Positions 1 to 64,000 of a stretch of 64,000 nucleotides of DNA are shown here, in pieces (position 1 is the first letter of the stretch; each line of letters opens with the position of its first letter). The position numbers were made by a program, and so were the translations under genes. Source of the DNA: Pigmentiphaga kullae. GTDB taxonomy: Bacteria > Pseudomonadota > Gammaproteobacteria > Burkholderiales > Burkholderiaceae_B. The notes beneath the pieces were generated by a model. It saw nothing but the letters and a program-made list of their open reading frames with translations, searched no databases and had not been told where the DNA came from. The stretch lies in NCBI RefSeq assembly GCF_004216695.1, contig NZ_SGXC01000001.1, positions 2,046,001-2,110,000 of the forward strand, in the 5' to 3' direction.

Positions 1-342
1 AGCGTGGCCCAGCCCCAGGGGAGCAGGCTGCCTAATATAGATACAGTTCACCGATGGCGGGATGATGTTCTTCACCGTGCGCAGCAACTCGATCTTGTGC
101 TTGGCCACCAGTTCGGCCTCCAGCTCGGGAATCGTGTCGAAGTGATCCTCGATTGCCCGCTTGTTGCGGCCGGTAATGAAGACCATAGTAGAGATCCCTG
201 CCGCTACCGCTTCTTCGACGGCGTACTGGATTAGGGGCTTGTCGATGACGGGCAGCATCTCCTTCGGCATGGCTTTTGTTGCAGGAAGGAAACGCGTGCC
301 CAGGCCGGCAACAGGAAAGACGGCAGTGCGGATGGGTTTCAT
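1..342 (-). CDS. galU: UTP-glucose-1-phosphate uridylyltransferase, N-terminal 114 residues (cut by window edge)
   Basis: GalU makes UDP-glucose from UTP and glucose-1-phosphate in the cytoplasm, a precursor for LPS and exopolysaccharide. Reading the minus strand from the ATG at 342 gives [18 protein letters not shown], then [13 protein letters not shown]: the nucleotidyltransferase signature G-x-G-T-R with the following Lys-rich loop (residues about 13-31). It is followed by the family-typical [11 protein letters not shown] and [14 protein letters not shown] stretches. The frame is open to base 1, so about 180 C-terminal residues lie outside the window. It is divergent from the capsule-export genes at 679 onward, which fits a shared sugar-nucleotide role. 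Identification is firm; whether this is the only galU in the genome cannot be judged. Confidence 0.95.
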
Positions 343-678
343 AGAAGCGACTCGAGAAAGGGTGAGAATGCTGTGTTGCTAGGCATGTTACTCGACTTGC
401 TTCTCGTCCCGGGGGGCAAGGGGGGGCGAAATTGAGCGGGAAGAAAAAGGAAAAAGCGCTTGTTACCGTTGATCAAACTCTCGTAACGGGAGCTATCATT
501 GCCCACACGGGAGACGCAATCAGACGTACGTGAAACCTTCATAGCGGGATGATCGCAAATTTGTTATAGAAATTAAGTGCGATATGGAGGTGTAGGGTTT
601 CATGGTATGTTTGCTCGCCTTTCCTTTTTTCGCGAAACCTAGGGTAAACGCCTATGCTCTACGGGCACCTCCCTCCTC
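343..678. promoter_or_regulatory. Divergent intergenic region between galU and the capsule-export genes
   Basis: There is no convincing gene in these 336 bases. The region must hold the galU promoter (minus) and the promoter of the export operon (plus). One possible plus-strand promoter is TTGTTA at 561-566 and TATGGA at 583-588 with a 16-bp spacer. The -10 match is weak, so this is only a candidate. Runs of G at 409-416 and 420-425 flank the galU side. Confidence 0.35.
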
Positions 679-2220
679 TTGACGCCTATCGTGCACAAAA
701 GTGCTCTAATCCGCTTGGACTTGCCCGTCAACAAACATGTCTGCCGCTTGATTGCGGCTAGCGTGCTGGGCACTGCCTGTGCCCTTTTCGATGGGACTGG
801 GACCGCCCGGGCGCAGGATGCTGCCATGATCGAGGCAGGCAATCAGGAACTGAGAGATGACGTCCAGTGGCTGGTTGATCGAGGGATCATCGGATATGTA
901 TCCACTTCAACGTGGCCGATTCCGGTTTCAGCACTGGAGTCAGCCTTAGAAGTTCGCAAAAAGAAGGGCCTGACACGCGCGGATGTGCATGCAATCCTTG
1001 CCGTGCGCCGTTACCTGGATGACCAGAAGAGTTTCAATTTCGGGGTCACCACGCAAATCAATACGGATTCCGTGCCGCAGTTGGGGTTTGCGAACCAAAG
1101 TCGTGCTGTGGTTACCGGAGGCGTGTACCTGCGCGGGGGGAATGAGACCTTTGCAGGAAAGCTGCAACTTAACGGACTGCTGGATCCCCTCACCAGCAAA
1201 CAGTCGAAGGCCAACGTGGAAGGGAGCTATGTGTCGGCTCGCTTTCTCGGACAAGCGTTGTATGTCGGCCAGCTCGCGCATTACTGGGGCCCGGGGGTTG
1301 ACGGAAGCCTGAACTGGGGTAACGCTGGAACGGCTATTCCAGGTATTGGCTTGCAACGAGCCAAGCAAAGTGCCCCGCAAAGCAAGTGGTTGTCGTGGAT
1401 TGGGCCTTGGGGATACGACATTTTTCTCGGCCAGTTGCAGCATGATACGGCCGTCCCGGATGCCAGAGTGATGAATATGCGTCTCTTCTTTCGGCCGTTT
1501 GTGGGGCTGGAACTGGGAGCTTCCCGCTTTATCGAATGGGGAGGCAGCGGGAAAAATAACGGATTCAATGCGATTTGGAATGCCTTGAAGGGGAATTCCA
1601 ATAATTTGGCGAACGATCCGAGCAATGAGTTGTCTGGCGTTGATTTTAGATACACCATTAACGCAAGGGGCAATCCGCTCACCATTTACGGTCAATTGGC
1701 TGGCGAAGACGAGGCAGGCGGAATGCCTTCCCATTTTTTAGCTCAGATGGGAATGCAGTTTAAGCATGCCATAGGAAGCACTCGCCTTCACTGGTATGCG
1801 GAGGCTGCAGATACGACCGCTCGACGAGTGTTCGGACTGGGACAAGGGATGATAGGAACAGCCTATCGTCATTCGACGTATAGCAATGGACTGTATCACG
1901 ACGGAATGCCCATAGGCTACCCGATTGGGGGGTCGGGGCGTTTGGTCTCTGCAGGGGTAACCGTAATTCCTGATGATTTTCGCTATTTTTCCAGATATAA
2001 ATTCCGGATTCTGCAGGCTGAGGTGAATGAGGCCAGCCAGAAAATCAATCAGGTCTTTCCTGATTCGGCTCGCTGGTATGGTGCGGAGCTTTCCTACAGC
2101 TGGCGGCTGCGGCCTGTCAATCTAAAAGCCGGGCTCGTAGTGTTAAGGCGTACCGCAGGGAAGTTTGATAATACGTTCTCTGTGCTTCTTGGAATGGACA
2201 TCCCTCTGAGCGGCTTTTAG
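679..2220 (+). CDS. Capsule assembly Wzi family outer-membrane protein
   Basis: Wzi-type proteins are outer-membrane beta-barrels that help hold or organise capsular polysaccharide at the cell surface. The product is up to 513 residues. It has an N-terminal signal-like hydrophobic stretch (about 24-46, ending ARAQ), then a helical segment typical of the family (about 50-110, containing DVQWLVDRGIIGY). The rest alternates polar and aromatic strands (LHWYAEAADTTARR, RYKFRILQAEV) and ends in a terminal-strand-like DIPLSGF. The frame has no early ATG. It must start at TTG 679, GTG 691 or another rare codon, and TTG 679 is simply the longest choice. It lies 25 nt ahead of the Wzb-like phosphatase, so it probably leads the export operon. 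The name Wzi is by family resemblance, not close identity. Confidence 0.8.
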   Translation: MTPIVHKSALIRLDLPVNKHVCRLIAASVLGTACALFDGTGTARAQDAAMIEAGNQELRDDVQWLVDRGIIGYVSTSTWPIPVSALESALEVRKKKGLTRADVHAILAVRRYLDDQKSFNFGVTTQINTDSVPQLGFANQSRAVVTGGVYLRGGNETFAGKLQLNGLLDPLTSKQSKANVEGSYVSARFLGQALYVGQLAHYWGPGVDGSLNWGNAGTAIPGIGLQRAKQSAPQSKWLSWIGPWGYDIFLGQLQHDTAVPDARVMNMRLFFRPFVGLELGASRFIEWGGSGKNNGFNAIWNALKGNSNNLANDPSNELSGVDFRYTINARGNPLTIYGQLAGEDEAGGMPSHFLAQMGMQFKHAIGSTRLHWYAEAADTTARRVFGLGQGMIGTAYRHSTYSNGLYHDGMPIGYPIGGSGRLVSAGVTVIPDDFRYFSRYKFRILQAEVNEASQKINQVFPDSARWYGAELSYSWRLRPVNLKAGLVVLRRTAGKFDNTFSVLLGMDIPLSGF

Positions 2221-2245
2221 AGGGTTTTTTAAGCGTGTTGATGGT

Positions 2246-2722
2246 ATGTCGTCTGAATTTTCTTCCACCGTTATTCTGGTTTTGTGTACCGGAAATGTTT
2301 GCCGGAGCCCAATGGCTGAAGCTCTGCTGCGCTACCACCTCGCCGAGCAAAACCTGAAGGCTACTGTTCTTTCGCGGGGCCTGGCTGCTCCGGTGGGGCG
2401 ATCTCCTCATGAACATGCGCGCAAAATTGCCGAAGCACGGGGTGTTCCTATTCGATCTGACAAGCGGGCATCGTCAGTTACGGGGGGAGATATGGCCGCA
2501 GCTTCCGTGATTTTTGTAATGGATAATGAGCATCGCAGGGATATTCAAAAAAACTATCCAGGATCTGCGGGAAAAACTTTCCTGCTGGGACAGTGGCAGA
2601 ATTGTGAAATTCTGGATCCGATCGACAAGCCGGAGTCTTTTTTTGAGAGCGTCTGGGCACAGTGTGACGAAGGCGCTCGCGAGTGGGTTGGGCGTTTGAA
2701 AAAGGTCGGCATGTTGTCCTAG
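2246..2722 (+). CDS. wzb: Low-molecular-weight protein tyrosine phosphatase (Wzb/Etp-like)
   Basis: This cytoplasmic phosphatase removes phosphate from the tyrosine-rich tail of its partner kinase Wzc, controlling polysaccharide polymerisation and export. The P-loop C-X5-R-S is seen as CTGNVCRS (C14, R20, S21), preceded by the beta-strand VILVL. The general-acid loop is DPID (D124). The length of 158 residues is normal for the family. It sits between the Wzi-like gene and wza, the order found in group 1 capsule and colanic-acid type loci. No strong ribosome binding site precedes ATG 2246, so translation may depend on the upstream gene. Confidence 0.92.
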   Translation: MSSEFSSTVILVLCTGNVCRSPMAEALLRYHLAEQNLKATVLSRGLAAPVGRSPHEHARKIAEARGVPIRSDKRASSVTGGDMAAASVIFVMDNEHRRDIQKNYPGSAGKTFLLGQWQNCEILDPIDKPESFFESVWAQCDEGAREWVGRLKKVGMLS

Positions 2723-2760
2723 GCAGATGATGTATTGGAAAGGATCTTTTAATTAAGCCC

Positions 2761-3927
2761 ATGTTAAATGCGTCTGCCTATATGATCTCTCCGTTTTTTC
2801 TGAAAAAAATGAAATTCAAGTTTTGGATGAGTTGTGCTGGAGCCTTGCTTGTCAGTGGCTGCGCCCTGGTGCCTGGTCAGTATTTGGGTGTTACGCCAAC
2901 AATTAATGAGACCGATAAAGATTATGTCTACGATGCTTCGGATGTGCAGTCCGTGGAAGAGCGTGCAGACGTTTTTTCCATCAATCCTACAACCATTGCT
3001 GAGCAAATCCAGAAGCGGCAAGAGGTCGATGCCCAGATAAAGGCGCATCAAAGCTCTTTCCGCCAAAGCCCGTCCACGGAGTACCGCGTTGGGGCTCAGG
3101 ATGTCTTGCTTATAACCGTGTGGAATCATCCCGAGATCAATAATCCGGCGGGCTCTATGAATGCGGCGCTGACGGGGCGGGTGGTCAATGAGGATGGGAG
3201 CTTTTTCTTCCCTTATGTAGGAAGGGTTCCCGCTGTAGGCAAGACTGTCGCTGATATCCAGGCCGCCCTCGTCAAGAGCTTGACTAAGGTCTTGGTCGAT
3301 CCCCAGGTAGACGTATCTGTGCTTCACTATCGGAGTAAGAGAGCGTACATCCTGGGGCAGGTGGAGAAGCCAGGGGTTGTTCCTTTGACTGATGTCCCCA
3401 TGACGATTGCCGATTTGATTTCGGCTGCTGGTGGACTAAAACCCGAGGCCAATCTGAATTCCGCAACGTTGATGCGTGACAACAAGACGCAGACGATAGA
3501 TTTGTACGGATTTTATTACAAGGGCGACATATCACAGAACATTCTGCTTAGAGCGGGAGATGTTGTTACCATTCCTGAGAACAGGTATAACAAGGTATTT
3601 GTCTTGGGCGAAGTTGGAAAGCCCCAGTCATTGGTCATGCCCCGAGGCAGGTTCAGCTTAGCCGAGGCCATATCGGATGTTGGAGGGTTTGATCCTCTGT
3701 CCGCCAATGCCGGCCAGCTTTACGTCATTCGTATGGGGCAAAATGAGCGTCCCCAAATCTGGCATCTTAATGCGGCCAGTCCGGATGCTCTCATGTTGGC
3801 GGATCAGTTTGAGTTGGAACCTCGCGACATTGTTTACGTCGATCCTGCCGCGGTGGCTCGATTTAGCCGAGTGCTGAGAAACATACTTCCAACGGCTACT
3901 GTGGCCCGTCCCTACATTCAAAACTAA
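2761..3927 (+). CDS. wza: Polysaccharide export outer-membrane lipoprotein (Wza-like)
   Basis: Wza forms the octameric outer-membrane pore for capsule or exopolysaccharide. The lipobox LVSGC places the lipidated cysteine at residue 34 if ATG 2761 is used. The in-frame ATG at 2809 (MKFKFWMSCAG...) gives a more usual signal peptide with Cys18, so the true start may be 2809. GAAAGGA at 2739-2745 is rather far from the first ATG. A polysaccharide export domain follows (YRVGAQDVLLITVWNHPEI, about 97-115), with SLBB-type repeats (AYILGQVEKPGVVPL about 195-209; VFVLGEVGKPQSL about 280-292). The C-terminal region carries ARFSRVLRNILP, the probable membrane-crossing helix. The wzb-wza-wzc order supports the call. 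Confidence 0.93.
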   Translation: MLNASAYMISPFFLKKMKFKFWMSCAGALLVSGCALVPGQYLGVTPTINETDKDYVYDASDVQSVEERADVFSINPTTIAEQIQKRQEVDAQIKAHQSSFRQSPSTEYRVGAQDVLLITVWNHPEINNPAGSMNAALTGRVVNEDGSFFFPYVGRVPAVGKTVADIQAALVKSLTKVLVDPQVDVSVLHYRSKRAYILGQVEKPGVVPLTDVPMTIADLISAAGGLKPEANLNSATLMRDNKTQTIDLYGFYYKGDISQNILLRAGDVVTIPENRYNKVFVLGEVGKPQSLVMPRGRFSLAEAISDVGGFDPLSANAGQLYVIRMGQNERPQIWHLNAASPDALMLADQFELEPRDIVYVDPAAVARFSRVLRNILPTATVARPYIQN

Positions 3928-3941
3928 GACCCGATCGTGAA

Positions 3942-6158
3942 ATGAGTGCTGAAAACATTGCTGATGATTCGAATGATCTAAAATTGGCAGATATACTGGA
4001 TGTTTTGCTTCAGTATATATGGACAATCGTCGCGGTCTTTACTTTTGTCCTTGTCCTAGGGGGAGCCTATGTCGTCCTCGCTCCCCCGGTTTATAGGGCT
4101 GACGCTCTGATCCAGGTCGAAGACAACAAGCCCGCCACGTTGACTGGCGTGCAAGCTATTGCCGACGCCTTGGGGACGAGTTCCAGCCCCGTGAGCGGCG
4201 AGGTAGAGATTCTCAAATCGCGAGAGGTCGTTCTAAAAGCGATCACTGAAACGGGATCAGACATCAATATCGCGCCCAAGCGTTTCCCTGTCCTGGGGGC
4301 GTGGTATGCCCGTAGGAACGATAATATTGATAAAGTGCCGCTAGGCATGAATTCTTACGCGTGGGGCGGGGAATCACTGGCCTTGAGTTTTCTGGAGATT
4401 GGAGATGCGCTACTGGGCCATTCTTTCGATTTCGTAACCGCGGAAGATGGCGTTGAGATAAGAGGCGAAGATGGATCTCCGCTTGCCAAGGCCCGAGTTG
4501 GTCAGGTTTTTGAGTTCGGCTCTGGTGCAAAAAAGGTTCGGGGAGCCATATCTGCTTTGAAGGCTCGTTCCGGTGTTACGTTTGAAGTAAGAAAGATCCC
4601 GCTTACACGGGCATATAAAAGCATCGTAGCCGATTTGAAGGCGGAAGAAGCCACCCGTCAAAGCGGAATTATAAGATTATCTTATGAGAGCAACGATGTC
4701 GATTTCGGGAGGAATCTCGTTAACGCTATTGCGAAAGCCTATCTAACTCAGAACGTCGAACGTCGTAGCGCCGAAGCAGATCAGAGCCTGAAATTCCTCA
4801 ATGGTCAATTGCCTGAAGTTAAAAGGAATGTGGAGCGAGCCGAGAACGCGCTGACTGATTTTCGTACCAAAACCAATACGGTAAGTGTAGAGCGCGAGGC
4901 CGACGGCTTGCTGAAGCAGTCTGTTGATGTTGAGAGAAACAGGCTCGAGCTTCAGCTGAAAAGAGACGAGTTTAAGCAACGTTTTAAGTCAGATCATCCG
5001 CAGTTGAAAGCAATTGAAGCCCAATTAGGTGAGATGGAGCGCGAAGCCGCCAGGGTGAATGAGCAAGTCAACAAGCTGCCTGCGTCGCAAAGAGACATGC
5101 TCAGGTTGCAGCGAGATGCGGAAGTCGGCAATCAGCTGTATATCGCACTTCTGAACAATGTGCAGCAGTTGAGCGTGGCAAAAGCGGGGACAGTTGGGAA
5201 TGTTCGTGTCGTCGATTACGCTGTTCGAGATGAGACTCCGGTAGCTCCCAATAAACCCGTCGCGATCGCAATTACGATTTTTGCCGGGTTGGTGCTGGGA
5301 ATCGGAGCGGCGGCAATTGCCCGTGTGCTTCGGCCAACAGTACGGGAAGCGGTGGAGATCGAACGGGCTACTGGACTTGTTTCTTATGCAAGTATCCCCG
5401 AGAGCCAGTCGCAAGAGAAACTTGATTCCCATCATAGGGATCGCAAGGGGCGCAAGGCTGTTGTAGAGGGGCGAAGTCAGCTATTGGCTGTGCTGGCTCC
5501 CGAGGATCCCGCCATCGAGAGCTTGCGTTCTCTGAGGACAGGACTTGCCTTTGCTCTAATGGGGGTGGAAAACAAAAACATCGTTATCACTGGTGCCACG
5601 GCTGGCATAGGAAAGAGCTTTGTGTCGGCAAACCTGAGTGCGCTCCTGGCTGCTAGTGGAAAGCGGGTCTTGCTGATTGATTCAGATATGAGGCGCCCGC
5701 AGCTGGGTACCTATTTTGGGTATAAAGAAAAGAAGGGGTTGGCTGAGGTCCTGGCGAAAGCCGCGACCTTTTCGGAAGTCATTTATCACGAAAAACTGCT
5801 CGGCGGTGAGTTGGATGTTCTGCCCTCAGGTTCGATTCCTCCCAATCCGGGAGAGTTGTTGCTCACCGAGGGATTCTCGGAATTGATCGAATCTGTACAG
5901 TCAAAATATGATTATATAATTTTTGACTCTGCGCCGATCTTGCCGGTTGGCGATACGCTTGCGGTTGCGCGTGTTGCTCACGCTGTGTTCATGGTCGTCA
6001 GATCTGAGTACAGTACCGTGGGTGAAGTTCAGGATGCAGTGAAGAAACTCAGCTCGGCCGGTGGTGTGGTCAAGGGATTTATCTTCAATGGTATCAAGAG
6101 GAAGCGGATAGCCTACGGCTACAATTATCGCTACTACTACAGCTACGGTTCGAAGTGA
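3942..6158 (+). CDS. wzc: Polysaccharide co-polymerase / autophosphorylating tyrosine kinase (Wzc-like)
   Basis: Wzc is an inner-membrane protein that sets chain length and couples polymerisation to export. Its kinase activity is reversed by Wzb. The Wzz domain with the first membrane helix lies at about 23-48 (TIVAVFTFVLVLGGAYVVL). A long periplasmic coiled-coil region follows to about 430, and the second membrane helix is at about 440-465. The cytoplasmic BY-kinase domain has Walker A GATAGIGKS (551-559), Walker A' LLIDSDM (D580, D582) and Walker B IIFDSAP (D662). The C-terminal tail AYGYNYRYYYSYGSK holds seven tyrosines, the autophosphorylation cluster. All key residues are present and the length (738) is normal, so the protein should be active. 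Confidence 0.96.
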   Translation: MSAENIADDSNDLKLADILDVLLQYIWTIVAVFTFVLVLGGAYVVLAPPVYRADALIQVEDNKPATLTGVQAIADALGTSSSPVSGEVEILKSREVVLKAITETGSDINIAPKRFPVLGAWYARRNDNIDKVPLGMNSYAWGGESLALSFLEIGDALLGHSFDFVTAEDGVEIRGEDGSPLAKARVGQVFEFGSGAKKVRGAISALKARSGVTFEVRKIPLTRAYKSIVADLKAEEATRQSGIIRLSYESNDVDFGRNLVNAIAKAYLTQNVERRSAEADQSLKFLNGQLPEVKRNVERAENALTDFRTKTNTVSVEREADGLLKQSVDVERNRLELQLKRDEFKQRFKSDHPQLKAIEAQLGEMEREAARVNEQVNKLPASQRDMLRLQRDAEVGNQLYIALLNNVQQLSVAKAGTVGNVRVVDYAVRDETPVAPNKPVAIAITIFAGLVLGIGAAAIARVLRPTVREAVEIERATGLVSYASIPESQSQEKLDSHHRDRKGRKAVVEGRSQLLAVLAPEDPAIESLRSLRTGLAFALMGVENKNIVITGATAGIGKSFVSANLSALLAASGKRVLLIDSDMRRPQLGTYFGYKEKKGLAEVLAKAATFSEVIYHEKLLGGELDVLPSGSIPPNPGELLLTEGFSELIESVQSKYDYIIFDSAPILPVGDTLAVARVAHAVFMVVRSEYSTVGEVQDAVKKLSSAGGVVKGFIFNGIKRKRIAYGYNYRYYYSYGSK

Positions 6159-6171
6159 CATTGGTACTCCT

Positions 6172-6189
6172 AAGGCCTTAGGGCCTTTT
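6172..6189 (+). terminator. Possible short terminator after wzc
   Basis: AAGGCC (6172-6177) and GGCCTT (6182-6187) form a 6-bp stem with the 4-nt loop TTAG, then only two further T before A. It lies 14 nt after the wzc stop. The T-tract is short, so termination would be partial at best. Confidence 0.45.
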
Positions 6190-6208
6190 ACAATTCAAAA
6201 TCGTCTCT

Positions 6209-6248
6209 AGGTCGCTTGTCTGCAATATCGAGATTGCACAAGCGACCT
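6209..6248 (+). repeat. Large hairpin downstream of wzc
   Basis: AGGTCGCTTG (6209-6218) pairs perfectly with CAAGCGACCT (6239-6248). After a 2-nt bulge, TGCAAT (6221-6226) pairs with ATTGCA (6233-6238) around the loop ATCGAG. The total is 16 bp of stem. It is followed by TTTCGCTTC rather than a clean T-run, so it may be an mRNA-stabilising, attenuating or regulatory structure as much as a terminator. Confidence 0.6.
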
Positions 6249-6500
6249 TTCGCTTCTGGAGCGTCGGAAGCCTATAGCGCTCGCGCGGAACGAGAACAAA
6301 CAGATCCATCCGTGGGAAGGGCTAAATGGAACGCCCATCGAATCCCATCAGGACATCGATTTCCGGTATGGCCATCTTTTCTCGGACGATCCGTCATTGT
6401 GTAATTGCGCTTGATGCCTCTCCCCCCTGTTGTTCTAGAATGAAAGTGATGATGGTCGTTCCGCCGGTCGATCGACAATGGGTTCAGCTAGGAGTTTGGG

Positions 6501-8081
6501 ATGGAAAAGTCGAAAAGACGCTTGCTGATTCAATCAGGACTTTCTGCTGCGGCTATGCTTTTTTTTCCGAAAAAGAGTTTGGCCCTTGAAAGAGCGAAGG
6601 AGGAGATTTCAGCAAAGGACATCGCATCGGCGAACCGCTCAAGGATTTCCATTTTGGAGTTCATCCCCAAGGATCTGCATGCGAGCATAAAAAACGGAAC
6701 AAATAGGGAGAATTTGAAGCCTTATATTCAAGCAGCGGTTGATAAATGTATTCAGAACAGCACTGATTTGTATGTGCCCGCTGGATTGTATGTCATCGAT
6801 CCTTCCGTGGATGGAGCGGTAAGGCTGAACAATCTGTCTCGAGATTCGCAAGGCCTGTACATGATTGGAGAGGGCATAAATAGAACCATCTTTGTCGAAG
6901 CCGACGGTGCGACGGAAAGGGGCGGGAGATTCACTAAGATGTTCTACTATTCGATAGACGATACGAAGCTCAAGGGCGGAAGTTTCGTTTTTCAAAAAAT
7001 GACCTTTGATAAAAATGCTCGCAGCAATCGGTATCCGAAACGTCGATATGGCTATGAGCAAGCTCATACCTTTTGTTGGGCCGGAGGGAGTAGATCTCTT
7101 GTAGCTGAAGTAGTTTTTAATAATTGTTCTTTTATAGATCGGGCGGGAGCATGCGTAAACTTCAGCACCTCGCCGACAAAATTCTCCAAGATTTTGGTCA
7201 CGAACTGTGAGTCATTAGAACACCCAACGGCGGCTAACAAGAGCTGGGGACAAAGGGGGGATTTCGAGTTTCAGTGTGATTGTGAGAACGTAGTGGTGGA
7301 TAGCTGTCGAGCTATCTACGTTCAAAGTGAGCCCACAGAGCCTAGTGACACAAGTAGGTTGAGGAAAACGACGATACGGAATTCCACCATTGGTGTTGTC
7401 GAATATACTGACAGAGGGGGTTTCAGCTATATCGAAGTTTTTGACTCGAAGATACCTCAAAAATTTTTAGTGAGAGGGGTGCACGCAAAGGTCATCAATT
7501 CTGAATGGAAAACGAAGGACTATCAATCACCGATAACCTTGCAGGTAACTAATAGTAAAATAAAATTACCGTATGAAAAAGAAAAAAATAGAGTACAGGG
7601 GCTTTACATTAGAAATCCTACGAAAGGAGGGTATGCCGTCAGCGCCGTATTTGATAAGTGCAGCTTTGTAATAGATGCGGGGGACGACGCCATCAATCCC
7701 AGAGGTTTCGCTCTGATCGGGGCGCCGGCGAAGGAGCAGCAAGCGCCAAAATTCAAATTTGCTGATTGCAATTTTGATTCCAGATTGGAAGGAACTTGCA
7801 ATGCGTACAGGTGCGGGGTTTGGGAGTTTGACGGAGGAAAAGTTGCAGGAAGGCGTGTTGCGTTCAATGCAGGGGCAGATGAAGGGACCTACTCAGAGTT
7901 GATTCTGCAGAATGTCGATTTTTCGAATGTGCATGGATTTTATTTGCATATAAACAAGAATGCATCGAGAAGTTATCGGGTCGTTGTCTCCGGTCGCTAT
8001 AAAAAAGAAAGTTGGAGAGAAACTAGTTCGGGAAAATATGCGATGGGAAGGGGGGTTGAAAGAAAGTTGGATTTGTACTGA
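6501..8081 (+). CDS. Secreted right-handed beta-helix (pectate-lyase-fold) protein, function unknown
   Basis: The product has 526 residues. The N-terminus SKRRLLIQSGLSAAAMLFF resembles a Tat-type signal (an arginine pair before a hydrophobic core), so export to the periplasm is likely. The region from about 60 to 120 (IQAAVDKCIQNSTDLYVPAG, GLYMIGEGINRTIF) is the typical first turn of pectate-lyase-superfamily beta-helices. Later segments repeat the short strand-turn pattern (VVFNNCSFIDR, KILVTNCESLE, TTIRNSTIG, FADCNFDS). Such proteins next to polysaccharide export genes can be lyases, hydrolases or epimerases acting on the polymer. No catalytic residues can be assigned by eye. AGGAG at 6488-6492 supports ATG 6501. 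Base use is AT-richer than wzc, which hints at transfer. Confidence 0.75.
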   Translation: MEKSKRRLLIQSGLSAAAMLFFPKKSLALERAKEEISAKDIASANRSRISILEFIPKDLHASIKNGTNRENLKPYIQAAVDKCIQNSTDLYVPAGLYVIDPSVDGAVRLNNLSRDSQGLYMIGEGINRTIFVEADGATERGGRFTKMFYYSIDDTKLKGGSFVFQKMTFDKNARSNRYPKRRYGYEQAHTFCWAGGSRSLVAEVVFNNCSFIDRAGACVNFSTSPTKFSKILVTNCESLEHPTAANKSWGQRGDFEFQCDCENVVVDSCRAIYVQSEPTEPSDTSRLRKTTIRNSTIGVVEYTDRGGFSYIEVFDSKIPQKFLVRGVHAKVINSEWKTKDYQSPITLQVTNSKIKLPYEKEKNRVQGLYIRNPTKGGYAVSAVFDKCSFVIDAGDDAINPRGFALIGAPAKEQQAPKFKFADCNFDSRLEGTCNAYRCGVWEFDGGKVAGRRVAFNAGADEGTYSELILQNVDFSNVHGFYLHINKNASRSYRVVVSGRYKKESWRETSSGKYAMGRGVERKLDLY

Positions 8082-8403
8082 TTTTTCTCAACGACTGCAC
8101 CGGCGTATCAAGATGAAAGGCGCCTGAGTTTTTATCGTTCGATGCTGTACTCGGGGGCATCAAGCGCTTTAGTCAAAGTTGTGTTGATCCAGTGACTTGT
8201 TGCCAAAAACGTTGAATAGCGGCTCGATATGGCAAGTGGAGTATAGAGCGGGTCCCGCATGCAGCCCTGCCGGCTGCGCGGAAGCCAGCAGGACATCACC
8301 TTAAGAAGCGTCAAGAGGTGTCCCGCGGAGAGAGGAAGCGGCGCGAAACAACGCATTTCTTAAATAGGCCGGGCTGAGAAGAGAGTGATATGTCAGGTCT
8401 GCA
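8082..8403. other. Intergenic sequence before the IS element
   Basis: This region of 322 bases shows no convincing gene, repeat or promoter. A short minus-strand open frame at 8132-8356 has no recognisable motif and is probably noise or old mobile-element debris. Confidence 0.4.
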
Positions 8404-8430
8404 TGTATTGACCCAGTGAAATCCTGCTCA
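8404..8430 (+). repeat. Left terminal inverted repeat of the IS3-family element
   Basis: The 13-bp outer block TGTATTGACCCAG and the inner block CCTGCTCA both match the right end in reverse complement, separated by a 6-nt variable stretch (5 nt at the right end). Confidence 0.85.
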
Positions 8431-8453
8431 CGTCATAATCGAGGAAGTTGACG

Positions 8454-8768
8454 ATGAGCATGAAGATGGAAGAGGACATCAAACGCTGGACAGCCAAGCG
8501 CAAGAGCGCGCTGGTGCTGGACATCATTCAGGGCAAGACCACCGTGACCGAGGCGAGCCGGCAGTACGATCTGTCGCCGTCGGAGGTCGAACAGTGGGTC
8601 GATGACGGCAAGCGGGGCATGGAGAACGCCCTGAGAGCCAACCCGCAGGACCTGCGCGAACAGTACGAACGCCAGCTCAAGGACATGCAAGAAGCCTATG
8701 GCGAGGCGATGCTGGAGCTGCGCGCCAGAAAAAAATTGCAGTCCCTGCTGGGCGAGGACGAGAAGTGA
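8454..8768 (+). CDS. IS3-family transposase OrfA
   Basis: This is the DNA-binding subunit of the IS. The product has 104 residues with a helix-turn-helix region (VLDIIQGKTTVTEASRQYDL, about 22-41, then SPSEVEQWVDD) and a charged C-terminal coiled coil (LREQYERQLKDMQEAYGEAML) that would mediate multimer formation. ATG 8454 is preferred over the TTG at 8448 because GAGGA at 8441-8445 lies 8 nt upstream. Near the 3' end the run of seven A at 8729-8735 sits in the phase A-AAA-AAA relative to this frame. That is the classic -1 slippery heptamer of IS3 elements, and it would yield an OrfAB fusion. OrfA itself appears intact. Confidence 0.9.
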   Translation: MSMKMEEDIKRWTAKRKSALVLDIIQGKTTVTEASRQYDLSPSEVEQWVDDGKRGMENALRANPQDLREQYERQLKDMQEAYGEAMLELRARKKLQSLLGEDEK

Positions 8769-9586
8769 TCGAGACGATCCGCCAGGGACTGCAAGCCGAC
8801 GGCATCACCGTCTCGATCTCCAAGCTGCGCCGCTGGTTCGGCGTGCCGCGCCGCACGGTGTACTACAAGCCGGTGAAGTCCGCGCCCAAGGTTGATCCCA
8901 AGCTCGCCGTGCCGATCAAGGCGACGATCGAGGAATCGCCGTCGTTCGGGTACCGGACGGTGGCGCACCTGCTGGGGTTCAACAAGAACACCGTGCAACG
9001 CGTGTTCCAACTGATGGGCTGGCAGGTTCGCAAGCGGCCCATAGGCTTCAGGCCCCGCATCCAGGCGCTGCCATCGGTGGCAACGATGCCCAACGAACGC
9101 TGATCCACGGATCTGTGCCGGGTATGGGCTGGACGGGACGGCTGGGCAACGCTGGCGCTGGTGATCGACTGCCACACACGTGAGTCGCTTGGCTGACACC
9201 TGTCGCGAAGCGGTAGGGCCTGCACGGCGGGTGCTGCACTGGAACACGCTCTGATCGCTCGCTTCGGAACGCTGGGGCGCGTGCCGATGCCGTTTCTGCT
9301 GCGCTCGGACAATGGCTTGGTTTTTACCTCGCGCAGCTACACCGCCCTCGTGCGCAGCTACGGCTTGCGCCAGGAGTTCATCACGCCGCACTGCCCTCAG
9401 CAGAACGGCATGATCGAACGGGTGATCCGCACGCTCAAGGAATAGTGCGTGCATCGGCACCGCTTCGAGACGATCCAACACGCCAGCCGCGTGATCGGCG
9501 ATTGGATACGCTTCTACAACGGCCGACGCCCGCACCAGGCGCTTGGCATGAAGACCCCGGCTCAGGCATTTGCATTAGCCGCTTAA
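8765..9586 (+). pseudogene. IS3-family transposase OrfB with three in-frame nonsense codons
   Basis: OrfB is the DDE integrase-type catalytic subunit. The frame from 8765 (GTG, overlapping the orfA stop) runs without frameshift to TAA at 9584-9586 but is broken by TGA at 9101, TGA at 9194 and TAG at 9443. Ignoring the stops, the integrase core is complete. STDL gives the first Asp just after the first stop. LRSDNGLVF gives the second Asp, and QNGMIERVIRTLKE gives the Glu, with exactly 35 residues between the last two (D-35-E). The C-terminus has the usual FYNGRRPHQALGMKTP. The first two stops probably replace Trp (TGG to TGA) and the third Gln (CAG to TAG), all single transitions. Only the N-terminal 112 residues can be made, so the copy cannot transpose by itself. 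Confidence 0.9.
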
Positions 9587-9588
9587 CC

Positions 9589-9614
9589 TGAGCAGGTTCT
9601 GCTGGGTCAATACA
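9589..9614 (-). repeat. Right terminal inverted repeat of the IS3-family element
   Basis: It is the reverse complement of the left end: TGAGCAGG (9589-9596) plus CTGGGTCAATACA (9602-9614). It starts 2 nt after the orfB terminal stop codon. Confidence 0.85.
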
Positions 9615-9757
9615 GCGATGCAGAAGTGATCGAGCAAGGTCGGGTGAGTAGGCATGGGCGATGGGTACTCTGGAAGTGCTTCGCCTAGCCAGGGCTCGAT
9701 GGCTGCCGTTGGAACAAGAAGCGCGTTCGGCGGGCGTCTTGCAAGATGGAATGAAAC

Positions 9758-10109
9758 TTGGCATGTCGTAGCAAGAAGCGGCTGCTAAAGCGGCCACGCC
9801 AGCCCTTGGGCCTGCGGAGGAGCCAAGGGCTGGGCGCTGGATTTCATGCACACGCTCTGCATTGCGGACTGCGGTTGGGTAGCGCGGCCAAAGGCATTGT
9901 CGTGAGATACATCCAACCGGGAAAACAAACCACAACGCCTTCATCAAGCGGTTCACTTAAACCTATCGGACCAAAGTGCTTGACGCCTATTTGTTGGCCA
10001 ATCTGGAACAGGTTCAAGCCATCACCGATCAATGATTAGCCGCCGGCGACGAATATCGCCCACATGAGTTCAGAGCGGAGTCCCGCCGAAGCTGTACATG
10101 TCTCGGCGA
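9758..10109 (+). pseudogene. Degraded fragment of a second IS3-family transposase OrfB
   Basis: Pieces of a DDE transposase of a different IS3 group are scattered over three frames: SKKRLLKRPRQPLGL, then KGWALDFMH (position of the first catalytic Asp), then ALHCGLR. After a deletion come YIQPGK, NAFIKRF, TYRTKVLDAYLLANLEQVQAITDQ, DEYRPHEF and GVPPKLYMSR. At least four frameshifts and several stops separate them, and the central part is missing. The gene is long dead. Together with the element at 8404-9614 it marks the junction between the export operon and the O-antigen operon as an old insertion hot spot. Confidence 0.8.
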
Positions 10110-10140
10110 ACCAAAGCTTTGAATCTCTATCGGTTGTTGT

Positions 10141-12081
10141 CTACTTAACTGGAGTGCCACGGACGCTGACGGCTTTGCTCGCGATTTCTGCGGCTATTAG
10201 CGATGCACCCGCAAGCGATGGGTGATGATTGTCAAAGTAAAATGAAGTACCGTTCCTTGCGGCGAAACATCTCTCTTTAGTACACAGTAGCTTCGCTGGA
10301 TCAATAACCTCGACCGAGGGTGGAAGCTGGCTTAACCGCTGCTTGACAAAATTACTTCTCTCGCTCCACCAGTTTATATTGACTCCGGGAATATCTCCCT
10401 CCGGTTGTTTGGAGTTAAAAATAAGAAAATCAATGGGCTTTGGAAGCTCCGGAGCCTGCAGAACCAGGAATACGCGCTTGTGTGCGTCGACGAAAGTTTT
10501 CAACGTGGCCACGTAGGAACGCCACCGTAGCTCTCTTTCGGATTCAGCAACCTTATTGGGCAAAAGCGGGTATGTTTGGGTGTGGTCCCCGAAAAGCTCG
10601 GAGTTGATCCGATAAGCAATAACAACGTTCTTGATCTGAGGGGTGTGAATAATATTCCTGATTGCCAGCTCGGTCCATTCGGAGCACGGGCCGTATCTTC
10701 CATCGAGTTGACGCCCATAGGTAGGAAAGCAACCGCTGAATGACAAATGGCGAAGTTTTTCGCCATGAGGCCGCAGCACTTTCGCCATTTCATAGGCCAG
10801 TTCGACGGCGTGGCTATCGCCGAATATGGCCCAGGAGAGTTGCCCGTCATAATACTCACATGCGTTCTCCGGCCTTAAATACTGCTTGCCGTCGGTATGG
10901 CAATGCTCTCGCTTGGGGCTGAACTTGGCAGTGGAAAGAACAGAGAGCTGCTCCGGCGTTGCTCTGGCTTTGACGAAGCCGTTTGAAAAAAAGCCCGCGA
11001 CCCCGACGCTGAGGAAAAGGGTAAGACCAAAAATGGAGAACTTGAAAACATCGCCCTTTTTTATTCGTCCCTTGTCTCGAAATGGTTTTTCGACATATTT
11101 CCAGGAGAGAACGGAGAGAAACAACGCAAAAAGAATTAGATAAAGGAAGTCGATGGTGTGTGTATTTCCGAAGTGCCATACTCTGAAAAGTGAAAAAAGG
11201 GGCTGATGCCAGAGATATAAGCTATAGCTGATTAGGCCTATGAATACCACGGGCCGAAAAGAAAGCAGCCTTCCGACTGTGGTTTGACTATCCGAGAAAA
11301 AAATTATGCACGCGGCGCCCACGGTGGGAATGAGTGCATAAACTCCAGGAAATGGGGTGGAATGATTCAGGCGAAAAATGGCGTAAAGGACGAGAAGAAG
11401 TCCAATGACTCCACCTCCCTCCCGCATCCATCGAGGAAGAGCCATTTCTTTCGTCAAAATCAAAGATACTATTGACCCAACCAGAAGTTCCCAGGCGCGA
11501 GTAGGCAATAAGTAAAACGCTGCATCGGGTGTTGTCGGAATCATCACTTCAGCAAGAAGAAGGCTGAAGGCTAGAAATACAACGAAAAGGATAAGAAGTT
11601 TGCGCTTCGTCAGTTTCGACGTGATGATCAGCAGAAGTGGAAAGAGAAGGTAGAAATGTTCTTCTACGGCCAGACTCCATGTGTGCAATAATGGCTTAAG
11701 TTCCGAAGCTGTCTCAAAATACCCACTGGTTAGCCAGAACAGAATGTTCGTTGAGAATAAAGACGTTGCTACTAGGCCCTTCGAAAAATCCCTCATGTCC
11801 CGCGGCGGCAAAATGAACCAAGCCGCAATGACGCTGAGCACAAGGACAATGAAAAGCGCGGGAAGAATCCTTCTGGCTCGGCGTTCATAAAAGGTAAGCA
11901 GGTTGAAGGTGCCGCCTCTAATTTCCTGCAGGATGATAGTGGTGATTAAATAGCCACTAATCACAAAAAAAATATCAACGCCGGTAAACCCTCCGCTGAA
12001 AGAGGGAATGCCGGCATGAAAAAATAAGACAGGAAGAACTGCCAGAGCACGAAGGCCGTCAATTTCAGGGCGGTAGCGCAC
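10141..12081 (-). CDS. OafA/YrhL-like acyltransferase with C-terminal SGNH domain
   Basis: This integral inner-membrane enzyme probably O-acetylates the glycan made by this operon. The acyltransferase-3 domain fills about 1-345, with roughly ten hydrophobic helices and the conserved start YRPEIDGLRALAVLPVLFFH. After a further helix at about 347-366, a periplasmic SGNH hydrolase-like domain follows, with GDSH at 421-424 (Ser423) and the distal D-x-x-H as DNHH (617-620). All three catalytic positions are present. The start is GTG at 12081, preceded by GGAG at a good distance. It is the last gene of the long minus-strand operon. The sugar acylated cannot be told from sequence. Confidence 0.88.
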   Translation of the reverse strand: MRYRPEIDGLRALAVLPVLFFHAGIPSFSGGFTGVDIFFVISGYLITTIILQEIRGGTFNLLTFYERRARRILPALFIVLVLSVIAAWFILPPRDMRDFSKGLVATSLFSTNILFWLTSGYFETASELKPLLHTWSLAVEEHFYLLFPLLLIITSKLTKRKLLILFVVFLAFSLLLAEVMIPTTPDAAFYLLPTRAWELLVGSIVSLILTKEMALPRWMREGGGVIGLLLVLYAIFRLNHSTPFPGVYALIPTVGAACIIFFSDSQTTVGRLLSFRPVVFIGLISYSLYLWHQPLFSLFRVWHFGNTHTIDFLYLILFALFLSVLSWKYVEKPFRDKGRIKKGDVFKFSIFGLTLFLSVGVAGFFSNGFVKARATPEQLSVLSTAKFSPKREHCHTDGKQYLRPENACEYYDGQLSWAIFGDSHAVELAYEMAKVLRPHGEKLRHLSFSGCFPTYGRQLDGRYGPCSEWTELAIRNIIHTPQIKNVVIAYRINSELFGDHTQTYPLLPNKVAESERELRWRSYVATLKTFVDAHKRVFLVLQAPELPKPIDFLIFNSKQPEGDIPGVNINWWSERSNFVKQRLSQLPPSVEVIDPAKLLCTKERCFAARNGTSFYFDNHHPSLAGASLIAAEIASKAVSVRGTPVK

Positions 12082-12138
12082 AAAAAAACTCCATCTTGGG
12101 GTGTGGCAGTGTTAACTGCCACAAAGATCTTAAGCCGG

Positions 12139-13305
12139 CTACTTCGCAGGGGAAAGGGTGACGGTATCTCCTGGCAGAGTGCGTTTCTTTCGACGAACAC
12201 TCGAAGGGAGCTGAACCGTAGAGAGTGCCAGCAGCAACCAGAAAACCGTGAATCGGCTACCGTTGTGCGTCAGGCCGTAAAGCATAGGAGGGACAACAAT
12301 AGTGAGCAAACCCGTAAATCCATAGTTGTTCCAAGTTTTCTTGAACCAGAAAATCAAAAAAACTATAAATAAAATTCCACCAATCAATCCGTAGTTTGCA
12401 AAAAAACTACCGATCGTGCTATGAAGCTCATGGCCAAGGATCTTGCTTACGCCCTCGGAGCCATGTCCGAAGAGAAGTTGGATGGCATCCACGTCAAGCA
12501 GAATTCCATATCCTCGCCCTTCCAAGGAGTCATCACTTTGGCTCCCTATGCTGGAGAGTCGGTGGGTAAATTTGTAGTCGTCCAGTTGTCCGGACGTAAA
12601 AAGAAAGAAGGAAGCCAGCACTAGAATCGCGCTTAGAAGAAGTCCCAAGAGTATGCCCGCTTTGGATTTGCTCATCCTATAAACAATACTCAAAACTCCG
12701 AAAGCACAAGCCACCATCGCTGCTTTCGAGAGAGAGGCAATGGCAAGAAAAACAGCTGTTACTATGAAAGCGAGAAGAATCAGGCGCGAAATCGATCCTC
12801 TAAGATACAAGGCTGCAGCCAGAGAAAAAAGGCAGACGGAAAAATACCCGAGCTGATTCGGGTTGTTGAAAGTTCCAATAGATCGCCCGCCTTCGAAGTC
12901 GATGGTGGATCCGTAACCCATGAAGAATACTCCGCCAACGGCTATGAGAGCGGCTGCTGCAAGTCCAACCACGCAAAATATCAAATTCTTCGTATCAGAT
13001 AACCATTGTCGCATCGCTATATATATAAAGCAGGAAAATGCGATATAGAATGCAGGCAAAGTGTTTCGCAACGAGCTCCCCTGAAGAGCGAAAGCACTTT
13101 CTCGCAGAGCCACAAAGAAGAAAAGGATTAGAAGAATCAAACCCCCGGCGTCCAGTCTAAGTCCTCTGGACAAGAAGAGGCAAACAGCGCCAGCGAATAT
13201 GATGAAGTGCGAGGGTTGTACGCCACCGGATCCCCACAGATAAAGAGGGAGCATTATGAGGCCAAGCGTCATCCAGAAAGAGAGGATTCGTCGTAGATTC
13301 AACAT
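12139..13305 (-). CDS. wzy: O-antigen polymerase / ligase family membrane protein (Wzy-like)
   Basis: This 388-residue protein has about ten to eleven hydrophobic helices and a large loop near the C-terminal half (KFTHRLSSIGSQSDDSLEGR to FGHGSEGVSKILGHELHSTIG, about 245-295). The loop pattern, including H-x-(S/T) near its end, is that of the Wzy_C / WaaL superfamily. In this context, next to Wzx and the glycosyltransferases, it most likely polymerises O-units in the periplasm. A WaaL ligase role cannot be excluded. Low GC and strong divergence are usual for wzy genes. It starts 12 nt after the upstream glycosyltransferase stop. Confidence 0.75.
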   Translation of the reverse strand: MLNLRRILSFWMTLGLIMLPLYLWGSGGVQPSHFIIFAGAVCLFLSRGLRLDAGGLILLILFFFVALRESAFALQGSSLRNTLPAFYIAFSCFIYIAMRQWLSDTKNLIFCVVGLAAAALIAVGGVFFMGYGSTIDFEGGRSIGTFNNPNQLGYFSVCLFSLAAALYLRGSISRLILLAFIVTAVFLAIASLSKAAMVACAFGVLSIVYRMSKSKAGILLGLLLSAILVLASFFLFTSGQLDDYKFTHRLSSIGSQSDDSLEGRGYGILLDVDAIQLLFGHGSEGVSKILGHELHSTIGSFFANYGLIGGILFIVFLIFWFKKTWNNYGFTGLLTIVVPPMLYGLTHNGSRFTVFWLLLALSTVQLPSSVRRKKRTLPGDTVTLSPAK

Positions 13306-13317
13306 TGTGTGAGTGGC

Positions 13318-14589
13318 CTAATCTCCAGACTTTGCCATTAGATTTTGCATGATCTGGAGAACTTGTTTGGCTTGAGAGGGCCTCGAAAATTGAGAGATTA
13401 CATCCTTTCGAGGAGAGTGCCACTTAAGGGGCTCTCTCTTCATCATCGAGAGGAGGAAGGACTTAACCTTCTGCACATCATTCTCGGCAATCAAGCCGGT
13501 AGCTGTGCTGCTCAAAACGCGTCCGATAGCAGAGCCAGGCGGGCTGCCCAAACTTAGGATCGGCTTGCCCATTGCCAAGTACTCAAATAGTTTACCCGTT
13601 AAAACTCCGCGCGCCTCGGGGGCTGCACTCTCTATCAATAGGAGGGCCGAAGCTCGTGATTGTGCTTTTAGGGCATCAGGCCTTTGTACCCGACCCATGA
13701 GGTTGACGAACGGATGGACGCCGAAGCGATTAATCAACTCATCAAGCCATGAATCGGGTGGGCCATAGAAATCGACGTGAATGTCTCCGGGACTTATCGC
13801 ACCCTCCTGGTGCAGTTCTGATAGGGCCTGGAACAGAGGGCTCGGGTCGCGGTGCTGTCGATACAGCATGCCCGTGTAGACAAGCCTAGGGGGATCTTCG
13901 TGGGTCGGTGCGTCGGGATAGCCAAGATAGTCTTCGGGATCGAAGCCATTTGGAATCACATGGACATGGGAGCACACTAGTGTCTCTAATTGTGCAGCAA
14001 GCTCGTCGGATACCGTGATAAAGGCATCTGCTTCTTTCATCGCTCGTCGTTCGATGGCCGCTTCTCTTTTTTGAGCGGTAGGCCCGTAAGAGGCGAGGTG
14101 GTTTTGACTCCACAAGTCTCTATAGTCAGCGATCCATTTTAAATGAGGATGTCTGGCTCTTACATGGGAAGCGATGAGATGAGTGGATCTGGGGCCATGA
14201 GTGCTGACAATGACGTCGAGGTTCGCGGCAACGCAATCTACTTTTTGACAAGCTGGTGCAATCCAGTAATCTCTGGGATCAAGTACGAGGCCAAGTCTGA
14301 TCTTCAACCAAGAGTTGAGAGCCCGCCCCAATTTCATGAGTTTTTTTGATTTGCCAAGCACTGAGCCGGTGGGCGGTTTGGTGGATTCAATTTGAAAAAC
14401 CGTTATTCTAGAGGAAATGGGTAAATGCAGATCTAAAGGCGCGTCAAAAGCTTGTTTTGTTGGAGTGAATACGAAGACTTCTACTCCGTTCTCTTCCGCC
14501 CAGTACTTGGCCCAACTGTAAGCGCGAAAAGTACCTATGGCATTGCGTGGCGGCCAGTTGTATGTAATAAGGCCGACTCTCAGGCTCAT
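13318..14589 (-). CDS. Glycosyltransferase family 4 protein
   Basis: The product is a cytoplasmic GT-B glycosyltransferase of 423 residues. The N-terminal domain begins LRVGLITYNWPPRNAIGTFR, with the Gly-rich acceptor loop. The C-terminal donor-binding domain includes PRLVYTGMLYRQHRDPSPLF, FVNLMGRVQRPDAL and GKLFEYLAMGKPILSLG, the acidic donor motif region. The start overlaps the stop of the WlbD-like epimerase by 4 nt (ATGA), so the two are translationally coupled. It may transfer the ManNAc3NAcA residue made by the Wlb enzymes, but that is inference from the coupling alone. Donor and linkage are unknown. Confidence 0.85.
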   Translation of the reverse strand: MSLRVGLITYNWPPRNAIGTFRAYSWAKYWAEENGVEVFVFTPTKQAFDAPLDLHLPISSRITVFQIESTKPPTGSVLGKSKKLMKLGRALNSWLKIRLGLVLDPRDYWIAPACQKVDCVAANLDVIVSTHGPRSTHLIASHVRARHPHLKWIADYRDLWSQNHLASYGPTAQKREAAIERRAMKEADAFITVSDELAAQLETLVCSHVHVIPNGFDPEDYLGYPDAPTHEDPPRLVYTGMLYRQHRDPSPLFQALSELHQEGAISPGDIHVDFYGPPDSWLDELINRFGVHPFVNLMGRVQRPDALKAQSRASALLLIESAAPEARGVLTGKLFEYLAMGKPILSLGSPPGSAIGRVLSSTATGLIAENDVQKVKSFLLSMMKREPLKWHSPRKDVISQFSRPSQAKQVLQIMQNLMAKSGD

Positions 14590-15641
14590 AGCAGCGCCTC
14601 AACAATCTTGGAGGCGGCGTGCCCATCACCATATAGGCCAAATGGATAGATCTCCGGGCTCGGCGATTTTAGGGCAGCTTCAATTCTGTCAGGAGCAGTG
14701 CCAACCAGGATGTTGACTCCTGCAGTAACCAGCTCCGTCCACTCCGTTTCGTCTCTTATCGTGATGCACAGTTTGTTGTGGAAATAGGCTTCCTTCTGAA
14801 CGCCTCCCGAGTCAGTGACGATGGAGGCACAATTCTTCTCCAACCAAGCCATCTCCAGATATCCGACAGGGGGAACGAGCCTGACAGTGGAGGGTAGATT
14901 CAAATTAGCTTTCGCCAACACCTGTTTCGTTCGTGGATGGAGCGGCAGGATGATGGGCAAAGGGCTCCGCGCTAATCCTTCGAGGATCGACACCAATCTG
15001 CCGATATCGTCGGTGTTTTCAGCTCGATGGATGGTGCAAAGCACGTACTTTTGGGGGGTAAGTGTCATCTGGCGAAACCAGGGGGGCTCCACCGCCTTGG
15101 GGGCATAAAATAACGTCGCATCGAGCATGACGTCACCAACCCTCCGTATTGATTGTGGAGGCCTGCCTTCATTCTCCAAGTTTTGCACGGCAGTGTCTGT
15201 AGGCGCGAAAAGCAACGTCGAAGCATGATCGGTCAGAATGCGGTTAATTTCTTCGGGCATCTTCCGGTTGAACGAACGGAGGCCTGCTTCAACATGCGCT
15301 ACGGGTATGTTCAACTTGGCCGAAGCAAGGGCACCTGCCAATGTGGAGTTCGTGTCGCCGTAAACGAGTACCCAGTCGGGAGCCTCCTTTAGCAGGACAC
15401 CTTCGATTTTCTCCAATTGCCGTCCAGTCATTTCTCCGTGTTTTCCACCTCCAATCGCAAGATTGTAGTGCGGCTTCGGGATGTGCATTTGTTCAAAAAA
15501 AATCTCGGACATCTCGGCATCGTAATGTTGGCCGGTATGGACAATGATTTCGGTGATCCCAGGCCGATCGGCGATTTCTCGAGAAACAACCGCCGCTTTG
15601 ATGAATTGCGGCCGGGCACCAACGACTGTGAGTATTTTCAT
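14586..15641 (-). CDS. wlbD: UDP-GlcNAc3NAcA 2-epimerase (WlbD/WbpI-like, non-hydrolysing epimerase family)
   Basis: The family inverts C2 of a UDP-HexNAc. In the Wlb/Wbp pathway it converts UDP-2,3-diacetamido glucuronic acid to the manno epimer, UDP-ManNAc3NAcA. The expected catalytic elements are visible: GARPQFIKA (residues 8-16), YGDTNST (Asp), HVEAGLRSF (Glu), PEEINR (Glu), CTIHRAENTD (His) and TDSGGVQKEA near the C-terminus. The overall sequence resembles WbpI/WlbD more than enterobacterial WecB. The presence of WlbA-, WlbB- and WlbC-like genes in the same operon supports the specific assignment. It is separated from those three by seven genes. Coupled by 4 nt to the following glycosyltransferase. 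Confidence 0.87.
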   Translation of the reverse strand: MKILTVVGARPQFIKAAVVSREIADRPGITEIIVHTGQHYDAEMSEIFFEQMHIPKPHYNLAIGGGKHGEMTGRQLEKIEGVLLKEAPDWVLVYGDTNSTLAGALASAKLNIPVAHVEAGLRSFNRKMPEEINRILTDHASTLLFAPTDTAVQNLENEGRPPQSIRRVGDVMLDATLFYAPKAVEPPWFRQMTLTPQKYVLCTIHRAENTDDIGRLVSILEGLARSPLPIILPLHPRTKQVLAKANLNLPSTVRLVPPVGYLEMAWLEKNCASIVTDSGGVQKEAYFHNKLCITIRDETEWTELVTAGVNILVGTAPDRIEAALKSPSPEIYPFGLYGDGHAASKIVEALL

Positions 15642-15701
15642 GATATTCGATTTGCTTTGCTTCGGACGGCTGTTAGAGATATCGTATGGACGAATTTCTA
15701 A

Positions 15702-17060
15702 CTAGTTTTCCAATATTTTACAATACAAATCTCGTTCGCCTTCTGTGGAAAACAACGAGTTATGCCAAAGTAAAGTGAAAGTACCCTGTACAGCTCGACA
15801 TGCATCTTTCAGTGCAGAAAACTTCCGCAGCGCAACGTTTCCTGTACCCAGATTCGCGTAACGCTTTGCTATGACGGTGCATTCCATTGCTACCAATGGG
15901 CGTATGCGGAGACCGAGTTGGATCTGATCGACTGGGTCAAATGCTGGATATTCGTGGCATGTTCCGCAACGAAAGCCGGGAAGGTCCGCATAACTGAACG
16001 TGCTGTCGTAATCCATTCCGGCATCGGCCCAGGCGCGAAGTGTATATGGATGGGACCAACGCAAAAAATGCATCCGCCCCCCCCACTTTTCTTGGTAAAC
16101 GGCCTCCTGGTCGCAGACGCTCCACAAGGCTTTTGCTTCCTGGGCGAGGAGTTGAGAGTTTAGGTACGTTTTATAGCTAGGGTGAAGACCAATTTCATGG
16201 CCACGCTCGTAGATCCTGCGTATAAGAGATCTTAAGGCTGGATCCGTGATGTTGTAATCAGCATCGAAGTGCTTGTCCGTTCTACCGCAAATGAAATAGA
16301 ATGCACTTTTCAACCCGTGGGCGTCGGAGACATCCATAATCCATTCAAACGTGTTCATTGGATCCGCACGGTGAAGTGATGTTCTGGAGGCAAACTTGAT
16401 AAGTGGCGCAGTCAGTGCGCTACGGAAATCTCTTCTTTTTATGATGTCACCCGCTAATACTCGCAGAAAGCCAGCTACATCGGTGAAGGCATATTTACTG
16501 GGGCAATCCACATCGTGCGACACTCGGACGGAAAACCGATGAGTTTTCAGTTCAAGTGCAGGCCAAACACGGTGAATGACTTGGCGGAGTATATCAAGCC
16601 ATTCATCCACGATGGGACGTTCCAGATAGGAGTGCTTGAACGCATGGGAGGCCTTCGCAGGAAAGCGCGAATGATTATCCAAATCCTTTGCATTCACTTC
16701 CTCGACGCGGGAGAGCATCCAATAGGTTAGCCCGGGAATATCGTAGTTGACGACATAATGATCCCCTTGGTCTTCCATGATTGGCTTTGCAAGCGGAGTG
16801 GGTGACGGGGTAGGGATGGGAAGACCAAGGGGAGAGGAGAAGGATTCGGCTTCCGCACTCCAGACCATGCAGCCGAATTGCGAATCAAATGAGCGAAACT
16901 CTGGAACACACTGAGGGAAGATGATGTATCTTTCCGAGCCAGATAAATGTATGCGAATGGTCTCGCCATTCTGTTCCAAAGAAAAACGATGTCCATATCG
17001 CTCGAAAAGCAGGGTTTCGAGCCACAAAATAGCAGCTTTGGTAAACTGGTTAAGTCTCAT
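15702..17060 (-). CDS. Polysaccharide deacetylase family protein
   Basis: This 452-residue protein has an N-terminal domain of about 170 residues of the kind often found ahead of NodB-like domains in O-antigen loci. A NodB-type fold follows. Recognisable parts are VRVSHDVDCP (about 183-192, metal-binding Asp), SAFYFICGR, GHEIGLHPSYKTY (second metal motif H-x-x-x-x-Y/H) and the C-terminal LLWHNSLFS (general-acid His). It has no signal peptide, so it would act in the cytoplasm, possibly de-N-acetylating a nucleotide sugar or lipid-linked intermediate. If so, it could expose an amino group for the acyl-transfer module encoded just upstream. Substrate unknown; the family call is good. Confidence 0.78.
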   Translation of the reverse strand: MRLNQFTKAAILWLETLLFERYGHRFSLEQNGETIRIHLSGSERYIIFPQCVPEFRSFDSQFGCMVWSAEAESFSSPLGLPIPTPSPTPLAKPIMEDQGDHYVVNYDIPGLTYWMLSRVEEVNAKDLDNHSRFPAKASHAFKHSYLERPIVDEWLDILRQVIHRVWPALELKTHRFSVRVSHDVDCPSKYAFTDVAGFLRVLAGDIIKRRDFRSALTAPLIKFASRTSLHRADPMNTFEWIMDVSDAHGLKSAFYFICGRTDKHFDADYNITDPALRSLIRRIYERGHEIGLHPSYKTYLNSQLLAQEAKALWSVCDQEAVYQEKWGGRMHFLRWSHPYTLRAWADAGMDYDSTFSYADLPGFRCGTCHEYPAFDPVDQIQLGLRIRPLVAMECTVIAKRYANLGTGNVALRKFSALKDACRAVQGTFTLLWHNSLFSTEGERDLYCKILEN

Positions 17061-17113
17061 AGGTGACGAATGCTCAAAGACGAAGCTCCATTGCCAGCTA
17101 TTTCCTCAGATGG

Positions 17114-18187
17114 CTAGCGCCCTTCCAAAAAGAATGGCGTTACATACCAAAGAGAATCATCTGTTATTCCCATTTTTTTGCCGCGATCTGTAACCTTGCG
17201 AGGCATTTTGGGTTGCTCACGTTCCTGACCAATGAGCGAAGCGCCTCTCATCAGCCAGGTGTCGGCGAAATACCGCGCACCCGAAAAGAAAGACTCGCAG
17301 TCAGTGGTGGTCGTCGTCCGTAAATACGTTACCCCCAGTTTGACTCGGCACCAGGATAGTACTTGATTAGCGATCTGGATGGTTTTCGCCGGTGTCGTTC
17401 CGTAAATATCGTCGACAAATAACCCCCTTCCCTTCCTATGGGAAAGTACACAAACGAAAATATCCGATTCGTGGCCTATCTTTAACATCCAATGCTTTTT
17501 ATATGGATTATTCCAAAACCTCCACTCGAGATCTCGCCTGGTTCGGGAAGGTGTAACTCCGTAGTTAGCAGAAGCAGAGGCCCACAGGTTGTCGAGGTCA
17601 AACTCTGACTGTTGGGGTAGGATTGTTTCAATCGTTAGACCCTGCCAGGATTCTTTGCCGGGAGTGTCCAAAACCGGACCTGGATCGATTGCCAATTTTG
17701 GGAGGATTTTCTCTGAAAAAAGGGACAGACTGATCGCTGGCTCGGAGCCGAAATAAACCGTCTGCCAGGCTTGCTCAAAGGTATATCCCAGGGCTTTCCG
17801 CAAGCGTAGAGCCGGGGCCGGCCCCGTGGTAGAAAACAGGATGTCGAACTTATCCTGATAATTCGAGAGAAAATCCTTCTCGAGTCTTGGATATAAAATC
17901 TTGTCGCGGTACTCCGGCAGCACCATGGTGTTTTCCGTCTTTCCGCCTCTTATCGGCGTGCCACGGAAACAAAAATTCTCCGCCATAACTCCATGGTGGC
18001 CAATCAGCTTTGGCTCACTGCCCGGAAGCTCCGCTTCTATTAGCCAGATTTCAGATTCACCCGCCGGCGATTCCAGCCATTGCCATGAGAACTCAGGCAG
18101 GCTTCTTTGTATGCCGCTTATTGAAAAGTAAAGAGCGTTTATACGCTCGGCATCGCCGTTCTGGTAGCGCCGGTGGGTGAACTTCAT
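17114..18187 (-). CDS. GNAT-superfamily acyltransferase, probable glycan N-acyl transfer
   Basis: The product has 357 residues. The first half shows a GNAT-like pattern (HRRYQNGDAERINALYF; LIGHHGVMAENFCFRG; ENTMVLPEYRDKILYPRL, in the place of the acyl-CoA binding loop). FDILFSTTGPAPALRLRKALGY corresponds to the last strand and helix. The C-terminal half could be a second GNAT-like lobe (DIFVCVLSHRKGRGLFVDDIYG). It lies 5 nt after an acyl carrier protein gene and follows a FabH-like gene, so an acyl-ACP donor is plausible. Substrate is unknown and no catalytic residue can be fixed by eye. Confidence 0.65.
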   Translation of the reverse strand: MKFTHRRYQNGDAERINALYFSISGIQRSLPEFSWQWLESPAGESEIWLIEAELPGSEPKLIGHHGVMAENFCFRGTPIRGGKTENTMVLPEYRDKILYPRLEKDFLSNYQDKFDILFSTTGPAPALRLRKALGYTFEQAWQTVYFGSEPAISLSLFSEKILPKLAIDPGPVLDTPGKESWQGLTIETILPQQSEFDLDNLWASASANYGVTPSRTRRDLEWRFWNNPYKKHWMLKIGHESDIFVCVLSHRKGRGLFVDDIYGTTPAKTIQIANQVLSWCRVKLGVTYLRTTTTTDCESFFSGARYFADTWLMRGASLIGQEREQPKMPRKVTDRGKKMGITDDSLWYVTPFFLEGR

Positions 18188-18192
18188 GATGA

Positions 18193-18429
18193 TTAGTTGG
18201 AGTCTTTCAGGAAAAAAGATTGAATGGAATTGAGCGTCCTCAACTCATCAACCTCTTCATCAGAGATTTCTCTTCCGAGTTTCTCTTGCAGCTGAAGCAC
18301 GATATCAAAGAAATCCAAGCTGTCTACCCCGTACTCCCTGAGCTTGGTGTTGGGGTCGATCTTTGCCACGTCGACAGAGGAGGCAACGTTCTTTATTATT
18401 TCGCGAATTTCATCGTGACTGATTTGCAT
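18193..18429 (-). CDS. Acyl carrier protein
   Basis: This 78-residue carrier protein has the phosphopantetheine attachment site in GVDSLDF (Ser37) and the usual acidic helix after it (DFFDIVLQLQEKLGREISDEEV). A strong ribosome binding site (AAAGGAAA) precedes its ATG. It is not the housekeeping acpP: the sequence lacks the common GADSLD context and it stands alone among glycan genes. The neighbours are a FabH-like ketosynthase directly upstream and a GNAT acyltransferase directly downstream. It therefore probably carries a short acyl group destined for the polysaccharide. Confidence 0.92.
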   Translation of the reverse strand: MQISHDEIREIIKNVASSVDVAKIDPNTKLREYGVDSLDFFDIVLQLQEKLGREISDEEVDELRTLNSIQSFFLKDSN

Positions 18430-19362
18430 TTAAATTTCCTTTCGGTTAAGAATCATTGAGGCCCAGGACAGACCTACGCCGAAACCGGATATGAGTACTC
18501 TTTTGGTTTCGGCTCGAGATATTTGTTCTTCAAGTAATAGGGGAATTGAAGAAGAAACGGTGTTGCCTGTCGAATAAAGTTTGTTAATAAAACGATCTTT
18601 CACGGCTGGAAACCTGCGAGCGATGGCGTCCAGAATCCCAGCGCTACCCTGGTGAAGACAATAGCTGTCGATATCTGTTTCATTCAAGCCATTTTCTTGC
18701 AAAAGCGCTTGAATTTCTTTTGGTATCAAGAGCGCTGCAAAATTGAAGACTTGGCGGCCATTCATGAAAAATTGACCGTCTTTTACCATGATTTGCTCGG
18801 CATTTTTACCATCAGATCCCATGCGGGGATTCGATAGGGACCAGTGTCCCTGATTGCTCAAAAGTGTGGCCGTGGCAGCGTCGCCAAAAAGGAGGGTGGT
18901 AGCTTTATCTTGCGGGTTGATTATCTTGGAATAGGGGTCCGCGGTAACGAGAATGCCGTTATCAAGATTGCTGGCCTGCATCAAGCTCCTCAGAATATGC
19001 AGTCCGTAAACATATCCCGAGCATCCCAGAGAGATATCGAAAACTGGTACGGACGTCGGAAGTCCGAGTTTTGCATGCACGAATGCGGAGGTGTGTGGCA
19101 GATGATAGCCGTCGCCATTTTGAGTTACCACCACCAAGGCTCCTACATTACCAGGGCTTAACTGCGTCTTCTCTAGTAGGATGGCCACCGCTTTGGTGGC
19201 CAGATCGGACGTTTCCTCATCTTCCGCTTTTCTAGGGAGCCAACGGGCTCCGATTTTATGCAGAACGGAATCCTCCGTTTCTCCAAAGGCCGCCGCTTGA
19301 AGGAGATTGTCAATACCCCCCCTAGGTATGTACGATGCAATAGCTTGCAGTCGAATAGTCAT
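18430..19362 (-). CDS. FabH-like 3-oxoacyl-ACP synthase III
   Basis: Ketosynthase III enzymes condense an acyl-CoA with malonyl-ACP. The catalytic triad is complete: Cys114 in DISLGCSGYVYGL, His237 in YCLHQGS and Asn267 in YSTGNTVSSS. The C-terminal ISGFGVGLSWASM is typical of the fold. At 310 residues it has normal length. The gene starts in a 4-nt ATGA overlap with the upstream unknown gene and ends directly against the ACP start, which suggests a coupled module. The product of one condensation would be a 3-oxoacyl-ACP. Further reduction would need enzymes from elsewhere. Divergence from housekeeping FabH suggests a specialised role. Confidence 0.87.
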   Translation of the reverse strand: MTIRLQAIASYIPRGGIDNLLQAAAFGETEDSVLHKIGARWLPRKAEDEETSDLATKAVAILLEKTQLSPGNVGALVVVTQNGDGYHLPHTSAFVHAKLGLPTSVPVFDISLGCSGYVYGLHILRSLMQASNLDNGILVTADPYSKIINPQDKATTLLFGDAATATLLSNQGHWSLSNPRMGSDGKNAEQIMVKDGQFFMNGRQVFNFAALLIPKEIQALLQENGLNETDIDSYCLHQGSAGILDAIARRFPAVKDRFINKLYSTGNTVSSSIPLLLEEQISRAETKRVLISGFGVGLSWASMILNRKEI

Positions 19363-19955
19363 GGCGCCCCCACGATGAAGTGAATCTGAGCTACTCGAAT
19401 ATTGTCTATGACGACATCATTGACTGAAAAGCGACCAGGCAAAGCTTTGACCTGCCTGATCGTAAGATTTTCGCGTATGGCTGGCAGCTTTTGTTGTAGA
19501 TCGATCTTGCCAAAAACCCATTTTCCCTGGGCTGGCTCGTTCAATCTGTAGCTAAGTACTTTCGTAAGTGCTATAACGGCTTCGATGCTTGTGTAGGGGA
19601 GAGGCGCCAGCAACATTGCGGAGCGATCTTCGTATGTTGCCGGAGCGACCATAGACTCTTCATCATAAGGTCGACGCTCAAGCAGCTTAGTCGATTTTTC
19701 ACACAGATAAAAGAGTCTGGTTTCGCCATCTGGTAGCGTTAGGGAGCCTTCGCCAATTTTCTCCTCGGGCGACGGGATATCCCCAATGAGAAGATCACAT
19801 TGATTATAAGCAAACCGGGTAAAGCTGAGTCGATTGATATAGGCCTTCTCAGATTTGAAGAAAGCTTGTATGACTGCTTCAGCGCTATTAAAGAGGTCTC
19901 CGCCTTGTATGTAGTGGCGATTGCCCTTGAATGTTAGATCAAGTGGGATTTTCAT
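19359..19955 (-). CDS. Protein of unknown function within the FabH-ACP module
   Basis: I do not recognise this 198-residue protein. It has no signal peptide or membrane segment. Mixed alpha/beta composition is suggested, with a C-terminal strand pair (RFSVNDVVIDNIRVAQIHFIVG). It overlaps wzx upstream by 4 nt and the FabH-like gene downstream by 4 nt, so it is locked into the same translational chain. A role in processing the acyl group (for example reduction, dehydration or editing) is possible from context only. It may also be a partner subunit of the ketosynthase. Confidence 0.7.
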   Translation of the reverse strand: MKIPLDLTFKGNRHYIQGGDLFNSAEAVIQAFFKSEKAYINRLSFTRFAYNQCDLLIGDIPSPEEKIGEGSLTLPDGETRLFYLCEKSTKLLERRPYDEESMVAPATYEDRSAMLLAPLPYTSIEAVIALTKVLSYRLNEPAQGKWVFGKIDLQQKLPAIRENLTIRQVKALPGRFSVNDVVIDNIRVAQIHFIVGAP

Positions 19956-21205
19956 ATTTTTTCCGCTCTCCGGTTGTAGGTGAACATAATGGCTAGCAGA
20001 ACCATGTAGTGGGCTGTCAGGGCGGCCGTGTTAATATGAAGATATTGAGAGAATGACCAATTCAATATGTGGGCTGTGTAAACTAGTCCGACGCTCAGGA
20101 GCACTAGGATCAGTTGCCAGTAGAAACCGATGTGATTTTTTTCGAAAACGACGTTCATCACAGTAAGACTCGAGACGACGAAGCGGATAAAAAGAAGAGG
20201 GCTCATGATTGCGGCATAGGTCCCGGCAATCCGCCACTGTTCACCGAAGACTAAGCTGAATAAGGGTTCCGAGAGAAAGAAAGCCGCTATGAAAATAGGC
20301 GCACCAATGAGCGTAAGTCGTTTGACGGTTTTGTTGAATGCAGTCCTCGCATATCCCGTTTTTTGCTTCTCCAGCGTGGCTTCTCGTAAAAAAACCTGCC
20401 CAAAAGCAGAAGAAATCAATGTGGCTGGTGTTCCCAGTATGCGCATTGCCATGTTGTAGAAGCCCAAGGTGCTAAGACCAAAGACCATGGGCATAAGGAA
20501 GTTAATCGCATTGGTTGCTGAGGTATTAAAAAAGCCGGACCACATGCTATATTTCGGAAAGCTTTGGTAACGTCTTCCTAAAGAGACCGCCCTAGCGCAG
20601 GTGATGGCCCCAAAGTCGAAATGTTTTTTTGCATTGCGGTAGAGTTTGAGGTTTGACGTAAGCTGTCCGATCATGCCGCCGGTGATCAGTCCCGCACTTC
20701 CTCTAGTCACGAGGCCGAGGCCTAACTGCGTGGCTGTGGAGAAAAGGGATTTGTATAGATTGGCAGCGGCGATGTCTTTGAATTTTCCGATGCGATTGTT
20801 TGTGTAGTTAAGCACGTTGAAAATTCCGGTTAGAAGTACTGAAACCGGAATCAAATATAACCAGGGGGCAATGGATTCCGCCTGTAGTAAAACGGCTAGC
20901 CACTTGCCAAAAAAAACCACGATGACGAGGAACAAAGCGGAAACAATTACGGCGAGAGCCGCACCAAGAGCCGCTATGTTGATGGCGTCTTCATCCGATT
21001 CAGGAAGACCAATGGCTAATTCGTACCTGCCATTGGCAACCGATGCTGCCACGGCAGCGATAGCCAGAAACAGCGCGGCAAGTCCAAAGTCATCCGGCGT
21101 ATAAAGTCGGGTGAGAATTGGGGATGCGGCTATTGGCAGAGCCTGAGCTATTGCTGAGCCGGACATCAACGTAAGCACATTCCGACGGTAGCTGCTCTCC
21201 TTCAT
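19952..21205 (-). CDS. wzx: O-antigen flippase (Wzx-like, polysaccharide biosynthesis membrane protein)
   Basis: Wzx moves undecaprenyl-pyrophosphate-linked O-units across the inner membrane. The product of about 417 residues has around twelve hydrophobic helices. It opens with YRRNVLTLMSGSAIAQALPIAASPILTRLYTPDDFG, the typical first segment of MVF-type flippases. A longer frame extends upstream to 21277, but ATG 21205 is chosen because it begins just after the stop of the aminotransferase gene, and the extra 24 residues are not flippase-like. It follows wlbC and is coupled by 4 nt to the unknown gene at 19359. Confidence 0.9.
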   Translation of the reverse strand: MKESSYRRNVLTLMSGSAIAQALPIAASPILTRLYTPDDFGLAALFLAIAAVAASVANGRYELAIGLPESDEDAINIAALGAALAVIVSALFLVIVVFFGKWLAVLLQAESIAPWLYLIPVSVLLTGIFNVLNYTNNRIGKFKDIAAANLYKSLFSTATQLGLGLVTRGSAGLITGGMIGQLTSNLKLYRNAKKHFDFGAITCARAVSLGRRYQSFPKYSMWSGFFNTSATNAINFLMPMVFGLSTLGFYNMAMRILGTPATLISSAFGQVFLREATLEKQKTGYARTAFNKTVKRLTLIGAPIFIAAFFLSEPLFSLVFGEQWRIAGTYAAIMSPLLFIRFVVSSLTVMNVVFEKNHIGFYWQLILVLLSVGLVYTAHILNWSFSQYLHINTAALTAHYMVLLAIMFTYNRRAEKI

Positions 21206-21212
21206 TGGAGTA

Positions 21213-22301
21213 TCACAGCACTTTCTTGAGTTGATCAGCAATTTGCTGGATATCGGCTTCCCTAATATATGGGCCAAAAGGCAGGCTCAGCACTTCCTTG
21301 GCGACCAAGTCTCCGATAGGAAGGACGACTTGAGAGTCAGCGACTGCAGGCTGCTTGTTGAGTGGGATCGGGTAGTGAATAGCCGTTGGGATACCTGCAG
21401 CGGTCAGAGCACGTTGTACCTCGTCGCGTTGTGAAACGCGAATGGTATATTGAGCCCAGGCGCTGACATTATGATCTTCAATGCGAGGAATGGAAGCGAC
21501 CCCCGCTTGTGTGAGCAACTTGGAGTATAGGGTAGCTGCTTGTTGGCGCTGATCCATTTCGTCACTGAAAATTTCGAGTTTTGCCAGGAGGATCGCCGCC
21601 TGCAACGTATCTAGGCGACTGTTTACGCCCACCCGGATATGGTGGTACCGGCGGTCTTGTCCATGACGGGCAATTTGGCGTATCGTCTTGGCTAGATCGT
21701 CATCGTTGGTGAAGATGGCCCCCCCGTCTCCGTAGCAGCCGAGTGGTTTGCTGGGAAAGAAGCTGGTGCATGCAATTGTGCTGAGGTTGCAGGAGTACCG
21801 GCCTTTATATGTGGCACCAAAACTCTGTGCTGCATCTTCGATAACAGCAAGGTTGTATTTCTCGGCAATTGCGTTGATGGCGTCAAAATCCGCGCACTGG
21901 CCATAGAGCGATACCGGAATGATTGCCTTGGTCCGAGGCGTAATCGCCGCTTCGAGTTTTGCCGGGTCTAGGTTATACGTCTTCTCCTCGATGTCGACAT
22001 AAACCGGCTTTGCTCCTAAAAGAGCACTGGTTTCGGCGGTGGCGATATAAGTGAATCCCGGGGTGATGATCTCATCGCCGGAGGTTACTCCTAAAGCCAT
22101 CTCGGCTATCTGAAGCGCATCGGTGCCGTTGGCGCAGGTTATGCAATACTTGGAGCCTACGTATTGTGCGAGTTTGTTCTCTAGTTCTTCTACCTCGGGG
22201 CCTAGAATATACCGTCCGTGTGCAAGGACCCGATCGATGCCTGCGGTGATTTTTTCCTTGAGGCGCTGTTGCTGGGATTTGAGGTCACAGAATTCGATCA
22301 T
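21213..22301 (-). CDS. wlbC: UDP-3-oxo-GlcNAcA 3-aminotransferase (WlbC/WbpE-like, DegT/DnrJ/EryC1 family)
   Basis: This PLP-dependent sugar aminotransferase puts an amino group on C3 of the oxidised UDP-GlcNAcA, with glutamate as donor. The PLP lysine is Lys185 in [31 protein letters not shown] (about 155-168) supplies the Asp and Gln that contact PLP, and NGTDALQIA (58-66) forms the phosphate-binding loop. The length (362) is that of WbpE. It overlaps the wlbB-like gene by 4 nt. The sequential reaction with WlbA and WlbB gives UDP-GlcNAc3NAcA. The product 2-oxoglutarate is also the oxidant that reloads WlbA-type enzymes. Confidence 0.92.
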
Positions 22302-22897
22302 TGCGAAACTTCCTCCTTGCAGAGTTTTCTTTGAGTCAGGATGTAGTGGCTACCGGTATGGGGGCAAATGTACTCGCCTGTGCCTTCCAACGGTAATGGT
22401 ATCTGCTCGCCGTATTCGCTCATCCATCCGATTTGGCGGGCGGGAACGCCAACCATTAGAGCATAGGCGGGGACATCTTTATTTACCACTGCCCCTGCCC
22501 CTATGAAAGCAAATGGTCCAATTGTTATGCCGCAAACGATGGTGCTATTGGCCCCGAGCGTTGCACCTCGACCTACTCGAGTATTTCGGTACTCACTTTT
22601 TCGCTCGACTAGGGCGCGAGGGTTGTAAACGTTTGTAAAGACCATGCTAGGGCCGCAAAAAACACCATCGGCCAGTGTCACGTTATCGTACACAGAAACG
22701 TTATTTTGTATTTTGCAATGATCGCCTATTTGGGTATTATTTCCGACGAAAACGTTTTGACCTAGAGACACGTTCTTGCCGATTTGTGCGCCGCCGCAGA
22801 TATGTACAAAGTGCCATATCCGAGACCCTTCCCCGATGCGCGCCCCTTCATCTATCACGGCAGTCGGGTGGACAGTATAATTGCTCCGGTTTGTCAT
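22298..22897 (-). CDS. wlbB: UDP-GlcNAc3NA 3-N-acetyltransferase (WlbB/WbpD-like)
   Basis: This left-handed beta-helix N-acetyltransferase is 199 residues long from the ATG at 22897. Hexapeptide repeats run through [58 protein letters not shown] and [20 protein letters not shown]. This is the signature order of WbpD/WlbB proteins. A longer frame reaches 22948, but ATG 22897 forms an ATGA overlap with the stop of the upstream flavoprotein gene and begins exactly where the family does. It acts after WlbC in the cytoplasm and uses acetyl-CoA. Confidence 0.92.
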
Positions 22898-23934
22898 TTG
22901 AGAATCCTCATCGCGGCTTCTTCTCCCTGAATTTGCGCGGTTGTCCATTTGCCTCCGTAGATATGCAAGACATTGCCGATACGCTCAAAAGCCCATTCTC
23001 GGGTGTTGTTCGACGGATTATTGGCACTTCGTATGAGCGGGCGTATGCCAGAATATGTTTTTGTTATTTCAGTGATGCTTGCCGAGGGCTCTATATAATG
23101 ATTAAAAATTTTGAGTAGATAACTGATTTCTTCTGGGCTAGCACCAGGGTTAGAAGGGTTGTCCTGCCGAATTTCGGTGGTCCCCACTAATGTCTCGCCC
23201 TTGTAAGGTAGGACGAATATGATGCGTTTCTCGTGCGGGACTTGTAAAAAAAGCGCGGTAGGGCAGGGGCGCGCAAGCACGATGTGGCTGCCGCGAACCC
23301 AATCCAAGGAGTAGGGTGGCCGGGTGCCGTGTGTGGAACGCAAATCCATCGCCCAAGGGCCGGCCGCATTTACGATTCGATCAAACTGCTCAAGCTCGTC
23401 AAAATCGGTTATTGTGTGGCCGGTTACGAGCTGGCCGCCGTCTCCCTGGAATCGCTCGATTACCCATTTCCCCAGAGCGTAGTCGTCCATCTGCGCGTCA
23501 TAAAATGAATATGCGCCAAGAAGATTGCGCTGAGTCAGCGCGGGCTGCCGCATGAGAACCTGTTTGGGCGTGAGCCAGGATGCTTTTGGAAAGCCGCTAC
23601 CTGAGGCCAGTAGGTCGTACAATTTTATTCCTGCGCCGACCAGCCAGGTGGGCCGCATTTGACCTTGATACAGGGGCAGGAGCAATTCCAAGGGCGAGCA
23701 AAGATGTGGCGCTTGTCGCAGCCATTGGCTGCGAGCTTGCAATGCTTTATGTACCAGGCGAATCTGAAAGGTTTCGAGGTAGCGTAGCCCACCGTGAAGC
23801 AGTTTGGAGGAAGCTCGGCTGGTTTCCTCCATCGGCTGCTTTCGTTCAATGAGTGTTACCTTGGCTCCGCGGCGCGCTAGTGACCAGGCTGTGGAAGCCC
23901 CAATAATGCCGGCGCCGACAACAGCTATGCGCAT
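22894..23934 (-). CDS. GlpD-like FAD-dependent oxidoreductase, truncated form, embedded among wlb genes
   Basis: The product has 346 residues. FAD-binding [10 protein letters not shown] is at 5-14, and the motifs [12 protein letters not shown] (43-54), [47 protein letters not shown] and YGGKWTT follow GlpD order closely. Classical glycerol-3-phosphate dehydrogenase has about 500 residues; here the C-terminal helical domain is absent and the protein ends just after the last FAD motif. It lies 3 nt after wlbA and overlaps wlbB by 4 nt, so it is co-translated with the ManNAc3NAcA pathway. Substrate is uncertain: glycerol-3-phosphate by similarity, or a 2-hydroxy acid (see findings) by context. 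A degenerate passenger gene is less likely because all visible motifs are intact. Confidence 0.8.
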
Positions 23935-23937
23935 TGC

Positions 23938-24996
23938 TCAATATTCCAAGGGCAGAGCGACTTTGCAGCCATCGCGGGCGGACATATACATGGCGATAAG
24001 TAGTTCTAGGCTCTTCAGTCCTTCCCGCCCGTCCGTTTCCGGATGTGCTTCGCCTCGCAAGGTTTGAATGACGTTCTCATAATAAAGCGGATGCCCGAAG
24101 CCGTAGACTGACGTAGTGCTGTAGCTTGCTTGCTGGATTTCCGCGTCTTCGGGTCGACTATCGGAAAAATCCCAATGCAGTACTTCGTTTACGGCCACGC
24201 CGCCTATTTTAGCCGTACCCTTCTCTCCGATTATGGTAATGCTGCCTTCAAGATTCTTGGGGTATGTGAGCATGGAAACGTTCAAGGTTCCCATTGCTCC
24301 GCTGCGCCAGCGAAGGGCAGCCACCCCACTGTCTTCCACTTCGATGTTGCGCACCTGCGTGCCGGTGTATGACATGACACTCTCGACTGGTCCTATTAGC
24401 CAATCAAGTAAATCGATATAGTGGCTTGCTTGATTCATGAACGCCCCGCCATCGAATTCCCAGGTGCCTCTCCATTTCGCACTATCATAATAATCCTGAG
24501 GGCGGGTCCAGAAAACGTTGACTGCAACGTTATATATCCTGCCAAACCGTTTTTGTTCGACGGCGCGTTTTAAGAGCTGCAGCGTGGCGTTGCGGCGGTT
24601 TTGCTTGACAACAAAGAGATAGACGCCGGATTTGTCGCACGTTTCAACCATGCGAAGCCCGTCTTGCCATCTAGTCGCCATCGGCTTTTCAGTCATGACG
24701 TGCCTGCCGGTAGGGGCAATCCTGCACGTTTGGGAGGAGTGCAGGCCGCTGGGCGTGGTAAGAATGACGCAGTCAGCGGAGGTATTTTCCAGCAACTCTC
24801 CCAACTGGGAGTGGCCCCGGGCGCCAGTTTTTTTTGTTGCATCCTCCAGGGCGGCGGGCGATGTATCACATACATCTACGAGTTCACATTTGTCAGCGTG
24901 GCTGGCAATCGCGGAAAAGTGATTTTGAGCAATTCGACCGCATCCAACGAGAGCAAATCGAACTTTTCGGCCTTGAATAGGAGAAACTGTAAACAT
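23938..24996 (-). CDS. wlbA: UDP-GlcNAcA 3-dehydrogenase (WlbA/WbpB-like, Gfo/Idh/MocA family)
   Basis: WlbA oxidises C3 of UDP-N-acetylglucosaminuronic acid with tightly bound NAD. The N-terminal Rossmann fold reads VRFALVGCGRIAQNHF (about 12-27). The conserved EKP follows as VMTEKPMA, with Lys as the general acid/base. The sugar-binding domain has GGAFMNQASHYIDLLDWL with its conserved His. The C-terminal part carries GFGHPLYYENVIQTL. The length of 352 residues is slightly longer than usual at the N-terminus; a start at a later codon is possible but no other Met is close. First of the four wlb steps represented in this operon. Confidence 0.92.
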   Translation of the reverse strand: MFTVSPIQGRKVRFALVGCGRIAQNHFSAIASHADKCELVDVCDTSPAALEDATKKTGARGHSQLGELLENTSADCVILTTPSGLHSSQTCRIAPTGRHVMTEKPMATRWQDGLRMVETCDKSGVYLFVVKQNRRNATLQLLKRAVEQKRFGRIYNVAVNVFWTRPQDYYDSAKWRGTWEFDGGAFMNQASHYIDLLDWLIGPVESVMSYTGTQVRNIEVEDSGVAALRWRSGAMGTLNVSMLTYPKNLEGSITIIGEKGTAKIGGVAVNEVLHWDFSDSRPEDAEIQQASYSTTSVYGFGHPLYYENVIQTLRGEAHPETDGREGLKSLELLIAMYMSARDGCKVALPLEY

Positions 24997-25071
24997 AGGG
25001 GGCTCGCTTAAAGATGCGGTCGGGAGTTTTCAGGGCACAGATCTGGGGGCCAAAGAAGGGCCTATCTGTGC

Positions 25072-26112
25072 TTAATTCTTTGCTGCTGATAGGTTCAAGT
25101 AATGGCTTATGTACCAAGGCATAGCGGCTTCTATGCCGGCTATGACATCATGAGTGGGAACGTATCCGAGAAGTTCACGGGCTTTTGCGATGTCCGCTTG
25201 CGAGTGCAGGACATCTCCAGCTCGAAAGTCTCTGTAGATGGGCTGTTGTTCATAGACGATGTCTTTTTCTTTCAAGCCATCTTTGAGGATGGAGAAAAGC
25301 TGGTTTAGGGTGGTTTTCCCACCTACCGCAACGTTGTAGACCTCGTTTCTTGCTATTGCTGGGGAGAGTGTTGCCAAGAGATTGGCCTGAATAACGTTGT
25401 CTATGAAACAAAAATCCCTGCTTGTTTGTCCGTCACCATTGATATAGATCGCATCGTTGCGGATCATTGAGGCGATCCATTTCGGAATGACAGCAGCATA
25501 GGCGCCTTCGGGATCTTGGCGAGGTCCGAATACGTTGAAGTATCGCAACCCGATTGTCTTGAAACCGTAACTTAGAGCGAACACCTCGGCGTATAGCTCG
25601 TTTACATACTTCGTGATGGCATACGGAGAAAGGGGCTTCCCAATCCTATGTTCAATCTTGGGAAGATCGGGGTGATCACCATAGGTAGAACTACTCGCCG
25701 CATAGACGAAGTTTTTTGCTTGCGCATCGCGCGCGGCGACAAGCATGTTCAAAAACCCATCTATATTGACCGAGTTCGTCAGCAGAGGGTTCTCCAAGCT
25801 GCGCGGCACGGAACCCAGGGCCGCTTGGTGGAGCACGTAATCGACGCCGGAGCAGGCTTGTGTGCAGACGTTTAAATCTCGGATGTCGCCTTCAATGAAT
25901 ATAAAGCGTTGCCATTGCTGATTGGATACCCTTTCCCGAATTTCGTCCAGGTTGCGTCGGTGCCCGGTCGAGAAATTGTCGAGTCCGACTACGTCTTGAT
26001 CCAGCCGTAGAAGGGTTTCAACGAGATTGCTGCCAATGAACCCAGCCGCGCCTGTGACGAGCCATTTTCTTGGCGTAGATTGAATGCGACGAAAAATTTG
26101 CTGAGAGAGCAT
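25072..26112 (-). CDS. wbpP: UDP-N-acetylglucosamine / glucosaminuronate 4-epimerase (WbpP/TviC-like)
   Basis: This SDR-type epimerase interconverts UDP-GlcNAc and UDP-GalNAc, or the matching uronic acids. NAD motif GAAGFIG is at 21-27. The active site is SSST (140-143) with YAITK (Tyr164, Lys168). [35 protein letters not shown] (given here only in part) and [18 protein letters not shown] follow WbpP very closely. Its place directly after the WbpO/TviB-like dehydrogenase mirrors the wbpO-wbpP and tviB-tviC pairs. Together they would give UDP-GalNAcA. The 346-residue length is normal. Confidence 0.9.
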
Positions 26113-26150
26113 TGTCTAGGACGCGCTTAATGGCATGGTAATGGAAAGGC

Positions 26151-27431
26151 TTACAGACGCATATCGGCGCTGTGCCGAGGCAGGATGTACTTGAGGTCGT
26201 AAAGGACATGTCGCGATTTGGCGAATTCGCGAATCGCTGTCTCTCCCATTTCCTTGAACTCGTCGTGGGCAACAGCCATTATGATCGCGTCATAGGTGTT
26301 GGTGGTCGGCTTGTCTATCGGCGTGATGTCATATTCATGCAGAGCCTCATTGGCATCAACCCAGGGGTCATAAACGTCGGCAACTACGTTATATTCCTGT
26401 AGTTCTTTTATGATATCCACGACACGGGTGTTGCGAAGATCGGGGCAGTTTTCCTTGAATGTAAGCCCCATCACAAGGACTCGGGAGCCTTCCACCTGGA
26501 TGCGCCGGCGCAGCATGACCTTGACCAGCTGGGATACGACATAGGCGCCCATGCCATCATTGAGGCGGCGGCCAGCCAGAATGACTTCCGGGTGATAGCC
26601 TATGCTTTGGGCCTTATGGGTCAGGTAATAGGGGTCAACTCCTATGCAGTGACCGCCCACGAGGCCTGGGCGGAATGGCAAGAAATTCCATTTCGTACCT
26701 GCTGCTTGCAGCACCGCTTCGGTATCGATGCCCATTCTGTTGAAAATGATAGCCAGTTCGTTGATAAGCGCGATGTTGAGATCTCGCTGAGTGTTCTCGA
26801 TCACTTTTGCTGCTTCGGCTACGCGAATGCTCTCGGCCTTATGGGTGCCGGCAGTAATGATTTCTTGATAAAGGCTATCGACCAGTTCCGCGACGTCGGG
26901 TGTCGACCCGGATGTTACTTTCTTGATGGTCGAGACTCGATGCTGTTTGTCGCCGGGATTAATGCGCTCGGGGCTGTAACCGGCAAAAAAATCCATGTTG
27001 TAGCGCAGGTTCGAATGCTTTTCCAGAACCGGAACGCAATCTTCCTCGGTCGCCCCAGGGTAGACCGTGGATTCGTAAATGACGATGTCGCCCTTTTTCA
27101 GAATCTTGCCGATGGTCTCGGATGCTTTGATCAGTGGCGTCAGGTCGGGTCGTTTGTGGGCATCGATTGGAGTGGGGACAGTGACGATGAACACGTTGCA
27201 GTTTTTCAAGACCTGCGGGTCGGCGCTGTATGCGAGCTGAGTGGCGGCCTGCAACTCTTTATTGCTGACCTCGAGAGTGTTGTCGTGGCCGGCCTGAAGC
27301 TCGTCGATTCGGGTTGTATTGATATCGAATCCCAGAACGGCTCTTTTCTTGCCGAATTCCACTGCAAGCGGCAGACCTACGTAGCCGAGGCCGATAACTG
27401 CGAGCTTAATGTCTGATAGGCGAATTGTCAT
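26151..27431 (-). CDS. wbpO: UDP-N-acetylhexosamine 6-dehydrogenase (WbpO/TviB-like)
   Basis: The enzyme oxidises C6 of UDP-GlcNAc or UDP-GalNAc to the uronic acid, with two NAD per turnover. The Rossmann motif is [18 protein letters not shown] (10-27). The catalytic cysteine is Cys262 in [11 protein letters not shown], and [11 protein letters not shown] and [11 protein letters not shown] are the usual substrate-binding segments. At 426 residues it matches WbpO and TviB. No second 6-dehydrogenase is seen in the operon, so its UDP-GlcNAcA probably supplies both WbpP (to GalNAcA) and WlbA (to ManNAc3NAcA). That would put it at a branch point. Confidence 0.9.
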
Positions 27432-27455
27432 TTTAGAAATCGAAAAGTTAGAAGT

Positions 27456-28613
27456 TCAAAATTCGGCTGTTCTGGACAAAATGGGGGCGAGCATCTGGCT
27501 GGTCACCTTTTGTGCATCATATTTTTCTTCTGCGAGGCTACGGCTGTTGTGACCATACTGCGCGAATCTTTCTGGATTAAGAATAGCTTGCTCCATCGCA
27601 TTCGCGAGTTGTTCAGAGTCTCGGGGAGGGACCAGCAGTCCGTTGTAGCCGGGGACGACGGTTTCCCGGCAGCCAGGAGCATCAGTGGTGATAATTGAAC
27701 GCCCCATCGCCATGGCTTCCAGCACGGTACGGGGGGTACCTTCCCTGTAAGACGGCAGTACGTAGACCGAGGCCTGTGCTATGGCCGGCCGTACGTCATT
27801 GAGGGCACCGAGATACTTGATCAGCCCATTTTCCTGCCATACGGAGAGTTCCTGAGGCGAGATGGCCGAGGGGTTGGGGTCTAGAGGTCCCGCAAGCAGG
27901 AATTTAGCTTCAGGGTACTTGGCCTTGATGATTCGAGCGGCAGAAACATATTCCCGGACACCTTTATCTGCAACCAGTCGTGCAATCATCAGAAATTCCG
28001 ACTCGGAGCGCGAGGCGGCGACGCCGAATTCGGACAGATCGACCCCGGAACCGTTGACGACAGAGGTCGAGGCGTCGGGATCCATGATCTTTAACGAAAA
28101 AAACGCTTGCTGATCGTCAGGGTTTTGGAAATAAATATGATCAGTCTTGCGCAGGGAGGCGCGATACAGACGACGGGCCAGCTGACCGACGATTTGTCGG
28201 CGAAGGCTGAATGAGGCGTCTGTGAAGGCATAGCCGAGCCCAGTTATCAGCGCATAGGTTTGTTTGACACCAGCATGCCTGGCGGCCATGAGTCCATAGA
28301 CGATAGGTTTGACCGTGTAGGCAATGACCAAGTCAGGCTGGATAGATGAAGCCAGTGCACGTATTCGCCAATAAGTCTGGAGATCCTTTATCGGGTTCAG
28401 GCCAGCCCGGGCAAGTGGAACCGAAAAGTAATCCCCGCCAAGTTCTTTAAACCGGGATTTTACGTCATCATCCGGTTCGGCTGCGCAGCCATATACTTGA
28501 TAGCCATGGTCTGCTAGGCCAACGATGAGCGGCCACCGAAATTTGATGAGGGACGTAGAGAGGCCCCCTATCACAAGGGCCCGTTTTCCTCGCAGTGTGG
28601 GTTGAGCGGGCAT
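27456..28613 (-). CDS. Glycosyltransferase family 4 protein (PglA-like)
   Basis: The product is a 385-residue GT-B glycosyltransferase. The N-terminal domain starts RALVIGGLSTSLIKFRWPLI, and VIAYTVKPIVYGLMAARHAG and ALITGLGYAFTD resemble PglA-type enzymes that add HexNAc to an undecaprenyl-diphospho-bacillosamine primer. The donor domain has the E-x7-E element EGTPRTVLEAMAMGRSIITT. It is next to the Pgl-like genes, so addition of the second sugar is the most likely job. Linkage and donor are inference. Confidence 0.83.
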   Translation of the reverse strand: MPAQPTLRGKRALVIGGLSTSLIKFRWPLIVGLADHGYQVYGCAAEPDDDVKSRFKELGGDYFSVPLARAGLNPIKDLQTYWRIRALASSIQPDLVIAYTVKPIVYGLMAARHAGVKQTYALITGLGYAFTDASFSLRRQIVGQLARRLYRASLRKTDHIYFQNPDDQQAFFSLKIMDPDASTSVVNGSGVDLSEFGVAASRSESEFLMIARLVADKGVREYVSAARIIKAKYPEAKFLLAGPLDPNPSAISPQELSVWQENGLIKYLGALNDVRPAIAQASVYVLPSYREGTPRTVLEAMAMGRSIITTDAPGCRETVVPGYNGLLVPPRDSEQLANAMEQAILNPERFAQYGHNSRSLAEEKYDAQKVTSQMLAPILSRTAEF

Positions 28614-28640
28614 CGTCGATGTTTATAGAGTGTGTCTGAA

Positions 28641-29822
28641 CTAGCAAGGGGAACTGGCGAGTTTTAGGACTTCCGTGATCGCCGATGCGGACCGGCCGAT
28701 TTCGTCCTGCGTAAGCGTGGGATGGACCAGAAACATAAGGCTGGTCTCGCCGAGCACCCGAGCGTTTGGTAGAGGAGATGACGGGGCATAGCCAGTTCCC
28801 TCGAAGGCCTTCTCGTTATAAACCTCCGAGCAGGACCCTTGATAGCAGGGAATCCCGCGGTGAGCGAGTTCTTCGATAATACGATCCCGAGACCAGCCGG
28901 TATTGAGAGATTGAGGGCGGACAAATGCGTACTTCTTGTACATTGCGTGGACAATTTCTTCGCCAGGGATGGGATCGCGAAGGGCGGAATGGTTGGCAAT
29001 GGTTGCGGATAAAGCCAAAGCGTTGGCTCGCCGCGCATCACCCCAGGCTTTTATCTTGCGCAATTGCAGCCGGCCGAGGACCGCCTGCATCTCCGTCATG
29101 CGCCAATTTGTCCCAAATGAATCGTGAACCCAACGGAATCCAGGGGGGTGTTGACGTTCATAGACGGCTTCCCAGGACTTGCCGTGATCCTTATAAGACC
29201 ACATCCGCGACCACAACGCATGATCATTGGTGGTGACCATGCCGCCTTCTCCGCCGGTAGTCATGATCTTGTCCTGGCAGAATGACCAAGCCCCGATGTG
29301 ACCGATGCTGCCCACGGGGCGGCCTTTGTATGTGGCGCCGTGAGCCTGGGCGCAATCTTCAATTACGAAGAAATTCTTTTCTTTCGCCAGGGTCATGATG
29401 GCGTCCATGTCGCACGGCCAGCCCGCCAAGTGGACGCAGATCACGGCTCGGGTGTTGGGTGTCAGAACCTCGCGGATGGTAGCGGCGGTGATGTTCTGGC
29501 TGTCCAAGTCGACGTCGGCGAAGATCGGGCGCGCACCAGCGTTGATGATGCTCGAAACAGACGCAAGGAAGGTGCGTGGGGTGACGATGACGTCATCGCC
29601 TGGCCCGATCTCCAGTGCCTTCAAGGCCAGGTCCAGCGCTACCGTGCCGTTGGCCAACGCTATTGCATGTTCGGTATGACACCATACCGCGAACTCCTTT
29701 TCGAATTCCCTGCATTCCTGCCCAGTCCAGTAATTGACCTTGTTCGACAGCAGCACTTGTTTAACTGCTTCCGATTCCTCTTCGGTGAAGGACGGCCAGG
29801 GAGAAAAAGGTACATTCAGCAT
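28641..29822 (-). CDS. UDP-4-keto-6-deoxy-sugar aminotransferase (PglE/WlbF-like)
   Basis: This PLP-dependent DegT/DnrJ/EryC1 enzyme has 393 residues. The Lys is in AWSFCQDKIMTTGGEGGMV, EDCAQAHGATYKGR gives the PLP Asp, and ANGTVALDLALKAL is the phosphate loop. It probably makes the 4-amino sugar from the PglF-like product. The frame is open further upstream (to 29978), but ATG 29822 is chosen because CAGGAGC stands 8 nt before it and the upstream PglD-like gene stops at 29825. The fit with the dehydratase, N-acetyltransferase and phosphoglycosyltransferase genes supports a bacillosamine route. Confidence 0.87.
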   Translation of the reverse strand: MLNVPFSPWPSFTEEESEAVKQVLLSNKVNYWTGQECREFEKEFAVWCHTEHAIALANGTVALDLALKALEIGPGDDVIVTPRTFLASVSSIINAGARPIFADVDLDSQNITAATIREVLTPNTRAVICVHLAGWPCDMDAIMTLAKEKNFFVIEDCAQAHGATYKGRPVGSIGHIGAWSFCQDKIMTTGGEGGMVTTNDHALWSRMWSYKDHGKSWEAVYERQHPPGFRWVHDSFGTNWRMTEMQAVLGRLQLRKIKAWGDARRANALALSATIANHSALRDPIPGEEIVHAMYKKYAFVRPQSLNTGWSRDRIIEELAHRGIPCYQGSCSEVYNEKAFEGTGYAPSSPLPNARVLGETSLMFLVHPTLTQDEIGRSASAITEVLKLASSPC

Positions 29823-29824
29823 GT

Positions 29825-30457
29825 TTACGTGCTCCTGTTCAAAGCTTTTGCCGGATTGCCCACTGCAGTGATCCCGTCTGGTTGTGGGCTGACGACAACC
29901 GCACCCATGCCAATCACGGCGTGAGCGCCGATGGATATCTGCTGGCGAATGCCGGCGTTGGTACCAATCCAGCTGCAAACGCCTACTGTGACCCCTCCTG
30001 CGAGGTTGGCCCCGGGGCTAAGGTGGACGCCGTCTGCTATTTGGCAATCGTGGTCCACGGTCGCCCCGGTGTTGATGATGCAAGCGCGGCCGATATGAGC
30101 CCCAATATTAACGACCGCTGCCGCGAATATGACGCTGCCGGCCTCGACCCTGGCGTGCCTACTGACCGTGGCGCGTGGATGAATGATGGTGGCCAAGCGG
30201 GCTCCCGCTGCAACCAAGGTTTCGCTACTGGAGAGGCGTACTCGATTGACGCCTATACCGACCACGACGCCATCGAACTCCTGGCATTGTCGGAGCAAGG
30301 CGGTCTGGCCCCCCAGGATGGGCCAAGGCCCCTTGTTCCTGCTTTCAGGCCATGCGTCATCGAAAAAGACAATCTCCTGCCATTGCTCGCTCGCCTCTGC
30401 CGCATCTGCGACGACGCGGCCATGACCGCCAGCGCCCAGTATCGCTAGGCGTTTCAT
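29825..30457 (-). CDS. Sugar 4-N-acetyltransferase (PglD/NeuD-like)
   Basis: This 210-residue acetyltransferase has an N-terminal Rossmann-like domain (LAILGAGGHGRVVADAA, about 4-20) that binds the UDP-sugar. A left-handed beta-helix follows (ATIIHPRATVSRHARVEAGS, ATVDHDCQIADGVHLSPGA, IGTNAGIRQQISIGAHAVIG). His in VDHD is the expected general base. It overlaps pglC by 4 nt and lies 2 nt before the aminotransferase. With it, the pathway would end in UDP-di-N-acetylbacillosamine. A different N-acyl group is possible if the ACP module feeds it, but acetyl-CoA is the family norm. Confidence 0.87.
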   Translation of the reverse strand: MKRLAILGAGGHGRVVADAAEASEQWQEIVFFDDAWPESRNKGPWPILGGQTALLRQCQEFDGVVVGIGVNRVRLSSSETLVAAGARLATIIHPRATVSRHARVEAGSVIFAAAVVNIGAHIGRACIINTGATVDHDCQIADGVHLSPGANLAGGVTVGVCSWIGTNAGIRQQISIGAHAVIGMGAVVVSPQPDGITAVGNPAKALNRST

Positions 30458-31050
30458 GGGTTATTGCCGCGAAAGCGTTCCATCGTGGCTTGGCCTTCGC
30501 CACTGATGCCTTCGCGGATCAGGACTTTACGCATTGTTACCCACAGGATCTTCAGATCGAGCGACAGCGAGTGGTTGTCCACGTACCAGACGTCCAAATC
30601 GAATTTCTCGGGCCAAGACAATGCATTACGCCCATTGATCTGCGCCCAACCGGTTACGCCGGGACGGGTTTCGTGGCGTCGCGATTGATACGAGTCGTAC
30701 AGCGGCAGATATTCCATTAGCAAAGGGCGGGGGCCGACAAGGCTCATGTCTCCCCGAAGGACGTTCCAGAGTTCGGGCAGTTCGTCCAGGCTGGTGCTTC
30801 GCAGAAGCCGTCCGAATGAGGTCAGACGCTGCTCATCCGGCAAGGGGCGGCCGTCGAACCCCACGGCGTCGCGCATGGAGCGGAACTTGACCATCTGGAA
30901 CGGTTTGCCATGCAAGCCCGGGCGGATTTGGCGGAAAAATATCGGTGAGCCAAGCTTCAGCCGGACTGCGATGCATAACAGCAGGATGATCGGGCTGAGT
31001 AATAGAAGAGCTATCGCTGCCAGGACAATGTCGAATACTCGTTTTGCCAT
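30454..31050 (-). CDS. Monotopic phosphoglycosyl transferase (PglC/WlbG-like initiating enzyme)
   Basis: It transfers a sugar-1-phosphate from a UDP-sugar to undecaprenyl phosphate, starting O-unit assembly at the inner membrane. The 198-residue protein has one re-entrant hydrophobic helix (IVLAAIALLLLSPIILLLCI, 8-27). Next come FRQIRPGLHGKPFQMVKFRSM and the catalytic Asp89-Glu90 in TSLDELPELWN. GPRPLL and RPGVTGWAQINGRN follow. The size is that of PglC itself, without the extra domain of WbaP. It lies 61 nt downstream of the 4,6-dehydratase. Confidence 0.92.
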   Translation of the reverse strand: MAKRVFDIVLAAIALLLLSPIILLLCIAVRLKLGSPIFFRQIRPGLHGKPFQMVKFRSMRDAVGFDGRPLPDEQRLTSFGRLLRSTSLDELPELWNVLRGDMSLVGPRPLLMEYLPLYDSYQSRRHETRPGVTGWAQINGRNALSWPEKFDLDVWYVDNHSLSLDLKILWVTMRKVLIREGISGEGQATMERFRGNNP

Positions 31051-31111
31051 GAAACTATGTCTTGTGACGAAGGTGCTGGAAACCGTTACGGGTCTGATAG
31101 GAACGAAGAGG

Positions 31112-33097
31112 TTATGCGGGGTGGCCTACGACTACATTCTGTTTGTAGCTTGGTGCGGAAGAGGCATCCCTGTCTTCGCGGGAGGGGATTGTGGCAGGCT
31201 CGCTCGCCATTGGCGTGGCCGGTCTATCGCTAAGCAAAGAATATGGTGTGTATTCCGGGACCAGCTTTTGCAGAGCGGTGCGTACGGCTTGGCTGGAGCC
31301 GCTCCGGCACGCTGTGTGCAGCGCTTCCAGTAACGGCTCGAGCTGTCCCAGTGTGAGGTAGTGCTCGCGCGAACAGAGAATGCGGGGATGGTCGCTTGCC
31401 ATGGTGTCTCCGCCGATCAGCAACTCCTCGTACAGTTTTTCGCCTGGCCGCAGACCTATCACCTTGATTTCAATGTGTCCGTTGGGGCTTCCCGGCCCTT
31501 TTTCAGTCAGACCAGACAACTGGATCATGGTGCGAGCCAGGTCGATGATCCGAACGGGTTCCCCCATATCCAGCACGAAGACTTCACCACCGCGCGCCAT
31601 GGCGCCAGCTTGGATGACCAGTTGCGCAGCTTCAGGGATCAGCATGAAGTAGCGGGTCACGTCGGCATGAGTAACCGTCATGGGCCCGCCCCGTCGAATC
31701 TGATTGCGGAACAACGGAACAACTGAGCCGGATGAGCCCAGGACGTTACCGAAGCGGACCATGCTGAACACCGTACGATTGTTGGGACGGAGGGCAAAGG
31801 CTTGGAAGATCAGTTCTGCGCAGCGTTTGCTGGCGCCCATGACGTTAGGGGGGCGCACTGCCTTGTCGGTCGAAACCAATACGCAAGTGTCGACATTGTT
31901 TTGGGCTGCTGCTAGTGCTACAGACCAAGTCCCCATCACATTGTTGCGGATGCCTGCAACCATGTTGTTCTCTACCAGAGGCACGTGCTTGTAGGCCGCG
32001 GCATGGTAAATGGTGTTGACTCGATGTTCGCGGACGATGCGGCAGACCAGTTCGTTGTCGCATACGTTTCCCATATAGGCGACCAAGACGGTCGCAGGAA
32101 AGCGTTCCCGCAATTCGTGCTCGATTGCATACAGAGCGTATTCGGAGTGGTCTAAGAGTACGAGTTGGGTCGGTTTCTGCGATTCGATCTGGCGACATAG
32201 TTCGCTGCCTATGGAGCCACCGGCCCCCGTCACCAATACCGATTTGCCTGTGACGCATTTTGAGAACAGATCACGTCGTGGGGGTACGGGTTTGCGGCCC
32301 AACAGGTCTTCTACCTGAACTTCCCGTATTGTGCTCTCCAGGACCTTACCTTCCACCATTTCCGCCATAGTCGGAAGCGTGCGTACTGGAATGCCTAGGG
32401 TGGATAGGTGATTGACGATCGTGCGTCGGCGCTCGGGGGATGCTGAGGGGATGGCCAGAATTACTTGCTGTACTTCATACTTGCGCACGATGTCGCTGAG
32501 CCGGCTTAGTGCATAGACCTTCAGGCCGCCCACATGCTTGTTGGCCAGGCGCTTATCATCATCGAAGAAGCAGATCGGTGTATAGGCATGGCTGGTTCGC
32601 ATGGCGACGGCCAACTGGAAGCCGGCTTCGCCGGCACCGTAGATGGCAACCCGAGGCGCGACGATGTGCTTGCGAAGTGGGGTACGCAGTATGTGGCGGG
32701 CACCGAAGCGGGAAGTGACTACATACGAGAAAGCAATGAACCAATAAATCAATAGCGTACTGCGGGGAGGGGGGGGCACGTTGAACAATACGCAGGCGAT
32801 GTAGGTACCGATGGCCAAGACGGCCAGCCCAAAGCCCGTAGAGCGCAGCATGGAGATATCCATGTAGCGCACTACGTTGCGATACAGCCCGCACAAATAG
32901 AAAATGGGTATGGCCGCCAGGGCCATGATAATGGGTGCGCTGATTCCGTATCTTTGCAGAATGCCAGCATCACCTAAGCGGAGATAGAAGGCAGCGATGA
33001 GGCTGGCGGGAAGAGCGATAGCATCCGCCATGAGCATGACCGCGATCTTTTGCGGCCGGGAAAGGGAAAGAAGAAAGTCGCGTAGTTTCGTCTGCAT
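31112..33097 (-). CDS. UDP-GlcNAc 4,6-dehydratase (PglF/WbpM/WlbL-like)
   Basis: This membrane-anchored nucleotide-sugar dehydratase of 661 residues is the first gene of the long operon. Four N-terminal helices (about 20-130) precede a first Rossmann domain with YGAGEAGF (153-160). The catalytic SDR domain has GAGGSIGS (291-298), STDKAV (409-414) and the altered triad Met420/Lys424 in NVMGASK, which marks the WbpM/PglF group. It makes the 4-keto-6-deoxy intermediate used by the aminotransferase at 28641. ATG 33097 is preceded by AAGG. A C-terminal tail of about 40 residues (after PEYTPYSLL) is Ser/Ala-rich and probably unstructured. Confidence 0.93.
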   Translation of the reverse strand: MQTKLRDFLLSLSRPQKIAVMLMADAIALPASLIAAFYLRLGDAGILQRYGISAPIIMALAAIPIFYLCGLYRNVVRYMDISMLRSTGFGLAVLAIGTYIACVLFNVPPPPRSTLLIYWFIAFSYVVTSRFGARHILRTPLRKHIVAPRVAIYGAGEAGFQLAVAMRTSHAYTPICFFDDDKRLANKHVGGLKVYALSRLSDIVRKYEVQQVILAIPSASPERRRTIVNHLSTLGIPVRTLPTMAEMVEGKVLESTIREVQVEDLLGRKPVPPRRDLFSKCVTGKSVLVTGAGGSIGSELCRQIESQKPTQLVLLDHSEYALYAIEHELRERFPATVLVAYMGNVCDNELVCRIVREHRVNTIYHAAAYKHVPLVENNMVAGIRNNVMGTWSVALAAAQNNVDTCVLVSTDKAVRPPNVMGASKRCAELIFQAFALRPNNRTVFSMVRFGNVLGSSGSVVPLFRNQIRRGGPMTVTHADVTRYFMLIPEAAQLVIQAGAMARGGEVFVLDMGEPVRIIDLARTMIQLSGLTEKGPGSPNGHIEIKVIGLRPGEKLYEELLIGGDTMASDHPRILCSREHYLTLGQLEPLLEALHTACRSGSSQAVRTALQKLVPEYTPYSLLSDRPATPMASEPATIPSREDRDASSAPSYKQNVVVGHPA

Positions 33098-33559
33098 GAT
33101 TACCTTGTACCAATCCGATCGCGGGTGACGAATCTGGCCCCCGGGGGATACACACCCCTTCGTGACTCATTCCCCATCGACTGCCCGGCAGGAAGACAGT
33201 TGGCACTCGGTAGTGCGGCGGCGGTATTCTGGTTGGCGCGCCGAATTGCGGCAATCCCCGATTTGAGGGATTGCGGAAAGCCGGAGTACGGTCTTTCCAG
33301 CGAATTCAGGACGGTCTGAAAGATTAGCATGTCGCGATGCGCCTATCGTAAAAGCTTGCAAAAAGATTGCATCAGTTTGTGCATGCGCGAAATAGGCAAT
33401 CTCATTTTTGAGAAATGCAAAACGTAGCGATCATTTGCCGGTTGCCGTGATTGCTTCGCCGATTTCCTGCCCCCTCGTTATAGGCCGCGCGGTTCTGGGA
33501 CGAGCCCGGATTTGTAATATCTACATATATATTGCGAACCCCGGACGCCGGAATGACGA
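33098..33559 (-). promoter_or_regulatory. Leader and promoter region of the O-antigen operon
   Basis: No gene is supported in these 462 bases. Because the genes downstream on the minus strand are tightly linked down to 10141, the main operon promoter should lie here. Several TTGCA-type hexamers are present near 33350-33420, but no clear -35/-10 pair stands out. No JUMPStart element is seen. A hairpin is listed separately. Confidence 0.45.
33251..33274 (-). repeat. Hairpin in the O-antigen operon leader
   Basis: GCAATCCC (33251-33258) and GGGATTGC (33267-33274) form a perfect 8-bp stem with the 8-nt loop CGATTTGA. It lies about 155-180 nt before the first gene. There is no T-run on the minus strand, so a regulatory or binding-site role is more likely than termination. 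Confidence 0.5.
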
Positions 33560-34903
33560 TCAAGCCAGGCTGGTAGCCAGCCGGTCCACGCACCGGACCG
33601 CCAGCATTTCCTCGTCCGCCTCCACCATCAGGCGTAGCTTGGGTTCGGTGCCCGAAGGCCGGATCAAGACCCGTCCGCGGCCTTGCAGCGTGGCGGAAAC
33701 CTCCCGGTAGGCCGCGGCCAGGCCCGGGTGGGATTCCCATTCCAGGTCGGGTTGCAGCTTCACGTTCACCAGTTTCTGCGGCAGCAGGTGCAGTTCCGAG
33801 GTCAGGGCCGGCAGGCCCTTGCCGCTGCGGCGCATGGCGGCCATGACCTGCAGGGCGGCGATGACGCCGTCGCCGGTGGAGTGGCGGTCCAGGCACAGGA
33901 TGTGGCCGGAGCTTTCGCCGCCGAACAGCCAGCCCTTGTCCTGCAGGGCTTGCATCACGTTCTTGTCGCCAACGGAGGTGCGGACGAAGGGAACGTCCAG
34001 GTCGGCCATGCGGCGCTCGAACGCGTAGTTGGTCATGACGGTGCCCGCCACGCCGGCCACGGGGCCTTGCGTCATGCGGTCGCGCACGACCACGTAGAGC
34101 AGTTCGTCGCCGTTGTACATGCGGCCGCTGGCATCGACCATCTGCAGCCGATCGGCGTCGCCGTCCAGGGCAACGCCCAGGTCGGCGCGGTGTTCCTTGA
34201 CCTTCTCGGCCAGGGTTTCCGGGTGGGTGGCGCCCACTTTTTCGTTGATGTTGAAGCCGTTGGGCTCGCAGCCGATGGTGATGACCGTGGCGCCCAGTTC
34301 CCGGAAGACGTTGGGAGCGATGTGGTAGGCGGCGCCGTGGGCGGCGTCGACCACGATGCGCAGGCCGTTCAGGTCCATGTCCGGGGGGAAGCTGGCCTTG
34401 CAGAACTCGATGTAGCGGCCGGCGGCGTCGTCCAGGCGCTTGACCCGGCCCAGCCCTTCGGAAGGCGTGCAGCCCATGGGCTGGTCCAGCGCGGCTTCGA
34501 TGGCCTGTTCGGTCTGGTCGGGGAATTTGCTGCCCTGGGCCGAGAAGAACTTGATGCCGTTGTCGTCGAAGGGGTTGTGCGAGGCGCTGATGACGATGCC
34601 GGCGGACAGGCGCAGCGCGCGGGTCAGGTAGGCGACGGCGGGGGTGGGAATGGGGCCGGCCAGGACGACGTCCACGCCGGCGGCGGAAAGGCCGGCTTCC
34701 AGCGCGGATTCGAGCATGTAGCCGGAGATGCGGGTGTCCTTGCCGATCAGGACGGACGGGCGGTGCCCGCGCGGGGCCTGGGCCAGGAGGACCTGGCCGG
34801 CGGCGTGGCCCAGGCGCAGGGCGAAGGCGGGATTGATGACCGCGCCGCCCACTTTGCCCCGGATGCCATCGGTGCCGAAATATTTAACTTGTGTTGCAGC
34901 CAT
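33560..34903 (-). CDS. glmM: Phosphoglucosamine mutase
   Basis: GlmM converts glucosamine-6-phosphate to glucosamine-1-phosphate, on the way to UDP-GlcNAc for peptidoglycan and LPS. The start [10 protein letters not shown] (7-16) is diagnostic. The phosphoserine loop is [16 protein letters not shown] (Ser108). Metal-binding DGDADR is seen in [18 protein letters not shown] in [11 protein letters not shown], and the phosphate-binding end is [14 protein letters not shown]. The full length of 447 residues is normal. It stands alone between the O-antigen operon and a WecA-like gene. The ftsH/folP neighbours common for glmM are not here. Confidence 0.96.
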
Positions 34904-35268
34904 GATTTCTTCCGTGCGTTCTTATTGCCTCATGCTTCTTTGCTTGGTTGACGAGGAAAGCGACGCCTGGCGTTCCTTTTTATCGGAGCACCGGTAGAGA
35001 CAGGCCGCCATGATTCCCCACTACGGCTTTTATGGAAATCTGCCGTTTAGCCAACGCAAGCCACACGGACGACAGCATAGGCGGGGAAGTATGACACTCC
35101 ACTTCCGCTATGTAACAAAATACGGGAGATGGTCCCCAGAATGGGGTAATGCCCGGGTGGCCCCACACCGGGCCCCTGGGATGTCAGCGCTTACAATTTG
35201 TTACGCTGTTTAACTAATGTTCGGAGATTTGCGGTCTTTGCCCATCTGGGAAAGTCCCCGCGCTGGAG
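34904..35268. other. Intergenic region upstream of glmM
   Basis: These 365 bases contain no convincing gene. They should hold the glmM promoter and the 3' end of the upstream transferase transcript. A weak hairpin GGAAGT (35085-35090) / ACTTCC (35101-35106) is the only structure I see. Confidence 0.4.
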
Positions 35269-36366
35269 TCATTCCCTGGACCGGTGCAGGACCAGCCACC
35301 GGGGGGTGCGAAAGCGCACGATTGCTGTATACAGCCAAGTATAGACAGCTATGAAGGTGGCGAGAAATAGCATTAACACTAGTCCCCGGTCCCAGAACAC
35401 GGTGGCCGGGACGATGGCGACCAGGCTGAGCGCCCACAGATAAGGGGACGTGACGGCGTTGCGCTGGGTCAGCAAGCGTGCGTTGCGGGTGCCGATGGCC
35501 CACCGGATGACCCGCTTGTAGATCAGCATGTGCAGATGCACCCCGTCCGGCATGCTGGGGGACATGCCCCGGAGATATTTCTTTCGATATATGGAAAATA
35601 GCGTCTCGAAAATGGGGTAGATGAACAGCAGCGCGGGATACCAGGCCGAGACCACGGGATTGCGGACCACCAGCAGGATGCCCAGTTCGGCCAGCATGAA
35701 GCCCAGGAAATACGCGCCGCCGTCGCCCAGGAAAATCAGTCCATAGGGATAGTTCCAGACCAGGAAACCCAGGATGGCGCCGATCATCAGCAGCGAGCCG
35801 CCCAGGATCAGGGGGTCGCTGACCTTGAAGGCGACGTAGCCCAGTGAGGCGAACATGGCCAGGGCCGCGGCGGCGGCCAGGCCGTTGAAGCCGTCGATGA
35901 TGTTGACGGCGTTGACCATCGCGCCCACGCAGACCACGGCGGCCAGGCCGCCCACCACCGGGATGGCCAGCCAGGCGTCGGCCACGGGGATGTCGATGCG
36001 CGTGACGGTGGCCTGCAGCAGGACGGCGGCCAGGGCGGCGCCGGCGAATGCGCAAAGCAGGCGGAGGGTCGGGCTGACGCGCTTGGTGAAGTCTTCTGCC
36101 AGTCCGATTCCGAACACCACGGCCGAGCACAGCAGCAGCAAGGCAAGGTCGATGGCCAGGGGAAAGTCGCGCGTGGTCAGGGCGGCGACCGCGACCGTAC
36201 AGCCCGCGACGATGCCAAGACCGCCGATACGGGGCACCGGCCGGACATGGAATTTCTGGACGCCGTCCAGGTCGTGGTCCGCCGCGGCGCTGTCGCGATT
36301 GGCGAAGCGCACCATAAGCATGGTCACGAGTAGGGAAACAATGAAACTGATCGTCAGATTGAGCAT
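35269..36366 (-). CDS. Polytopic undecaprenyl-phosphate sugar-1-phosphate transferase (WecA/WbpL-like)
   Basis: This integral membrane enzyme of the MraY/WecA family starts glycan chains on undecaprenyl phosphate. The product of 365 residues has about eleven helices. Motifs are HVRPVPRIGG (early cytoplasmic loop), GLAEDFTKRVSP (the D-D type loop), NAVNIIDGFNGLAA (the N-x-x-N-x-x-D-G active site), FLGDGGAYFLGF and SPSMPDGVHLHMLIYKR (the HIHH-type loop). A longer frame begins at 36408, but ATG 36366 gives the normal N-terminus LNLTISFIVSLLVTML. A small convergent shift of frame makes a GC-rich shadow, ignored here. It resembles WbpL, which accepts FucNAc- or GlcNAc-type donors. Confidence 0.9.
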   Translation of the reverse strand: MLNLTISFIVSLLVTMLMVRFANRDSAAADHDLDGVQKFHVRPVPRIGGLGIVAGCTVAVAALTTRDFPLAIDLALLLLCSAVVFGIGLAEDFTKRVSPTLRLLCAFAGAALAAVLLQATVTRIDIPVADAWLAIPVVGGLAAVVCVGAMVNAVNIIDGFNGLAAAAALAMFASLGYVAFKVSDPLILGGSLLMIGAILGFLVWNYPYGLIFLGDGGAYFLGFMLAELGILLVVRNPVVSAWYPALLFIYPIFETLFSIYRKKYLRGMSPSMPDGVHLHMLIYKRVIRWAIGTRNARLLTQRNAVTSPYLWALSLVAIVPATVFWDRGLVLMLFLATFIAVYTWLYTAIVRFRTPRWLVLHRSRE

Positions 36367-36722
36367 GCATGCTCGCCGCAGGTGAACGCCGGTCCGCTGC
36401 CGGCGCAAAGGATTGTTTAGCCTGTTATTCGTATATCCGACAACCGGGGGTGTGTCACGCGATTCCAGGTATCGCGAGGTATCGCATAATTGTCGCCCCG
36501 TTACGCCGGGTTACGTCATACAAGAAAACAGGGTTTTCGTACCTCAACTTCATCTATAGTCCCAGTGAACTTTCCGGGATTTGCACCGGACTATATCGCC
36601 TGGAAGGGCGGTGCATGAACATCCAAACAGGTAAGTGAGTGCTGATTGCGCGGCTTGGCCGTGTCTGGCGGACGCATCGCACCATTACGACCCATCGAAC
36701 GAATCTGAATCAGGAGCATCCC
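36367..36722. promoter_or_regulatory. Divergent intergenic region between the WecA-like gene and the phosphomutase gene
   Basis: This stretch of 356 bases has two direct copies of GGTATCGC (36468-36475 and 36478-36485), 10 bp apart, and a -10-like TATAGT at 36555-36560 without a good -35. A seven-codon open frame (36615-36638, MNIQTGK) has GGAAGG about 7 nt before it and ends in TGAGTG. It could be a leader peptide or chance. Confidence 0.35.
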
Positions 36723-38129
36723 GTGGGGACCAACGTCTCATCTTCACCCGTCGACATCGCCGCTTCCGCCTTCAAGGCCTATGACATCCGGGGCGTGGTT
36801 CCGTCGCCGCTCAGCCCGGAGTTCGCCCGCCGCCTGGGCGCGGCGCTGGCGCTGGAAGCGCATCGGGCCGGCGTGCGGCAGGTGGTGGTCGGCCGCGACG
36901 GCCGCCTGAGCGGGCCGGATCTGGCGCAGGCGCTGCAGGCCGGCCTGATGGCCGGCGGCATCGACGTGCTGGACGTGGGCATGGTGCCGACGCCGTTGGT
37001 CTATTACGCGGCCAACGTCGGCGGCACGGGGTCGGGCGTGGCGATTACCGGCAGCCACAATCCGCCGCAGTACAACGGGTTCAAGATGATGCTGGCCGGC
37101 ACGACGCTGTACGGCGATGCCATTACCGCGCTGCGCGAGCCCATGGTGAAGAATGCCGGCGGGGATGCGGCCACTCCGGGTTCCCGCAAGGAATGGGATG
37201 CCGTGCCGGAGTACCTGCAGCGCATCGTGGGCGACGTGAAGCTGGCCCGCAGGATGAAGATCGCGGTGGACGCGGGCAACGGCGTGGCCGGCCCGGTGGC
37301 GGTGCAGTTGTTCAAAGTGCTGGGCTGCGAGGTGGTGGAGCTGTACTGTGACGTGGACGGAACCTTCCCCAACCACCACCCGGATCCGGCCGATCCGCAC
37401 AACCTGGAAGACCTGGTCCGCTGCCTGGCCGAAACCGATTGCGAGATCGGCCTGGCCTTCGACGGCGACGGCGACCGCCTGGGCGTGGTGACGAAGTCGG
37501 GGCAGATCATCTGGCCCGACCGGCAATTGATCCTGTTCGCGCGCGACGTGCTGTCGCGCAATCCGGGCGCTGAGATCATCTACGACGTGAAGTGCAGCCG
37601 CTACGTGGCGCAGGAAGTGAAGGCGGCGGGCGGCAAGCCGCTGATGTGGAAGACCGGGCATTCGCTGGTCAAGGCCAAGCTGAAGGAGACCGGCGCGCCG
37701 CTGGCGGGCGAGATGAGCGGGCATATCTTCTTCAAGGAGCGCTGGTACGGGTTCGACGATGGCTTGTATACAGGCGCGCGGCTGCTGGAGATCGTGTCCC
37801 GCTCGGACAATCCGTCGGCCGTGCTGGAAGCTTTGCCGCAGGCCAGGTCCACGCCCGAGCTGAAGATGGAAACCGCCGAGGGCGAGCAGTTCGAGGTGGT
37901 CAAGCGCCTGCAGGAGCAGGGGCAGTTCACCGGCGCGCGCGAGGTGATCACGATCGATGGCGTGCGGGTGGAATATGCGGATGGCTTCGGGCTGGCCCGT
38001 GCCTCGAACACGACGCCGGTGGTGGTGCTGCGTTTCGAGGCGGATGACGACGCCGCGCTGGCGCGCATCCAGCAGGATTTCCGCACGCAGTTGCTGCGCG
38101 TCGCGCCCGACGCCAAGCTGCCGTTCTAA
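36723..38129 (+). CDS. Phosphomannomutase/phosphoglucomutase (AlgC-like)
   Basis: The enzyme interconverts hexose-1- and hexose-6-phosphates, supplying mannose-1-P or glucose-1-P for sugar nucleotides. The start is GTG 36723, supported by AGGAG at 36712-36716; a longer frame from 36639 lacks family similarity. The 468-residue protein has FKAYDIRGVV (17-26), the phosphoserine loop GVAITGSHNPPQYNGFKM (Ser111), metal-binding AFDGDGDRLGVV, GEMSGHIFFKERW and a C-terminal phosphate-binding domain with ARASNTTPVVVLRFE. This is the AlgC/ManB pattern of proteobacteria. It is followed 12 nt later by pgi, so the two form an operon linking central metabolism to glycan synthesis. Which hexose dominates is not visible. 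Confidence 0.92.
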   Translation: MGTNVSSSPVDIAASAFKAYDIRGVVPSPLSPEFARRLGAALALEAHRAGVRQVVVGRDGRLSGPDLAQALQAGLMAGGIDVLDVGMVPTPLVYYAANVGGTGSGVAITGSHNPPQYNGFKMMLAGTTLYGDAITALREPMVKNAGGDAATPGSRKEWDAVPEYLQRIVGDVKLARRMKIAVDAGNGVAGPVAVQLFKVLGCEVVELYCDVDGTFPNHHPDPADPHNLEDLVRCLAETDCEIGLAFDGDGDRLGVVTKSGQIIWPDRQLILFARDVLSRNPGAEIIYDVKCSRYVAQEVKAAGGKPLMWKTGHSLVKAKLKETGAPLAGEMSGHIFFKERWYGFDDGLYTGARLLEIVSRSDNPSAVLEALPQARSTPELKMETAEGEQFEVVKRLQEQGQFTGAREVITIDGVRVEYADGFGLARASNTTPVVVLRFEADDDAALARIQQDFRTQLLRVAPDAKLPF

Positions 38130-38141
38130 GGAGGCGAGGCC

Positions 38142-39716
38142 ATGCAGGAAGGGCTCGCACCATTGGCCGGGACGGCCGAGTGGCGCGCCTTCGTCGAGGC
38201 CGCTCATCGGGCGGATCGTCGCGCGGGCACGCTGCGGGTGGTGGAAGCCGCCGGTTTGTCGGTGGATTTGAGTACCCAGGCGCAATCGGACGAACTGTCG
38301 GCTGCCGGCGCGTCGCTGCTGGCAGCCCGGGATTTCGAGGCCGCGCGTGCGCGCCTGCTGGAAGGCGGCATTGCCAATTGCACGGAAAACCGCGCTGCCT
38401 GGCACACCGCGCTGCGCGCGGAAGAGCCGCCCGGGCGGGTGGCGGGCCGGGTGCTGGCCGAGCGCGACCGGGTGCGTGCCTTCGTGCGTCATGTGGATGC
38501 CGAAGGGCGCTATGACAGCGTGGTGCACATCGGCATCGGCGGTAGCGACTGGGGCCCCAAGCTGGTGGTGGCCGCGCTGGGCTACGCGGGTACGCGCAGG
38601 CAGATGCGCTTCGTGTCCAATATCGATGGCCATGCCATCGAGGCGGGCCTGATCGGGCTGGACCCCAGGCGCACGCTGGTGGTGGTGTCGTCCAAGTCGT
38701 TCAACACGACCGAAACGCTGCACAACGCCGACTGTGCGCTGCGCTGGCTGCGCGAGGCCGGCATCGCCGATCCGTGGGAGCAGGTGGTGGCCGTGACGGC
38801 CAATCCCGACGCGGCGCGGGACATGGGCGTGGCGCCCGAGCGCACCTTCACGTTCTGGGACTGGGCCGGGGGCCGCTATTCGGTCTGGTCGGCCATCGGG
38901 CTGCCGATCGCGCTGGCCTTGGGCGCCGAGGCGCTGGACGGGCTGTTGCAGGGCGCGGCGGCGATGGACGTGCATTTCGCCACGGCGCCGCTGGCCGCGA
39001 ATGGGCCGGTGCAATTGGCATTGGCTGGATTGGCCAACCGCAACGCGTTCGGCTATGCGTCGCTGAACATTGCGCCCTACGACGCGCGGCTGGTCCATCT
39101 CGTGCCCTATCTGCAGCAGCTGGAGATGGAGTCCCTGGGCAAGTCGGTCGACCTCGAGGGGCGGCCGGTCACGGTGCCGACCGGGCCCGTGGTCTGGGGC
39201 ATGCCGGGCACCGATGGCCAGCACACGTTCTTTCAATGGCTGCACCAGGGGCCGGAAGGCGCCCCGGTGGATTTCATCATCTGCCGCGAGGCGGATCATC
39301 CCTATCCGGAGCACCATCGGCTGCTGGTGGCCAATTGCCTGGCCCAGCGCGAGGCGCTGTTGCGCGGCAAATCGGCGTCCGTGCTCGAGGCAGAACTGGC
39401 GCCCAAGGAAAGCGACCCGGCGCGCGCGGCCTGGCTGGCGCGCCACAAGATGCATCCCGGCGGCCGGCCGTCCACGCTGATCGTGCTGCCGCGCCTGAGC
39501 GCGCATGCGCTGGGGGCGCTGCTGGCGCTGTACGAGCACAAGGTGTTCGTGCAGGGGCTGGTATGGGGCATCAACCCCTACGATCAGTGGGGCGTCGAAT
39601 ACGGCAAGGTCCTGGCCACGGGCATTGCCCGGGAACTGGCCGGCAAGGCGCCGGCTGGCGGCCACGATGCGTCCACCGCGTACTGGGTGGCGCAGTGGGG
39701 CAATGGCGGAATGTAG
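38142..39716 (+). CDS. pgi: Glucose-6-phosphate isomerase
   Basis: The enzyme interconverts glucose-6-phosphate and fructose-6-phosphate. Recognisable segments of the 524-residue protein are VHIGIGGSDWGPKL, VVSSKSFNTTETL (substrate phosphate site), WDWAGGRYSVWSAIGLPIAL (PGI signature 1), MESLGKSVD, GTDGQHTFFQWLHQG, EHKVFVQGLVWGINPYDQWGVE and the catalytic Lys in GVEYGKVLA. An AGGAGG-like site (38130-38135) precedes ATG 38142. The length is slightly under that of the E. coli enzyme (549) but all signatures are present. Confidence 0.96.
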   Translation: MQEGLAPLAGTAEWRAFVEAAHRADRRAGTLRVVEAAGLSVDLSTQAQSDELSAAGASLLAARDFEAARARLLEGGIANCTENRAAWHTALRAEEPPGRVAGRVLAERDRVRAFVRHVDAEGRYDSVVHIGIGGSDWGPKLVVAALGYAGTRRQMRFVSNIDGHAIEAGLIGLDPRRTLVVVSSKSFNTTETLHNADCALRWLREAGIADPWEQVVAVTANPDAARDMGVAPERTFTFWDWAGGRYSVWSAIGLPIALALGAEALDGLLQGAAAMDVHFATAPLAANGPVQLALAGLANRNAFGYASLNIAPYDARLVHLVPYLQQLEMESLGKSVDLEGRPVTVPTGPVVWGMPGTDGQHTFFQWLHQGPEGAPVDFIICREADHPYPEHHRLLVANCLAQREALLRGKSASVLEAELAPKESDPARAAWLARHKMHPGGRPSTLIVLPRLSAHALGALLALYEHKVFVQGLVWGINPYDQWGVEYGKVLATGIARELAGKAPAGGHDASTAYWVAQWGNGGM

Positions 39717-39728
39717 GCCGGCAGGCCT

Positions 39729-40589
39729 TCAATCCAGCAGCGCGGGGTCCCAGGCGTGGACGACCTGGCGCTGTTCGCCCAGGCCGGGAATGCCCAGCGT
39801 GACGACGTCGCCCGCCTTGAGGTAGACCGGGGGCTTTTGTCCCAGCCCGACGCCGGGCGGGGTGCCGGTGGCGATCAGGTCGCCGGGTTCGAGCGTGGTG
39901 AAGCGGCTGATGTAGCTGACCAGGAAGTCCACGCCGAAGACCATGTTGCGCGTGCTGCCGTCCTGGCGGCGTTTGCCGTTCACGTCCAGCCATAGGCGCA
40001 GGTCCTGCGGGTCCGGCACTTCATCGGCCGTCACCAGCCACGGGCCGATCGGGCCGAAGGTGTCGCAGCCCTTGCCTTTGTCCCATTGGCCGCAGCGCTC
40101 GAGCTGGTACTCGCGTTCCGAGACGTCGTTGATGACGCAGAAGCCTGCGATATGCCGGCGGGCATCCGCGGGGTCGACGTAGCGGGCGCGCGTGCTGATG
40201 ACGATGCCCAGTTCGATTTCCCAATCGGTCTTGGTGGAGTCGCGCGGCATGACGATGGGGTCGTCGGGACCCTGGATGCAGCTATTCCATTTGGCGAACA
40301 GCACCGGTTCCTGGGGGACGGGCTGGTTGGACTCGGCCGCGTGATCGCTGTAGTTCAGTCCGACGCAGATGAATTTCCCCGTGCCGCGGTAGGGCGCGCC
40401 CAGGCGCGTTCCGGCCGGGACGATGGGCAGGTGCTCGGTGTCCAGCGCGCGCAGGCGGCCGAGCTCGGCCGGAGACAGGGTGGCGTTGGTGATGTCGTCC
40501 AGATGCGAGGACAGGTCGCGCATCGTGCCGCGCGCATCCACGAGGCCGGGTTTTTCGCGGCCCTTGGGGCCATGGCGTAGAAGTTTCAT
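39729..40589 (-). CDS. Fumarylacetoacetate hydrolase (FAH) family protein
   Basis: FAH-fold enzymes cleave or decarboxylate 2,4-dioxo or 2-oxo-4-ene acids. The 286-residue protein begins MKLLRHGPKGREKPGL at 40589; the longer frame to 40742 has no family character. The catalytic domain starts at FICVGLNYSDHAAE (about 74-87), with metal ligands in DWEIELGIVI and INDVSEREYQ. The C-terminus has GVDFLVSYISRFTTLEPGDLIATGTPPGVG, quoted only as the diagnostic GDLIATGTPPGVG. It is last of a cassette TauD-receptor-FAH that follows a GntR regulator, so it probably hydrolyses a ring-cleavage or oxidation product of the imported acid. Substrate unknown. Confidence 0.88.
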   Translation of the reverse strand: MKLLRHGPKGREKPGLVDARGTMRDLSSHLDDITNATLSPAELGRLRALDTEHLPIVPAGTRLGAPYRGTGKFICVGLNYSDHAAESNQPVPQEPVLFAKWNSCIQGPDDPIVMPRDSTKTDWEIELGIVISTRARYVDPADARRHIAGFCVINDVSEREYQLERCGQWDKGKGCDTFGPIGPWLVTADEVPDPQDLRLWLDVNGKRRQDGSTRNMVFGVDFLVSYISRFTTLEPGDLIATGTPPGVGLGQKPPVYLKAGDVVTLGIPGLGEQRQVVHAWDPALLD

Positions 40590-40620
40590 GGGTGATGGAT
40601 GATGGGTTGTGCCGGTGCGG

Positions 40621-41607
40621 TCAAAGCGCGACGCGCGGAATATGGGCCTGTTCGATGACGCCGGCCCATTTGCGGATTTCCTGGCGCGTCTTGTCTTCCA
40701 GTTCCTGTGGCGTGGAACTGGCGGCGATGGCGCCTTGCGCATTCAGCTTTTCCTTGACGGCCGTATCCGACAGGGCAAGCGCGGTTTCGCGGGCGAGGCG
40801 ATCGACGATGGCGCGCGGCAGGCCGGCGGGGCCTACCAGCGCCGTCCAGGTGTAGGCCTCGAAGCCGGCCATGCCCGATTCGACGAAGGTGGGGACATCG
40901 GGCAGCGAAGACAGCCGCTGGTCGGCGCCGATCGCAAGCGCGCGCACCTTGCCGCTTTTGATGTGCTGGTAGGAGGCGAGCGCATTGTCGAACATCACGG
41001 AGACCTGTCCGCTGATCAGGTCGGCCAAGGCCAGGCTGCTGCCTTTGTACGGCACGTGCACGATGTCGAGTCCCTGCTGGCTCTTGAGCAGTTCCATCGT
41101 CAGGTTCGGCGGGGAGCCCACGCCGGGCGAGGCGTAGTTCAGCTTGCCCGGGTTGGCCTTCACCCATCGAATGAATTCCGCCAGGGTCTTGGCCGGGACC
41201 GAGGGATGCACGTTCAGTACCAGCGGCAGGATGGACGTGAGCGAGATCTGCGTGAAATCCTTCAGCGGATCGTAGGGCATGCGTTCGAACAGGCTGATGT
41301 TGACCGCATGCGGGCCGTTGCCGGTCAGAAGCAGGGTATAGCCGTCCGCGGGGGCCCGGGCGGCGGCTTCCTGGCCGATGATGCCCGAGGCGCCGGCCCG
41401 GTTGTCGACGATGAAGCTCTGGCCCAGCGACGCGGACAGCTTGTCGGCCAGGATGCGGGCGATGATGTCGGTCGCCCCGCCGGCGGGGAAGGGGACGATC
41501 ATGCGTACCGGCCGATTGGGCCAGCTGTCTTCCTTGGCCTGCGCGGCTTGCATGACGGGGGCGATGGCCGCGGCAGCCGTCAGCCCGAGAAGAGTTCGGC
41601 GTTTCAT
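40621..41607 (-). CDS. Tripartite tricarboxylate (TTT) family periplasmic solute receptor (Bug protein)
   Basis: Bug receptors bind organic acids in the periplasm. The 328-residue product starts at ATG 41607 with the signal MKRRTLLGLTAAAAIAPVMQAAQA and AAGGAAA upstream. A longer frame to 41676 adds an unlikely N-terminus. Mature motifs are WPNRPVRMIVPFPAGGATD, VDNRAGASGIIG, ADGYTLLLTGNGPHA, YASPGVGSPPNLTMEL and PTFVESGMAGFEAYTW, all typical of the family. It lies between a TauD-type dioxygenase and an FAH hydrolase, so it probably captures their substrate. No TctA/TctB membrane genes are in the window. Confidence 0.93.
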   Translation of the reverse strand: MKRRTLLGLTAAAAIAPVMQAAQAKEDSWPNRPVRMIVPFPAGGATDIIARILADKLSASLGQSFIVDNRAGASGIIGQEAAARAPADGYTLLLTGNGPHAVNISLFERMPYDPLKDFTQISLTSILPLVLNVHPSVPAKTLAEFIRWVKANPGKLNYASPGVGSPPNLTMELLKSQQGLDIVHVPYKGSSLALADLISGQVSVMFDNALASYQHIKSGKVRALAIGADQRLSSLPDVPTFVESGMAGFEAYTWTALVGPAGLPRAIVDRLARETALALSDTAVKEKLNAQGAIAASSTPQELEDKTRQEIRKWAGVIEQAHIPRVAL

Positions 41608-41644
41608 GATGGCGGTTTCCTTGGAGGTTGCGGCGCGGTCCGCG

Positions 41645-42547
41645 TCAATGCCCGGCAGGGCGATAGAACGGCGCATCGCCCTGGATCGTCGTGCGCCGCA
41701 TCAGCCGGCGGTAGGTATTGTCGAAGTCGGTGGCCCGGTGCATGGTCGACCGGTTGTCCCAGAAGACGAGATCGCCCGGCTGCCATTTGTGGCGATAGAC
41801 GAAGGCGGGCTGGGTCGCGAAGTCGCTCAGTTCCACGACTAGGCGCCGGCCGGCATCGTCGTCCATGCCTTCGATGCTGCGGGTCAGGCCTTCGCCGACG
41901 TACAGCGCCTGCCGGCCCGTGGAGGGATGGGTGCGCACCAGCGGATGCGCGACGGGCGGCGTCTTGGCTTCTTCTTCCGGCGTGAGCGGCTGGCGGTGGC
42001 TCAGGTAGGTGCGGTAGTGCCACGGATAGTCGTGGATGCCGCGCAGGCCGGCCAGGCGCTGCCGTTCTTCGGCGGGAAGCGCGTCGTAGGCGGCGAACAT
42101 GCTGGCGAACTCCGTATCCGCGCCTTGCGGCGGGCATTCGACCCCGTACAGCAGCGAGCCCATGCTCGGGCGGGGCAGGAACGACATGTCGGAATGCCAG
42201 AGCATGCCCGCGCGGTCGGCGCCGATCTTTTCCCCTTTCTCGTTGGTGATGTTGGAAAGAATGGTGACTTCCGGGCAATCGGCCATGTTGAAGCGATTGA
42301 CCACGTGGCCGATCAGTGGACCGAAGTGCGCGCTGAAGTCGCGGTGGGCGGCGGCGGGCAGGTCCTGGTCCCGGAAGATCACCACGCCGTGCCGTTCCCA
42401 GGCGCTGCGGATGTCCGCGACGGCGTCGGCGGGGATCGGCCGGGACAGATCGACGCCCACGATCTGGGCGCCGATGTGCTCGGTGAGCTTGCGGACGGTA
42501 AGGCCGCTGGCGGTGCGATAGCTGTCTGCGAAAGTCGTCTCGTCCAT
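41645..42547 (-). CDS. TauD/TfdA family 2-oxoglutarate-dependent dioxygenase
   Basis: These Fe(II) enzymes hydroxylate small acids (taurine, 2,4-D and similar) and release sulfite, a phenol or another leaving group. The 300-residue protein has the iron ligands His118 and Asp120 in MLWHSDMSF and His270 in RSTMHRATDF, with Arg in RRLMRRTT to hold 2-oxoglutarate. The start is ATG 42547: AGGAG lies 5 nt upstream, while ATG 42550 would be only 2 nt away. Transcription is probably controlled by the GntR regulator at 42712 through palindromes at 42569 and 42681. The real substrate cannot be told. Confidence 0.9.
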   Translation of the reverse strand: MDETTFADSYRTASGLTVRKLTEHIGAQIVGVDLSRPIPADAVADIRSAWERHGVVIFRDQDLPAAAHRDFSAHFGPLIGHVVNRFNMADCPEVTILSNITNEKGEKIGADRAGMLWHSDMSFLPRPSMGSLLYGVECPPQGADTEFASMFAAYDALPAEERQRLAGLRGIHDYPWHYRTYLSHRQPLTPEEEAKTPPVAHPLVRTHPSTGRQALYVGEGLTRSIEGMDDDAGRRLVVELSDFATQPAFVYRHKWQPGDLVFWDNRSTMHRATDFDNTYRRLMRRTTIQGDAPFYRPAGH

Positions 42548-42568
42548 CATGTCTCCTCGTTTTGTTTG

Positions 42569-42580
42569 ATTGTCGACAAT
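42569..42580. promoter_or_regulatory. Candidate GntR operator, site 1
   Basis: The 12-bp perfect palindrome ATTGTCGACAAT lies 22 bp upstream of the dioxygenase start. The core TTGTCGACAA is of the TTGT-NN-ACAA type bound by FadR/VanR-like GntR regulators. Confidence 0.6.
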
Positions 42581-42680
42581 AAATGGCCGTGATGTCAATC
42601 TAGGGGTTTTTACTGAAAATTAAGGGATTAAATGCACATCAGGGTGAATTCGAAGATGCATTCCGATTCATTGTGTTGTC

Positions 42681-42691
42681 TTGTCGACAAT
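42681..42691. promoter_or_regulatory. Candidate GntR operator, site 2
   Basis: A second copy of TTGTCGACAA followed by T. The centre is 111 bp from that of site 1, and it lies between the 3' end of the GntR gene and the dioxygenase operon. Confidence 0.58.
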
Positions 42692-42711
42692 GAACCCGGC
42701 GTGCGGCGCTG

Positions 42712-43395
42712 TCAGGCCGCGAGCACGCTCAACGCATAGGCCAGGTTGTCCTGGACCAGTTTCTGGCCGCAAAGATTGGCGCCGGCATGGTCCTGCCTGC
42801 GCAGCGCATCGAGCAACCTGCGCCAGTTGTCCAGCGACTGTTCGCGGCGAGTGGCGGCGGACAGGCCGAGGTTGGTGTAGCGGGCGATCTGCAGCGACAT
42901 CTGGTTCAGCATGCTGGCCAGTTTCCTGTTGCCGCAGTGTGCGCAGATCAACTGGGCCATGCTGGCGGACAGCGCGGCATGCTCCAGCGCGCGCGCCTGT
43001 TCGTCGGTGCCTTCGAGGGCGGCCATGCGGGCCAGCGTATCGTCCAGGCGGCGCAGGTGGGCGTCGGTGCGGGACCGGGCGAAAAGATCGCACGCGACGC
43101 CCAGCAGCGCGGCACGGATCTGGTAGATCTCGACCATTTCGTCGTGGCTCAGCGCGGTGACCTTGGCGCCGTGCCGCGGCTGTATGGACACCACGCCGTC
43201 GCGTTCGAGAATGCGCAGGGCCTCGCGCACGCTGCTGCGGCTGACCCCGAAGTAGCTTGCCAGCGGGATTTCGCGCAGGCTGGCGCCGGGCGCGATCTCG
43301 TTCTTCATGATCGCTTCGGCGATGGCTTCGGCGACCTGTTCGGGCAGGCTCGTGAGATTGGGGGGAGACCGTAGCAGCAGGGAGTCGAGAGCCAT
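42712..43395 (-). CDS. GntR family transcriptional regulator (FadR/FCD subgroup)
   Basis: The 227-residue protein has a winged helix-turn-helix (about 15-75: PEQVAEAIAEAIMKNEIAPG, LREIPLASYFGVSRSSVREAL, RILERDGVVSIQPRHG). An all-helical FCD effector domain follows (EIYQIRAALLGVACDLFAR, ALEHAALSASMAQLICAHCGN). ATG 43395 (MALDSLLLRS) is preferred to a longer frame that begins at 43473. It stands just upstream of the TauD-receptor-FAH cassette on the same strand and probably represses it until its organic acid ligand appears. Confidence 0.9.
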   Translation of the reverse strand: MALDSLLLRSPPNLTSLPEQVAEAIAEAIMKNEIAPGASLREIPLASYFGVSRSSVREALRILERDGVVSIQPRHGAKVTALSHDEMVEIYQIRAALLGVACDLFARSRTDAHLRRLDDTLARMAALEGTDEQARALEHAALSASMAQLICAHCGNRKLASMLNQMSLQIARYTNLGLSAATRREQSLDNWRRLLDALRRQDHAGANLCGQKLVQDNLAYALSVLAA

Positions 43396-43595
43396 GAAGC
43401 GATTGCTTGTTGGAGAAGAAAGTGGACAGGCCGTGCGGCCAGCCTGCCTGGGTATTGTCCAATAAATCGGCACCGGCGGGGCCGGTCGAAGCGGTGGTTC
43501 TCATTCGGGGCCGATCCGTGCGATTGAGTGCCGGTCCTTCCCTCCGGTTAAAATCCGCCCTTTCCACGCAGCCGGTTTCCCGCCGGCTTCCGTCC

Positions 43596-44573
43596 GTGCC
43601 CCGAATTCTCCTCGTCAAGACCTCGTCCATGGGCGACATCGTCCATGCGCTGCCCGCCGTCTCCGATATCGTCCGCCACATGCCGGACGCGCGGATCGAC
43701 TGGGTGGCCGAAGAGGCATTCGCCGCCATTCCCGCCCTGCATCCGCGGCTGAACGCCGTCATTCCCGTGGCGCTGCGCCGTTGGCGCAAGGCCTGGTGGT
43801 CGGCGTCGGTGAAGGCCGAGCGCGCGGCCTTTCGCAAGCGGCTGCTCGAACATAGGTATGACGCCGTGATCGACATGCAGGGGCTCTGGAAGTCGGCGAT
43901 GGTGGCGCGCATGGCGAATGGGCCGCTGCACGGCTGCGACCTGCGCTCGGCGCGCGACCCTTTCGCTTCCTTTTTCTACCGTTATCGCTACCGGGTGGTG
44001 TTCGAGCAGTCGGCGGTGGTGCGCATGCGGGAACTGGCCGCGTTTTCGTTGGGATACGAGCTGGCTGGGCCGCCGGATTTCGGCATTCGCGCCGAGCCGC
44101 CCGCGGGCCTGCCTGCCCGCTATGCCGCGATCATGCCGTCGGCCAGCCGGCCGACCAAGCTGTGGGCCGAGACGTCTTGGCGCACGGTGCTGGAGCGGCT
44201 GGCGGTGGCGGGGCATACGCCGCTGGTGTTTGCCGGCACGGAAGACGAGGCGGCCCGGGCGCAGCGCCTGATCGCCGGCATACCCGGTGCCCGGGCGCTG
44301 CCGCGCATGGGGCTGGCCGAGGTGGCCGGCGTGCTGGCGGGCGCATCGGTGGTGGTGGGGTTGGACAGTGGGCTGACGCATCTGGCCGGTGCGCTGGGGC
44401 GGCCCACCATCGGCATCTATGCGGACTACGATCCGGCGCTGGCGCCGGTGACCGGCTCGGCCTATACGGCCAGCCTGGGCGGGCGCGGGACGCCGCCCTC
44501 GTGCGAACAGGTGCTGGCGGCCGTCGGGCAGGCCCTGCCGGCCGAGGCGGCCGTGTCCGGAGCGGTACGTTGA
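43596..44573 (+). CDS. waaC: Lipopolysaccharide heptosyltransferase I
   Basis: WaaC adds the first heptose to Kdo of the LPS inner core. The family N-terminus PRILLVKTSSMGDIVHALPAV follows GTG 43596, which is taken as start; a longer frame to 43407 has no family resemblance. Other segments are WVAEEAFAAIPALHP, VIDMQGLWKSA, IMPSASRPTKLWAE (donor binding) and VVGLDSGLTHLAGALGRPTIGIY, the conserved GT9 end. The product has 325 residues. It overlaps waaA by 3 nt (TGATG), a core-LPS operon typical of this family. Confidence 0.93.
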   Translation: MPRILLVKTSSMGDIVHALPAVSDIVRHMPDARIDWVAEEAFAAIPALHPRLNAVIPVALRRWRKAWWSASVKAERAAFRKRLLEHRYDAVIDMQGLWKSAMVARMANGPLHGCDLRSARDPFASFFYRYRYRVVFEQSAVVRMRELAAFSLGYELAGPPDFGIRAEPPAGLPARYAAIMPSASRPTKLWAETSWRTVLERLAVAGHTPLVFAGTEDEAARAQRLIAGIPGARALPRMGLAEVAGVLAGASVVVGLDSGLTHLAGALGRPTIGIYADYDPALAPVTGSAYTASLGGRGTPPSCEQVLAAVGQALPAEAAVSGAVR

Positions 44574-45892
44574 TGCGGGGCGCGGTGCTGCAGGCCGTGT
44601 ATTCGTCGTTGTGGCGGCTGGCCACGCCCTTCCTGTTGTGGCGCATCTGGCGCCGCGCGCGGCGCGAGCCGGTGTATGGCGTCCACCCGGCCCAGCGCTT
44701 CGGTTTCTATGGCAGCGGCCGGCATGCGCCGGCGCGCGGCGGGTTCCGGGCCGCGCCGGTCTGGGTGCATGCGGTCAGCCTGGGCGAGACGCGGGCGGCG
44801 CAGCCGCTGGTCCGGGCGCTGCTGGATCGTGGCCTGCCGGTGCTGTTGACCCACATGACGGCCACCGGCCGTACCGAAGGGGCGCGCCTGTTCGAGCAGG
44901 ACATCGTGCAAGGCCGGTTGCGCCAGGTCTGGCTGCCTTACGACATGCCGGGCGCCGTGCACCGCTTCTACCGGTATTTCGCGCCGCGCTGCGGCCTGCT
45001 GGTCGAGACCGAGGTCTGGCCCAACCTGGTGGCGGGCGCGCGGCGCTATGCGGTGCCGATCGCCCTGGTCAGCGCGCGGCTGTCGGCCTCGTCGGCACGC
45101 AAGACCATGCGGGTGGCCAGTCTGGCGCGCCGCACCTATGGGCGCCTGGATGCGGTGCTGGCGCAAACCCGGGCCGACGCCGAACGGCTGCGGCAGGTGG
45201 GGGCGCGCGATCCGCAGGTGGTGGGCAATCTGAAGTTCGACCTGCAACTGCCCTACGACCTGATGCAGGCTGGCGCCGCCTGGCGCCAGCGCCTGGGCCG
45301 GCCGGTCATCGCCTGGGCCAGCACGCGCGAGGGCGAGGAAGAGTCCATCCTGGCGGCGCTGCGCGACATGCCCCGCACGAAGGGCGGACAGGCGCCGCTG
45401 GCCGTCCTGATTCCCCGGCATCCCCAGCGGTTCGACGAGGTGGCGGCCATGGTGCTGGCCTCGGGCCTGTCCATGCGGCGCCGCTCGTCCATGCCCGGCA
45501 TGCCGTTCGGTCCGATCGATCAAGACACCGCCGTGCTGCTGGGCGATAGCCTGGGCGAGATGCCTTTCTACTACACCGGCGCCGACGTGGCCATCGTGGG
45601 GGGCAGCTTCGCGCCGCTGGGCGGGCAGAACCTGATCGAAGCCGCTGCCTGCGGTGTGCCGGTCATCGTCGGTCCGCATACCTTCAATTTCGCGCAAGCC
45701 TCGGAAGATGCGATCGAAGCGGGCGCCGCATTGCGCGCGGACAGCGCCCAGGCGGCCTGGCGGCTCGCGCTGGAACTGATCGACGACGGCGACCGCCGCG
45801 CCGGCATGCGCGCCGCCGCGGGCCGGTTCAGCGCCACGCATACCGGCGCGACGCAGCGGGTGATGCGGGCGGTGGGGCCCTGGCTGGGGTGA
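44573..45892 (+). CDS. waaA: 3-deoxy-D-manno-octulosonic acid (Kdo) transferase
   Basis: WaaA attaches Kdo to lipid A precursor at the inner membrane. The start ATG 44573 overlaps the waaC stop; the frame is open much further upstream, but only as a GC-rich shadow of waaC. The 439-residue protein has an N-terminal membrane anchor (AVYSSLWRLATPFLLWRIW), VHAVSLGETRAAQPLV with the catalytic Glu, THMTATGRTEGA, FVETEVWPNL-type LVETEVWPNLVAGA, NLKFDLQLP and VGGSFAPLGGQNLIEAAACG. All family signatures are visible. Confidence 0.95.
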   Translation: MRGAVLQAVYSSLWRLATPFLLWRIWRRARREPVYGVHPAQRFGFYGSGRHAPARGGFRAAPVWVHAVSLGETRAAQPLVRALLDRGLPVLLTHMTATGRTEGARLFEQDIVQGRLRQVWLPYDMPGAVHRFYRYFAPRCGLLVETEVWPNLVAGARRYAVPIALVSARLSASSARKTMRVASLARRTYGRLDAVLAQTRADAERLRQVGARDPQVVGNLKFDLQLPYDLMQAGAAWRQRLGRPVIAWASTREGEEESILAALRDMPRTKGGQAPLAVLIPRHPQRFDEVAAMVLASGLSMRRRSSMPGMPFGPIDQDTAVLLGDSLGEMPFYYTGADVAIVGGSFAPLGGQNLIEAAACGVPVIVGPHTFNFAQASEDAIEAGAALRADSAQAAWRLALELIDDGDRRAGMRAAAGRFSATHTGATQRVMRAVGPWLG

Positions 45893-45922
45893 CGCCCATG
45901 GAGCTTCGCGTCGTGGCTTGTG

Positions 45923-46243
45923 TCAGGCCGCTACGGTGATTCCAGCCTGTTGGGCACGTCGAGCCGGACGAACGACGATTTCGACGTGTTGGTCCAGGGC
46001 TACCAACGCCTGCATCAGGCGCTCCAGAGAGATGTTCCGTAGCTTGTAGTTGCGGACCTGCGAGATCTTGGGCTGCGTCATGCCGGTGAGCTCGGCCGTT
46101 CGCGCCTGGGTGATATGAAGGTCATCGATCAGTCGATTGAGCTTCATTGCCAAAGACGCCTTGGCCGAAAGTTCCCCGGCGTCAGCAAAGCCAAGATCGA
46201 ACAAGACATTGTCGGTACCGCCTGATGGGGTTCCTGCATCCAT
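45923..46243 (-). CDS. XRE-family antitoxin (HigA2-like)
   Basis: The product has 106 residues with a helix-turn-helix (LIDDLHITQARTAELTGMTQ and PKISQVRNYKLRNISLERLM, about 46-85). This is the HTH_37 pattern of HigA-like antitoxins, which bind DNA and neutralise a RelE/HigB toxin. ATG 46243 is chosen: GAGGA stands about 8 nt upstream. ATG 46249 is too close to that site, and TTG 46264 is also possible. A remnant of the matching toxin lies directly upstream, so this antitoxin is now solitary and may persist as a regulator. Confidence 0.8.
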   Translation of the reverse strand: MDAGTPSGGTDNVLFDLGFADAGELSAKASLAMKLNRLIDDLHITQARTAELTGMTQPKISQVRNYKLRNISLERLMQALVALDQHVEIVVRPARRAQQAGITVAA

Positions 46244-46260
46244 GATCATTTCCTCGCATG

Positions 46261-46446
46261 TCAATGGCTCGCCTGTTCGCGTGCCAGCACGATTTTCCAG
46301 CGCTGTACGATCACGGCCACATCGGGTCTAGGCGTTGCAATGCCAGACACCGATTTTTTCTGAAACGCATGCAGCACATGAACGGCGTGTCGGAGGCGGA
46401 TGGAGTAGACGACGCGGAAGGTGTCGGCACGATGACTTACGGCTCG
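46261..46446 (-). pseudogene. 5'-truncated HigB/RelE-like toxin
   Basis: The frame reads RADTFRVVYSIRLRHAVHVL, then HAFQKKSVSGIATP and PDVAVIVQRW to a TGA at 46263-46261. This is the C-terminal two thirds of a phage-derived Gp49-like/HigB toxin, including the hallmark VLHAFQKKS. No start codon precedes it. A TAG in the same frame lies about 2 codons upstream, and the missing N-terminal part is replaced by the 3' end of the LysR gene. The stop codon is 18 nt from the antitoxin ATG, the normal toxin-antitoxin order of this group. Confidence 0.8.
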
Positions 46447-47381
46447 CCTCTATGCTGCATCCCCGCCGCAGCTTCTTCCAGGCAGGCGATCATCAACTCC
46501 GCCCCGGGCGTCAGCCCTCGGTTCCGATTCCATAGCACGCCGCGCGGCCGCATCAGGTGCGGGAAGCTTAGCGGCAGCACCGCCAGCGGTTCCGACGCGT
46601 CGGCCGCGACGGCACCGGCCATGACGGCGATGGCGTCGGTGACGTGCAGGTAGGCGCGCGCCAGGTGCGTGGACAGGGTCTCGACGTAGTTGTTGGGCAG
46701 TGTCATGCCGTGTTCCTCCAGCGTGCGCTCCAGCGGCGCGCGCAGGATGCTGCCCGCCGGCGGCAGGATCCACGGGTAGGGTTGCAGGTCGGACCATTTC
46801 AGGCGCCTGCGGCGGGCCAGCGGGTGCTGGTGCCGCGTCATGAGCTGCACGGGGTCGTCCAGCAGTTCCTTTTCCTCGAAGCCGTCGGCGGCGCTGCGCA
46901 GGGGCAGCCGGCCAACCACGAGGTCCACGCGGCCCTGCCAGAGTTCGGGCAGCAGGGTCTGGGCGGTGCCTTCGGTGACCAGCACGTTGGTGTGGGGGGA
47001 GCGCTGCTTGAGGATGGCGATGGCCTGCGGAAGCAGCATGGAGGTGGCGGCGGGGAAGGCGCCGATGTGGATCTTGCCCACCGCGCCCGAGCTGAGCGAG
47101 TTGAGTTCGTCGCGCGCCTGATGCAGTTCGGTCAGCAGGGTACGGGCATGGCGCACCAGGCATTCGCCGTAGGCCGTGGGGCGCAGGCCCTGGGCGGTGC
47201 GGGTGAAAAGCTCCAGGCCCAGGCCTTTCTCGAGTTCGGCCAGGGCCTTGGAGACCGCGGGCACGGTGACGTGCGAGCTTTCGGCCACCTGCTTGAGATT
47301 GCCGTGGTCGTACAGCGCGGTGATGAGTCGGAGGTGGCGTGCCTTCAAGTTGATCTGGAGATACCAGTCGATCTGCGTCAT
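46437..47381 (-). CDS. LysR family transcriptional regulator
   Basis: The 314-residue protein starts at ATG 47381 (MTQIDWYLQINLKARHLRLI); the frame is open to 47618 without family character. The N-terminal winged helix has LITALYDHGNLKQVAESSHV and TVPAVSKALAELEKGLGLELF (about 18-60), and the C-terminal co-inducer domain follows (IHIGAFPAATSMLLPQAI, LVVGRLPL). It resembles GbpR/PcaQ-type regulators of aromatic or sugar-acid catabolism. The motif TTGAGTAAAA in its own promoter region recurs at the divergent promoter at 52080-52179, so it probably controls the whole catabolic cluster. Confidence 0.9.
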   Translation of the reverse strand: MTQIDWYLQINLKARHLRLITALYDHGNLKQVAESSHVTVPAVSKALAELEKGLGLELFTRTAQGLRPTAYGECLVRHARTLLTELHQARDELNSLSSGAVGKIHIGAFPAATSMLLPQAIAILKQRSPHTNVLVTEGTAQTLLPELWQGRVDLVVGRLPLRSAADGFEEKELLDDPVQLMTRHQHPLARRRRLKWSDLQPYPWILPPAGSILRAPLERTLEEHGMTLPNNYVETLSTHLARAYLHVTDAIAVMAGAVAADASEPLAVLPLSFPHLMRPRGVLWNRNRGLTPGAELMIACLEEAAAGMQHRGEP

Positions 47382-47428
47382 GCCGCCCCCCGGGGTAAGG
47401 TCCGTTGCCGGTTGTTCAAGCGGGGGGA

Positions 47429-47438
47429 TTTTACTCAA
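47429..47438 (-). promoter_or_regulatory. TTGAGTAAAA motif upstream of the LysR gene
   Basis: The minus strand reads TTGAGTAAAA at 47438-47429, then TTGAA starting 19 nt further on. It is 48 bp ahead of the LysR start codon and matches one arm of the repeat at 52080-52097 exactly over 10 bp. Candidate autoregulatory site. Confidence 0.5.
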
Positions 47439-47457
47439 CCGGCACCGGTGTGCCGCA

Positions 47458-48354
47458 TCAACCCAGCGCGCCGGTGACGTCGTCGAACAATTCGTCCACC
47501 GTGAACCGGCGTGGAATGATCTTCTGTTCGTACGACCACTCGATGGCCATCTCCAGGCCCTTGCGGTTGGCTTCCAGGCCCAGCGGCGGCAGGGTCTCCA
47601 GCGCGGCGGCCGGGGCAAGCGCGCGGCTTTCCGCGATCATCCGGTAGATCTCGCGCACGGCCTCGGGATGCTTGCGGGTGACGTCCTGGTGGACGGCAAA
47701 GACGTGGTTGATGGGCACGACGCCTTCGCGCTGGTACCAGGCTTTGGCGGCCGCGATGGGTTCCGGGACAAGGGTCTGCACCCGCGGGTCCTTGGGCATG
47801 TCGTTGCCGAGGATGGCGGCGGCCAGTTCGCCGTTCAGCATCATCTCGGGAATCGACGACCCCTTGGGCAGCATGTGGCAATTGGGCGGGTCGCGGTATT
47901 CGGCCAGGTGGGATTCGTCCACGGTGTACCACTCGACCTTGTTGGGATCGACGCCGTATTCGTGCTGCAGGATGCCGCGCACCCACAGGCCGGTGGTTTG
48001 CGCATAGGTGCGCACGCCCACCTTCTTGCCTTCGATGTCCTGGGGGTCGAGGTGGCCGAATTCCTTGTTGAAGCCGACGCAATGGTGCTGGAAGCGGCCG
48101 ACCATGGGCGCGGGCAGGATCACGAACGGCTTGCCGTAGGCCTTGGCCTGGAGGTAGGTGACGATGGCCAGTTCGCCCGCGTCGAAGGCGTTGTCGCGGA
48201 TCATCGGCTTGAAGCCGTCGTGCGCGGTCTTGGGACCGCAGAAGTCGAGCCGGACGATGTCCGAGGCGACGCGGCCGTCCTTCATCGCCGCGGCCACGGG
48301 GGAGTCGGCCAGGTTGGTTTTCAGCGTGACGCGCGTGGCGTGTGCGGTGGTCAT
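47458..48354 (-). CDS. 4,5-dihydroxyphthalate decarboxylase-like / periplasmic-binding-fold protein (paralogue 1)
   Basis: The 298-residue protein has the type II periplasmic-binding-like fold of the family often named after the phthalate-pathway decarboxylase, but no signal peptide. Segments are FDAGELAIVTYLQAKAYGKP, LPAPMVGRFQHHCVGFN, IEGKKVGVRTYAQTTGLWVR, GILQHEYGVD and WYTVDESHLAEY. It resembles the product of 49260-50246 in order of motifs. Names in this family are often over-specific, so decarboxylase activity is only a possibility. Context: same strand and cluster as amidohydrolases and an aldolase of a 4,5-cleavage type route. Confidence 0.75.
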   Translation of the reverse strand: MTTAHATRVTLKTNLADSPVAAAMKDGRVASDIVRLDFCGPKTAHDGFKPMIRDNAFDAGELAIVTYLQAKAYGKPFVILPAPMVGRFQHHCVGFNKEFGHLDPQDIEGKKVGVRTYAQTTGLWVRGILQHEYGVDPNKVEWYTVDESHLAEYRDPPNCHMLPKGSSIPEMMLNGELAAAILGNDMPKDPRVQTLVPEPIAAAKAWYQREGVVPINHVFAVHQDVTRKHPEAVREIYRMIAESRALAPAAALETLPPLGLEANRKGLEMAIEWSYEQKIIPRRFTVDELFDDVTGALG

Positions 48355-48358
48355 GGGG

Positions 48359-49213
48359 TCAGTCCTTCAGCACAGGGTAGAGCTTCTGCGCGGTGCCGGC
48401 CATGATCCAGTGCTGGTCGGCGGCGGGCAGGAAGGCGATGTAGTCCTTGAGAGCCTTGACGATGTCGGCCAGGCTGTCCTCGGCGGCGGGGAAGTTGGAG
48501 CCCCAGGCGATGCGGTCGGCGCCGAATTCCCGGACCACGCGGCCGAAGAAGGTCTCGGGGGTGGCCTTGCCGGAATACGCGGACTCGGTGTTGCGGCTGC
48601 TGAGCTTGAGGTAGAGGTTCTTGAAGCGGGCCAGGTCGAACAGGTGCTGGGCGCCGGCATAGGGCGGGCCGCTGCTGATGTCCGGCTTCATCATGTGGTC
48701 GACGATGGCCAGGGTCTGGGGGAAGGCGGTCAGGAGTTTCTCCAGGGCGGGGATGGCGGCCTTGGTGATCTGCACGCACACGGGAATGCCCAGTTCGCCC
48801 GCCAGGCTCCAGGCGGGGTGCAGGGCGGGATCTTCCAGCGTGGGCGCCTGGCCCGGCATGGTGCTACCGGTGGTGAAGACGCGCAGGCCGGCCAGGCCGC
48901 GTCCGCGCCAGTAGCGGATCTTCTGCGTGGCGTCGGGGGCGAGCATGTCGACCGAGTAGACGCCGGCGTAGCGCTTGGGCTGCGCGGCGATGGAGTCGGC
49001 CACGTAGGAGTTGTCGAAGCCGTAGGTGGTCGAGGAATGGACGATGGCGGCCTTGTCGATGCCGACGGCGTCCATGGCGGCGGCATATTGTTCGAAGGTG
49101 ACGGGCCGGGTGGCGGACCAGCCCGAACGTTCGCCGCCCAGCGGGTCGAGCGGGTAGCGGGTGGTGTCGGGCGAGATGATGTGCGGATGGATGTCGATCA
49201 GGCGTGTGGTCAT
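48359..49213 (-). CDS. Amidohydrolase family protein (LigI-like, paralogue 1)
   Basis: This 284-residue TIM-barrel hydrolase starts at ATG 49213 (MTTRLIDIHPHIISPDT). The metal-binding H-x-H is in DIHPH, IVDHMMKP carries the next His, and WGSNFPAAEDS holds the terminal Asp/Asn region. The family includes 2-pyrone-4,6-dicarboxylate lactonase and related decarboxylases. It is clearly paralogous to 53291-54193: both share IDIHPH, the STxYGxDNSYVAD block, VDMLA and GSNFPA. It lies 4 nt before the paralogue at 47458, so the two genes are coupled. The true substrate is unknown. Confidence 0.82.
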   Translation of the reverse strand: MTTRLIDIHPHIISPDTTRYPLDPLGGERSGWSATRPVTFEQYAAAMDAVGIDKAAIVHSSTTYGFDNSYVADSIAAQPKRYAGVYSVDMLAPDATQKIRYWRGRGLAGLRVFTTGSTMPGQAPTLEDPALHPAWSLAGELGIPVCVQITKAAIPALEKLLTAFPQTLAIVDHMMKPDISSGPPYAGAQHLFDLARFKNLYLKLSSRNTESAYSGKATPETFFGRVVREFGADRIAWGSNFPAAEDSLADIVKALKDYIAFLPAADQHWIMAGTAQKLYPVLKD

Positions 49214-49259
49214 GGCGGTGTCGAGCAAGGAATAGGTGTCGTCGGGGAGTCGCGCGGGG

Positions 49260-50246
49260 TCAGACGCCGACGTCGATGAACATGTCGTCGACGGCGTAGC
49301 GCTTCTTGAGCAGGCCCTGTTGGTGGCAGTAATTCATCATGGCCTCGATGGACGGCCGGTTGGCCTCGATGCCGTAGGGCAGGGGGTCGCCCACGATGCG
49401 GCCCATGGCGCGGTAGTGCTCGTCCTTGTCCGACACCGATTCGCCGGCGGCGAGCTGGCGCAGGTAGATGTTCTTCGAGGCCAGGAAGGCGTCGTACAGG
49501 GCCTTGCCCACCCACGGGTGCTTGGCCAGCACGTCGTCCTTGACGGTGATCAGGCCGTGCACGGGATAGATGCCGGTCTTGCGGTACCACTCTGCTTCGA
49601 GCCGGTCGGCGTCGGGGAACATTTCGAGGTATTCCGGCGGCTTGATCCGCCCGCCCGCCTGCCAGCCGTCGGCCGGCGCGCCGGCGCGGCCGATGCCGGC
49701 GTTGTCGGTGAAGGCGGCCGAGAGGTAGCCGCTGGCCATCAGGTCCACCAGCGATTTGCCGTCCCTGGCCTGTTCGACGTTGGGCGGCAGCTGGAGCGAG
49801 GAGACGTGTTCCTCGTCGTCCACCACCCAGGTGATGCGTGCGTTGTCGACGCCGTAGTCGTTGGTCAGGATGCCGCGCGTCCAGATGCCGGTAGTGACCG
49901 AATAGGCGCGCACACCCGCGCGCTTGCCTTCGAGGTCGCGCGGTTCGCGGATGCCGGCATCGTCGCGGTAGACCAGGCCGGCATGGTGGAAGCGGCGGAA
50001 AATGAATACGGGCAGCGCCTTGAACGGGGCGCCGGCCTCGCGGGCGATCATGTAGGTGGCGGGGGCCATTTCGCAGACGTCGAACTCGACGTCGCGCACC
50101 ATGCGCCGGAAGGCCGCGATGATGGGCTTGATCTCGACGAAGTCCGGCTGGACGCCGTCGATGGAGACGTCGCCGCGCTTGAGCGCCGCGGTGTGGCCGT
50201 AGGTGGCGATGGCGATCTTCAGGGGGAGGGGCTGCTTGGATGTCAT
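49260..50246 (-). CDS. 4,5-dihydroxyphthalate decarboxylase-like protein (paralogue 2)
   Basis: The 328-residue protein starts at ATG 50246 (MTSKQPLPLKIAIATYGHTA); the open frame continues upstream only as a shadow. Features are GDVSIDGVQPDFVEIKP, FDVCEMAPATYMIAREAG, PVFIFRRFHHAGLVYRDD, LEGKRAGVRAYSVTTGIWTR, GILTNDYGVD, NRPSIEAMMNYCHQQGLL and a final VDDMFIDVGV. This is a good match to the family that includes the phthalate-pathway decarboxylase. It follows an RraA/LigK-like aldolase gene in a common transcription unit. Confidence 0.83.
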   Translation of the reverse strand: MTSKQPLPLKIAIATYGHTAALKRGDVSIDGVQPDFVEIKPIIAAFRRMVRDVEFDVCEMAPATYMIAREAGAPFKALPVFIFRRFHHAGLVYRDDAGIREPRDLEGKRAGVRAYSVTTGIWTRGILTNDYGVDNARITWVVDDEEHVSSLQLPPNVEQARDGKSLVDLMASGYLSAAFTDNAGIGRAGAPADGWQAGGRIKPPEYLEMFPDADRLEAEWYRKTGIYPVHGLITVKDDVLAKHPWVGKALYDAFLASKNIYLRQLAAGESVSDKDEHYRAMGRIVGDPLPYGIEANRPSIEAMMNYCHQQGLLKKRYAVDDMFIDVGV

Positions 50247-50287
50247 GGCTGCTTGGTCGGAGGGAAGGCGGGAATGGTGTGGGAATG

Positions 50288-50995
50288 TCAGGCGTTTAGC
50301 TTGGCCAGATCCTCTGCGCAATCGACGTAAAGGAGGCCGGCGGCTTCCAGGTCCTGGCGCATGTTGGCCACGTCCAGCGACAACTCGCCGGCCAGGTAGC
50401 GCTTGCGCGACTTTTCTTCCTTGGCGGTGCGCTGGCGCGCCAGTTCCAGCGTGCGGGCGATCTCCAGGCGGGGTACGACCACCACGCCGTCGTCGTCCGC
50501 CACGATGGCGTCGCCCGGGTTCACGTTCATGCCGGCGCATACCACCGGCAGGTTGACGTGGCCCAGCGTGGCCTTGACCGTGCCGCGCGCGGAAATGGCG
50601 CGCGACCACACGGGAAAGCGCATCTCGGTCAGGGTGCGCACGTCCCGGCAGCCGGCGTCGATGACCACGCCCAGGACGCCGCGCTTCTTGAGCGAGGTGC
50701 AGATCAGGTCGCCGATCATGCCGTCGGTGTTCTCGCACATGACGCCCACCACCAGGATGTCGCCCGGCCGGCATTGCTCGATGGCCGCGTGCAGCATCCA
50801 GTTGTCGCCCGGCGCGGTCAGCGCGGTCACGGCGGAACCGGCAATGCTGGCGCCGGCGTAGATGGGGCGCAGGTACGGCGCCATCAGGCCGGCGCGTCCC
50901 ATGGCCTCGTGCACGGTGGCCACGCCGTGCGTGGCCAGCTCGGCGATGAGGTCCTGCGGGCCGCGCGGGATGTTGCGTACGACGACGTTCTTCAT
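50288..50995 (-). CDS. RraA-fold aldolase, 4-carboxy-4-hydroxy-2-oxoadipate aldolase-like (LigK/GalC type)
   Basis: LigK-type aldolases split 4-carboxy-4-hydroxy-2-oxoadipate to pyruvate and oxaloacetate, the last step of protocatechuate 4,5-cleavage or gallate routes. The 235-residue protein begins MKNVVVRNIPRGPQDLIAEL at 50995. TVHEAMGRAGLM, GDNWMLHAAIEQCRPGDILVV (with the conserved acidic residues), VIDAGCRDVRTLTEM and NPGDAIVADDDGVVVVPR are the RraA-fold signatures. The R-D pair in GCRDV binds substrate and metal. Its presence is the best clue to the type of pathway in this cluster. Confidence 0.87.
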   Translation of the reverse strand: MKNVVVRNIPRGPQDLIAELATHGVATVHEAMGRAGLMAPYLRPIYAGASIAGSAVTALTAPGDNWMLHAAIEQCRPGDILVVGVMCENTDGMIGDLICTSLKKRGVLGVVIDAGCRDVRTLTEMRFPVWSRAISARGTVKATLGHVNLPVVCAGMNVNPGDAIVADDDGVVVVPRLEIARTLELARQRTAKEEKSRKRYLAGELSLDVANMRQDLEAAGLLYVDCAEDLAKLNA

Positions 50996-51006
50996 GTTGC
51001 TCTCGT

Positions 51007-51996
51007 TCAGTTGATGGGGATGTTCGCCTTCTCGATCACCGCCTTCCATTTGGCGATGTCGGCCTTCATCAGGGCGCGCGATTCGTCCACGCCCAGGGCG
51101 TAGGGTTCGGAATTCATCTCGCGCAGCTTCTGCGCGACTTCGGGCGAATTGACGGCGGCCACGAAGGCCTGGTTCAGCTTGTCGATGATGGCGCGCGGCG
51201 TGCCCTGGCGGATCGACACGCCGTTCCACGACGCGACCACGTAGCCGTCCAGGCCGCTTTCGGCGGTGGTCGGCACGTCCGGCAGGTTGGCGTTGCGGCT
51301 GTCGGCCGAGATCGCCAGCGCGCGCACCGCGCCGCTCTTGATCGACGACAGCATGGGCGGCACGAAATCGAAGCCCACGTCGATGTCGCCGGAGCGCACG
51401 CCGGTCAGCAGCGCGGCGCTGGTCTTGTAGGGAATGGTCTCGGCCTTGATGCCAGCCACCGACTTGAACAGCTCGGCGCCCAGGTGCTGGCTCGAGCCGA
51501 CGTTGGTGGTGCCCAGGCTCAGCTTGCCGGGGTTGGCCTTGGCGTAGGCGATGAGCTCTTTCAGGTTGTGAAAGCGCGAATCGGGCTTGACCGTCAGGAT
51601 CAGGTTGAACCTGGACAGCGTGGCGACCTGGGTGAAGTCGTCCACGATGCTGTAGGGCAGGTCCTTGACCAGCGTCTGGGTGATGGCCGTGCCGTTGCCG
51701 CCCTGCACGAGCGTGTAGCCGTCGGCGGGGGCCTGCAGGCCGGCCTGGAACGACTGCACGCCGCCCGCGCTGGGCTTGTTGTCGATCACGATCTGCTGGC
51801 CCAGGATCTCGCTGACCTTCTGAGTGACCACGCGCGCCGTCAGGTCGCCGATGCCGCCGGGTCCGTAGGGCAGGTACATCCGGATCGGCCGTTCCGGATA
51901 GTCGGCCGCGCAGGCCGGAGGGGGGATGCCGGCCGACAGCGCGGCGGTGAACAGCACAACGGGGTACTTCAGCATACGCAATGCGGGGAATGTCAC
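51007..51996 (-). CDS. TTT-family periplasmic solute receptor (Bug protein), divergent pair member 1
   Basis: The 329-residue receptor has a signal peptide (MLKYPVVLFTAALSAGIPPPACA) starting at residue 8; the first ATG (51996) gives seven extra residues. The mature part begins ADYPERPIRMYLPYGPGGIGD; IDNKPSAGG, ADGYTLVQGGNGTAITQ, KANPGKLSLGTTNVGSSQHLG and ELFKSVAGIKAETIPYK are typical. It is closely similar to the receptor at 52267 on the other strand, which shows the same NGTAI, GSxQHL and VPYKT motifs. First gene of the leftward catabolic operon. Confidence 0.93.
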   Translation of the reverse strand: MTFPALRMLKYPVVLFTAALSAGIPPPACAADYPERPIRMYLPYGPGGIGDLTARVVTQKVSEILGQQIVIDNKPSAGGVQSFQAGLQAPADGYTLVQGGNGTAITQTLVKDLPYSIVDDFTQVATLSRFNLILTVKPDSRFHNLKELIAYAKANPGKLSLGTTNVGSSQHLGAELFKSVAGIKAETIPYKTSAALLTGVRSGDIDVGFDFVPPMLSSIKSGAVRALAISADSRNANLPDVPTTAESGLDGYVVASWNGVSIRQGTPRAIIDKLNQAFVAAVNSPEVAQKLREMNSEPYALGVDESRALMKADIAKWKAVIEKANIPIN

Positions 51997-52079
51997 GGCT
52001 CGTCTCCTTGTCCCGGCGTTCTGGGGTGCGCCGATGTCGTACTGGCAAGGATGGTTGCATGCGAGGCGCGGCGGGGTCT

Positions 52080-52097
52080 ATTGAGTAAAACTTCCGC
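52080..52097 (+). promoter_or_regulatory. Left arm of an 18-bp inverted repeat in the divergent receptor promoter
   Basis: ATTGAGTAAAACTTCCGC pairs with 52162-52179 (16 of 18 positions in reverse complement). A second TTGAG starts at 52102, 21 bp after the first. This arrangement suggests tandem LysR half-sites. Confidence 0.6.
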
Positions 52098-52161
52098 GGG
52101 GTTGAGCGGATGGTTAAGGCGGCCGCGCGGGACGGCGGGGGTTGAGCGTTTCCTCAAGTCG

Positions 52162-52179
52162 GCGGAAGCATTACTCAAT
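52162..52179 (-). promoter_or_regulatory. Right arm of the 18-bp inverted repeat
   Basis: The minus strand reads ATTGAGTAATGCTTCCGC, and the next TTGAG on that strand starts at 52157, again 21 bp on. It is the mirror image of the left arm, as expected for one regulator serving two divergent promoters. Confidence 0.6.
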
Positions 52180-52266
52180 GGGTGCGCGTGCCTGGCCGCC
52201 GGCAGAATGCGGAATGCCTGCGCGGGACTGGTGCCCGACGCAAGCCCACAAGATCCAGGAGACGCT

Positions 52267-53247
52267 ATGCACCCCAGGAATGTTTTCGCCCGGATGGCCG
52301 GCGCGGCCGTGCTCGCGCTGGCCGCGGCGGGCGCGTGTGCCCAGGGCCAGTCCTATCCTTCCAAGCCGATCACCATCGTCGTGGCCTTCGGCCCGGGCGG
52401 CGCGGGCGATCTCGTCACGCGCAAGATCGCGCAGGCCATGTCGGCGCGCATCGGCCAGCCGGTGGTGGTCGAGAACAAGCCGGGCGCCGGCGCGGCGGCC
52501 GCGGCCGTGGCGGTGGCCCAGGCCCGTCCCGATGGCTATACGGCACTGTTGACCGGCAACGGCACGGCCATCAGTTCCGTGCTGTTCAAGAGCCTGCCGT
52601 ACAGCCTGTCGCGCGACTTCCGGCACGTCTCGTCCGTCGCGTCGTTCGACCTGGCGCTGATCACCGACGGCAATTCGCGCTTCAAGTCGGTGGCCGACGT
52701 CATCGCCTACGCCAAGGCGAATTCGGGCAAGCTCAATATCGGGACCTCGCGCATAGGCAGCACGCAGCATCTGGCCGCCGAGCTGTTCAAGTCCATGGCC
52801 GGCATCGACGCCGTCAGCGTCCCGTACAAGACCACGGGCGACATGATCGCGGCCGTGCGCGCGGGCGACGTACAGGTGGCGTTCGAAGTGCTGTCGCCCA
52901 TCCTGGGCCAGTTGTCGGCGGGCAGCGTCAGGGCGATAGGCGTGACCTCCGCCCGGCGCTTTCCGGGCCTGCCGGACGTGCCCACGGTGGCGGAGGGCGG
53001 CGTGCCGGGCTTCGAGGCCTCGTCCTGGGCCGGCATCAGCGTGCCGGCGGCCACTCCCGCGCCGGTGGTCGAACGCCTGGCGCGCGAGATCCGCGCGGCG
53101 GTCGAGTCGCCCGAGGTCCAGTCCTCGCTGCAAGCCATGGGCTATGTGGCCAGCGCCAGCACGCCGGCCGAGATGACCGCGCGTATCGAGCGCGACGCCG
53201 CCAAATGGAAGGCGGTGATCGAGACCGCCGAGATCCCGCTGCAATAG
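52267..53247 (+). CDS. TTT-family periplasmic solute receptor (Bug protein), divergent pair member 2
   Basis: The 326-residue receptor has a signal peptide (NVFARMAGAAVLALAAAGACA) and the mature start QSYPSKPITIVVAFGPGGAGD. VENKPGAGAAAAA, PDGYTALLTGNGTAISS, GTSRIGSTQHLAAELFKSM and VPTVAEGGVPGFEASSW are family blocks. AGGAG precedes ATG 52267. It is a paralogue of 51007-51996 and lies first in a rightward operon with two amidohydrolase genes. The two receptors probably bind related ligands under one regulator. Confidence 0.93.
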   Translation: MHPRNVFARMAGAAVLALAAAGACAQGQSYPSKPITIVVAFGPGGAGDLVTRKIAQAMSARIGQPVVVENKPGAGAAAAAVAVAQARPDGYTALLTGNGTAISSVLFKSLPYSLSRDFRHVSSVASFDLALITDGNSRFKSVADVIAYAKANSGKLNIGTSRIGSTQHLAAELFKSMAGIDAVSVPYKTTGDMIAAVRAGDVQVAFEVLSPILGQLSAGSVRAIGVTSARRFPGLPDVPTVAEGGVPGFEASSWAGISVPAATPAPVVERLAREIRAAVESPEVQSSLQAMGYVASASTPAEMTARIERDAAKWKAVIETAEIPLQ

Positions 53248-53290
53248 ACCGGGCCCCCGATTCCAAGACGCCATCCAGGACAGGCATCGC

Positions 53291-54193
53291 ATGAAGCGCA
53301 GAGTCATAGACATCCACCCCCACGTTATCAGCACCGATACCCGCGCCTATCCGCGCGACCCGCTGTGGGGCCGCCCATCGGTCTGGTCGCAGGAGCGGCC
53401 GGCCAGCACGGAACAATTGCTGCAGGCCATGGACGAGGCGGGCGTGGCCCGGGCCGCCATCGTGCAGGCATCGACCTGCTACGGCTATGACAACAGCTAT
53501 GTGGCCGATGCGGTGGCGGCGCATCCCGATCGCTTCACCGGTGTCTTTTCCGTGGACATGCTGGCGGCCGACGCGCCCGCGCGCATGCGCCACTGGGTGG
53601 AGCGCGGGTTGACGGGGCTGCGCCTGTTCACCGCGGGCAGCACCGTGGAAGGGCAGGTGTCCGGGCTGGACGATCCGCGCAGCTTTGCCGCGTGGGACTG
53701 CGCCGCCGACCTGGGCCTGCCGGTATGCGTGCAGATGCGCATCGCCGGCGTGCCCCAACTGCGCGTGCTGCTGGCGCGCTATCCACGCGTGCCCATCGTG
53801 CTCGACCATTTCTTCGCGCTGCCGCTGGACGAGGGGCCGCCCTACGCGTCGGCGCAGGAGCTGTTCCGCCTGGCCGCGCATCCGAACATCCATTTGAAGC
53901 TGACCCCGGTCATCCTGGCCAGAGCGCATCTGGGCCAGGCCAGCCCGCAATCCTTCTTCGGGCGCGTACTGGCCGAGTTCGGCGCCTCGCGCATCGCCTG
54001 GGGCTCGAACTTCCCCGCCACCGCGGGATCGCTGAAAACCCTCCTGGACGAGGCGCTGCAGGCGCTGGCCTGGGCGGGCGACGACGACCTCGCCTGGATC
54101 TTCCACCGGACGGCTGAACGCCTGTATCCGGCATTGCGGGCCGATGCCGGCCCGCCCACGACTCACGACGACAGGAGCAAGGAGTCCGCATGA
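53291..54193 (+). CDS. Amidohydrolase family protein (LigI-like, paralogue 2)
   Basis: The 300-residue TIM-barrel hydrolase has RVIDIHPHVISTDT (H-x-H metal site, about 4-17), STCYGYDNSYVADAVAAHPD, PIVLDHFFALPLDE and RIAWGSNFPATAGS. It is a paralogue of the gene at 48359. AGGACAGG precedes ATG 53291, and the 3' end overlaps the next gene by 4 nt (ATGA). A short Pro/Asp-rich tail (GPPTTHDDRSKESA) is specific to this copy. Substrate unknown; a lactonase or decarboxylase step in a dicarboxylic-acid route fits the context. Confidence 0.83.
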   Translation: MKRRVIDIHPHVISTDTRAYPRDPLWGRPSVWSQERPASTEQLLQAMDEAGVARAAIVQASTCYGYDNSYVADAVAAHPDRFTGVFSVDMLAADAPARMRHWVERGLTGLRLFTAGSTVEGQVSGLDDPRSFAAWDCAADLGLPVCVQMRIAGVPQLRVLLARYPRVPIVLDHFFALPLDEGPPYASAQELFRLAAHPNIHLKLTPVILARAHLGQASPQSFFGRVLAEFGASRIAWGSNFPATAGSLKTLLDEALQALAWAGDDDLAWIFHRTAERLYPALRADAGPPTTHDDRSKESA

Positions 54194-55197
54194 TCATCGA
54201 TTGCCATGGGCACTACACGACCGCGCCCGAAGCCTTGAACGAGTACCGGCGCCTGCAGGTGTCGGCCTGCGAATGCGGCAAGTGCGAGATCTTCCCGCGC
54301 CCCGTCATCTCGGACGACCAGATACGCGAAAGCCTGGAGACCAAGCAATTGCGCATCCAGCGCGAGCGCGGCACCGACCTGACGATCTTCTCGCCGCGCG
54401 CGGTCGGCATGGGCCACCACATCGGCGACGAACGGACCAGCAGCGAGTGGGCCATCGTCTGCAATGACCTCATCCATCGCGCCTGCCAGCTGTACCCTGA
54501 GAATTTCGCCGGAGTCTGCCAGCTGCCGCAAAGCCCGGGCGTGGAGCCGGCCCGGTGCATACCCGAGCTCGAGCGCTGCGTGAAGGAACTGGGCTTCATC
54601 GGCTGCAACCTGAATCCCGATCCCACCGGCGGCTATTGGAAGGATCCGCCGCTGCACGACAAGTGGTGGTATCCGCTGTACGAGAAGATGGTCGAGCTGG
54701 ACGTGCCGGCCATGATCCACGTAAGCGGCTCCTGCAACCCGCATTTCCACGCGACCGGCGCGCACTACATCAACGGCGACACGACCGCCTTCATGCAGTT
54801 CCTGACGTCCTCGCTGTTCAAGGACTTCCCGACGCTGAAGTTCATCATCCCGCACGGCGGCGGCGCGGTGCCCTATCACTGGGGGCGCTATCGCGGACTG
54901 GCGCAGGACATGGGCCTGCCGCCGCTCAAGGAACTACTGCTGCAGAACGTGTTCTTCGACACCTGCGTCTATCATCAGCCGGGCATAGACCTGCTGCTGA
55001 AGGTGATCCCGCCGGAGAACATCCTGTTCGCGTCCGAGACCGTGGGGGCGGTGCGCGGCGTGGATCCCGAGACCGGCCATCATTTCGACGATACGCGCCG
55101 CTACATCGACGCCGCCGTCCTGGGCGAGGCCGACAGGGCGAGCATCTACTCGGGCAATGCCTACCGGGTGTACGGCAGGTTGAAGAACCGCGCCTAG
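54190..55197 (+). CDS. 4-oxalomesaconate hydratase-like amidohydrolase (LigJ-like)
   Basis: LigJ hydrates 4-oxalomesaconate ahead of the LigK aldolase. The 335-residue protein begins MIIDCHGHYTTAPEALNEYR (H-x-H metal site). GTDLTIFSPRAVGMGHH, IHRACQLYPENFAGVCQLPQ, GFIGCNLNPDPTGG, IHVSGSCN, FIIPHGGGAVPYHWGRYRG, FDTCVYHQPG and FASETVGAVRGVDPETG follow LigJ order well. It overlaps the preceding amidohydrolase by 4 nt. With the LigK-like gene at 50288 it points to a protocatechuate- or gallate-like end pathway, although the ring-cleaving dioxygenase is not in the window. Confidence 0.85.
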   Translation: MIIDCHGHYTTAPEALNEYRRLQVSACECGKCEIFPRPVISDDQIRESLETKQLRIQRERGTDLTIFSPRAVGMGHHIGDERTSSEWAIVCNDLIHRACQLYPENFAGVCQLPQSPGVEPARCIPELERCVKELGFIGCNLNPDPTGGYWKDPPLHDKWWYPLYEKMVELDVPAMIHVSGSCNPHFHATGAHYINGDTTAFMQFLTSSLFKDFPTLKFIIPHGGGAVPYHWGRYRGLAQDMGLPPLKELLLQNVFFDTCVYHQPGIDLLLKVIPPENILFASETVGAVRGVDPETGHHFDDTRRYIDAAVLGEADRASIYSGNAYRVYGRLKNRA

Positions 55198-56513
55198 CGC
55201 AGCAGCGCGTTGACCTGCCGGACGTCGTCTTCCGTCAGGATGCCGGACGCGGCCTTCAGCCGCAGGCCCGACAGCAGCGCGTCGTAGCGCGCCTTGGCCA
55301 GGTCGCGTTCGGTGGAATAGAGCTGCTGCTGGGCGTTCAGCACGTCGATGTTGATGCGCACGCCCACTTCGTAGCCGGTCTTGTTGGCGTCGAGCGCGCT
55401 GCGGCTGGACACTTCCGCCGCTTCCAGCGCGCGGACCTGGGCCAGGCCCGCGTTCACGCCCTGGAACGCGATCCGCGTGTTCTGCACGGCGGCGCGGCGG
55501 GCGACTTCGAGATCGTTGCGGGCCTTCTCGGACAGCGCGACGGCCTCGTCCACCTTGGAGGTGGTGCCGAAGCCGGCGAAGATGGGTACGGAAACCTGCA
55601 CGCCCACCGAGCGCGTGGTGTAGAAATCGTTGACCACCGTCTGCCCGACCAGGCCCCGCGTGCGTCCCACGTTGGCCGCCAGGTCGACCGAGGGGTAGTG
55701 GCCGCTCTTGGCGATTTCTATGCCGCGCTGGGCGATCTCGCTGTTCAGCGTGGCCTGGGCGACCGCCAGGTTGTTGGCGGCGGCCTGTTCGGTCCAGGCG
55801 TCGATCCGGGCCGGCTGCGGCGCCGGCACGTTGACCGAGGGCGGCAGCTTGGCCAGGTCGCCCGCGGGCGTGCCGATGATCTGCTGCAGCGCGCCGATGC
55901 GGACCGCGAGGTCGGATTCGGCCTGGATCTCCTGGGCCTGGGCCAGGTCGTAGCGCGCCTGGGCCTCGTAGGTGTCGGTGATGGTGGCCGTGCCGATCTC
56001 GAAATTGCGCTTGGCCGATTCGAGCTGTTCCGAGATGGCGATTTTCTGGGCGCCGATGAAGGCCAGGTTGTCCTGCGCCGCCAGCACGTCGAAATAGGCC
56101 TGCGCCACCCGCAGGATCAGGTCCTGGCGCCCCTGGGCGAGCTGGGTTTCGCCCACGGCCAGTTGCAGCTTGGATTGTTCGTAGGTGTGCCAGCCCGACC
56201 AGCGGAACAGCGGCTGGATCAGTTGCAGCGTATAGGTCTCGTTCGTGTAGGTCACGCCCGGCAGGCGGGTCGTGGAAGCCTCGGCGCGGCTGCCGGTGAG
56301 CGAGATGGCGGGCAGCAGCGCGGCGCGCGCCTGGGGCAGCTTTTCAAGCGTGGCGGTATAGGCCGAGCGTACCGACGCGAAGGTCGCGTCGTTGGCCAGG
56401 GCCGACTGGTAGGCCTGTTCCAGGTCCAGTGCCGCGACCGCGGGAACGAAAGCGCAGGCGCCGAACAGCGCGCACAGCGTCTGGACGTAGTACGGCCTGG
56501 CGCGCATGGGCAC
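55194..56513 (-). CDS. tolC: TolC-family outer-membrane efflux / type I secretion protein
   Basis: TolC forms the trimeric outer-membrane channel for drug efflux and type I secretion. The 439-residue protein has a signal peptide (YVQTLCALFGACAFVPAVAA), then LDLEQAYQSALANDATFASV. It has the two OEP halves: ITLTGSRAEASTTRLPG-type barrel strand and helices to about 215, then NLAVAQATLNSEIAQRGIEIA, SVGVQVSVPIFAGFGTTSKV and the terminal LNAQQQLYSTERDLAKARYD. ATG at 56513 or 56507 are both possible starts. It converges with the LigJ-like gene, overlapping its last 4 nt. It lies 10 nt downstream of pcm. Confidence 0.93.
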   Translation of the reverse strand: MPMRARPYYVQTLCALFGACAFVPAVAALDLEQAYQSALANDATFASVRSAYTATLEKLPQARAALLPAISLTGSRAEASTTRLPGVTYTNETYTLQLIQPLFRWSGWHTYEQSKLQLAVGETQLAQGRQDLILRVAQAYFDVLAAQDNLAFIGAQKIAISEQLESAKRNFEIGTATITDTYEAQARYDLAQAQEIQAESDLAVRIGALQQIIGTPAGDLAKLPPSVNVPAPQPARIDAWTEQAAANNLAVAQATLNSEIAQRGIEIAKSGHYPSVDLAANVGRTRGLVGQTVVNDFYTTRSVGVQVSVPIFAGFGTTSKVDEAVALSEKARNDLEVARRAAVQNTRIAFQGVNAGLAQVRALEAAEVSSRSALDANKTGYEVGVRINIDVLNAQQQLYSTERDLAKARYDALLSGLRLKAASGILTEDDVRQVNALLR

Positions 56514-56523
56514 GAAGCTCCGC

Positions 56524-57204
56524 TTAGAACTTGAACTTGGAAACGGTGACGCCGCGCAGGGGCTTGACCAGGGTTTCGAACAGCGAGGTGGTCTCGAAGC
56601 TGGCGGCCGTGGTGCGGGTGATGAGCAGGGTGGTCATGACCGGGGCCTGGCCGACGATGATGGCCAGCCGGCCGCCCACGCGCAGCTGGTACTTCAGGCT
56701 GTCGGGCACTTCGGGCACCGAGCCGGTGACGAGGATGGCGTCGTATTCGGTCGAACCCCAGCCCTTGCTGCCGTCGCCCACCTGCACGGTGGCGTTGGCG
56801 ATGCCGGCGCGCTTCAGGTTGGCCTGGGCGAAGGCGGCCAGCTTGGGCAGGATCTCGACCGAGGTGACCGTCTGGGCCTGGCTGGCCAGCAGCGCCGTCT
56901 GGTAGCCCGAGCCGGTACCGATCTCGAGCACGCTGTCGGTGGGCTTGAGCGCGAGTTCCTGCAGCAGGCGCGCCTCGACCTTGGGCGCGAGCATGCTTTC
57001 GCCGCTGTCGTAGTCGTCGAGCCGTAGCGGGATCTCGGTGTCGGCGAAGGCGAGGGTGCGCAGCGGGGGGGGCACGAATTCTTCGCGCTTCATCTTGAAC
57101 AGCAGTTCCAGCACCTTGGGGTCGAGGACGTCCCAGGGGCGGATCTGCTGTTCCACCATGTTGAAGCGGGCGTGTTCGACGTCGGGAAGGGAAGCAGCGT
57201 TCAT
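56524..57204 (-). CDS. pcm: Protein-L-isoaspartate O-methyltransferase family protein
   Basis: Pcm-type enzymes methylate isoaspartyl residues in damaged proteins with S-adenosylmethionine. The 226-residue protein starts at ATG 57204 (MNAASLPDVEHARFNMVEQQ). The SAM site is VLEIGTGSGYQTALLA; MLAPKVEARLLQEL stands where the family has its M-(V/I)-(A/S)-x-P block, and the C-terminus (GGRLAIIVGQ) is normal. The pcm-tolC order is a common arrangement in this group of bacteria. The second half differs from E. coli Pcm, so activity is inferred. Confidence 0.88.
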   Translation of the reverse strand: MNAASLPDVEHARFNMVEQQIRPWDVLDPKVLELLFKMKREEFVPPPLRTLAFADTEIPLRLDDYDSGESMLAPKVEARLLQELALKPTDSVLEIGTGSGYQTALLASQAQTVTSVEILPKLAAFAQANLKRAGIANATVQVGDGSKGWGSTEYDAILVTGSVPEVPDSLKYQLRVGGRLAIIVGQAPVMTTLLITRTTAASFETTSLFETLVKPLRGVTVSKFKF

Positions 57205-57253
57205 GGCAGTACTTGGGCAGGAAACCGTAACAAAACGAACCATTCTAACCGGG

Positions 57254-57553
57254 TCAGAACGGCTTGGCGACCGTGGTTGCGTGACGGACCTCGGGCGGCT
57301 TGGCGAAGTAGCCGCCCACCAGCGCGCGCCAGGCCTGGAAGTCTTCCGAACCCCGGAAGTGGACGGTGTGGTCTTCCAGTGTTTCCCACTGCACCACCAG
57401 CAGATAGGCGTTGGGATCCTCCAGCGTCTGGTGCAGTTCCATGCCGTGACAGCCCTTGGCCCGCTGGAAGAGGGGGGCCGCTTCCTGGACGCCGGCCTCG
57501 AATTTTTCCTGGGTGCCGGGCTGGATTTCGATGTGCGCGAGTTCGTAGATCAT
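57254..57553 (-). CDS. Antibiotic biosynthesis monooxygenase (ABM) domain protein
   Basis: This 99-residue single-domain protein has the dimeric alpha/beta-barrel pattern of the ABM superfamily (AHIEIQPGTQEKFEAGV, APLFQRAKGCHGMELHQ, AYLLVVQWETLEDHTVHFRG, FQAWRALVGGYF). Family members act on quinones, heme or other small molecules, but many are of unknown function. It sits alone between pcm and thiD, transcribed away from thiD. Confidence 0.83.
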   Translation of the reverse strand: MIYELAHIEIQPGTQEKFEAGVQEAAPLFQRAKGCHGMELHQTLEDPNAYLLVVQWETLEDHTVHFRGSEDFQAWRALVGGYFAKPPEVRHATTVAKPF

Positions 57554-57669
57554 GGTTGGCCTTCCACAGAACGGCCTGCCATGTTACCCGGGTTCGCGCG
57601 CGGCGGGCGGACTATACTGGCGGCGTGCGTCGCCCGCGGGGCGGCGCGTTTCGTTTCCAGAGGATCGCC

Positions 57670-58494
57670 ATGTCTGCCGTTCGTCCCATTCCCAAGGCCC
57701 TGACCATCGCGGGCGTGGACCCCTCGGGCGGCGCCGGGGTGCTGGCCGACGTCAAGGCCATGAGTGCGCTGGGCGCATACGCCTGCGGCGTCATCGCGGC
57801 GCTGACCGCGCAGAACACCCAGGGTGTGACGGGCGTGCTGCCGGTTGATCCCGCCTTCGTCGCGCAGCAGATCGACACCTTGTTCGCCGACGTGCCGGCC
57901 GACGCGGTCAAGATCGGCATGCTGGGCAGCCGGCCGGTCACGCAGGTCGTGGGCGAGCGGCTGGCGCACTGGAAGCCGCCGCACGTGGTGCTCGACCCCG
58001 TCATGATCGCCAAGAGTGGCGACGCCCTGCTGGCGCGCGACGCCATCGGCGCGCTGCGCGAAGTGCTGATGCCGCAGGTGACGATGATCACGCCCAACCT
58101 GCCGGAGGCCGGCGTGCTGCTCGAGCAGCGGCCGGTGGAGACGGTCAAGGAGATGCGGCGCGTGGCCGAGCGGCTGCGCGAACAACTGGCCCACAACGGC
58201 CATCGCTGGGTGTTCCTGAAAGGGGGGCACTTGCCGGGCGACATGGCCATCGACCTGCTGCACGACGGCGACCGGATGATCGAGCTGGCCGCACCGCGCA
58301 TCGAGACCCGCAATACCCACGGCACGGGCTGCACCCTGTCGGCCGCGCTGGCGGCGCTGCTGCCCCAGGCGCAGGACGTGCCCGAGGCGGCACGCCGGGC
58401 GAAGCATTACCTGACCGAAGCCATCCGCCATGCGGACCGGCTGGGCGTGGGGTCGGGGAACGGGCCGGTGCATCATTTCCACGGGTGGTGGTAG
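57670..58494 (+). CDS. thiD: Hydroxymethylpyrimidine / phosphomethylpyrimidine kinase
   Basis: ThiD phosphorylates HMP to HMP-PP for thiamine synthesis. The 274-residue protein has ALTIAGVDPSGGAGVLADVK (10-29, substrate loop), CGVIAALTAQNTQGV, VKIGMLGS, VLDPVMIAKSGDALL, ITPNLPEAGVLL and the anion-hole NTHGTGCTLSAALAALL. ATG 57670 follows AGAGGA; the frame is open upstream without family character. TATACT at 57613-57618 could be its -10. No TPP-riboswitch motif is seen in front of it. Length normal. Confidence 0.95.
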   Translation: MSAVRPIPKALTIAGVDPSGGAGVLADVKAMSALGAYACGVIAALTAQNTQGVTGVLPVDPAFVAQQIDTLFADVPADAVKIGMLGSRPVTQVVGERLAHWKPPHVVLDPVMIAKSGDALLARDAIGALREVLMPQVTMITPNLPEAGVLLEQRPVETVKEMRRVAERLREQLAHNGHRWVFLKGGHLPGDMAIDLLHDGDRMIELAAPRIETRNTHGTGCTLSAALAALLPQAQDVPEAARRAKHYLTEAIRHADRLGVGSGNGPVHHFHGWW

Positions 58495-58544
58495 CGGTAG
58501 TTCTGGCGCAGGATAATGATTCAACGTGCGTTTCGTTCTGGATT

Positions 58545-58593
58545 TATAATATAAGCTACGCCCGTCCTAAGGACGGGCGTAGCTTATATTATA
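58545..58593. repeat. 49-bp perfect palindrome P1 upstream of the AbiE-like pair
   Basis: Arms 58545-58568 and 58570-58593 (24 bp each) are perfect reverse complements around a central A at 58569. The core is CGTCCTAAGGACG, and the arms end in TATAATATAAG / CTTATATTATA. It lies 50 bp after the thiD stop, so it may also serve as a terminator for thiD, although there is no long T-run. Confidence 0.9.
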
Positions 58594-58641
58594 TTTAAAG
58601 ATCTTGCAAGTGTTCGCGTCGCAGGAATGAAAAGGGATAGA

Positions 58642-58688
58642 TCCTGGCTTTATAATGACGTCCTAAGGACGTCATTATAAAGCCAGGA
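58642..58688. repeat. 47-bp perfect palindrome P2 overlapping the AbiEi translation start region
   Basis: Arms 58642-58664 and 58666-58688 (23 bp each) are perfect reverse complements around A 58665, with the same core CGTCCTAAGGACG as P1. The left arm holds TATAAT (58651-58656), a consensus -10. The right arm ends in AGGA (58685-58688), 4 nt before the AbiEi ATG at 58693. Promoter and ribosome binding site would both be covered by a protein bound here. Confidence 0.9.
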
Positions 58689-58692
58689 CATT

Positions 58693-59610
58693 ATGCACCT
58701 ATCCAAAGCGGTGCTTCTTTCTTTGGGTGAGCTCGATGGCGCCATCGTTTCACCCTATGTGATCGGTCTGATCCTCTGGCGGCTTTATCGCAGCGGCGAA
58801 TTCCGTGGCGAATCGCTCGGCCTTGGCAAGATTCATCCTGAAAAGAAGGACGTCGCCCGCGCAATCGACCAACTGGCCAAGGCTGGCGTACTGGATGCCG
58901 TGGGGGCGGTCGTTTCACCACGCATGTATGCGCTGTTGGGTCGAACCGCTCTGCAGCCGGCCGAGATCGTCTGCAGCGCCGATCCCTTTTGCTATGTGTC
59001 CCATCTGAGCGCCATGGAGCACCATGGCCTGACGGACAGGTTGCCCGCAGTCTTGCACATCACGCGGCCGGCGCCTCGTGCCTGGAGCCGGTTTGCCAGG
59101 GAGCGCATGCGCGGCGATTACGGCGAAGACCATGAGATGGCGCTCAAGGCAGGGGTGCCGAGCTTGGCTCGGCCGGTTTTTGCAAAGAAAATCGGTGGCC
59201 GGACCGTGATCGAGTTCAACAGCCTGCATTCGGGGGCGTTCAGAATCGTGCGGGGGAGCCCCTTGCGTGTCGCGACCTTGGGGCGCACTTATCTCGACAT
59301 GCTCGAGCAGCCGGGACTGTGCGGGGGAATGTGGCATGTGTTGACGGTCTTTCGTTCCCATGCGTCCACGAACCTGGCGACGATCGTGGACGAGGTGGAA
59401 CGGCACGGCAAAGCCATAGACAAGGTCCGGGCAGGCTATATCCTCGAAGAGTTCTGCGGGCTTGCGCATCCGATCTTCGACGAATGGGTTCGTCTGGCGG
59501 CCCGAGGAGGGTCGCGCAAGCTCGATCCCAAGGAAGAGTACCGTCCGAATTATTCGGCTCGCTGGTGCTTGTCCTTGAATGTCGACTTTCTGGACGATCC
59601 CGATGCGTAG
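58693..59610 (+). CDS. AbiEi-family antitoxin / transcriptional repressor (type IV toxin-antitoxin)
   Basis: AbiEi proteins repress their own operon and counter the AbiEii nucleotidyltransferase toxin; such pairs act in phage defence. The 305-residue protein has an N-terminal winged-helix-like region (SPYVIGLILWRLYRSGEFRG, DVARAIDQLAKAGVLDAV, VVSPRMYALLG). A domain with SHLSAMEHHGLTDRLPAVLHI and LGRTYLDMLEQPGLCGG follows, typical of AbiEi_3/4-like C-terminal parts. P2 ends 4 nt before its ATG. The 3' end overlaps the toxin gene by 8 nt. Lower GC than thiD next door, and an isolated position, suggest horizontal gain. Confidence 0.85.
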   Translation: MHLSKAVLLSLGELDGAIVSPYVIGLILWRLYRSGEFRGESLGLGKIHPEKKDVARAIDQLAKAGVLDAVGAVVSPRMYALLGRTALQPAEIVCSADPFCYVSHLSAMEHHGLTDRLPAVLHITRPAPRAWSRFARERMRGDYGEDHEMALKAGVPSLARPVFAKKIGGRTVIEFNSLHSGAFRIVRGSPLRVATLGRTYLDMLEQPGLCGGMWHVLTVFRSHASTNLATIVDEVERHGKAIDKVRAGYILEEFCGLAHPIFDEWVRLAARGGSRKLDPKEEYRPNYSARWCLSLNVDFLDDPDA

Positions 59611-60466
59611 TCTGGCCGAATGGGTGGAAGCGGAGATCGATCCCGTTCGCGGGTTGGTCAGGCAAGGCATGCATGCGGTGATGCTGGCCACGGCTCGGCT
59701 CGACGGCAGGTTTCCGGCCATGGTCATGAAAGGGGGGGTATTGATGGCCGTGCGATATGGAAGCGCACGGTTTACGACGGACGTCGATTACTCGACCACT
59801 GCCCGTTTGGACGAAATGGATGTGGCCATCTTCGTCGGCGACCTTGCTGCGCGTCTACAGCGGGAAGCGGATGCGCTGGGCTACGACATGGCCTGCCGCA
59901 TCCAGGGGCATCGGGTCAATCCTCCACGCCCGGAGGCAACGTTTCCCACGCTTCAGGTCAAGGTAGGCGTGGCTCGGTTGAGCAGGGCGCCCGAATTGCG
60001 GCGGCTGTTCGCGGGGATGGCTCCGCATGCTTTTTCCATCGACTACAGCTTCAACGAGTGGCCAGCTGCGACCGAAGTGATTGCGGTCGATCAAGGGACG
60101 CCTATTCAGGCCTATGACCTGACCGACTTGATCGCGGAAAAATATCGTTCCTTGTTGCAGCAGACAGTGCGCAATCGTACCCGCTATCAGGATGTTTACG
60201 ATCTGCACTTGCTTTTGTCCACATGCGGCGAAATCGACGGCGTGCTGTGCGCGGCGGTCTTGGCAAAACTCTTGCGTTCGGCCGAGGGCAAGTTGCCGGT
60301 GCCGACGGGAATGGAAATGAGGGACGAGGGGCTGATCGCGCGTACTCGCGAACGTTACAGCGAGCTTGAGCAACTGGTTGATGTGCCGCCGCCGTTCACG
60401 GTGGCGTACGAGGTGGCCCGAGTTTTCTATGAGGCGCTGCCATGGCCTGGACGGCCGTACCTCTAG
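59603..60466 (+). CDS. AbiEii/AbiGii-family nucleotidyltransferase toxin
   Basis: The 287-residue protein (ATG 59603, overlapping the AbiEi stop; an earlier ATG at 59579 is possible) has the polymerase-beta-like fold of AbiEii. Segments are VMKGGVLMAVRYGSARFTTDVDYS, quoted here as KGG (43-45) and TTDVD (58-62) with the two metal-binding Asp. IQAYDLTDLIAEKYRSLLQQ has the conserved Lys, and RNRTRYQDVYDLHLLL completes motif IV. AbiEii enzymes modify tRNA or bind GTP and stop growth. All motif residues seen are intact, so the toxin may be active. Confidence 0.87.
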   Translation: MRSLAEWVEAEIDPVRGLVRQGMHAVMLATARLDGRFPAMVMKGGVLMAVRYGSARFTTDVDYSTTARLDEMDVAIFVGDLAARLQREADALGYDMACRIQGHRVNPPRPEATFPTLQVKVGVARLSRAPELRRLFAGMAPHAFSIDYSFNEWPAATEVIAVDQGTPIQAYDLTDLIAEKYRSLLQQTVRNRTRYQDVYDLHLLLSTCGEIDGVLCAAVLAKLLRSAEGKLPVPTGMEMRDEGLIARTRERYSELEQLVDVPPPFTVAYEVARVFYEALPWPGRPYL

Positions 60467-60481
60467 ACCTCGCAGCGAAAA

Positions 60482-61429
60482 TCAACCAACGGGCGAGTCG
60501 GGCGCCGCATTCGCCCCGGGCGCCTGCTCCTGTGCCCGCAGCCGGATCTGCCGGGTAAGCATGGCCATGAAGGCCGCCGCCGCCGGGTTCAGCGGCCGGC
60601 GCGGATGGACCACCGACACCACCTGCCGTATCAACCGTGGCGAGACGATGGCGTGCGCCCGCAGGATGCCGGCCCGCAGCCGGTCGTGCACGGCGATGCG
60701 CGGCAGGATCGTCGCCAGCTGGTTCTGCTCGACCAGCTTGACCACGGTGACCAGGGAATCGACTTCCAGCGAGGGGGCCAGCTCGACGTTGTCGTGCTGG
60801 GCGAAGCTGTCGATGATGTGGCGCAGGCCGTGGCGCCGCGTGGTCAGCACCAGCGACAGGTTCTGTGAGGCGATCTGGCCCAGCGTGAGCCGCGCGGGCA
60901 GGTTGCCCGCATGCCGGGTGCCGGTGATCAGCACCAGTTCCTCGTCCACGATGTGGTCCACGCTCAGCGCCAGCGGCCGCCGCGGCTTGTTGATGATGGC
61001 GGCGTCGAGCTGTCCGCCGGCCACCCAGTCGCTCAGGGTGGCGCTGTAGCCGTCGGCCACGGTAACCGAGACCTTGGGATGGCTGGCCGAGAACTTGGTC
61101 ATGGTCTCGGCCAGCACGCCTTCGGTGATGGAGGCGATCAGGCCGATGTTGACGTGGCCCGCGATTTCTCCGTCGTTGCACAGCACTTCGTCGCGGGCCT
61201 GCGAGAAGTCGCGCATGATGGGCAGGAACAGCCTGTACATGTGCCGCGCCGTGGCGGTGGGCAGCATGCCCTGGGGGCTGCGCTCGAACAGCCGCTGTCC
61301 GACCTCCTGTTCGAGCTTGGAGATCTGCATGCTGAGCGCGGGCTGGACGATGTTCAGCCGGCGCGCGGCTTTCGTGACCGTGCCTTCCTCGAACAGGCAG
61401 ATGAAGTATTGGATTTGCCGGAATTCCAT
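60482..61429 (-). CDS. LysR family transcriptional regulator
   Basis: The 315-residue protein has the winged helix at the N-terminus (IQYFICLFEEGTVTKAARRL, NIVQPALSMQISKLEQEVGQ, LFERSPQG; about 5-53). The effector domain has HVNIGLIASITEGVLAETMT, GQLDAAIINKP and QLATILPRIAV. It is divergent from a TTT receptor and enolase-superfamily gene, which it probably controls through the 235-bp AT-rich gap. A Pro/Ala-rich tail ends the protein. Convergent with AbiEii, with 15 nt between. Confidence 0.9.
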   Translation of the reverse strand: MEFRQIQYFICLFEEGTVTKAARRLNIVQPALSMQISKLEQEVGQRLFERSPQGMLPTATARHMYRLFLPIMRDFSQARDEVLCNDGEIAGHVNIGLIASITEGVLAETMTKFSASHPKVSVTVADGYSATLSDWVAGGQLDAAIINKPRRPLALSVDHIVDEELVLITGTRHAGNLPARLTLGQIASQNLSLVLTTRRHGLRHIIDSFAQHDNVELAPSLEVDSLVTVVKLVEQNQLATILPRIAVHDRLRAGILRAHAIVSPRLIRQVVSVVHPRRPLNPAAAAFMAMLTRQIRLRAQEQAPGANAAPDSPVG

Positions 61430-61664
61430 GCCGAGTCCGTATGTTCAGTTTTTCTGATGGAGATCATAAAAAGCCATGAACGAATGGCGGCAGACAACGA
61501 TCTCTGTCTGGTGAATTATCGCCGCTCTACACAAGGAGAAAAGCGCATTCGTCTCGTCTTTATATTCAGAAAAATTGATATAGACAATAATTAAATATTA
61601 ATTGAACTGATTATGACGCGATCTTAGACTTCCGCTCCACAAGAAAGAGAAGTGGAGACGCGAT

Positions 61665-62654
61665 ATGACCCGTTCCCCCTTGCGCCTGTCCGCCCTGGCG
61701 GTGGTGGCGGCAGCCGGCCTGGCTGTGGTGTCGGCCGGGACCGCCCAGGCGGCCGATGGCTATCCCTCCAAGCCCTTGCGCATCGTCGTGCCCTATCCGA
61801 CGGGCGGCTTCAATGACACGCTGGGGCGGCTGGTGGCGGCCAAGCTGCACGAGGCCTGGGGCCAGCCCGTGATCGTCGAGAACAAACCGGGCGCGGGCAC
61901 GCAGATCGGTTCGGCGGCGGTGGCGCGGGCGCCGGCGGATGGCTACACCCTGCTGGTCGTGCAGTTTCCGTTCGCCGCCAACCCCTGGCTGTACAAGCGC
62001 CTGCCCTACGACACGGTCAAGGATTTCACGCCGGTGATACTGGCCGGGCGCTCGCCCATGCTGCTGGTCGCGAATGCCGAGTCCAGCCTGCGTTCCGTGG
62101 CCGACGTGCTGGCGGCGGCGCGGGCCCGGCCCGGCAGCCTGAACTACGGCACCTCGGGCGACGGTTCCTCCAATCACCTGGCGATGGAGCGTTTCGCCGG
62201 CATGACCGGCGTCAAGATGACCTCGGTGCCGTACAAGGGGAGCACGCCGCTCTTGACGGATCTGGCCGGTGGCCAGGTCGGCCTGGCCTTCGACGCCTTT
62301 CCGCACGTGCTGCCCTTCATCCAGTCGGGCAGGGTGAAGCCGCTGGCGATCGCCGATGCGCGGCGGTCGGCGCTCATGCCGGAACTGCCCACCGTTGCCG
62401 AGGCGGGCGTGCCCGGCTACGAAGTGTCGTCCTGGCACGGATTCGTGGTGCCGGCCGGCACGCCCCGCCCCGTGGTGGACAAGCTCAATGCCCGGATCGA
62501 GGCCATTCTGGCCATGGAGGACGTGCGCAAGGTCTTCCAGCAGCAGGGCGTGGTGCCCGATGGCGGCAGCCCGGAGGCGTTCCGCGCCTTCATCGCCGGG
62601 CAGATGGACCTCTGGAAACAGGTGGTCCGGCAGGCCGGGATCGTGCCGCAATGA
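61665..62654 (+). CDS. TTT-family periplasmic solute receptor (Bug protein)
   Basis: The 329-residue receptor has a signal peptide (LSALAVVAAAGLAVVSAGTAQA) and a mature start DGYPSKPLRIVVPYPTGGFND. VENKPGAGTQIGSA, ADGYTLLVVQFPFAANPWL, YGTSGDGSSNHLAMERFAG and VPYKGSTPLLTDLAGGQVGL are family blocks. It overlaps the enolase-superfamily gene by 4 nt (ATGA), so binding protein and enzyme are made together. Its ligand is probably the acid used by that enzyme. Confidence 0.94.
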   Translation: MTRSPLRLSALAVVAAAGLAVVSAGTAQAADGYPSKPLRIVVPYPTGGFNDTLGRLVAAKLHEAWGQPVIVENKPGAGTQIGSAAVARAPADGYTLLVVQFPFAANPWLYKRLPYDTVKDFTPVILAGRSPMLLVANAESSLRSVADVLAAARARPGSLNYGTSGDGSSNHLAMERFAGMTGVKMTSVPYKGSTPLLTDLAGGQVGLAFDAFPHVLPFIQSGRVKPLAIADARRSALMPELPTVAEAGVPGYEVSSWHGFVVPAGTPRPVVDKLNARIEAILAMEDVRKVFQQQGVVPDGGSPEAFRAFIAGQMDLWKQVVRQAGIVPQ

Positions 62655-63808
62655 AGGCGGCCGCTCCGCTGGTGGTGCGCGACGTGCAGGCGTGGGCTAC
62701 CTCGTTTCCGGTTCCCGCCTCCAGCAGCGTGACGCTGGGCGTCGGGCGGGTGATCAAGCGCGATGCCGTGGTGGTCAAGGTGACGACCGAATGCGGGCTG
62801 GTGGGATATGGCGAATCGCATCACGGGCGCGCCCACACCACCATCGCCCATTTCGTGAACAGCGCGCTGCGGCCGTTCGTGGTGGGCCGGGACGCGGCCG
62901 ACGTGAACGGGATCTGGCATCACATCTACATGCGCCAGCTCGCCAGCCATGGCCTGGGCGCCGCCTGCGCGATGGCCATGAGCGGCATCGACATGGCGCT
63001 GTGGGATATCCGCGGCAAGGCGGTCGGCTGGCCGCTGCACCGGCTGCTGGGGGGCGCGGCGCGGGCGGTGCCCGCCTATGCCGGAGGCGTGGCGCTGGGC
63101 TGGCAGGATCCCGCCGCGCTGGTGGAGGAGGCGCGCCGCCACGTCGAGGCGGGCTACCGCGCGGTGAAGCTGCGGCTGGGCGACAGCGTGGCGCGCGACC
63201 TGGCACGCGTGCGCGCCGTGCGCGAGGCGTTCGGCGGCGAGCTGGTCATCCTGGCCGACGCCAATACCGCCTACGGGGTGGACGACGCACGCGCCGCGAT
63301 GCCGGGGCTGGACGAGCTGGGCGTGGGCTGGCTGGAAGAGCCTTTCCCTGCGCACGACCATCGTAGCTATGCGCAGGCCCGGACCTTCGGGCGGGTGCCG
63401 CTGGCGGCGGGCGAGAACCACTACACCCGCTATGAGTTCAGCCGGCTCGTGGACGACGGCGTGGTCACCGTACTGCAGCCCGACCTGTCCAAGGCGGGCG
63501 GCATCACCGAGACGCTGCGCATCGCCGCGATGGCCTCGGCCCACAAGCTGCCGGTGCACCTGCACTCGTCGATGACGGGCATCAACCTGGCCGCTTGCGT
63601 CCACGTGCTCGCCGCCGTGGACAACGGCGGGTATTTCGAGGCGGACGTCTCGCGCGTGAACCTGTTTCGCGACCGCCTGACGAGCACGCCGTTCGCGATC
63701 GGCGACGACGGCTGTGTCCGGCCGCTGGAGGGGCCGGGCCTGGGCGTGGAGGTGGACGAGGACTTCCTGCGCGCCCATCCGGCCATAGAAGGGCCGGCCT
63801 ACGTATGA
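62651..63808 (+). CDS. Mandelate racemase / muconate lactonizing enzyme family protein
   Basis: This enolase-superfamily enzyme has 385 residues. The capping domain comes first (VVKVTTECGLVGYGESHHGR). The barrel has the K-x-R/K-type motif AVKLRLG, metal ligands Asp in ILADANTAY, Glu in VGWLEEPFPAHD and Glu in LAAGENHYT, and Lys in PDLSKAGGITE. HLHSSMTGINLAA near the end holds the barrel His region. It probably dehydrates or racemises a sugar acid or hydroxy acid bound by the coupled receptor. Substrate unknown. Confidence 0.9.
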   Translation: MKAAAPLVVRDVQAWATSFPVPASSSVTLGVGRVIKRDAVVVKVTTECGLVGYGESHHGRAHTTIAHFVNSALRPFVVGRDAADVNGIWHHIYMRQLASHGLGAACAMAMSGIDMALWDIRGKAVGWPLHRLLGGAARAVPAYAGGVALGWQDPAALVEEARRHVEAGYRAVKLRLGDSVARDLARVRAVREAFGGELVILADANTAYGVDDARAAMPGLDELGVGWLEEPFPAHDHRSYAQARTFGRVPLAAGENHYTRYEFSRLVDDGVVTVLQPDLSKAGGITETLRIAAMASAHKLPVHLHSSMTGINLAACVHVLAAVDNGGYFEADVSRVNLFRDRLTSTPFAIGDDGCVRPLEGPGLGVEVDEDFLRAHPAIEGPAYV

Positions 63809-63846
63809 CGCAGCAATCCATCAAACAGACAAACGGAGACAGGAAC

Positions 63847-64000
63847 ATGCACTTCACGACGTGGATCAGGATCGCCGCGGGCGCCGCGGCACTGGCGGCC
63901 ACCGCGCCCGCCCTGGCGGACCGGGTGGCCGACGCCTACCCGGAAAAGCCCATACGCATCATCGTTCCCTATACGCCGGCCGGCTTCAACGACGCCATGG
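63847..64000 (+). CDS. TTT-family periplasmic solute receptor, 5' end (cut by window edge)
   Basis: ATG 63847 follows ACAGGAAC. The first 51 residues are a signal peptide (WIRIAAGAAALAATAPALA) and the Bug start YPEKPIRIIVPYTPAGFNDAM, the same form as the receptor at 61665. The rest lies beyond the window. It begins 38 nt after the enolase-superfamily gene and appears to belong to the same operon. Confidence 0.88.
   Translation, partial: MHFTTWIRIAAGAAALAATAPALADRVADAYPEKPIRIIVPYTPAGFNDAM

Follow-up and report, generated by a model that had tools for sequence, protein, structure and literature searches.

Known routes to acylated amino sugars

The Wbp/Vim linking-sugar pathway is known from Porphyromonas gingivalis and Tannerella forsythia (PMC7468200). 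In it, WbpA/B/E/D lead to a UDP-2,3-diacetamido-uronate, VimE is proposed to free the amine at C2, and a putative N-acetyltransferase attaches a new group. With VimA this is serine or glycine; T. forsythia is predicted to possess a WbpI-type epimerase.

The viosamine island of Pseudomonas syringae (vioS, vioR, acp, vioB), which has a counterpart in P. aeruginosa PAK, acts on dTDP-viosamine for flagellin and yields a 3-hydroxybutanoyl amino sugar (PMC3927599). Aeromonas group II flagellar glycosylation islands hold an ACP and other fatty-acid genes amid pseudaminic acid genes; fabH or synthase III wording is absent from the main text of that paper (PMC7874193). The Mad malonyl-ACP decarboxylases occur with GNAT and hotdog proteins around an ACP, and GlmU, an amino-sugar N-acyltransferase, prefers acetyl-ACP as substrate (PMC8666670). 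K loci of A. baumannii are associated with hydroxybutanoylated capsule amino sugars, and the term "acyl carrier" is absent from the main texts of both reports (PMC9676051, PMC3628348).

The locus described here shares features with each of these systems. Its genes seem to make a short group of fatty-acid type on a carrier protein of their own and to transfer it to an amino sugar in a surface polysaccharide. KAS III/ACP lines for flagellin glycosylation are known already; the core of this locus is three genes, one from a protein family unnamed in Pfam and NCBIfam.

Gene content of the locus

The window is a 64,000-nucleotide stretch of Pigmentiphaga kullae DNA. The genes of interest are as follows.

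26151..27431, minus strand: TviB-type UDP-GlcNAc 6-dehydrogenase (NF011729, 680.8 bits, above the cut-off of 592)
25072..26112, minus strand: TviC-like uronic acid 4-epimerase (NF011728, 4.2e-150, 499.6 bits, below the cut-off of 760)
23938..24996, minus strand: WbpB/WlbA-type Gfo/Idh/MocA 3-dehydrogenase (3q2i, titled dehydrogenase, 1.2e-179; PF02894, PF01408)
22298..22948, minus strand: WbpD/WlbB-type hexapeptide N-acetyltransferase (3mqg, lipopolysaccharide biosynthesis acetyltransferase, 2.3e-93)
21213..22301, minus strand: WbpE-type 3-aminotransferase (3nyu, WbpE, 1.6e-175)
19952..21277, minus strand: Wzx-type flippase (PF13440, 9e-33)
19359..19955, minus strand: Unk, 198 aa, family without a name, predicted double hotdog fold (AlphaFold2 and Foldseek)
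18430..19362, minus strand: FabH-like ketoacyl-ACP synthase III from a separate subfamily, with HQGS replacing HQAN (PF08541/PF08545)
18193..18429, minus strand: dedicated acyl carrier protein with DSL serine (PF00550)
17114..18187, minus strand: candidate tandem-GNAT-like N-acyltransferase (PF13527, below cut-off; low-confidence model)
15702..17060, minus strand: DUF7033/CE4-type deacetylase, VimE-like (PF23019; NF053580 VimE, below cut-off)
14586..15641, minus strand: WbpI-type UDP-2,3-diacetamido-2,3-dideoxyglucuronate 2-epimerase (8sxv, 3.5e-126; TIGR00236 wecB, above cut-off)

We take 3mqg to be WlbB and 3q2i to be WlbA. The real start of the flippase gene possibly lies downstream of the listed TTG.

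The original prediction described four consecutive genes, Unk to GNAT, that overlap or abut between wzx and a deacetylase gene, and all four ORFs lie on the minus strand at the coordinates given there. Intergenic gaps are -4 bases (wzx-Unk), -4 (Unk-FabH), 0 (FabH-ACP), 5 (ACP-GNAT), 53 (GNAT-deacetylase) and 60 (deacetylase-epimerase), so the genes from wzx through the epimerase likely form a single operon.

The window contains a 6-dehydrogenase together with WbpB-, WbpE-, WbpD- and WbpI-type enzymes, and these strong matches point to a UDP-2,3-diacetamido-uronate pathway. The locus resembles the Wbp/Vim system in these enzymes, in its VimE-like deacetylase and in the proposed order of deacetylation followed by acylation; the WbpI-type epimerase predicted in T. 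forsythia is also found here (PMC7468200). It differs from that system in its KAS III/ACP/double-hotdog set and in a GNAT-like protein that has no NCBIfam match.

Positions 679-6158 encode Wzi (4.2e-60), a Wza-type export protein, an LMW phosphatase and a Wzc-type kinase. The genes had been assigned to an O-antigen operon, and that assignment is no longer treated as settled because Wzi, Wza, Wzb and Wzc-type genes favour a capsule-type locus. Gene content of this kind makes a capsule or exopolysaccharide of Wzy-dependent type more likely than an O-antigen.

A three-gene core with an exchangeable acyltransferase

Sixteen loci with Unk-family genes, 11 of which were retrieved by Unk queries alone, were compared. 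All 16 hold FabH-like and ACP genes, an association beyond chance. The FabH gene of L101 is a 172-aa remnant, and that of L095, located by profile search, lies at 6705-7694 and adjoins the ACP gene. Unk is an ORF in 15 loci and a truncated piece in L007. An acyltransferase gene is adjacent in every locus, and its class varies (11 hexapeptide, 3 GNAT-like, 2 AAC(3)-like; Pfam was run on eight hexapeptide and AAC(3) proteins). In L110, the hexapeptide class is represented by a PglD-like part at residues 296-504 of a long ORF ending immediately before Unk. Because the acyltransferase class varies, the conserved unit is the three genes Unk-FabH-ACP, and the four genes originally proposed as one fixed module were dropped as such.

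The core adjoins differing sugar pathways, and the bacteria that carry it belong to several families. The Unk-FabH-ACP-GNAT block of the window is repeated in L041 and L076, both from gammaproteobacterial metagenome-assembled genomes (MAGs). In both, a VimE-like deacetylase gene occurs 3.5 kb further on, past two reversed genes, and this separation counts against the proposed pathway. L076 has WbpB-, WbpD- and WbpE-type genes directly upstream of Unk, and L041 ends inside a WbpE-type gene. The first proposal holds in part: gene context in these two loci and the Wbp/Vim precedent support a role of acyl-ACP genes in modifying an amino sugar whose amine is freed by the deacetylase.

Among the best 80 FabH loci, Unk is present in 4 and ACP in exactly those 4. 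The other 76 (75 titled Pseudomonas, 1 a Paucimonas MAG) have neither, but in at least four of the 80 (L033, L043, L044, L063) the sequence breaks off no more than 600 bases from the FabH-like gene, where a missing neighbour is weak proof. The two loci read among the 76, L009 and L035, lie near flagellar genes, which indicates that the use of the FabH-like enzyme is not confined to the cassette. The 76 loci weigh against the proposed pathway, and the many Pseudomonas copies that stand apart from Unk and ACP would fit a FabH-like enzyme and ACP that serve lipid or signal metabolism in general and are located here by chance. The P. syringae glycosylation island encodes a KAS III homologue that reportedly affects acyl-homoserine lactones, and this also counts for that explanation. 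Yet all 16 cassettes lie beside acyltransferase genes and most are near recognisable amino-sugar genes, the same block recurs in three lineages, and another FabH is encoded elsewhere in the genome, so that chance placement appears quite improbable.

In a phylum sample, the window genome alone matched (1/398). Plasmid searches with Unk and with the IS-like stretch found no match, and viral contigs searched with the FabH alignment gave 18 pattern matches, none of them confirmed. A literature search of open-licence PMC papers, in the portions available, yielded no recognised description of the Unk-FabH-ACP cassette.

A diverged ketosynthase and its carrier

The FabH-like protein matches PF08541 (3.2e-20) and PF08545 (8.5e-20). 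It was compared with the genome's sole other FabH relative found, which is assumed to be the housekeeping FabH and is 25% identical, and across 30 subfamily members (11 cassette copies and 19 others, leaving out the L095, L110, L111 and L112 copies). Cys114, His237 and Asn267 share columns with the Cys, His and Asn of the other FabH and are kept in 30 of 30 members, as is HQGS. Retention of the ketosynthase triad was therefore correctly noted, as was that of the ACP serine, which is present as DSL (PF00550, 1.4e-12, 48.1 bits against a cut-off of 20.8).

Its scores of 197.7 and 165 bits fall below the curated NCBIfam FabH cut-offs of 249 and 292.1, respectively, so the FabH-like protein is a diverged relative and not the housekeeping FabH. 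In FabH, a Trp stacks on the adenine of CoA. The other FabH of the genome has W at this position, and the subfamily has F in 28 of 30 members, S in one (the window copy) and L in one. The FabH tree has long branches, and its deep order is uncertain.

In gene content the window is like the viosamine island, in that both have a dedicated KAS III, an ACP and an acyltransferase, the latter only GNAT-like in the window; such sugar-acylation lines in flagellin glycosylation islands (PMC3927599) run counter to the earlier view that a dedicated line for O-antigen decoration is little described. The island differs in having the ketoreductase VioR, and its seven listed genes include no Unk counterpart. 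No reductase gene lies between wzx and the epimerase in the window, and no ketoreductase was seen in the other cassette loci as judged by ORF reading only. The Aeromonas islands share with the window an ACP among sugar genes but encode a 3-oxoacyl-ACP reductase, an AMP-dependent synthetase, LuxE and LuxC (PMC7874193). The A. baumannii loci are alike in product class, but their 3-hydroxybutanoyl-sugar modules are listed without FabH or ACP (PMC9676051, in the portions consulted), so a dedicated line is unnecessary for that acyl group. As no ketoreductase was seen in the cassette, 3-hydroxybutanoyl, named as an example with the original prediction, is no more than a possible product here; both points also count against the proposed pathway.

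Unk is a predicted double hotdog protein

Searches of Pfam and NCBIfam with Unk gave no match. Structure prediction, proposed as a check from the outset, returned an AlphaFold2 model (pLDDT 85.3, pTM 0.83) that is a double hotdog with good confidence. Profile searches of solved structures with the Unk, GNAT and deacetylase alignments found no match. Foldseek matches to the Unk model include polyketide synthase (PKS) dehydratase domains and acyl-ACP/CoA thioesterases. Twelve divergent members share eight invariant residues, including R13, Y15, R94, E99 and K132. Residue 17 is H in seven, Q in four and R in one, and T/S occurs at residue 19 in eight; the commonest pattern is Y15-x-H17-x-(T/S)19, and in the window protein residues 17 and 19 are Gln and Gly.

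Unk might be a dehydratase or hydratase on acyl-ACP. Housekeeping FabG would reduce the 3-oxo group and Unk would set a but-2-enoyl or (S)-3-hydroxy form, fixing the acyl group. PKS dehydratase domains head the Foldseek matches (best E 2.2e-05), and bacterial sugars carry both (R)- and (S)-3-hydroxybutanoyl (PMC10609480). Also, two loci share about 95% identity across 18 kb, and within them roughly 400 bases that span the first hotdog repeat of Unk have diverged or been replaced, as expected if this repeat sets specificity. However, the 27 Foldseek matches with E <= 0.001 reach 5-13% identity and query TM-scores of 0.31-0.48, with rmsd >10 A, and there is no Pfam dehydratase match. Hotdog dehydratases have a catalytic His and an acidic partner; no His is invariant among the 12 members, and the window protein lacks a conserved His/Asp dyad. 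This activity is accordingly a tentative assignment.

A thioesterase-like or decarboxylase-like role in editing or primer supply, comparable to MadB making acetyl-ACP, seems slightly less probable. Thioesterase folds are among the matches, LmnK is a double hotdog decarboxylase cited in PMC8666670, and the residues of the common Unk pattern are spaced like those of the MadB active loop N45-x-H47-x-T49, a likeness of spacing rather than of aligned families. The Mad decarboxylases, however, are single hotdog proteins of PF09500 with a catalytic Asn, whereas no Unk member matches PF09500 (0/12), an invariant Tyr faces Asn45, and the His and T/S positions vary, including in the window.

The variable position 17, a possible catalytic His site, and the presence of ACP alongside Unk at every locus seen could also mean that Unk is a non-catalytic partner channelling ACP from the FabH-like enzyme to the acyltransferase. 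This is unlikely, as the eight invariant residues resemble an active site.

Candidate acyltransferase and deacetylase

The GNAT-like protein misses the PF13527 cut-off (E = 0.039, 14.4 bits against 25) and has no NCBIfam match at E <= 0.01; its relatives in L041 and L076 are 41% and 38% identical. Its low-confidence model (pLDDT 53.7) matches Eis2/NMT-type tandem GNATs (best E 2.4e-07); of 173 Foldseek matches at E <= 0.001, the 50 listed are titled acetyltransferase, GNAT, Eis2 or NMT, except 2hv2 (unknown function). The sub-threshold score and poor model count against its proposed role. A VimA/FemAB-like aminoacyl transferase was considered for this gene and dropped, judged by profiles alone. 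Because NCBIfam has no match and the gene accompanies a KAS III/ACP/double-hotdog set, the donor is probably acyl-ACP, a parallel to the acetyl-ACP donor of GlmU (PMC8666670), which is counted as precedent.

The deacetylase matches DUF7033 (PF23019, 1.3e-29), Polysacc_deac_1 (6.5e-05) and NF053580 VimE (4.8e-48), but its 163.8 bits miss the VimE equivalog cut-off of 440, a further point against the proposed pathway. The HDVD, RGHEIGLH and WHN blocks are invariant in the three sequences aligned. A linking sugar of sortase type, such as T9SS bacteria have, would accord with a rhombosortase in genome G000. It has a low probability, as G000 has no exosortase match, the only VimE relative found in the genome is that of the window, and such a link would need a free amine, which a hydroxy- or oxo-acyl group would not provide.

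Proposed pathway

The locus probably encodes an acyl-ACP-fed variant of the Wbp/Vim pathway, in which the tandem-GNAT-like enzyme acylates an amine freed by the deacetylase; we put this at roughly 60%. From gene content, conservation and the Unk fold, we infer each enzymatic step as follows. TviB, the WlbA-type dehydrogenase, WbpE, WbpD and WbpI would make UDP-GlcNAc3NAcA and UDP-ManNAc3NAcA. The VimE-like deacetylase would take off one N-acetyl group, by analogy at C2. The FabH-like enzyme would charge the dedicated ACP with a short 3-oxoacyl thioester, probably a C4 unit condensed from malonyl-ACP and an acetyl primer. In the most uncertain step, Unk may process or select the acyl-ACP, for example by dehydration or hydration with housekeeping FabG. 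The tandem-GNAT-like enzyme would then transfer the completed acyl group onto the nucleotide sugar's free amine, and the acylated sugar would enter a Wzx/Wzy-type surface polysaccharide. Elsewhere, the same core may supply other acyltransferases acting on other amino sugars. The product class exists, since GlcNAc3N[(R)-3-hydroxybutyryl]A is present in P. shigelloides O51, but known GlcNAc3N-acyl structures write the acyl group on N3, not N2 (PMC10609480).

Implications

N-acyl groups on the sugars of capsule, O-antigen and flagellin influence recognition by antibodies and phages, and the making of unusual ones is often obscure. A compact unit of private carrier, condensing enzyme, unnamed hotdog protein and sugar-dependent acyltransferase offers an answer. 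More speculatively, Unk might be the founder of a new double-hotdog family that fixes acyl identity on cell-surface amino sugars, in a portable cassette with a CoA-diverged KAS III and private ACP that is swapped between nucleotide-sugar pathways, with the surface varied by exchange of the first repeat. The proposed pathway would tie the Wbp/Vim sugar route to chemistry of the fatty-acid type and would give a function to a family nameless in Pfam and NCBIfam, and the Unk-FabH-ACP cassette would serve as a genome marker for predicting acylated sugars.

Cassette genes and their recurrence

The window contains four consecutive genes that open reading frames and gap lengths confirm as abutting or overlapping on one strand, followed by a deacetylase gene:

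19359-19955, minus strand: Unk, a 198-residue protein
18430-19362, minus strand: FabH-like protein, resembling ketoacyl-ACP synthase III (KAS III)
18193-18429, minus strand: acyl carrier protein (ACP)
17114-18187, minus strand: GNAT-like protein, a candidate N-acyltransferase
15702-17060, minus strand: deacetylase

As originally noted, the FabH-like protein retains the Cys-His-Asn residues (Cys114, His237 and Asn267) and the ACP keeps its serine within a DSL motif. The predicted GNAT label is weakly supported by sequence, with a PF13527 match (E 0.039) under the cut-off. The structural model is poor (pLDDT 53.7), and the 50 Foldseek matches listed are titled tandem GNATs or N-myristoyltransferases, except 2hv2, which is titled as of unknown function. 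The model suggests that a tandem-GNAT fold is likely.

The Unk-FabH-ACP unit is found at 16 loci, whose genes were labelled with profiles built for this analysis. ACP is present at all 16, as is a FabH-like gene, and Unk is an open reading frame at 15; locus L007 has a truncated piece with one stop. The L101 cassette copy of FabH is a 172-residue remnant between Unk and ACP (7628-8146). L101 also has a full-length FabH-like copy of the stand-alone type (809-1738), about 6 kb from the remnant. The gene order is Unk-FabH-ACP everywhere but L095 (FabH-ACP-AAC(3)-Unk), and the adjoining acyltransferase varies.

Acyltransferases and sugar genes at the 16 cassette loci
Long hexapeptide: L006, L094, L102, L103, L111, L112
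PglD-like hexapeptide: L021, L066, L100, L101, L110 (L110 checked separately)
GNAT-like: window, L041, L076
AAC(3)-like: L007, L095
dTDP-sugar genes: L006, L102, L112
Pseudaminic-acid-type genes: L007, L021, L066, L100, L101; weaker match at L095
UDP-diaminouronate genes: window, L076; the L041 stretch ends inside a WbpE-type gene
Sugar less certain: L094, L103, L110, L111

Pfam searches of eight acyltransferases gave Hexapep for L006, L094, L102, L103, L066 and L100, and PF02522 for L007 and L095; the remaining hexapeptide assignments are based on our locus-labelling profiles. At L007, a 427-residue open reading frame (8990-10273) adjoins the cassette and AAC(3)-like gene within the pseudaminic-acid-type cluster.

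The L076 order is WbpB-, WbpD- and WbpE-type genes, Unk, FabH, ACP, GNAT, two reversed genes (one asparagine-synthase-like by eye, the other Wzx) and the deacetylase; L041 has the same order from the end of WbpE onward. The gene orders of the window, L076 and L041 thus make Unk-FabH-ACP-GNAT contiguous in three lineages, but the deacetylase is nearby without constant contiguity. The asparagine-synthase-like frames lie at L041:3331-5292 and L076:12247-14385. An AsnB-type amidotransferase, WbpS, belongs to the Wbp/Vim pathway (PMC7468200).

Searches with Unk matched 3 of the 369 genomes sampled from the class, 3 of the 399 from the order and 4 of the 268 from the window's family, each count including the window's own genome. 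Of 398 genomes sampled from the phylum, just the window's own was matched, and the L066 family (248 genomes) gave five, that of L066 among them; these samples may overlap. Within the 268-genome search, it was absent from all 10 other listed genomes of the window's genus.

The FabH-like subfamily

A scan with the FabH alignment matched at least 576 relatives. Of the best 80, four loci have Unk and exactly the same four have ACP; at least four of the 80 loci are cut no more than 600 bases from the FabH-like gene. The other 76 show neither, a point against the acyl-ACP reading given below. The two of these that were read, L009 and L035, have adjacent flagellar genes. When the FabH tree is midpoint-rooted on the genome's other FabH, copies lacking Unk and ACP form one supported group within the cassette copies (97/96), as if both genes had been lost in that lineage, with the deep order weakened by long branches.

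All 30 members compared (11 cassette copies and 19 others, leaving out those of L095, L110, L111 and L112) carry HQGS, versus HQAN in the genome's other FabH. All 30 also lack a Trp of that protein (28 Phe, one Ser, one Leu), which we take to be the residue stacking on the adenine of CoA. Because this residue is replaced, primer use may differ from that of usual FabH enzymes.

Unk structure and possible exchange of a repeat

Unk matches nothing in Pfam or NCBIfam, and its sole PHROGs match is a weak one to an unknown-function entry (E 0.0083). Scanning 12 members against Pfam at E <= 5 returned two unrelated families, each for a single member, with a best E of 0.11. The predicted structure is good (pLDDT 85.3, pTM 0.83) and consists of two helix-plus-sheet repeats; Foldseek matches it best to dehydratase domains of polyketide synthases and to thioesterases of the acyl-ACP or acyl-CoA kind. 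This supports the fold class, but global superposition is poor: across the 27 matches at E <= 0.001, identity is 5-13%, query TM-scores are 0.31-0.48 and rmsd is above 10 A. R13, Y15, G18, R94, E99, K132, W146 and F148 are invariant in all 12 members; position 17 is His in seven, Gln in four (including the window) and Arg in one.

Loci L021 and L066 share about 95% identity along 18 kb, save about 400 bases over the first (hotdog) repeat of Unk. This stretch (L021:9398-9790) is 37-59% identical per 100 columns, the next lowest being 73%, and the proteins share 56 of the first 125 residues and 68 of the last 71. Because divergence is confined to this repeat, the sequences suggest that recombination exchanged one repeat, and hint that it sets specificity.

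The surrounding operon

The operon includes a TviB-type dehydrogenase (above the curated cut-off), a WlbA/WbpB-type dehydrogenase (3q2i, 1.2e-179), a WbpE-type aminotransferase (3nyu, 1.6e-175), a WlbB/WbpD-type acetyltransferase (3mqg, 2.3e-93) and a WbpI-type epimerase (8sxv, 3.5e-126). We take 3q2i to be WlbA and 3mqg to be WlbB; the PDB titles themselves are general. By family, this set should suffice for UDP-GlcNAc3NAcA and UDP-ManNAc3NAcA. A gene for a GlpD-like FAD-dependent oxidoreductase (22894-23934) separates the WlbA-type gene from the WbpD-type one. The deacetylase is DUF7033/CE4-like, and its VimE resemblance is below the equivalog cut-off. Searching the window's genome for VimE relatives found a single one, although that genome carries a rhombosortase above the family cut-off (L104, G000:C1:251020-251469).

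The locus had been taken for an O-antigen operon. It looks more like a Wzy-dependent capsule or exopolysaccharide locus because of its export genes:

679-6158, plus strand, divergent from the polysaccharide operon: Wzi, low-molecular-weight phosphatase, Wza-type export protein, Wzc-type kinase

A 526-residue protein (6501-8081) adjoins these genes; by eye it has a possible Tat-type signal, and Pfam gives no match for it at E <= 1e-5. In the interval separating the export genes from the operon, remnants at 8448-9103 resemble an IS3-type transposase by eye, and a plasmid search with this stretch gave no near match.

Candidate products

A Bordetella avium O-chain reportedly carries 3-hydroxybutanamido groups on a 2,3-diaminouronic acid. 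PMC10609480 lists GlcNAc3N[(R)-3-hydroxybutyryl]A for P. shigelloides O51 and, for Pseudoalteromonas rubra, a sugar of this type bearing a maloyl group, with the acyl group given at N3 in both. In contrast, deacetylase logic favours N2 in the window, which argues against equating its product with these sugars.

PMC7468200 proposes that VimE takes off the C2 acetyl group and that VimA, a putative N-acetyltransferase, attaches serine or glycine. The window likewise has both the sugar pathway and a deacetylase, but it has the GNAT-like protein, KAS III, ACP and Unk, and no recognisable VimA beside the sugar genes. The simplest reading is that the replacement group on the deacetylated sugar would be drawn from an acyl-ACP in this putative pathway. 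In A. baumannii, the K-locus modules for sugars bearing 3-hydroxybutanoyl are described without FabH or ACP (PMC9676051 and PMC3628348, in part), which argues against a need for a dedicated acyl line, so such a line requires another reason, either flux or an unusual acyl group.

A dedicated fatty-acid line for O-antigen decoration was originally called little described, but such a line for sugar acylation is already reported: P. syringae uses KAS III, ACP, a reductase and an acyltransferase for acylated viosamine (PMC3927599). Unlike that line, the cassette has no ketoreductase or other reductase gene that we could see. Aeromonas flagellar islands also contain fatty-acid genes (PMC7874193). 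Within the scope of these searches, what appears to be new is Unk, the recurring Unk-FabH-ACP unit whose acyltransferase partners are exchangeable, and the joining of this unit to a pathway of the Wbp/VimE type.
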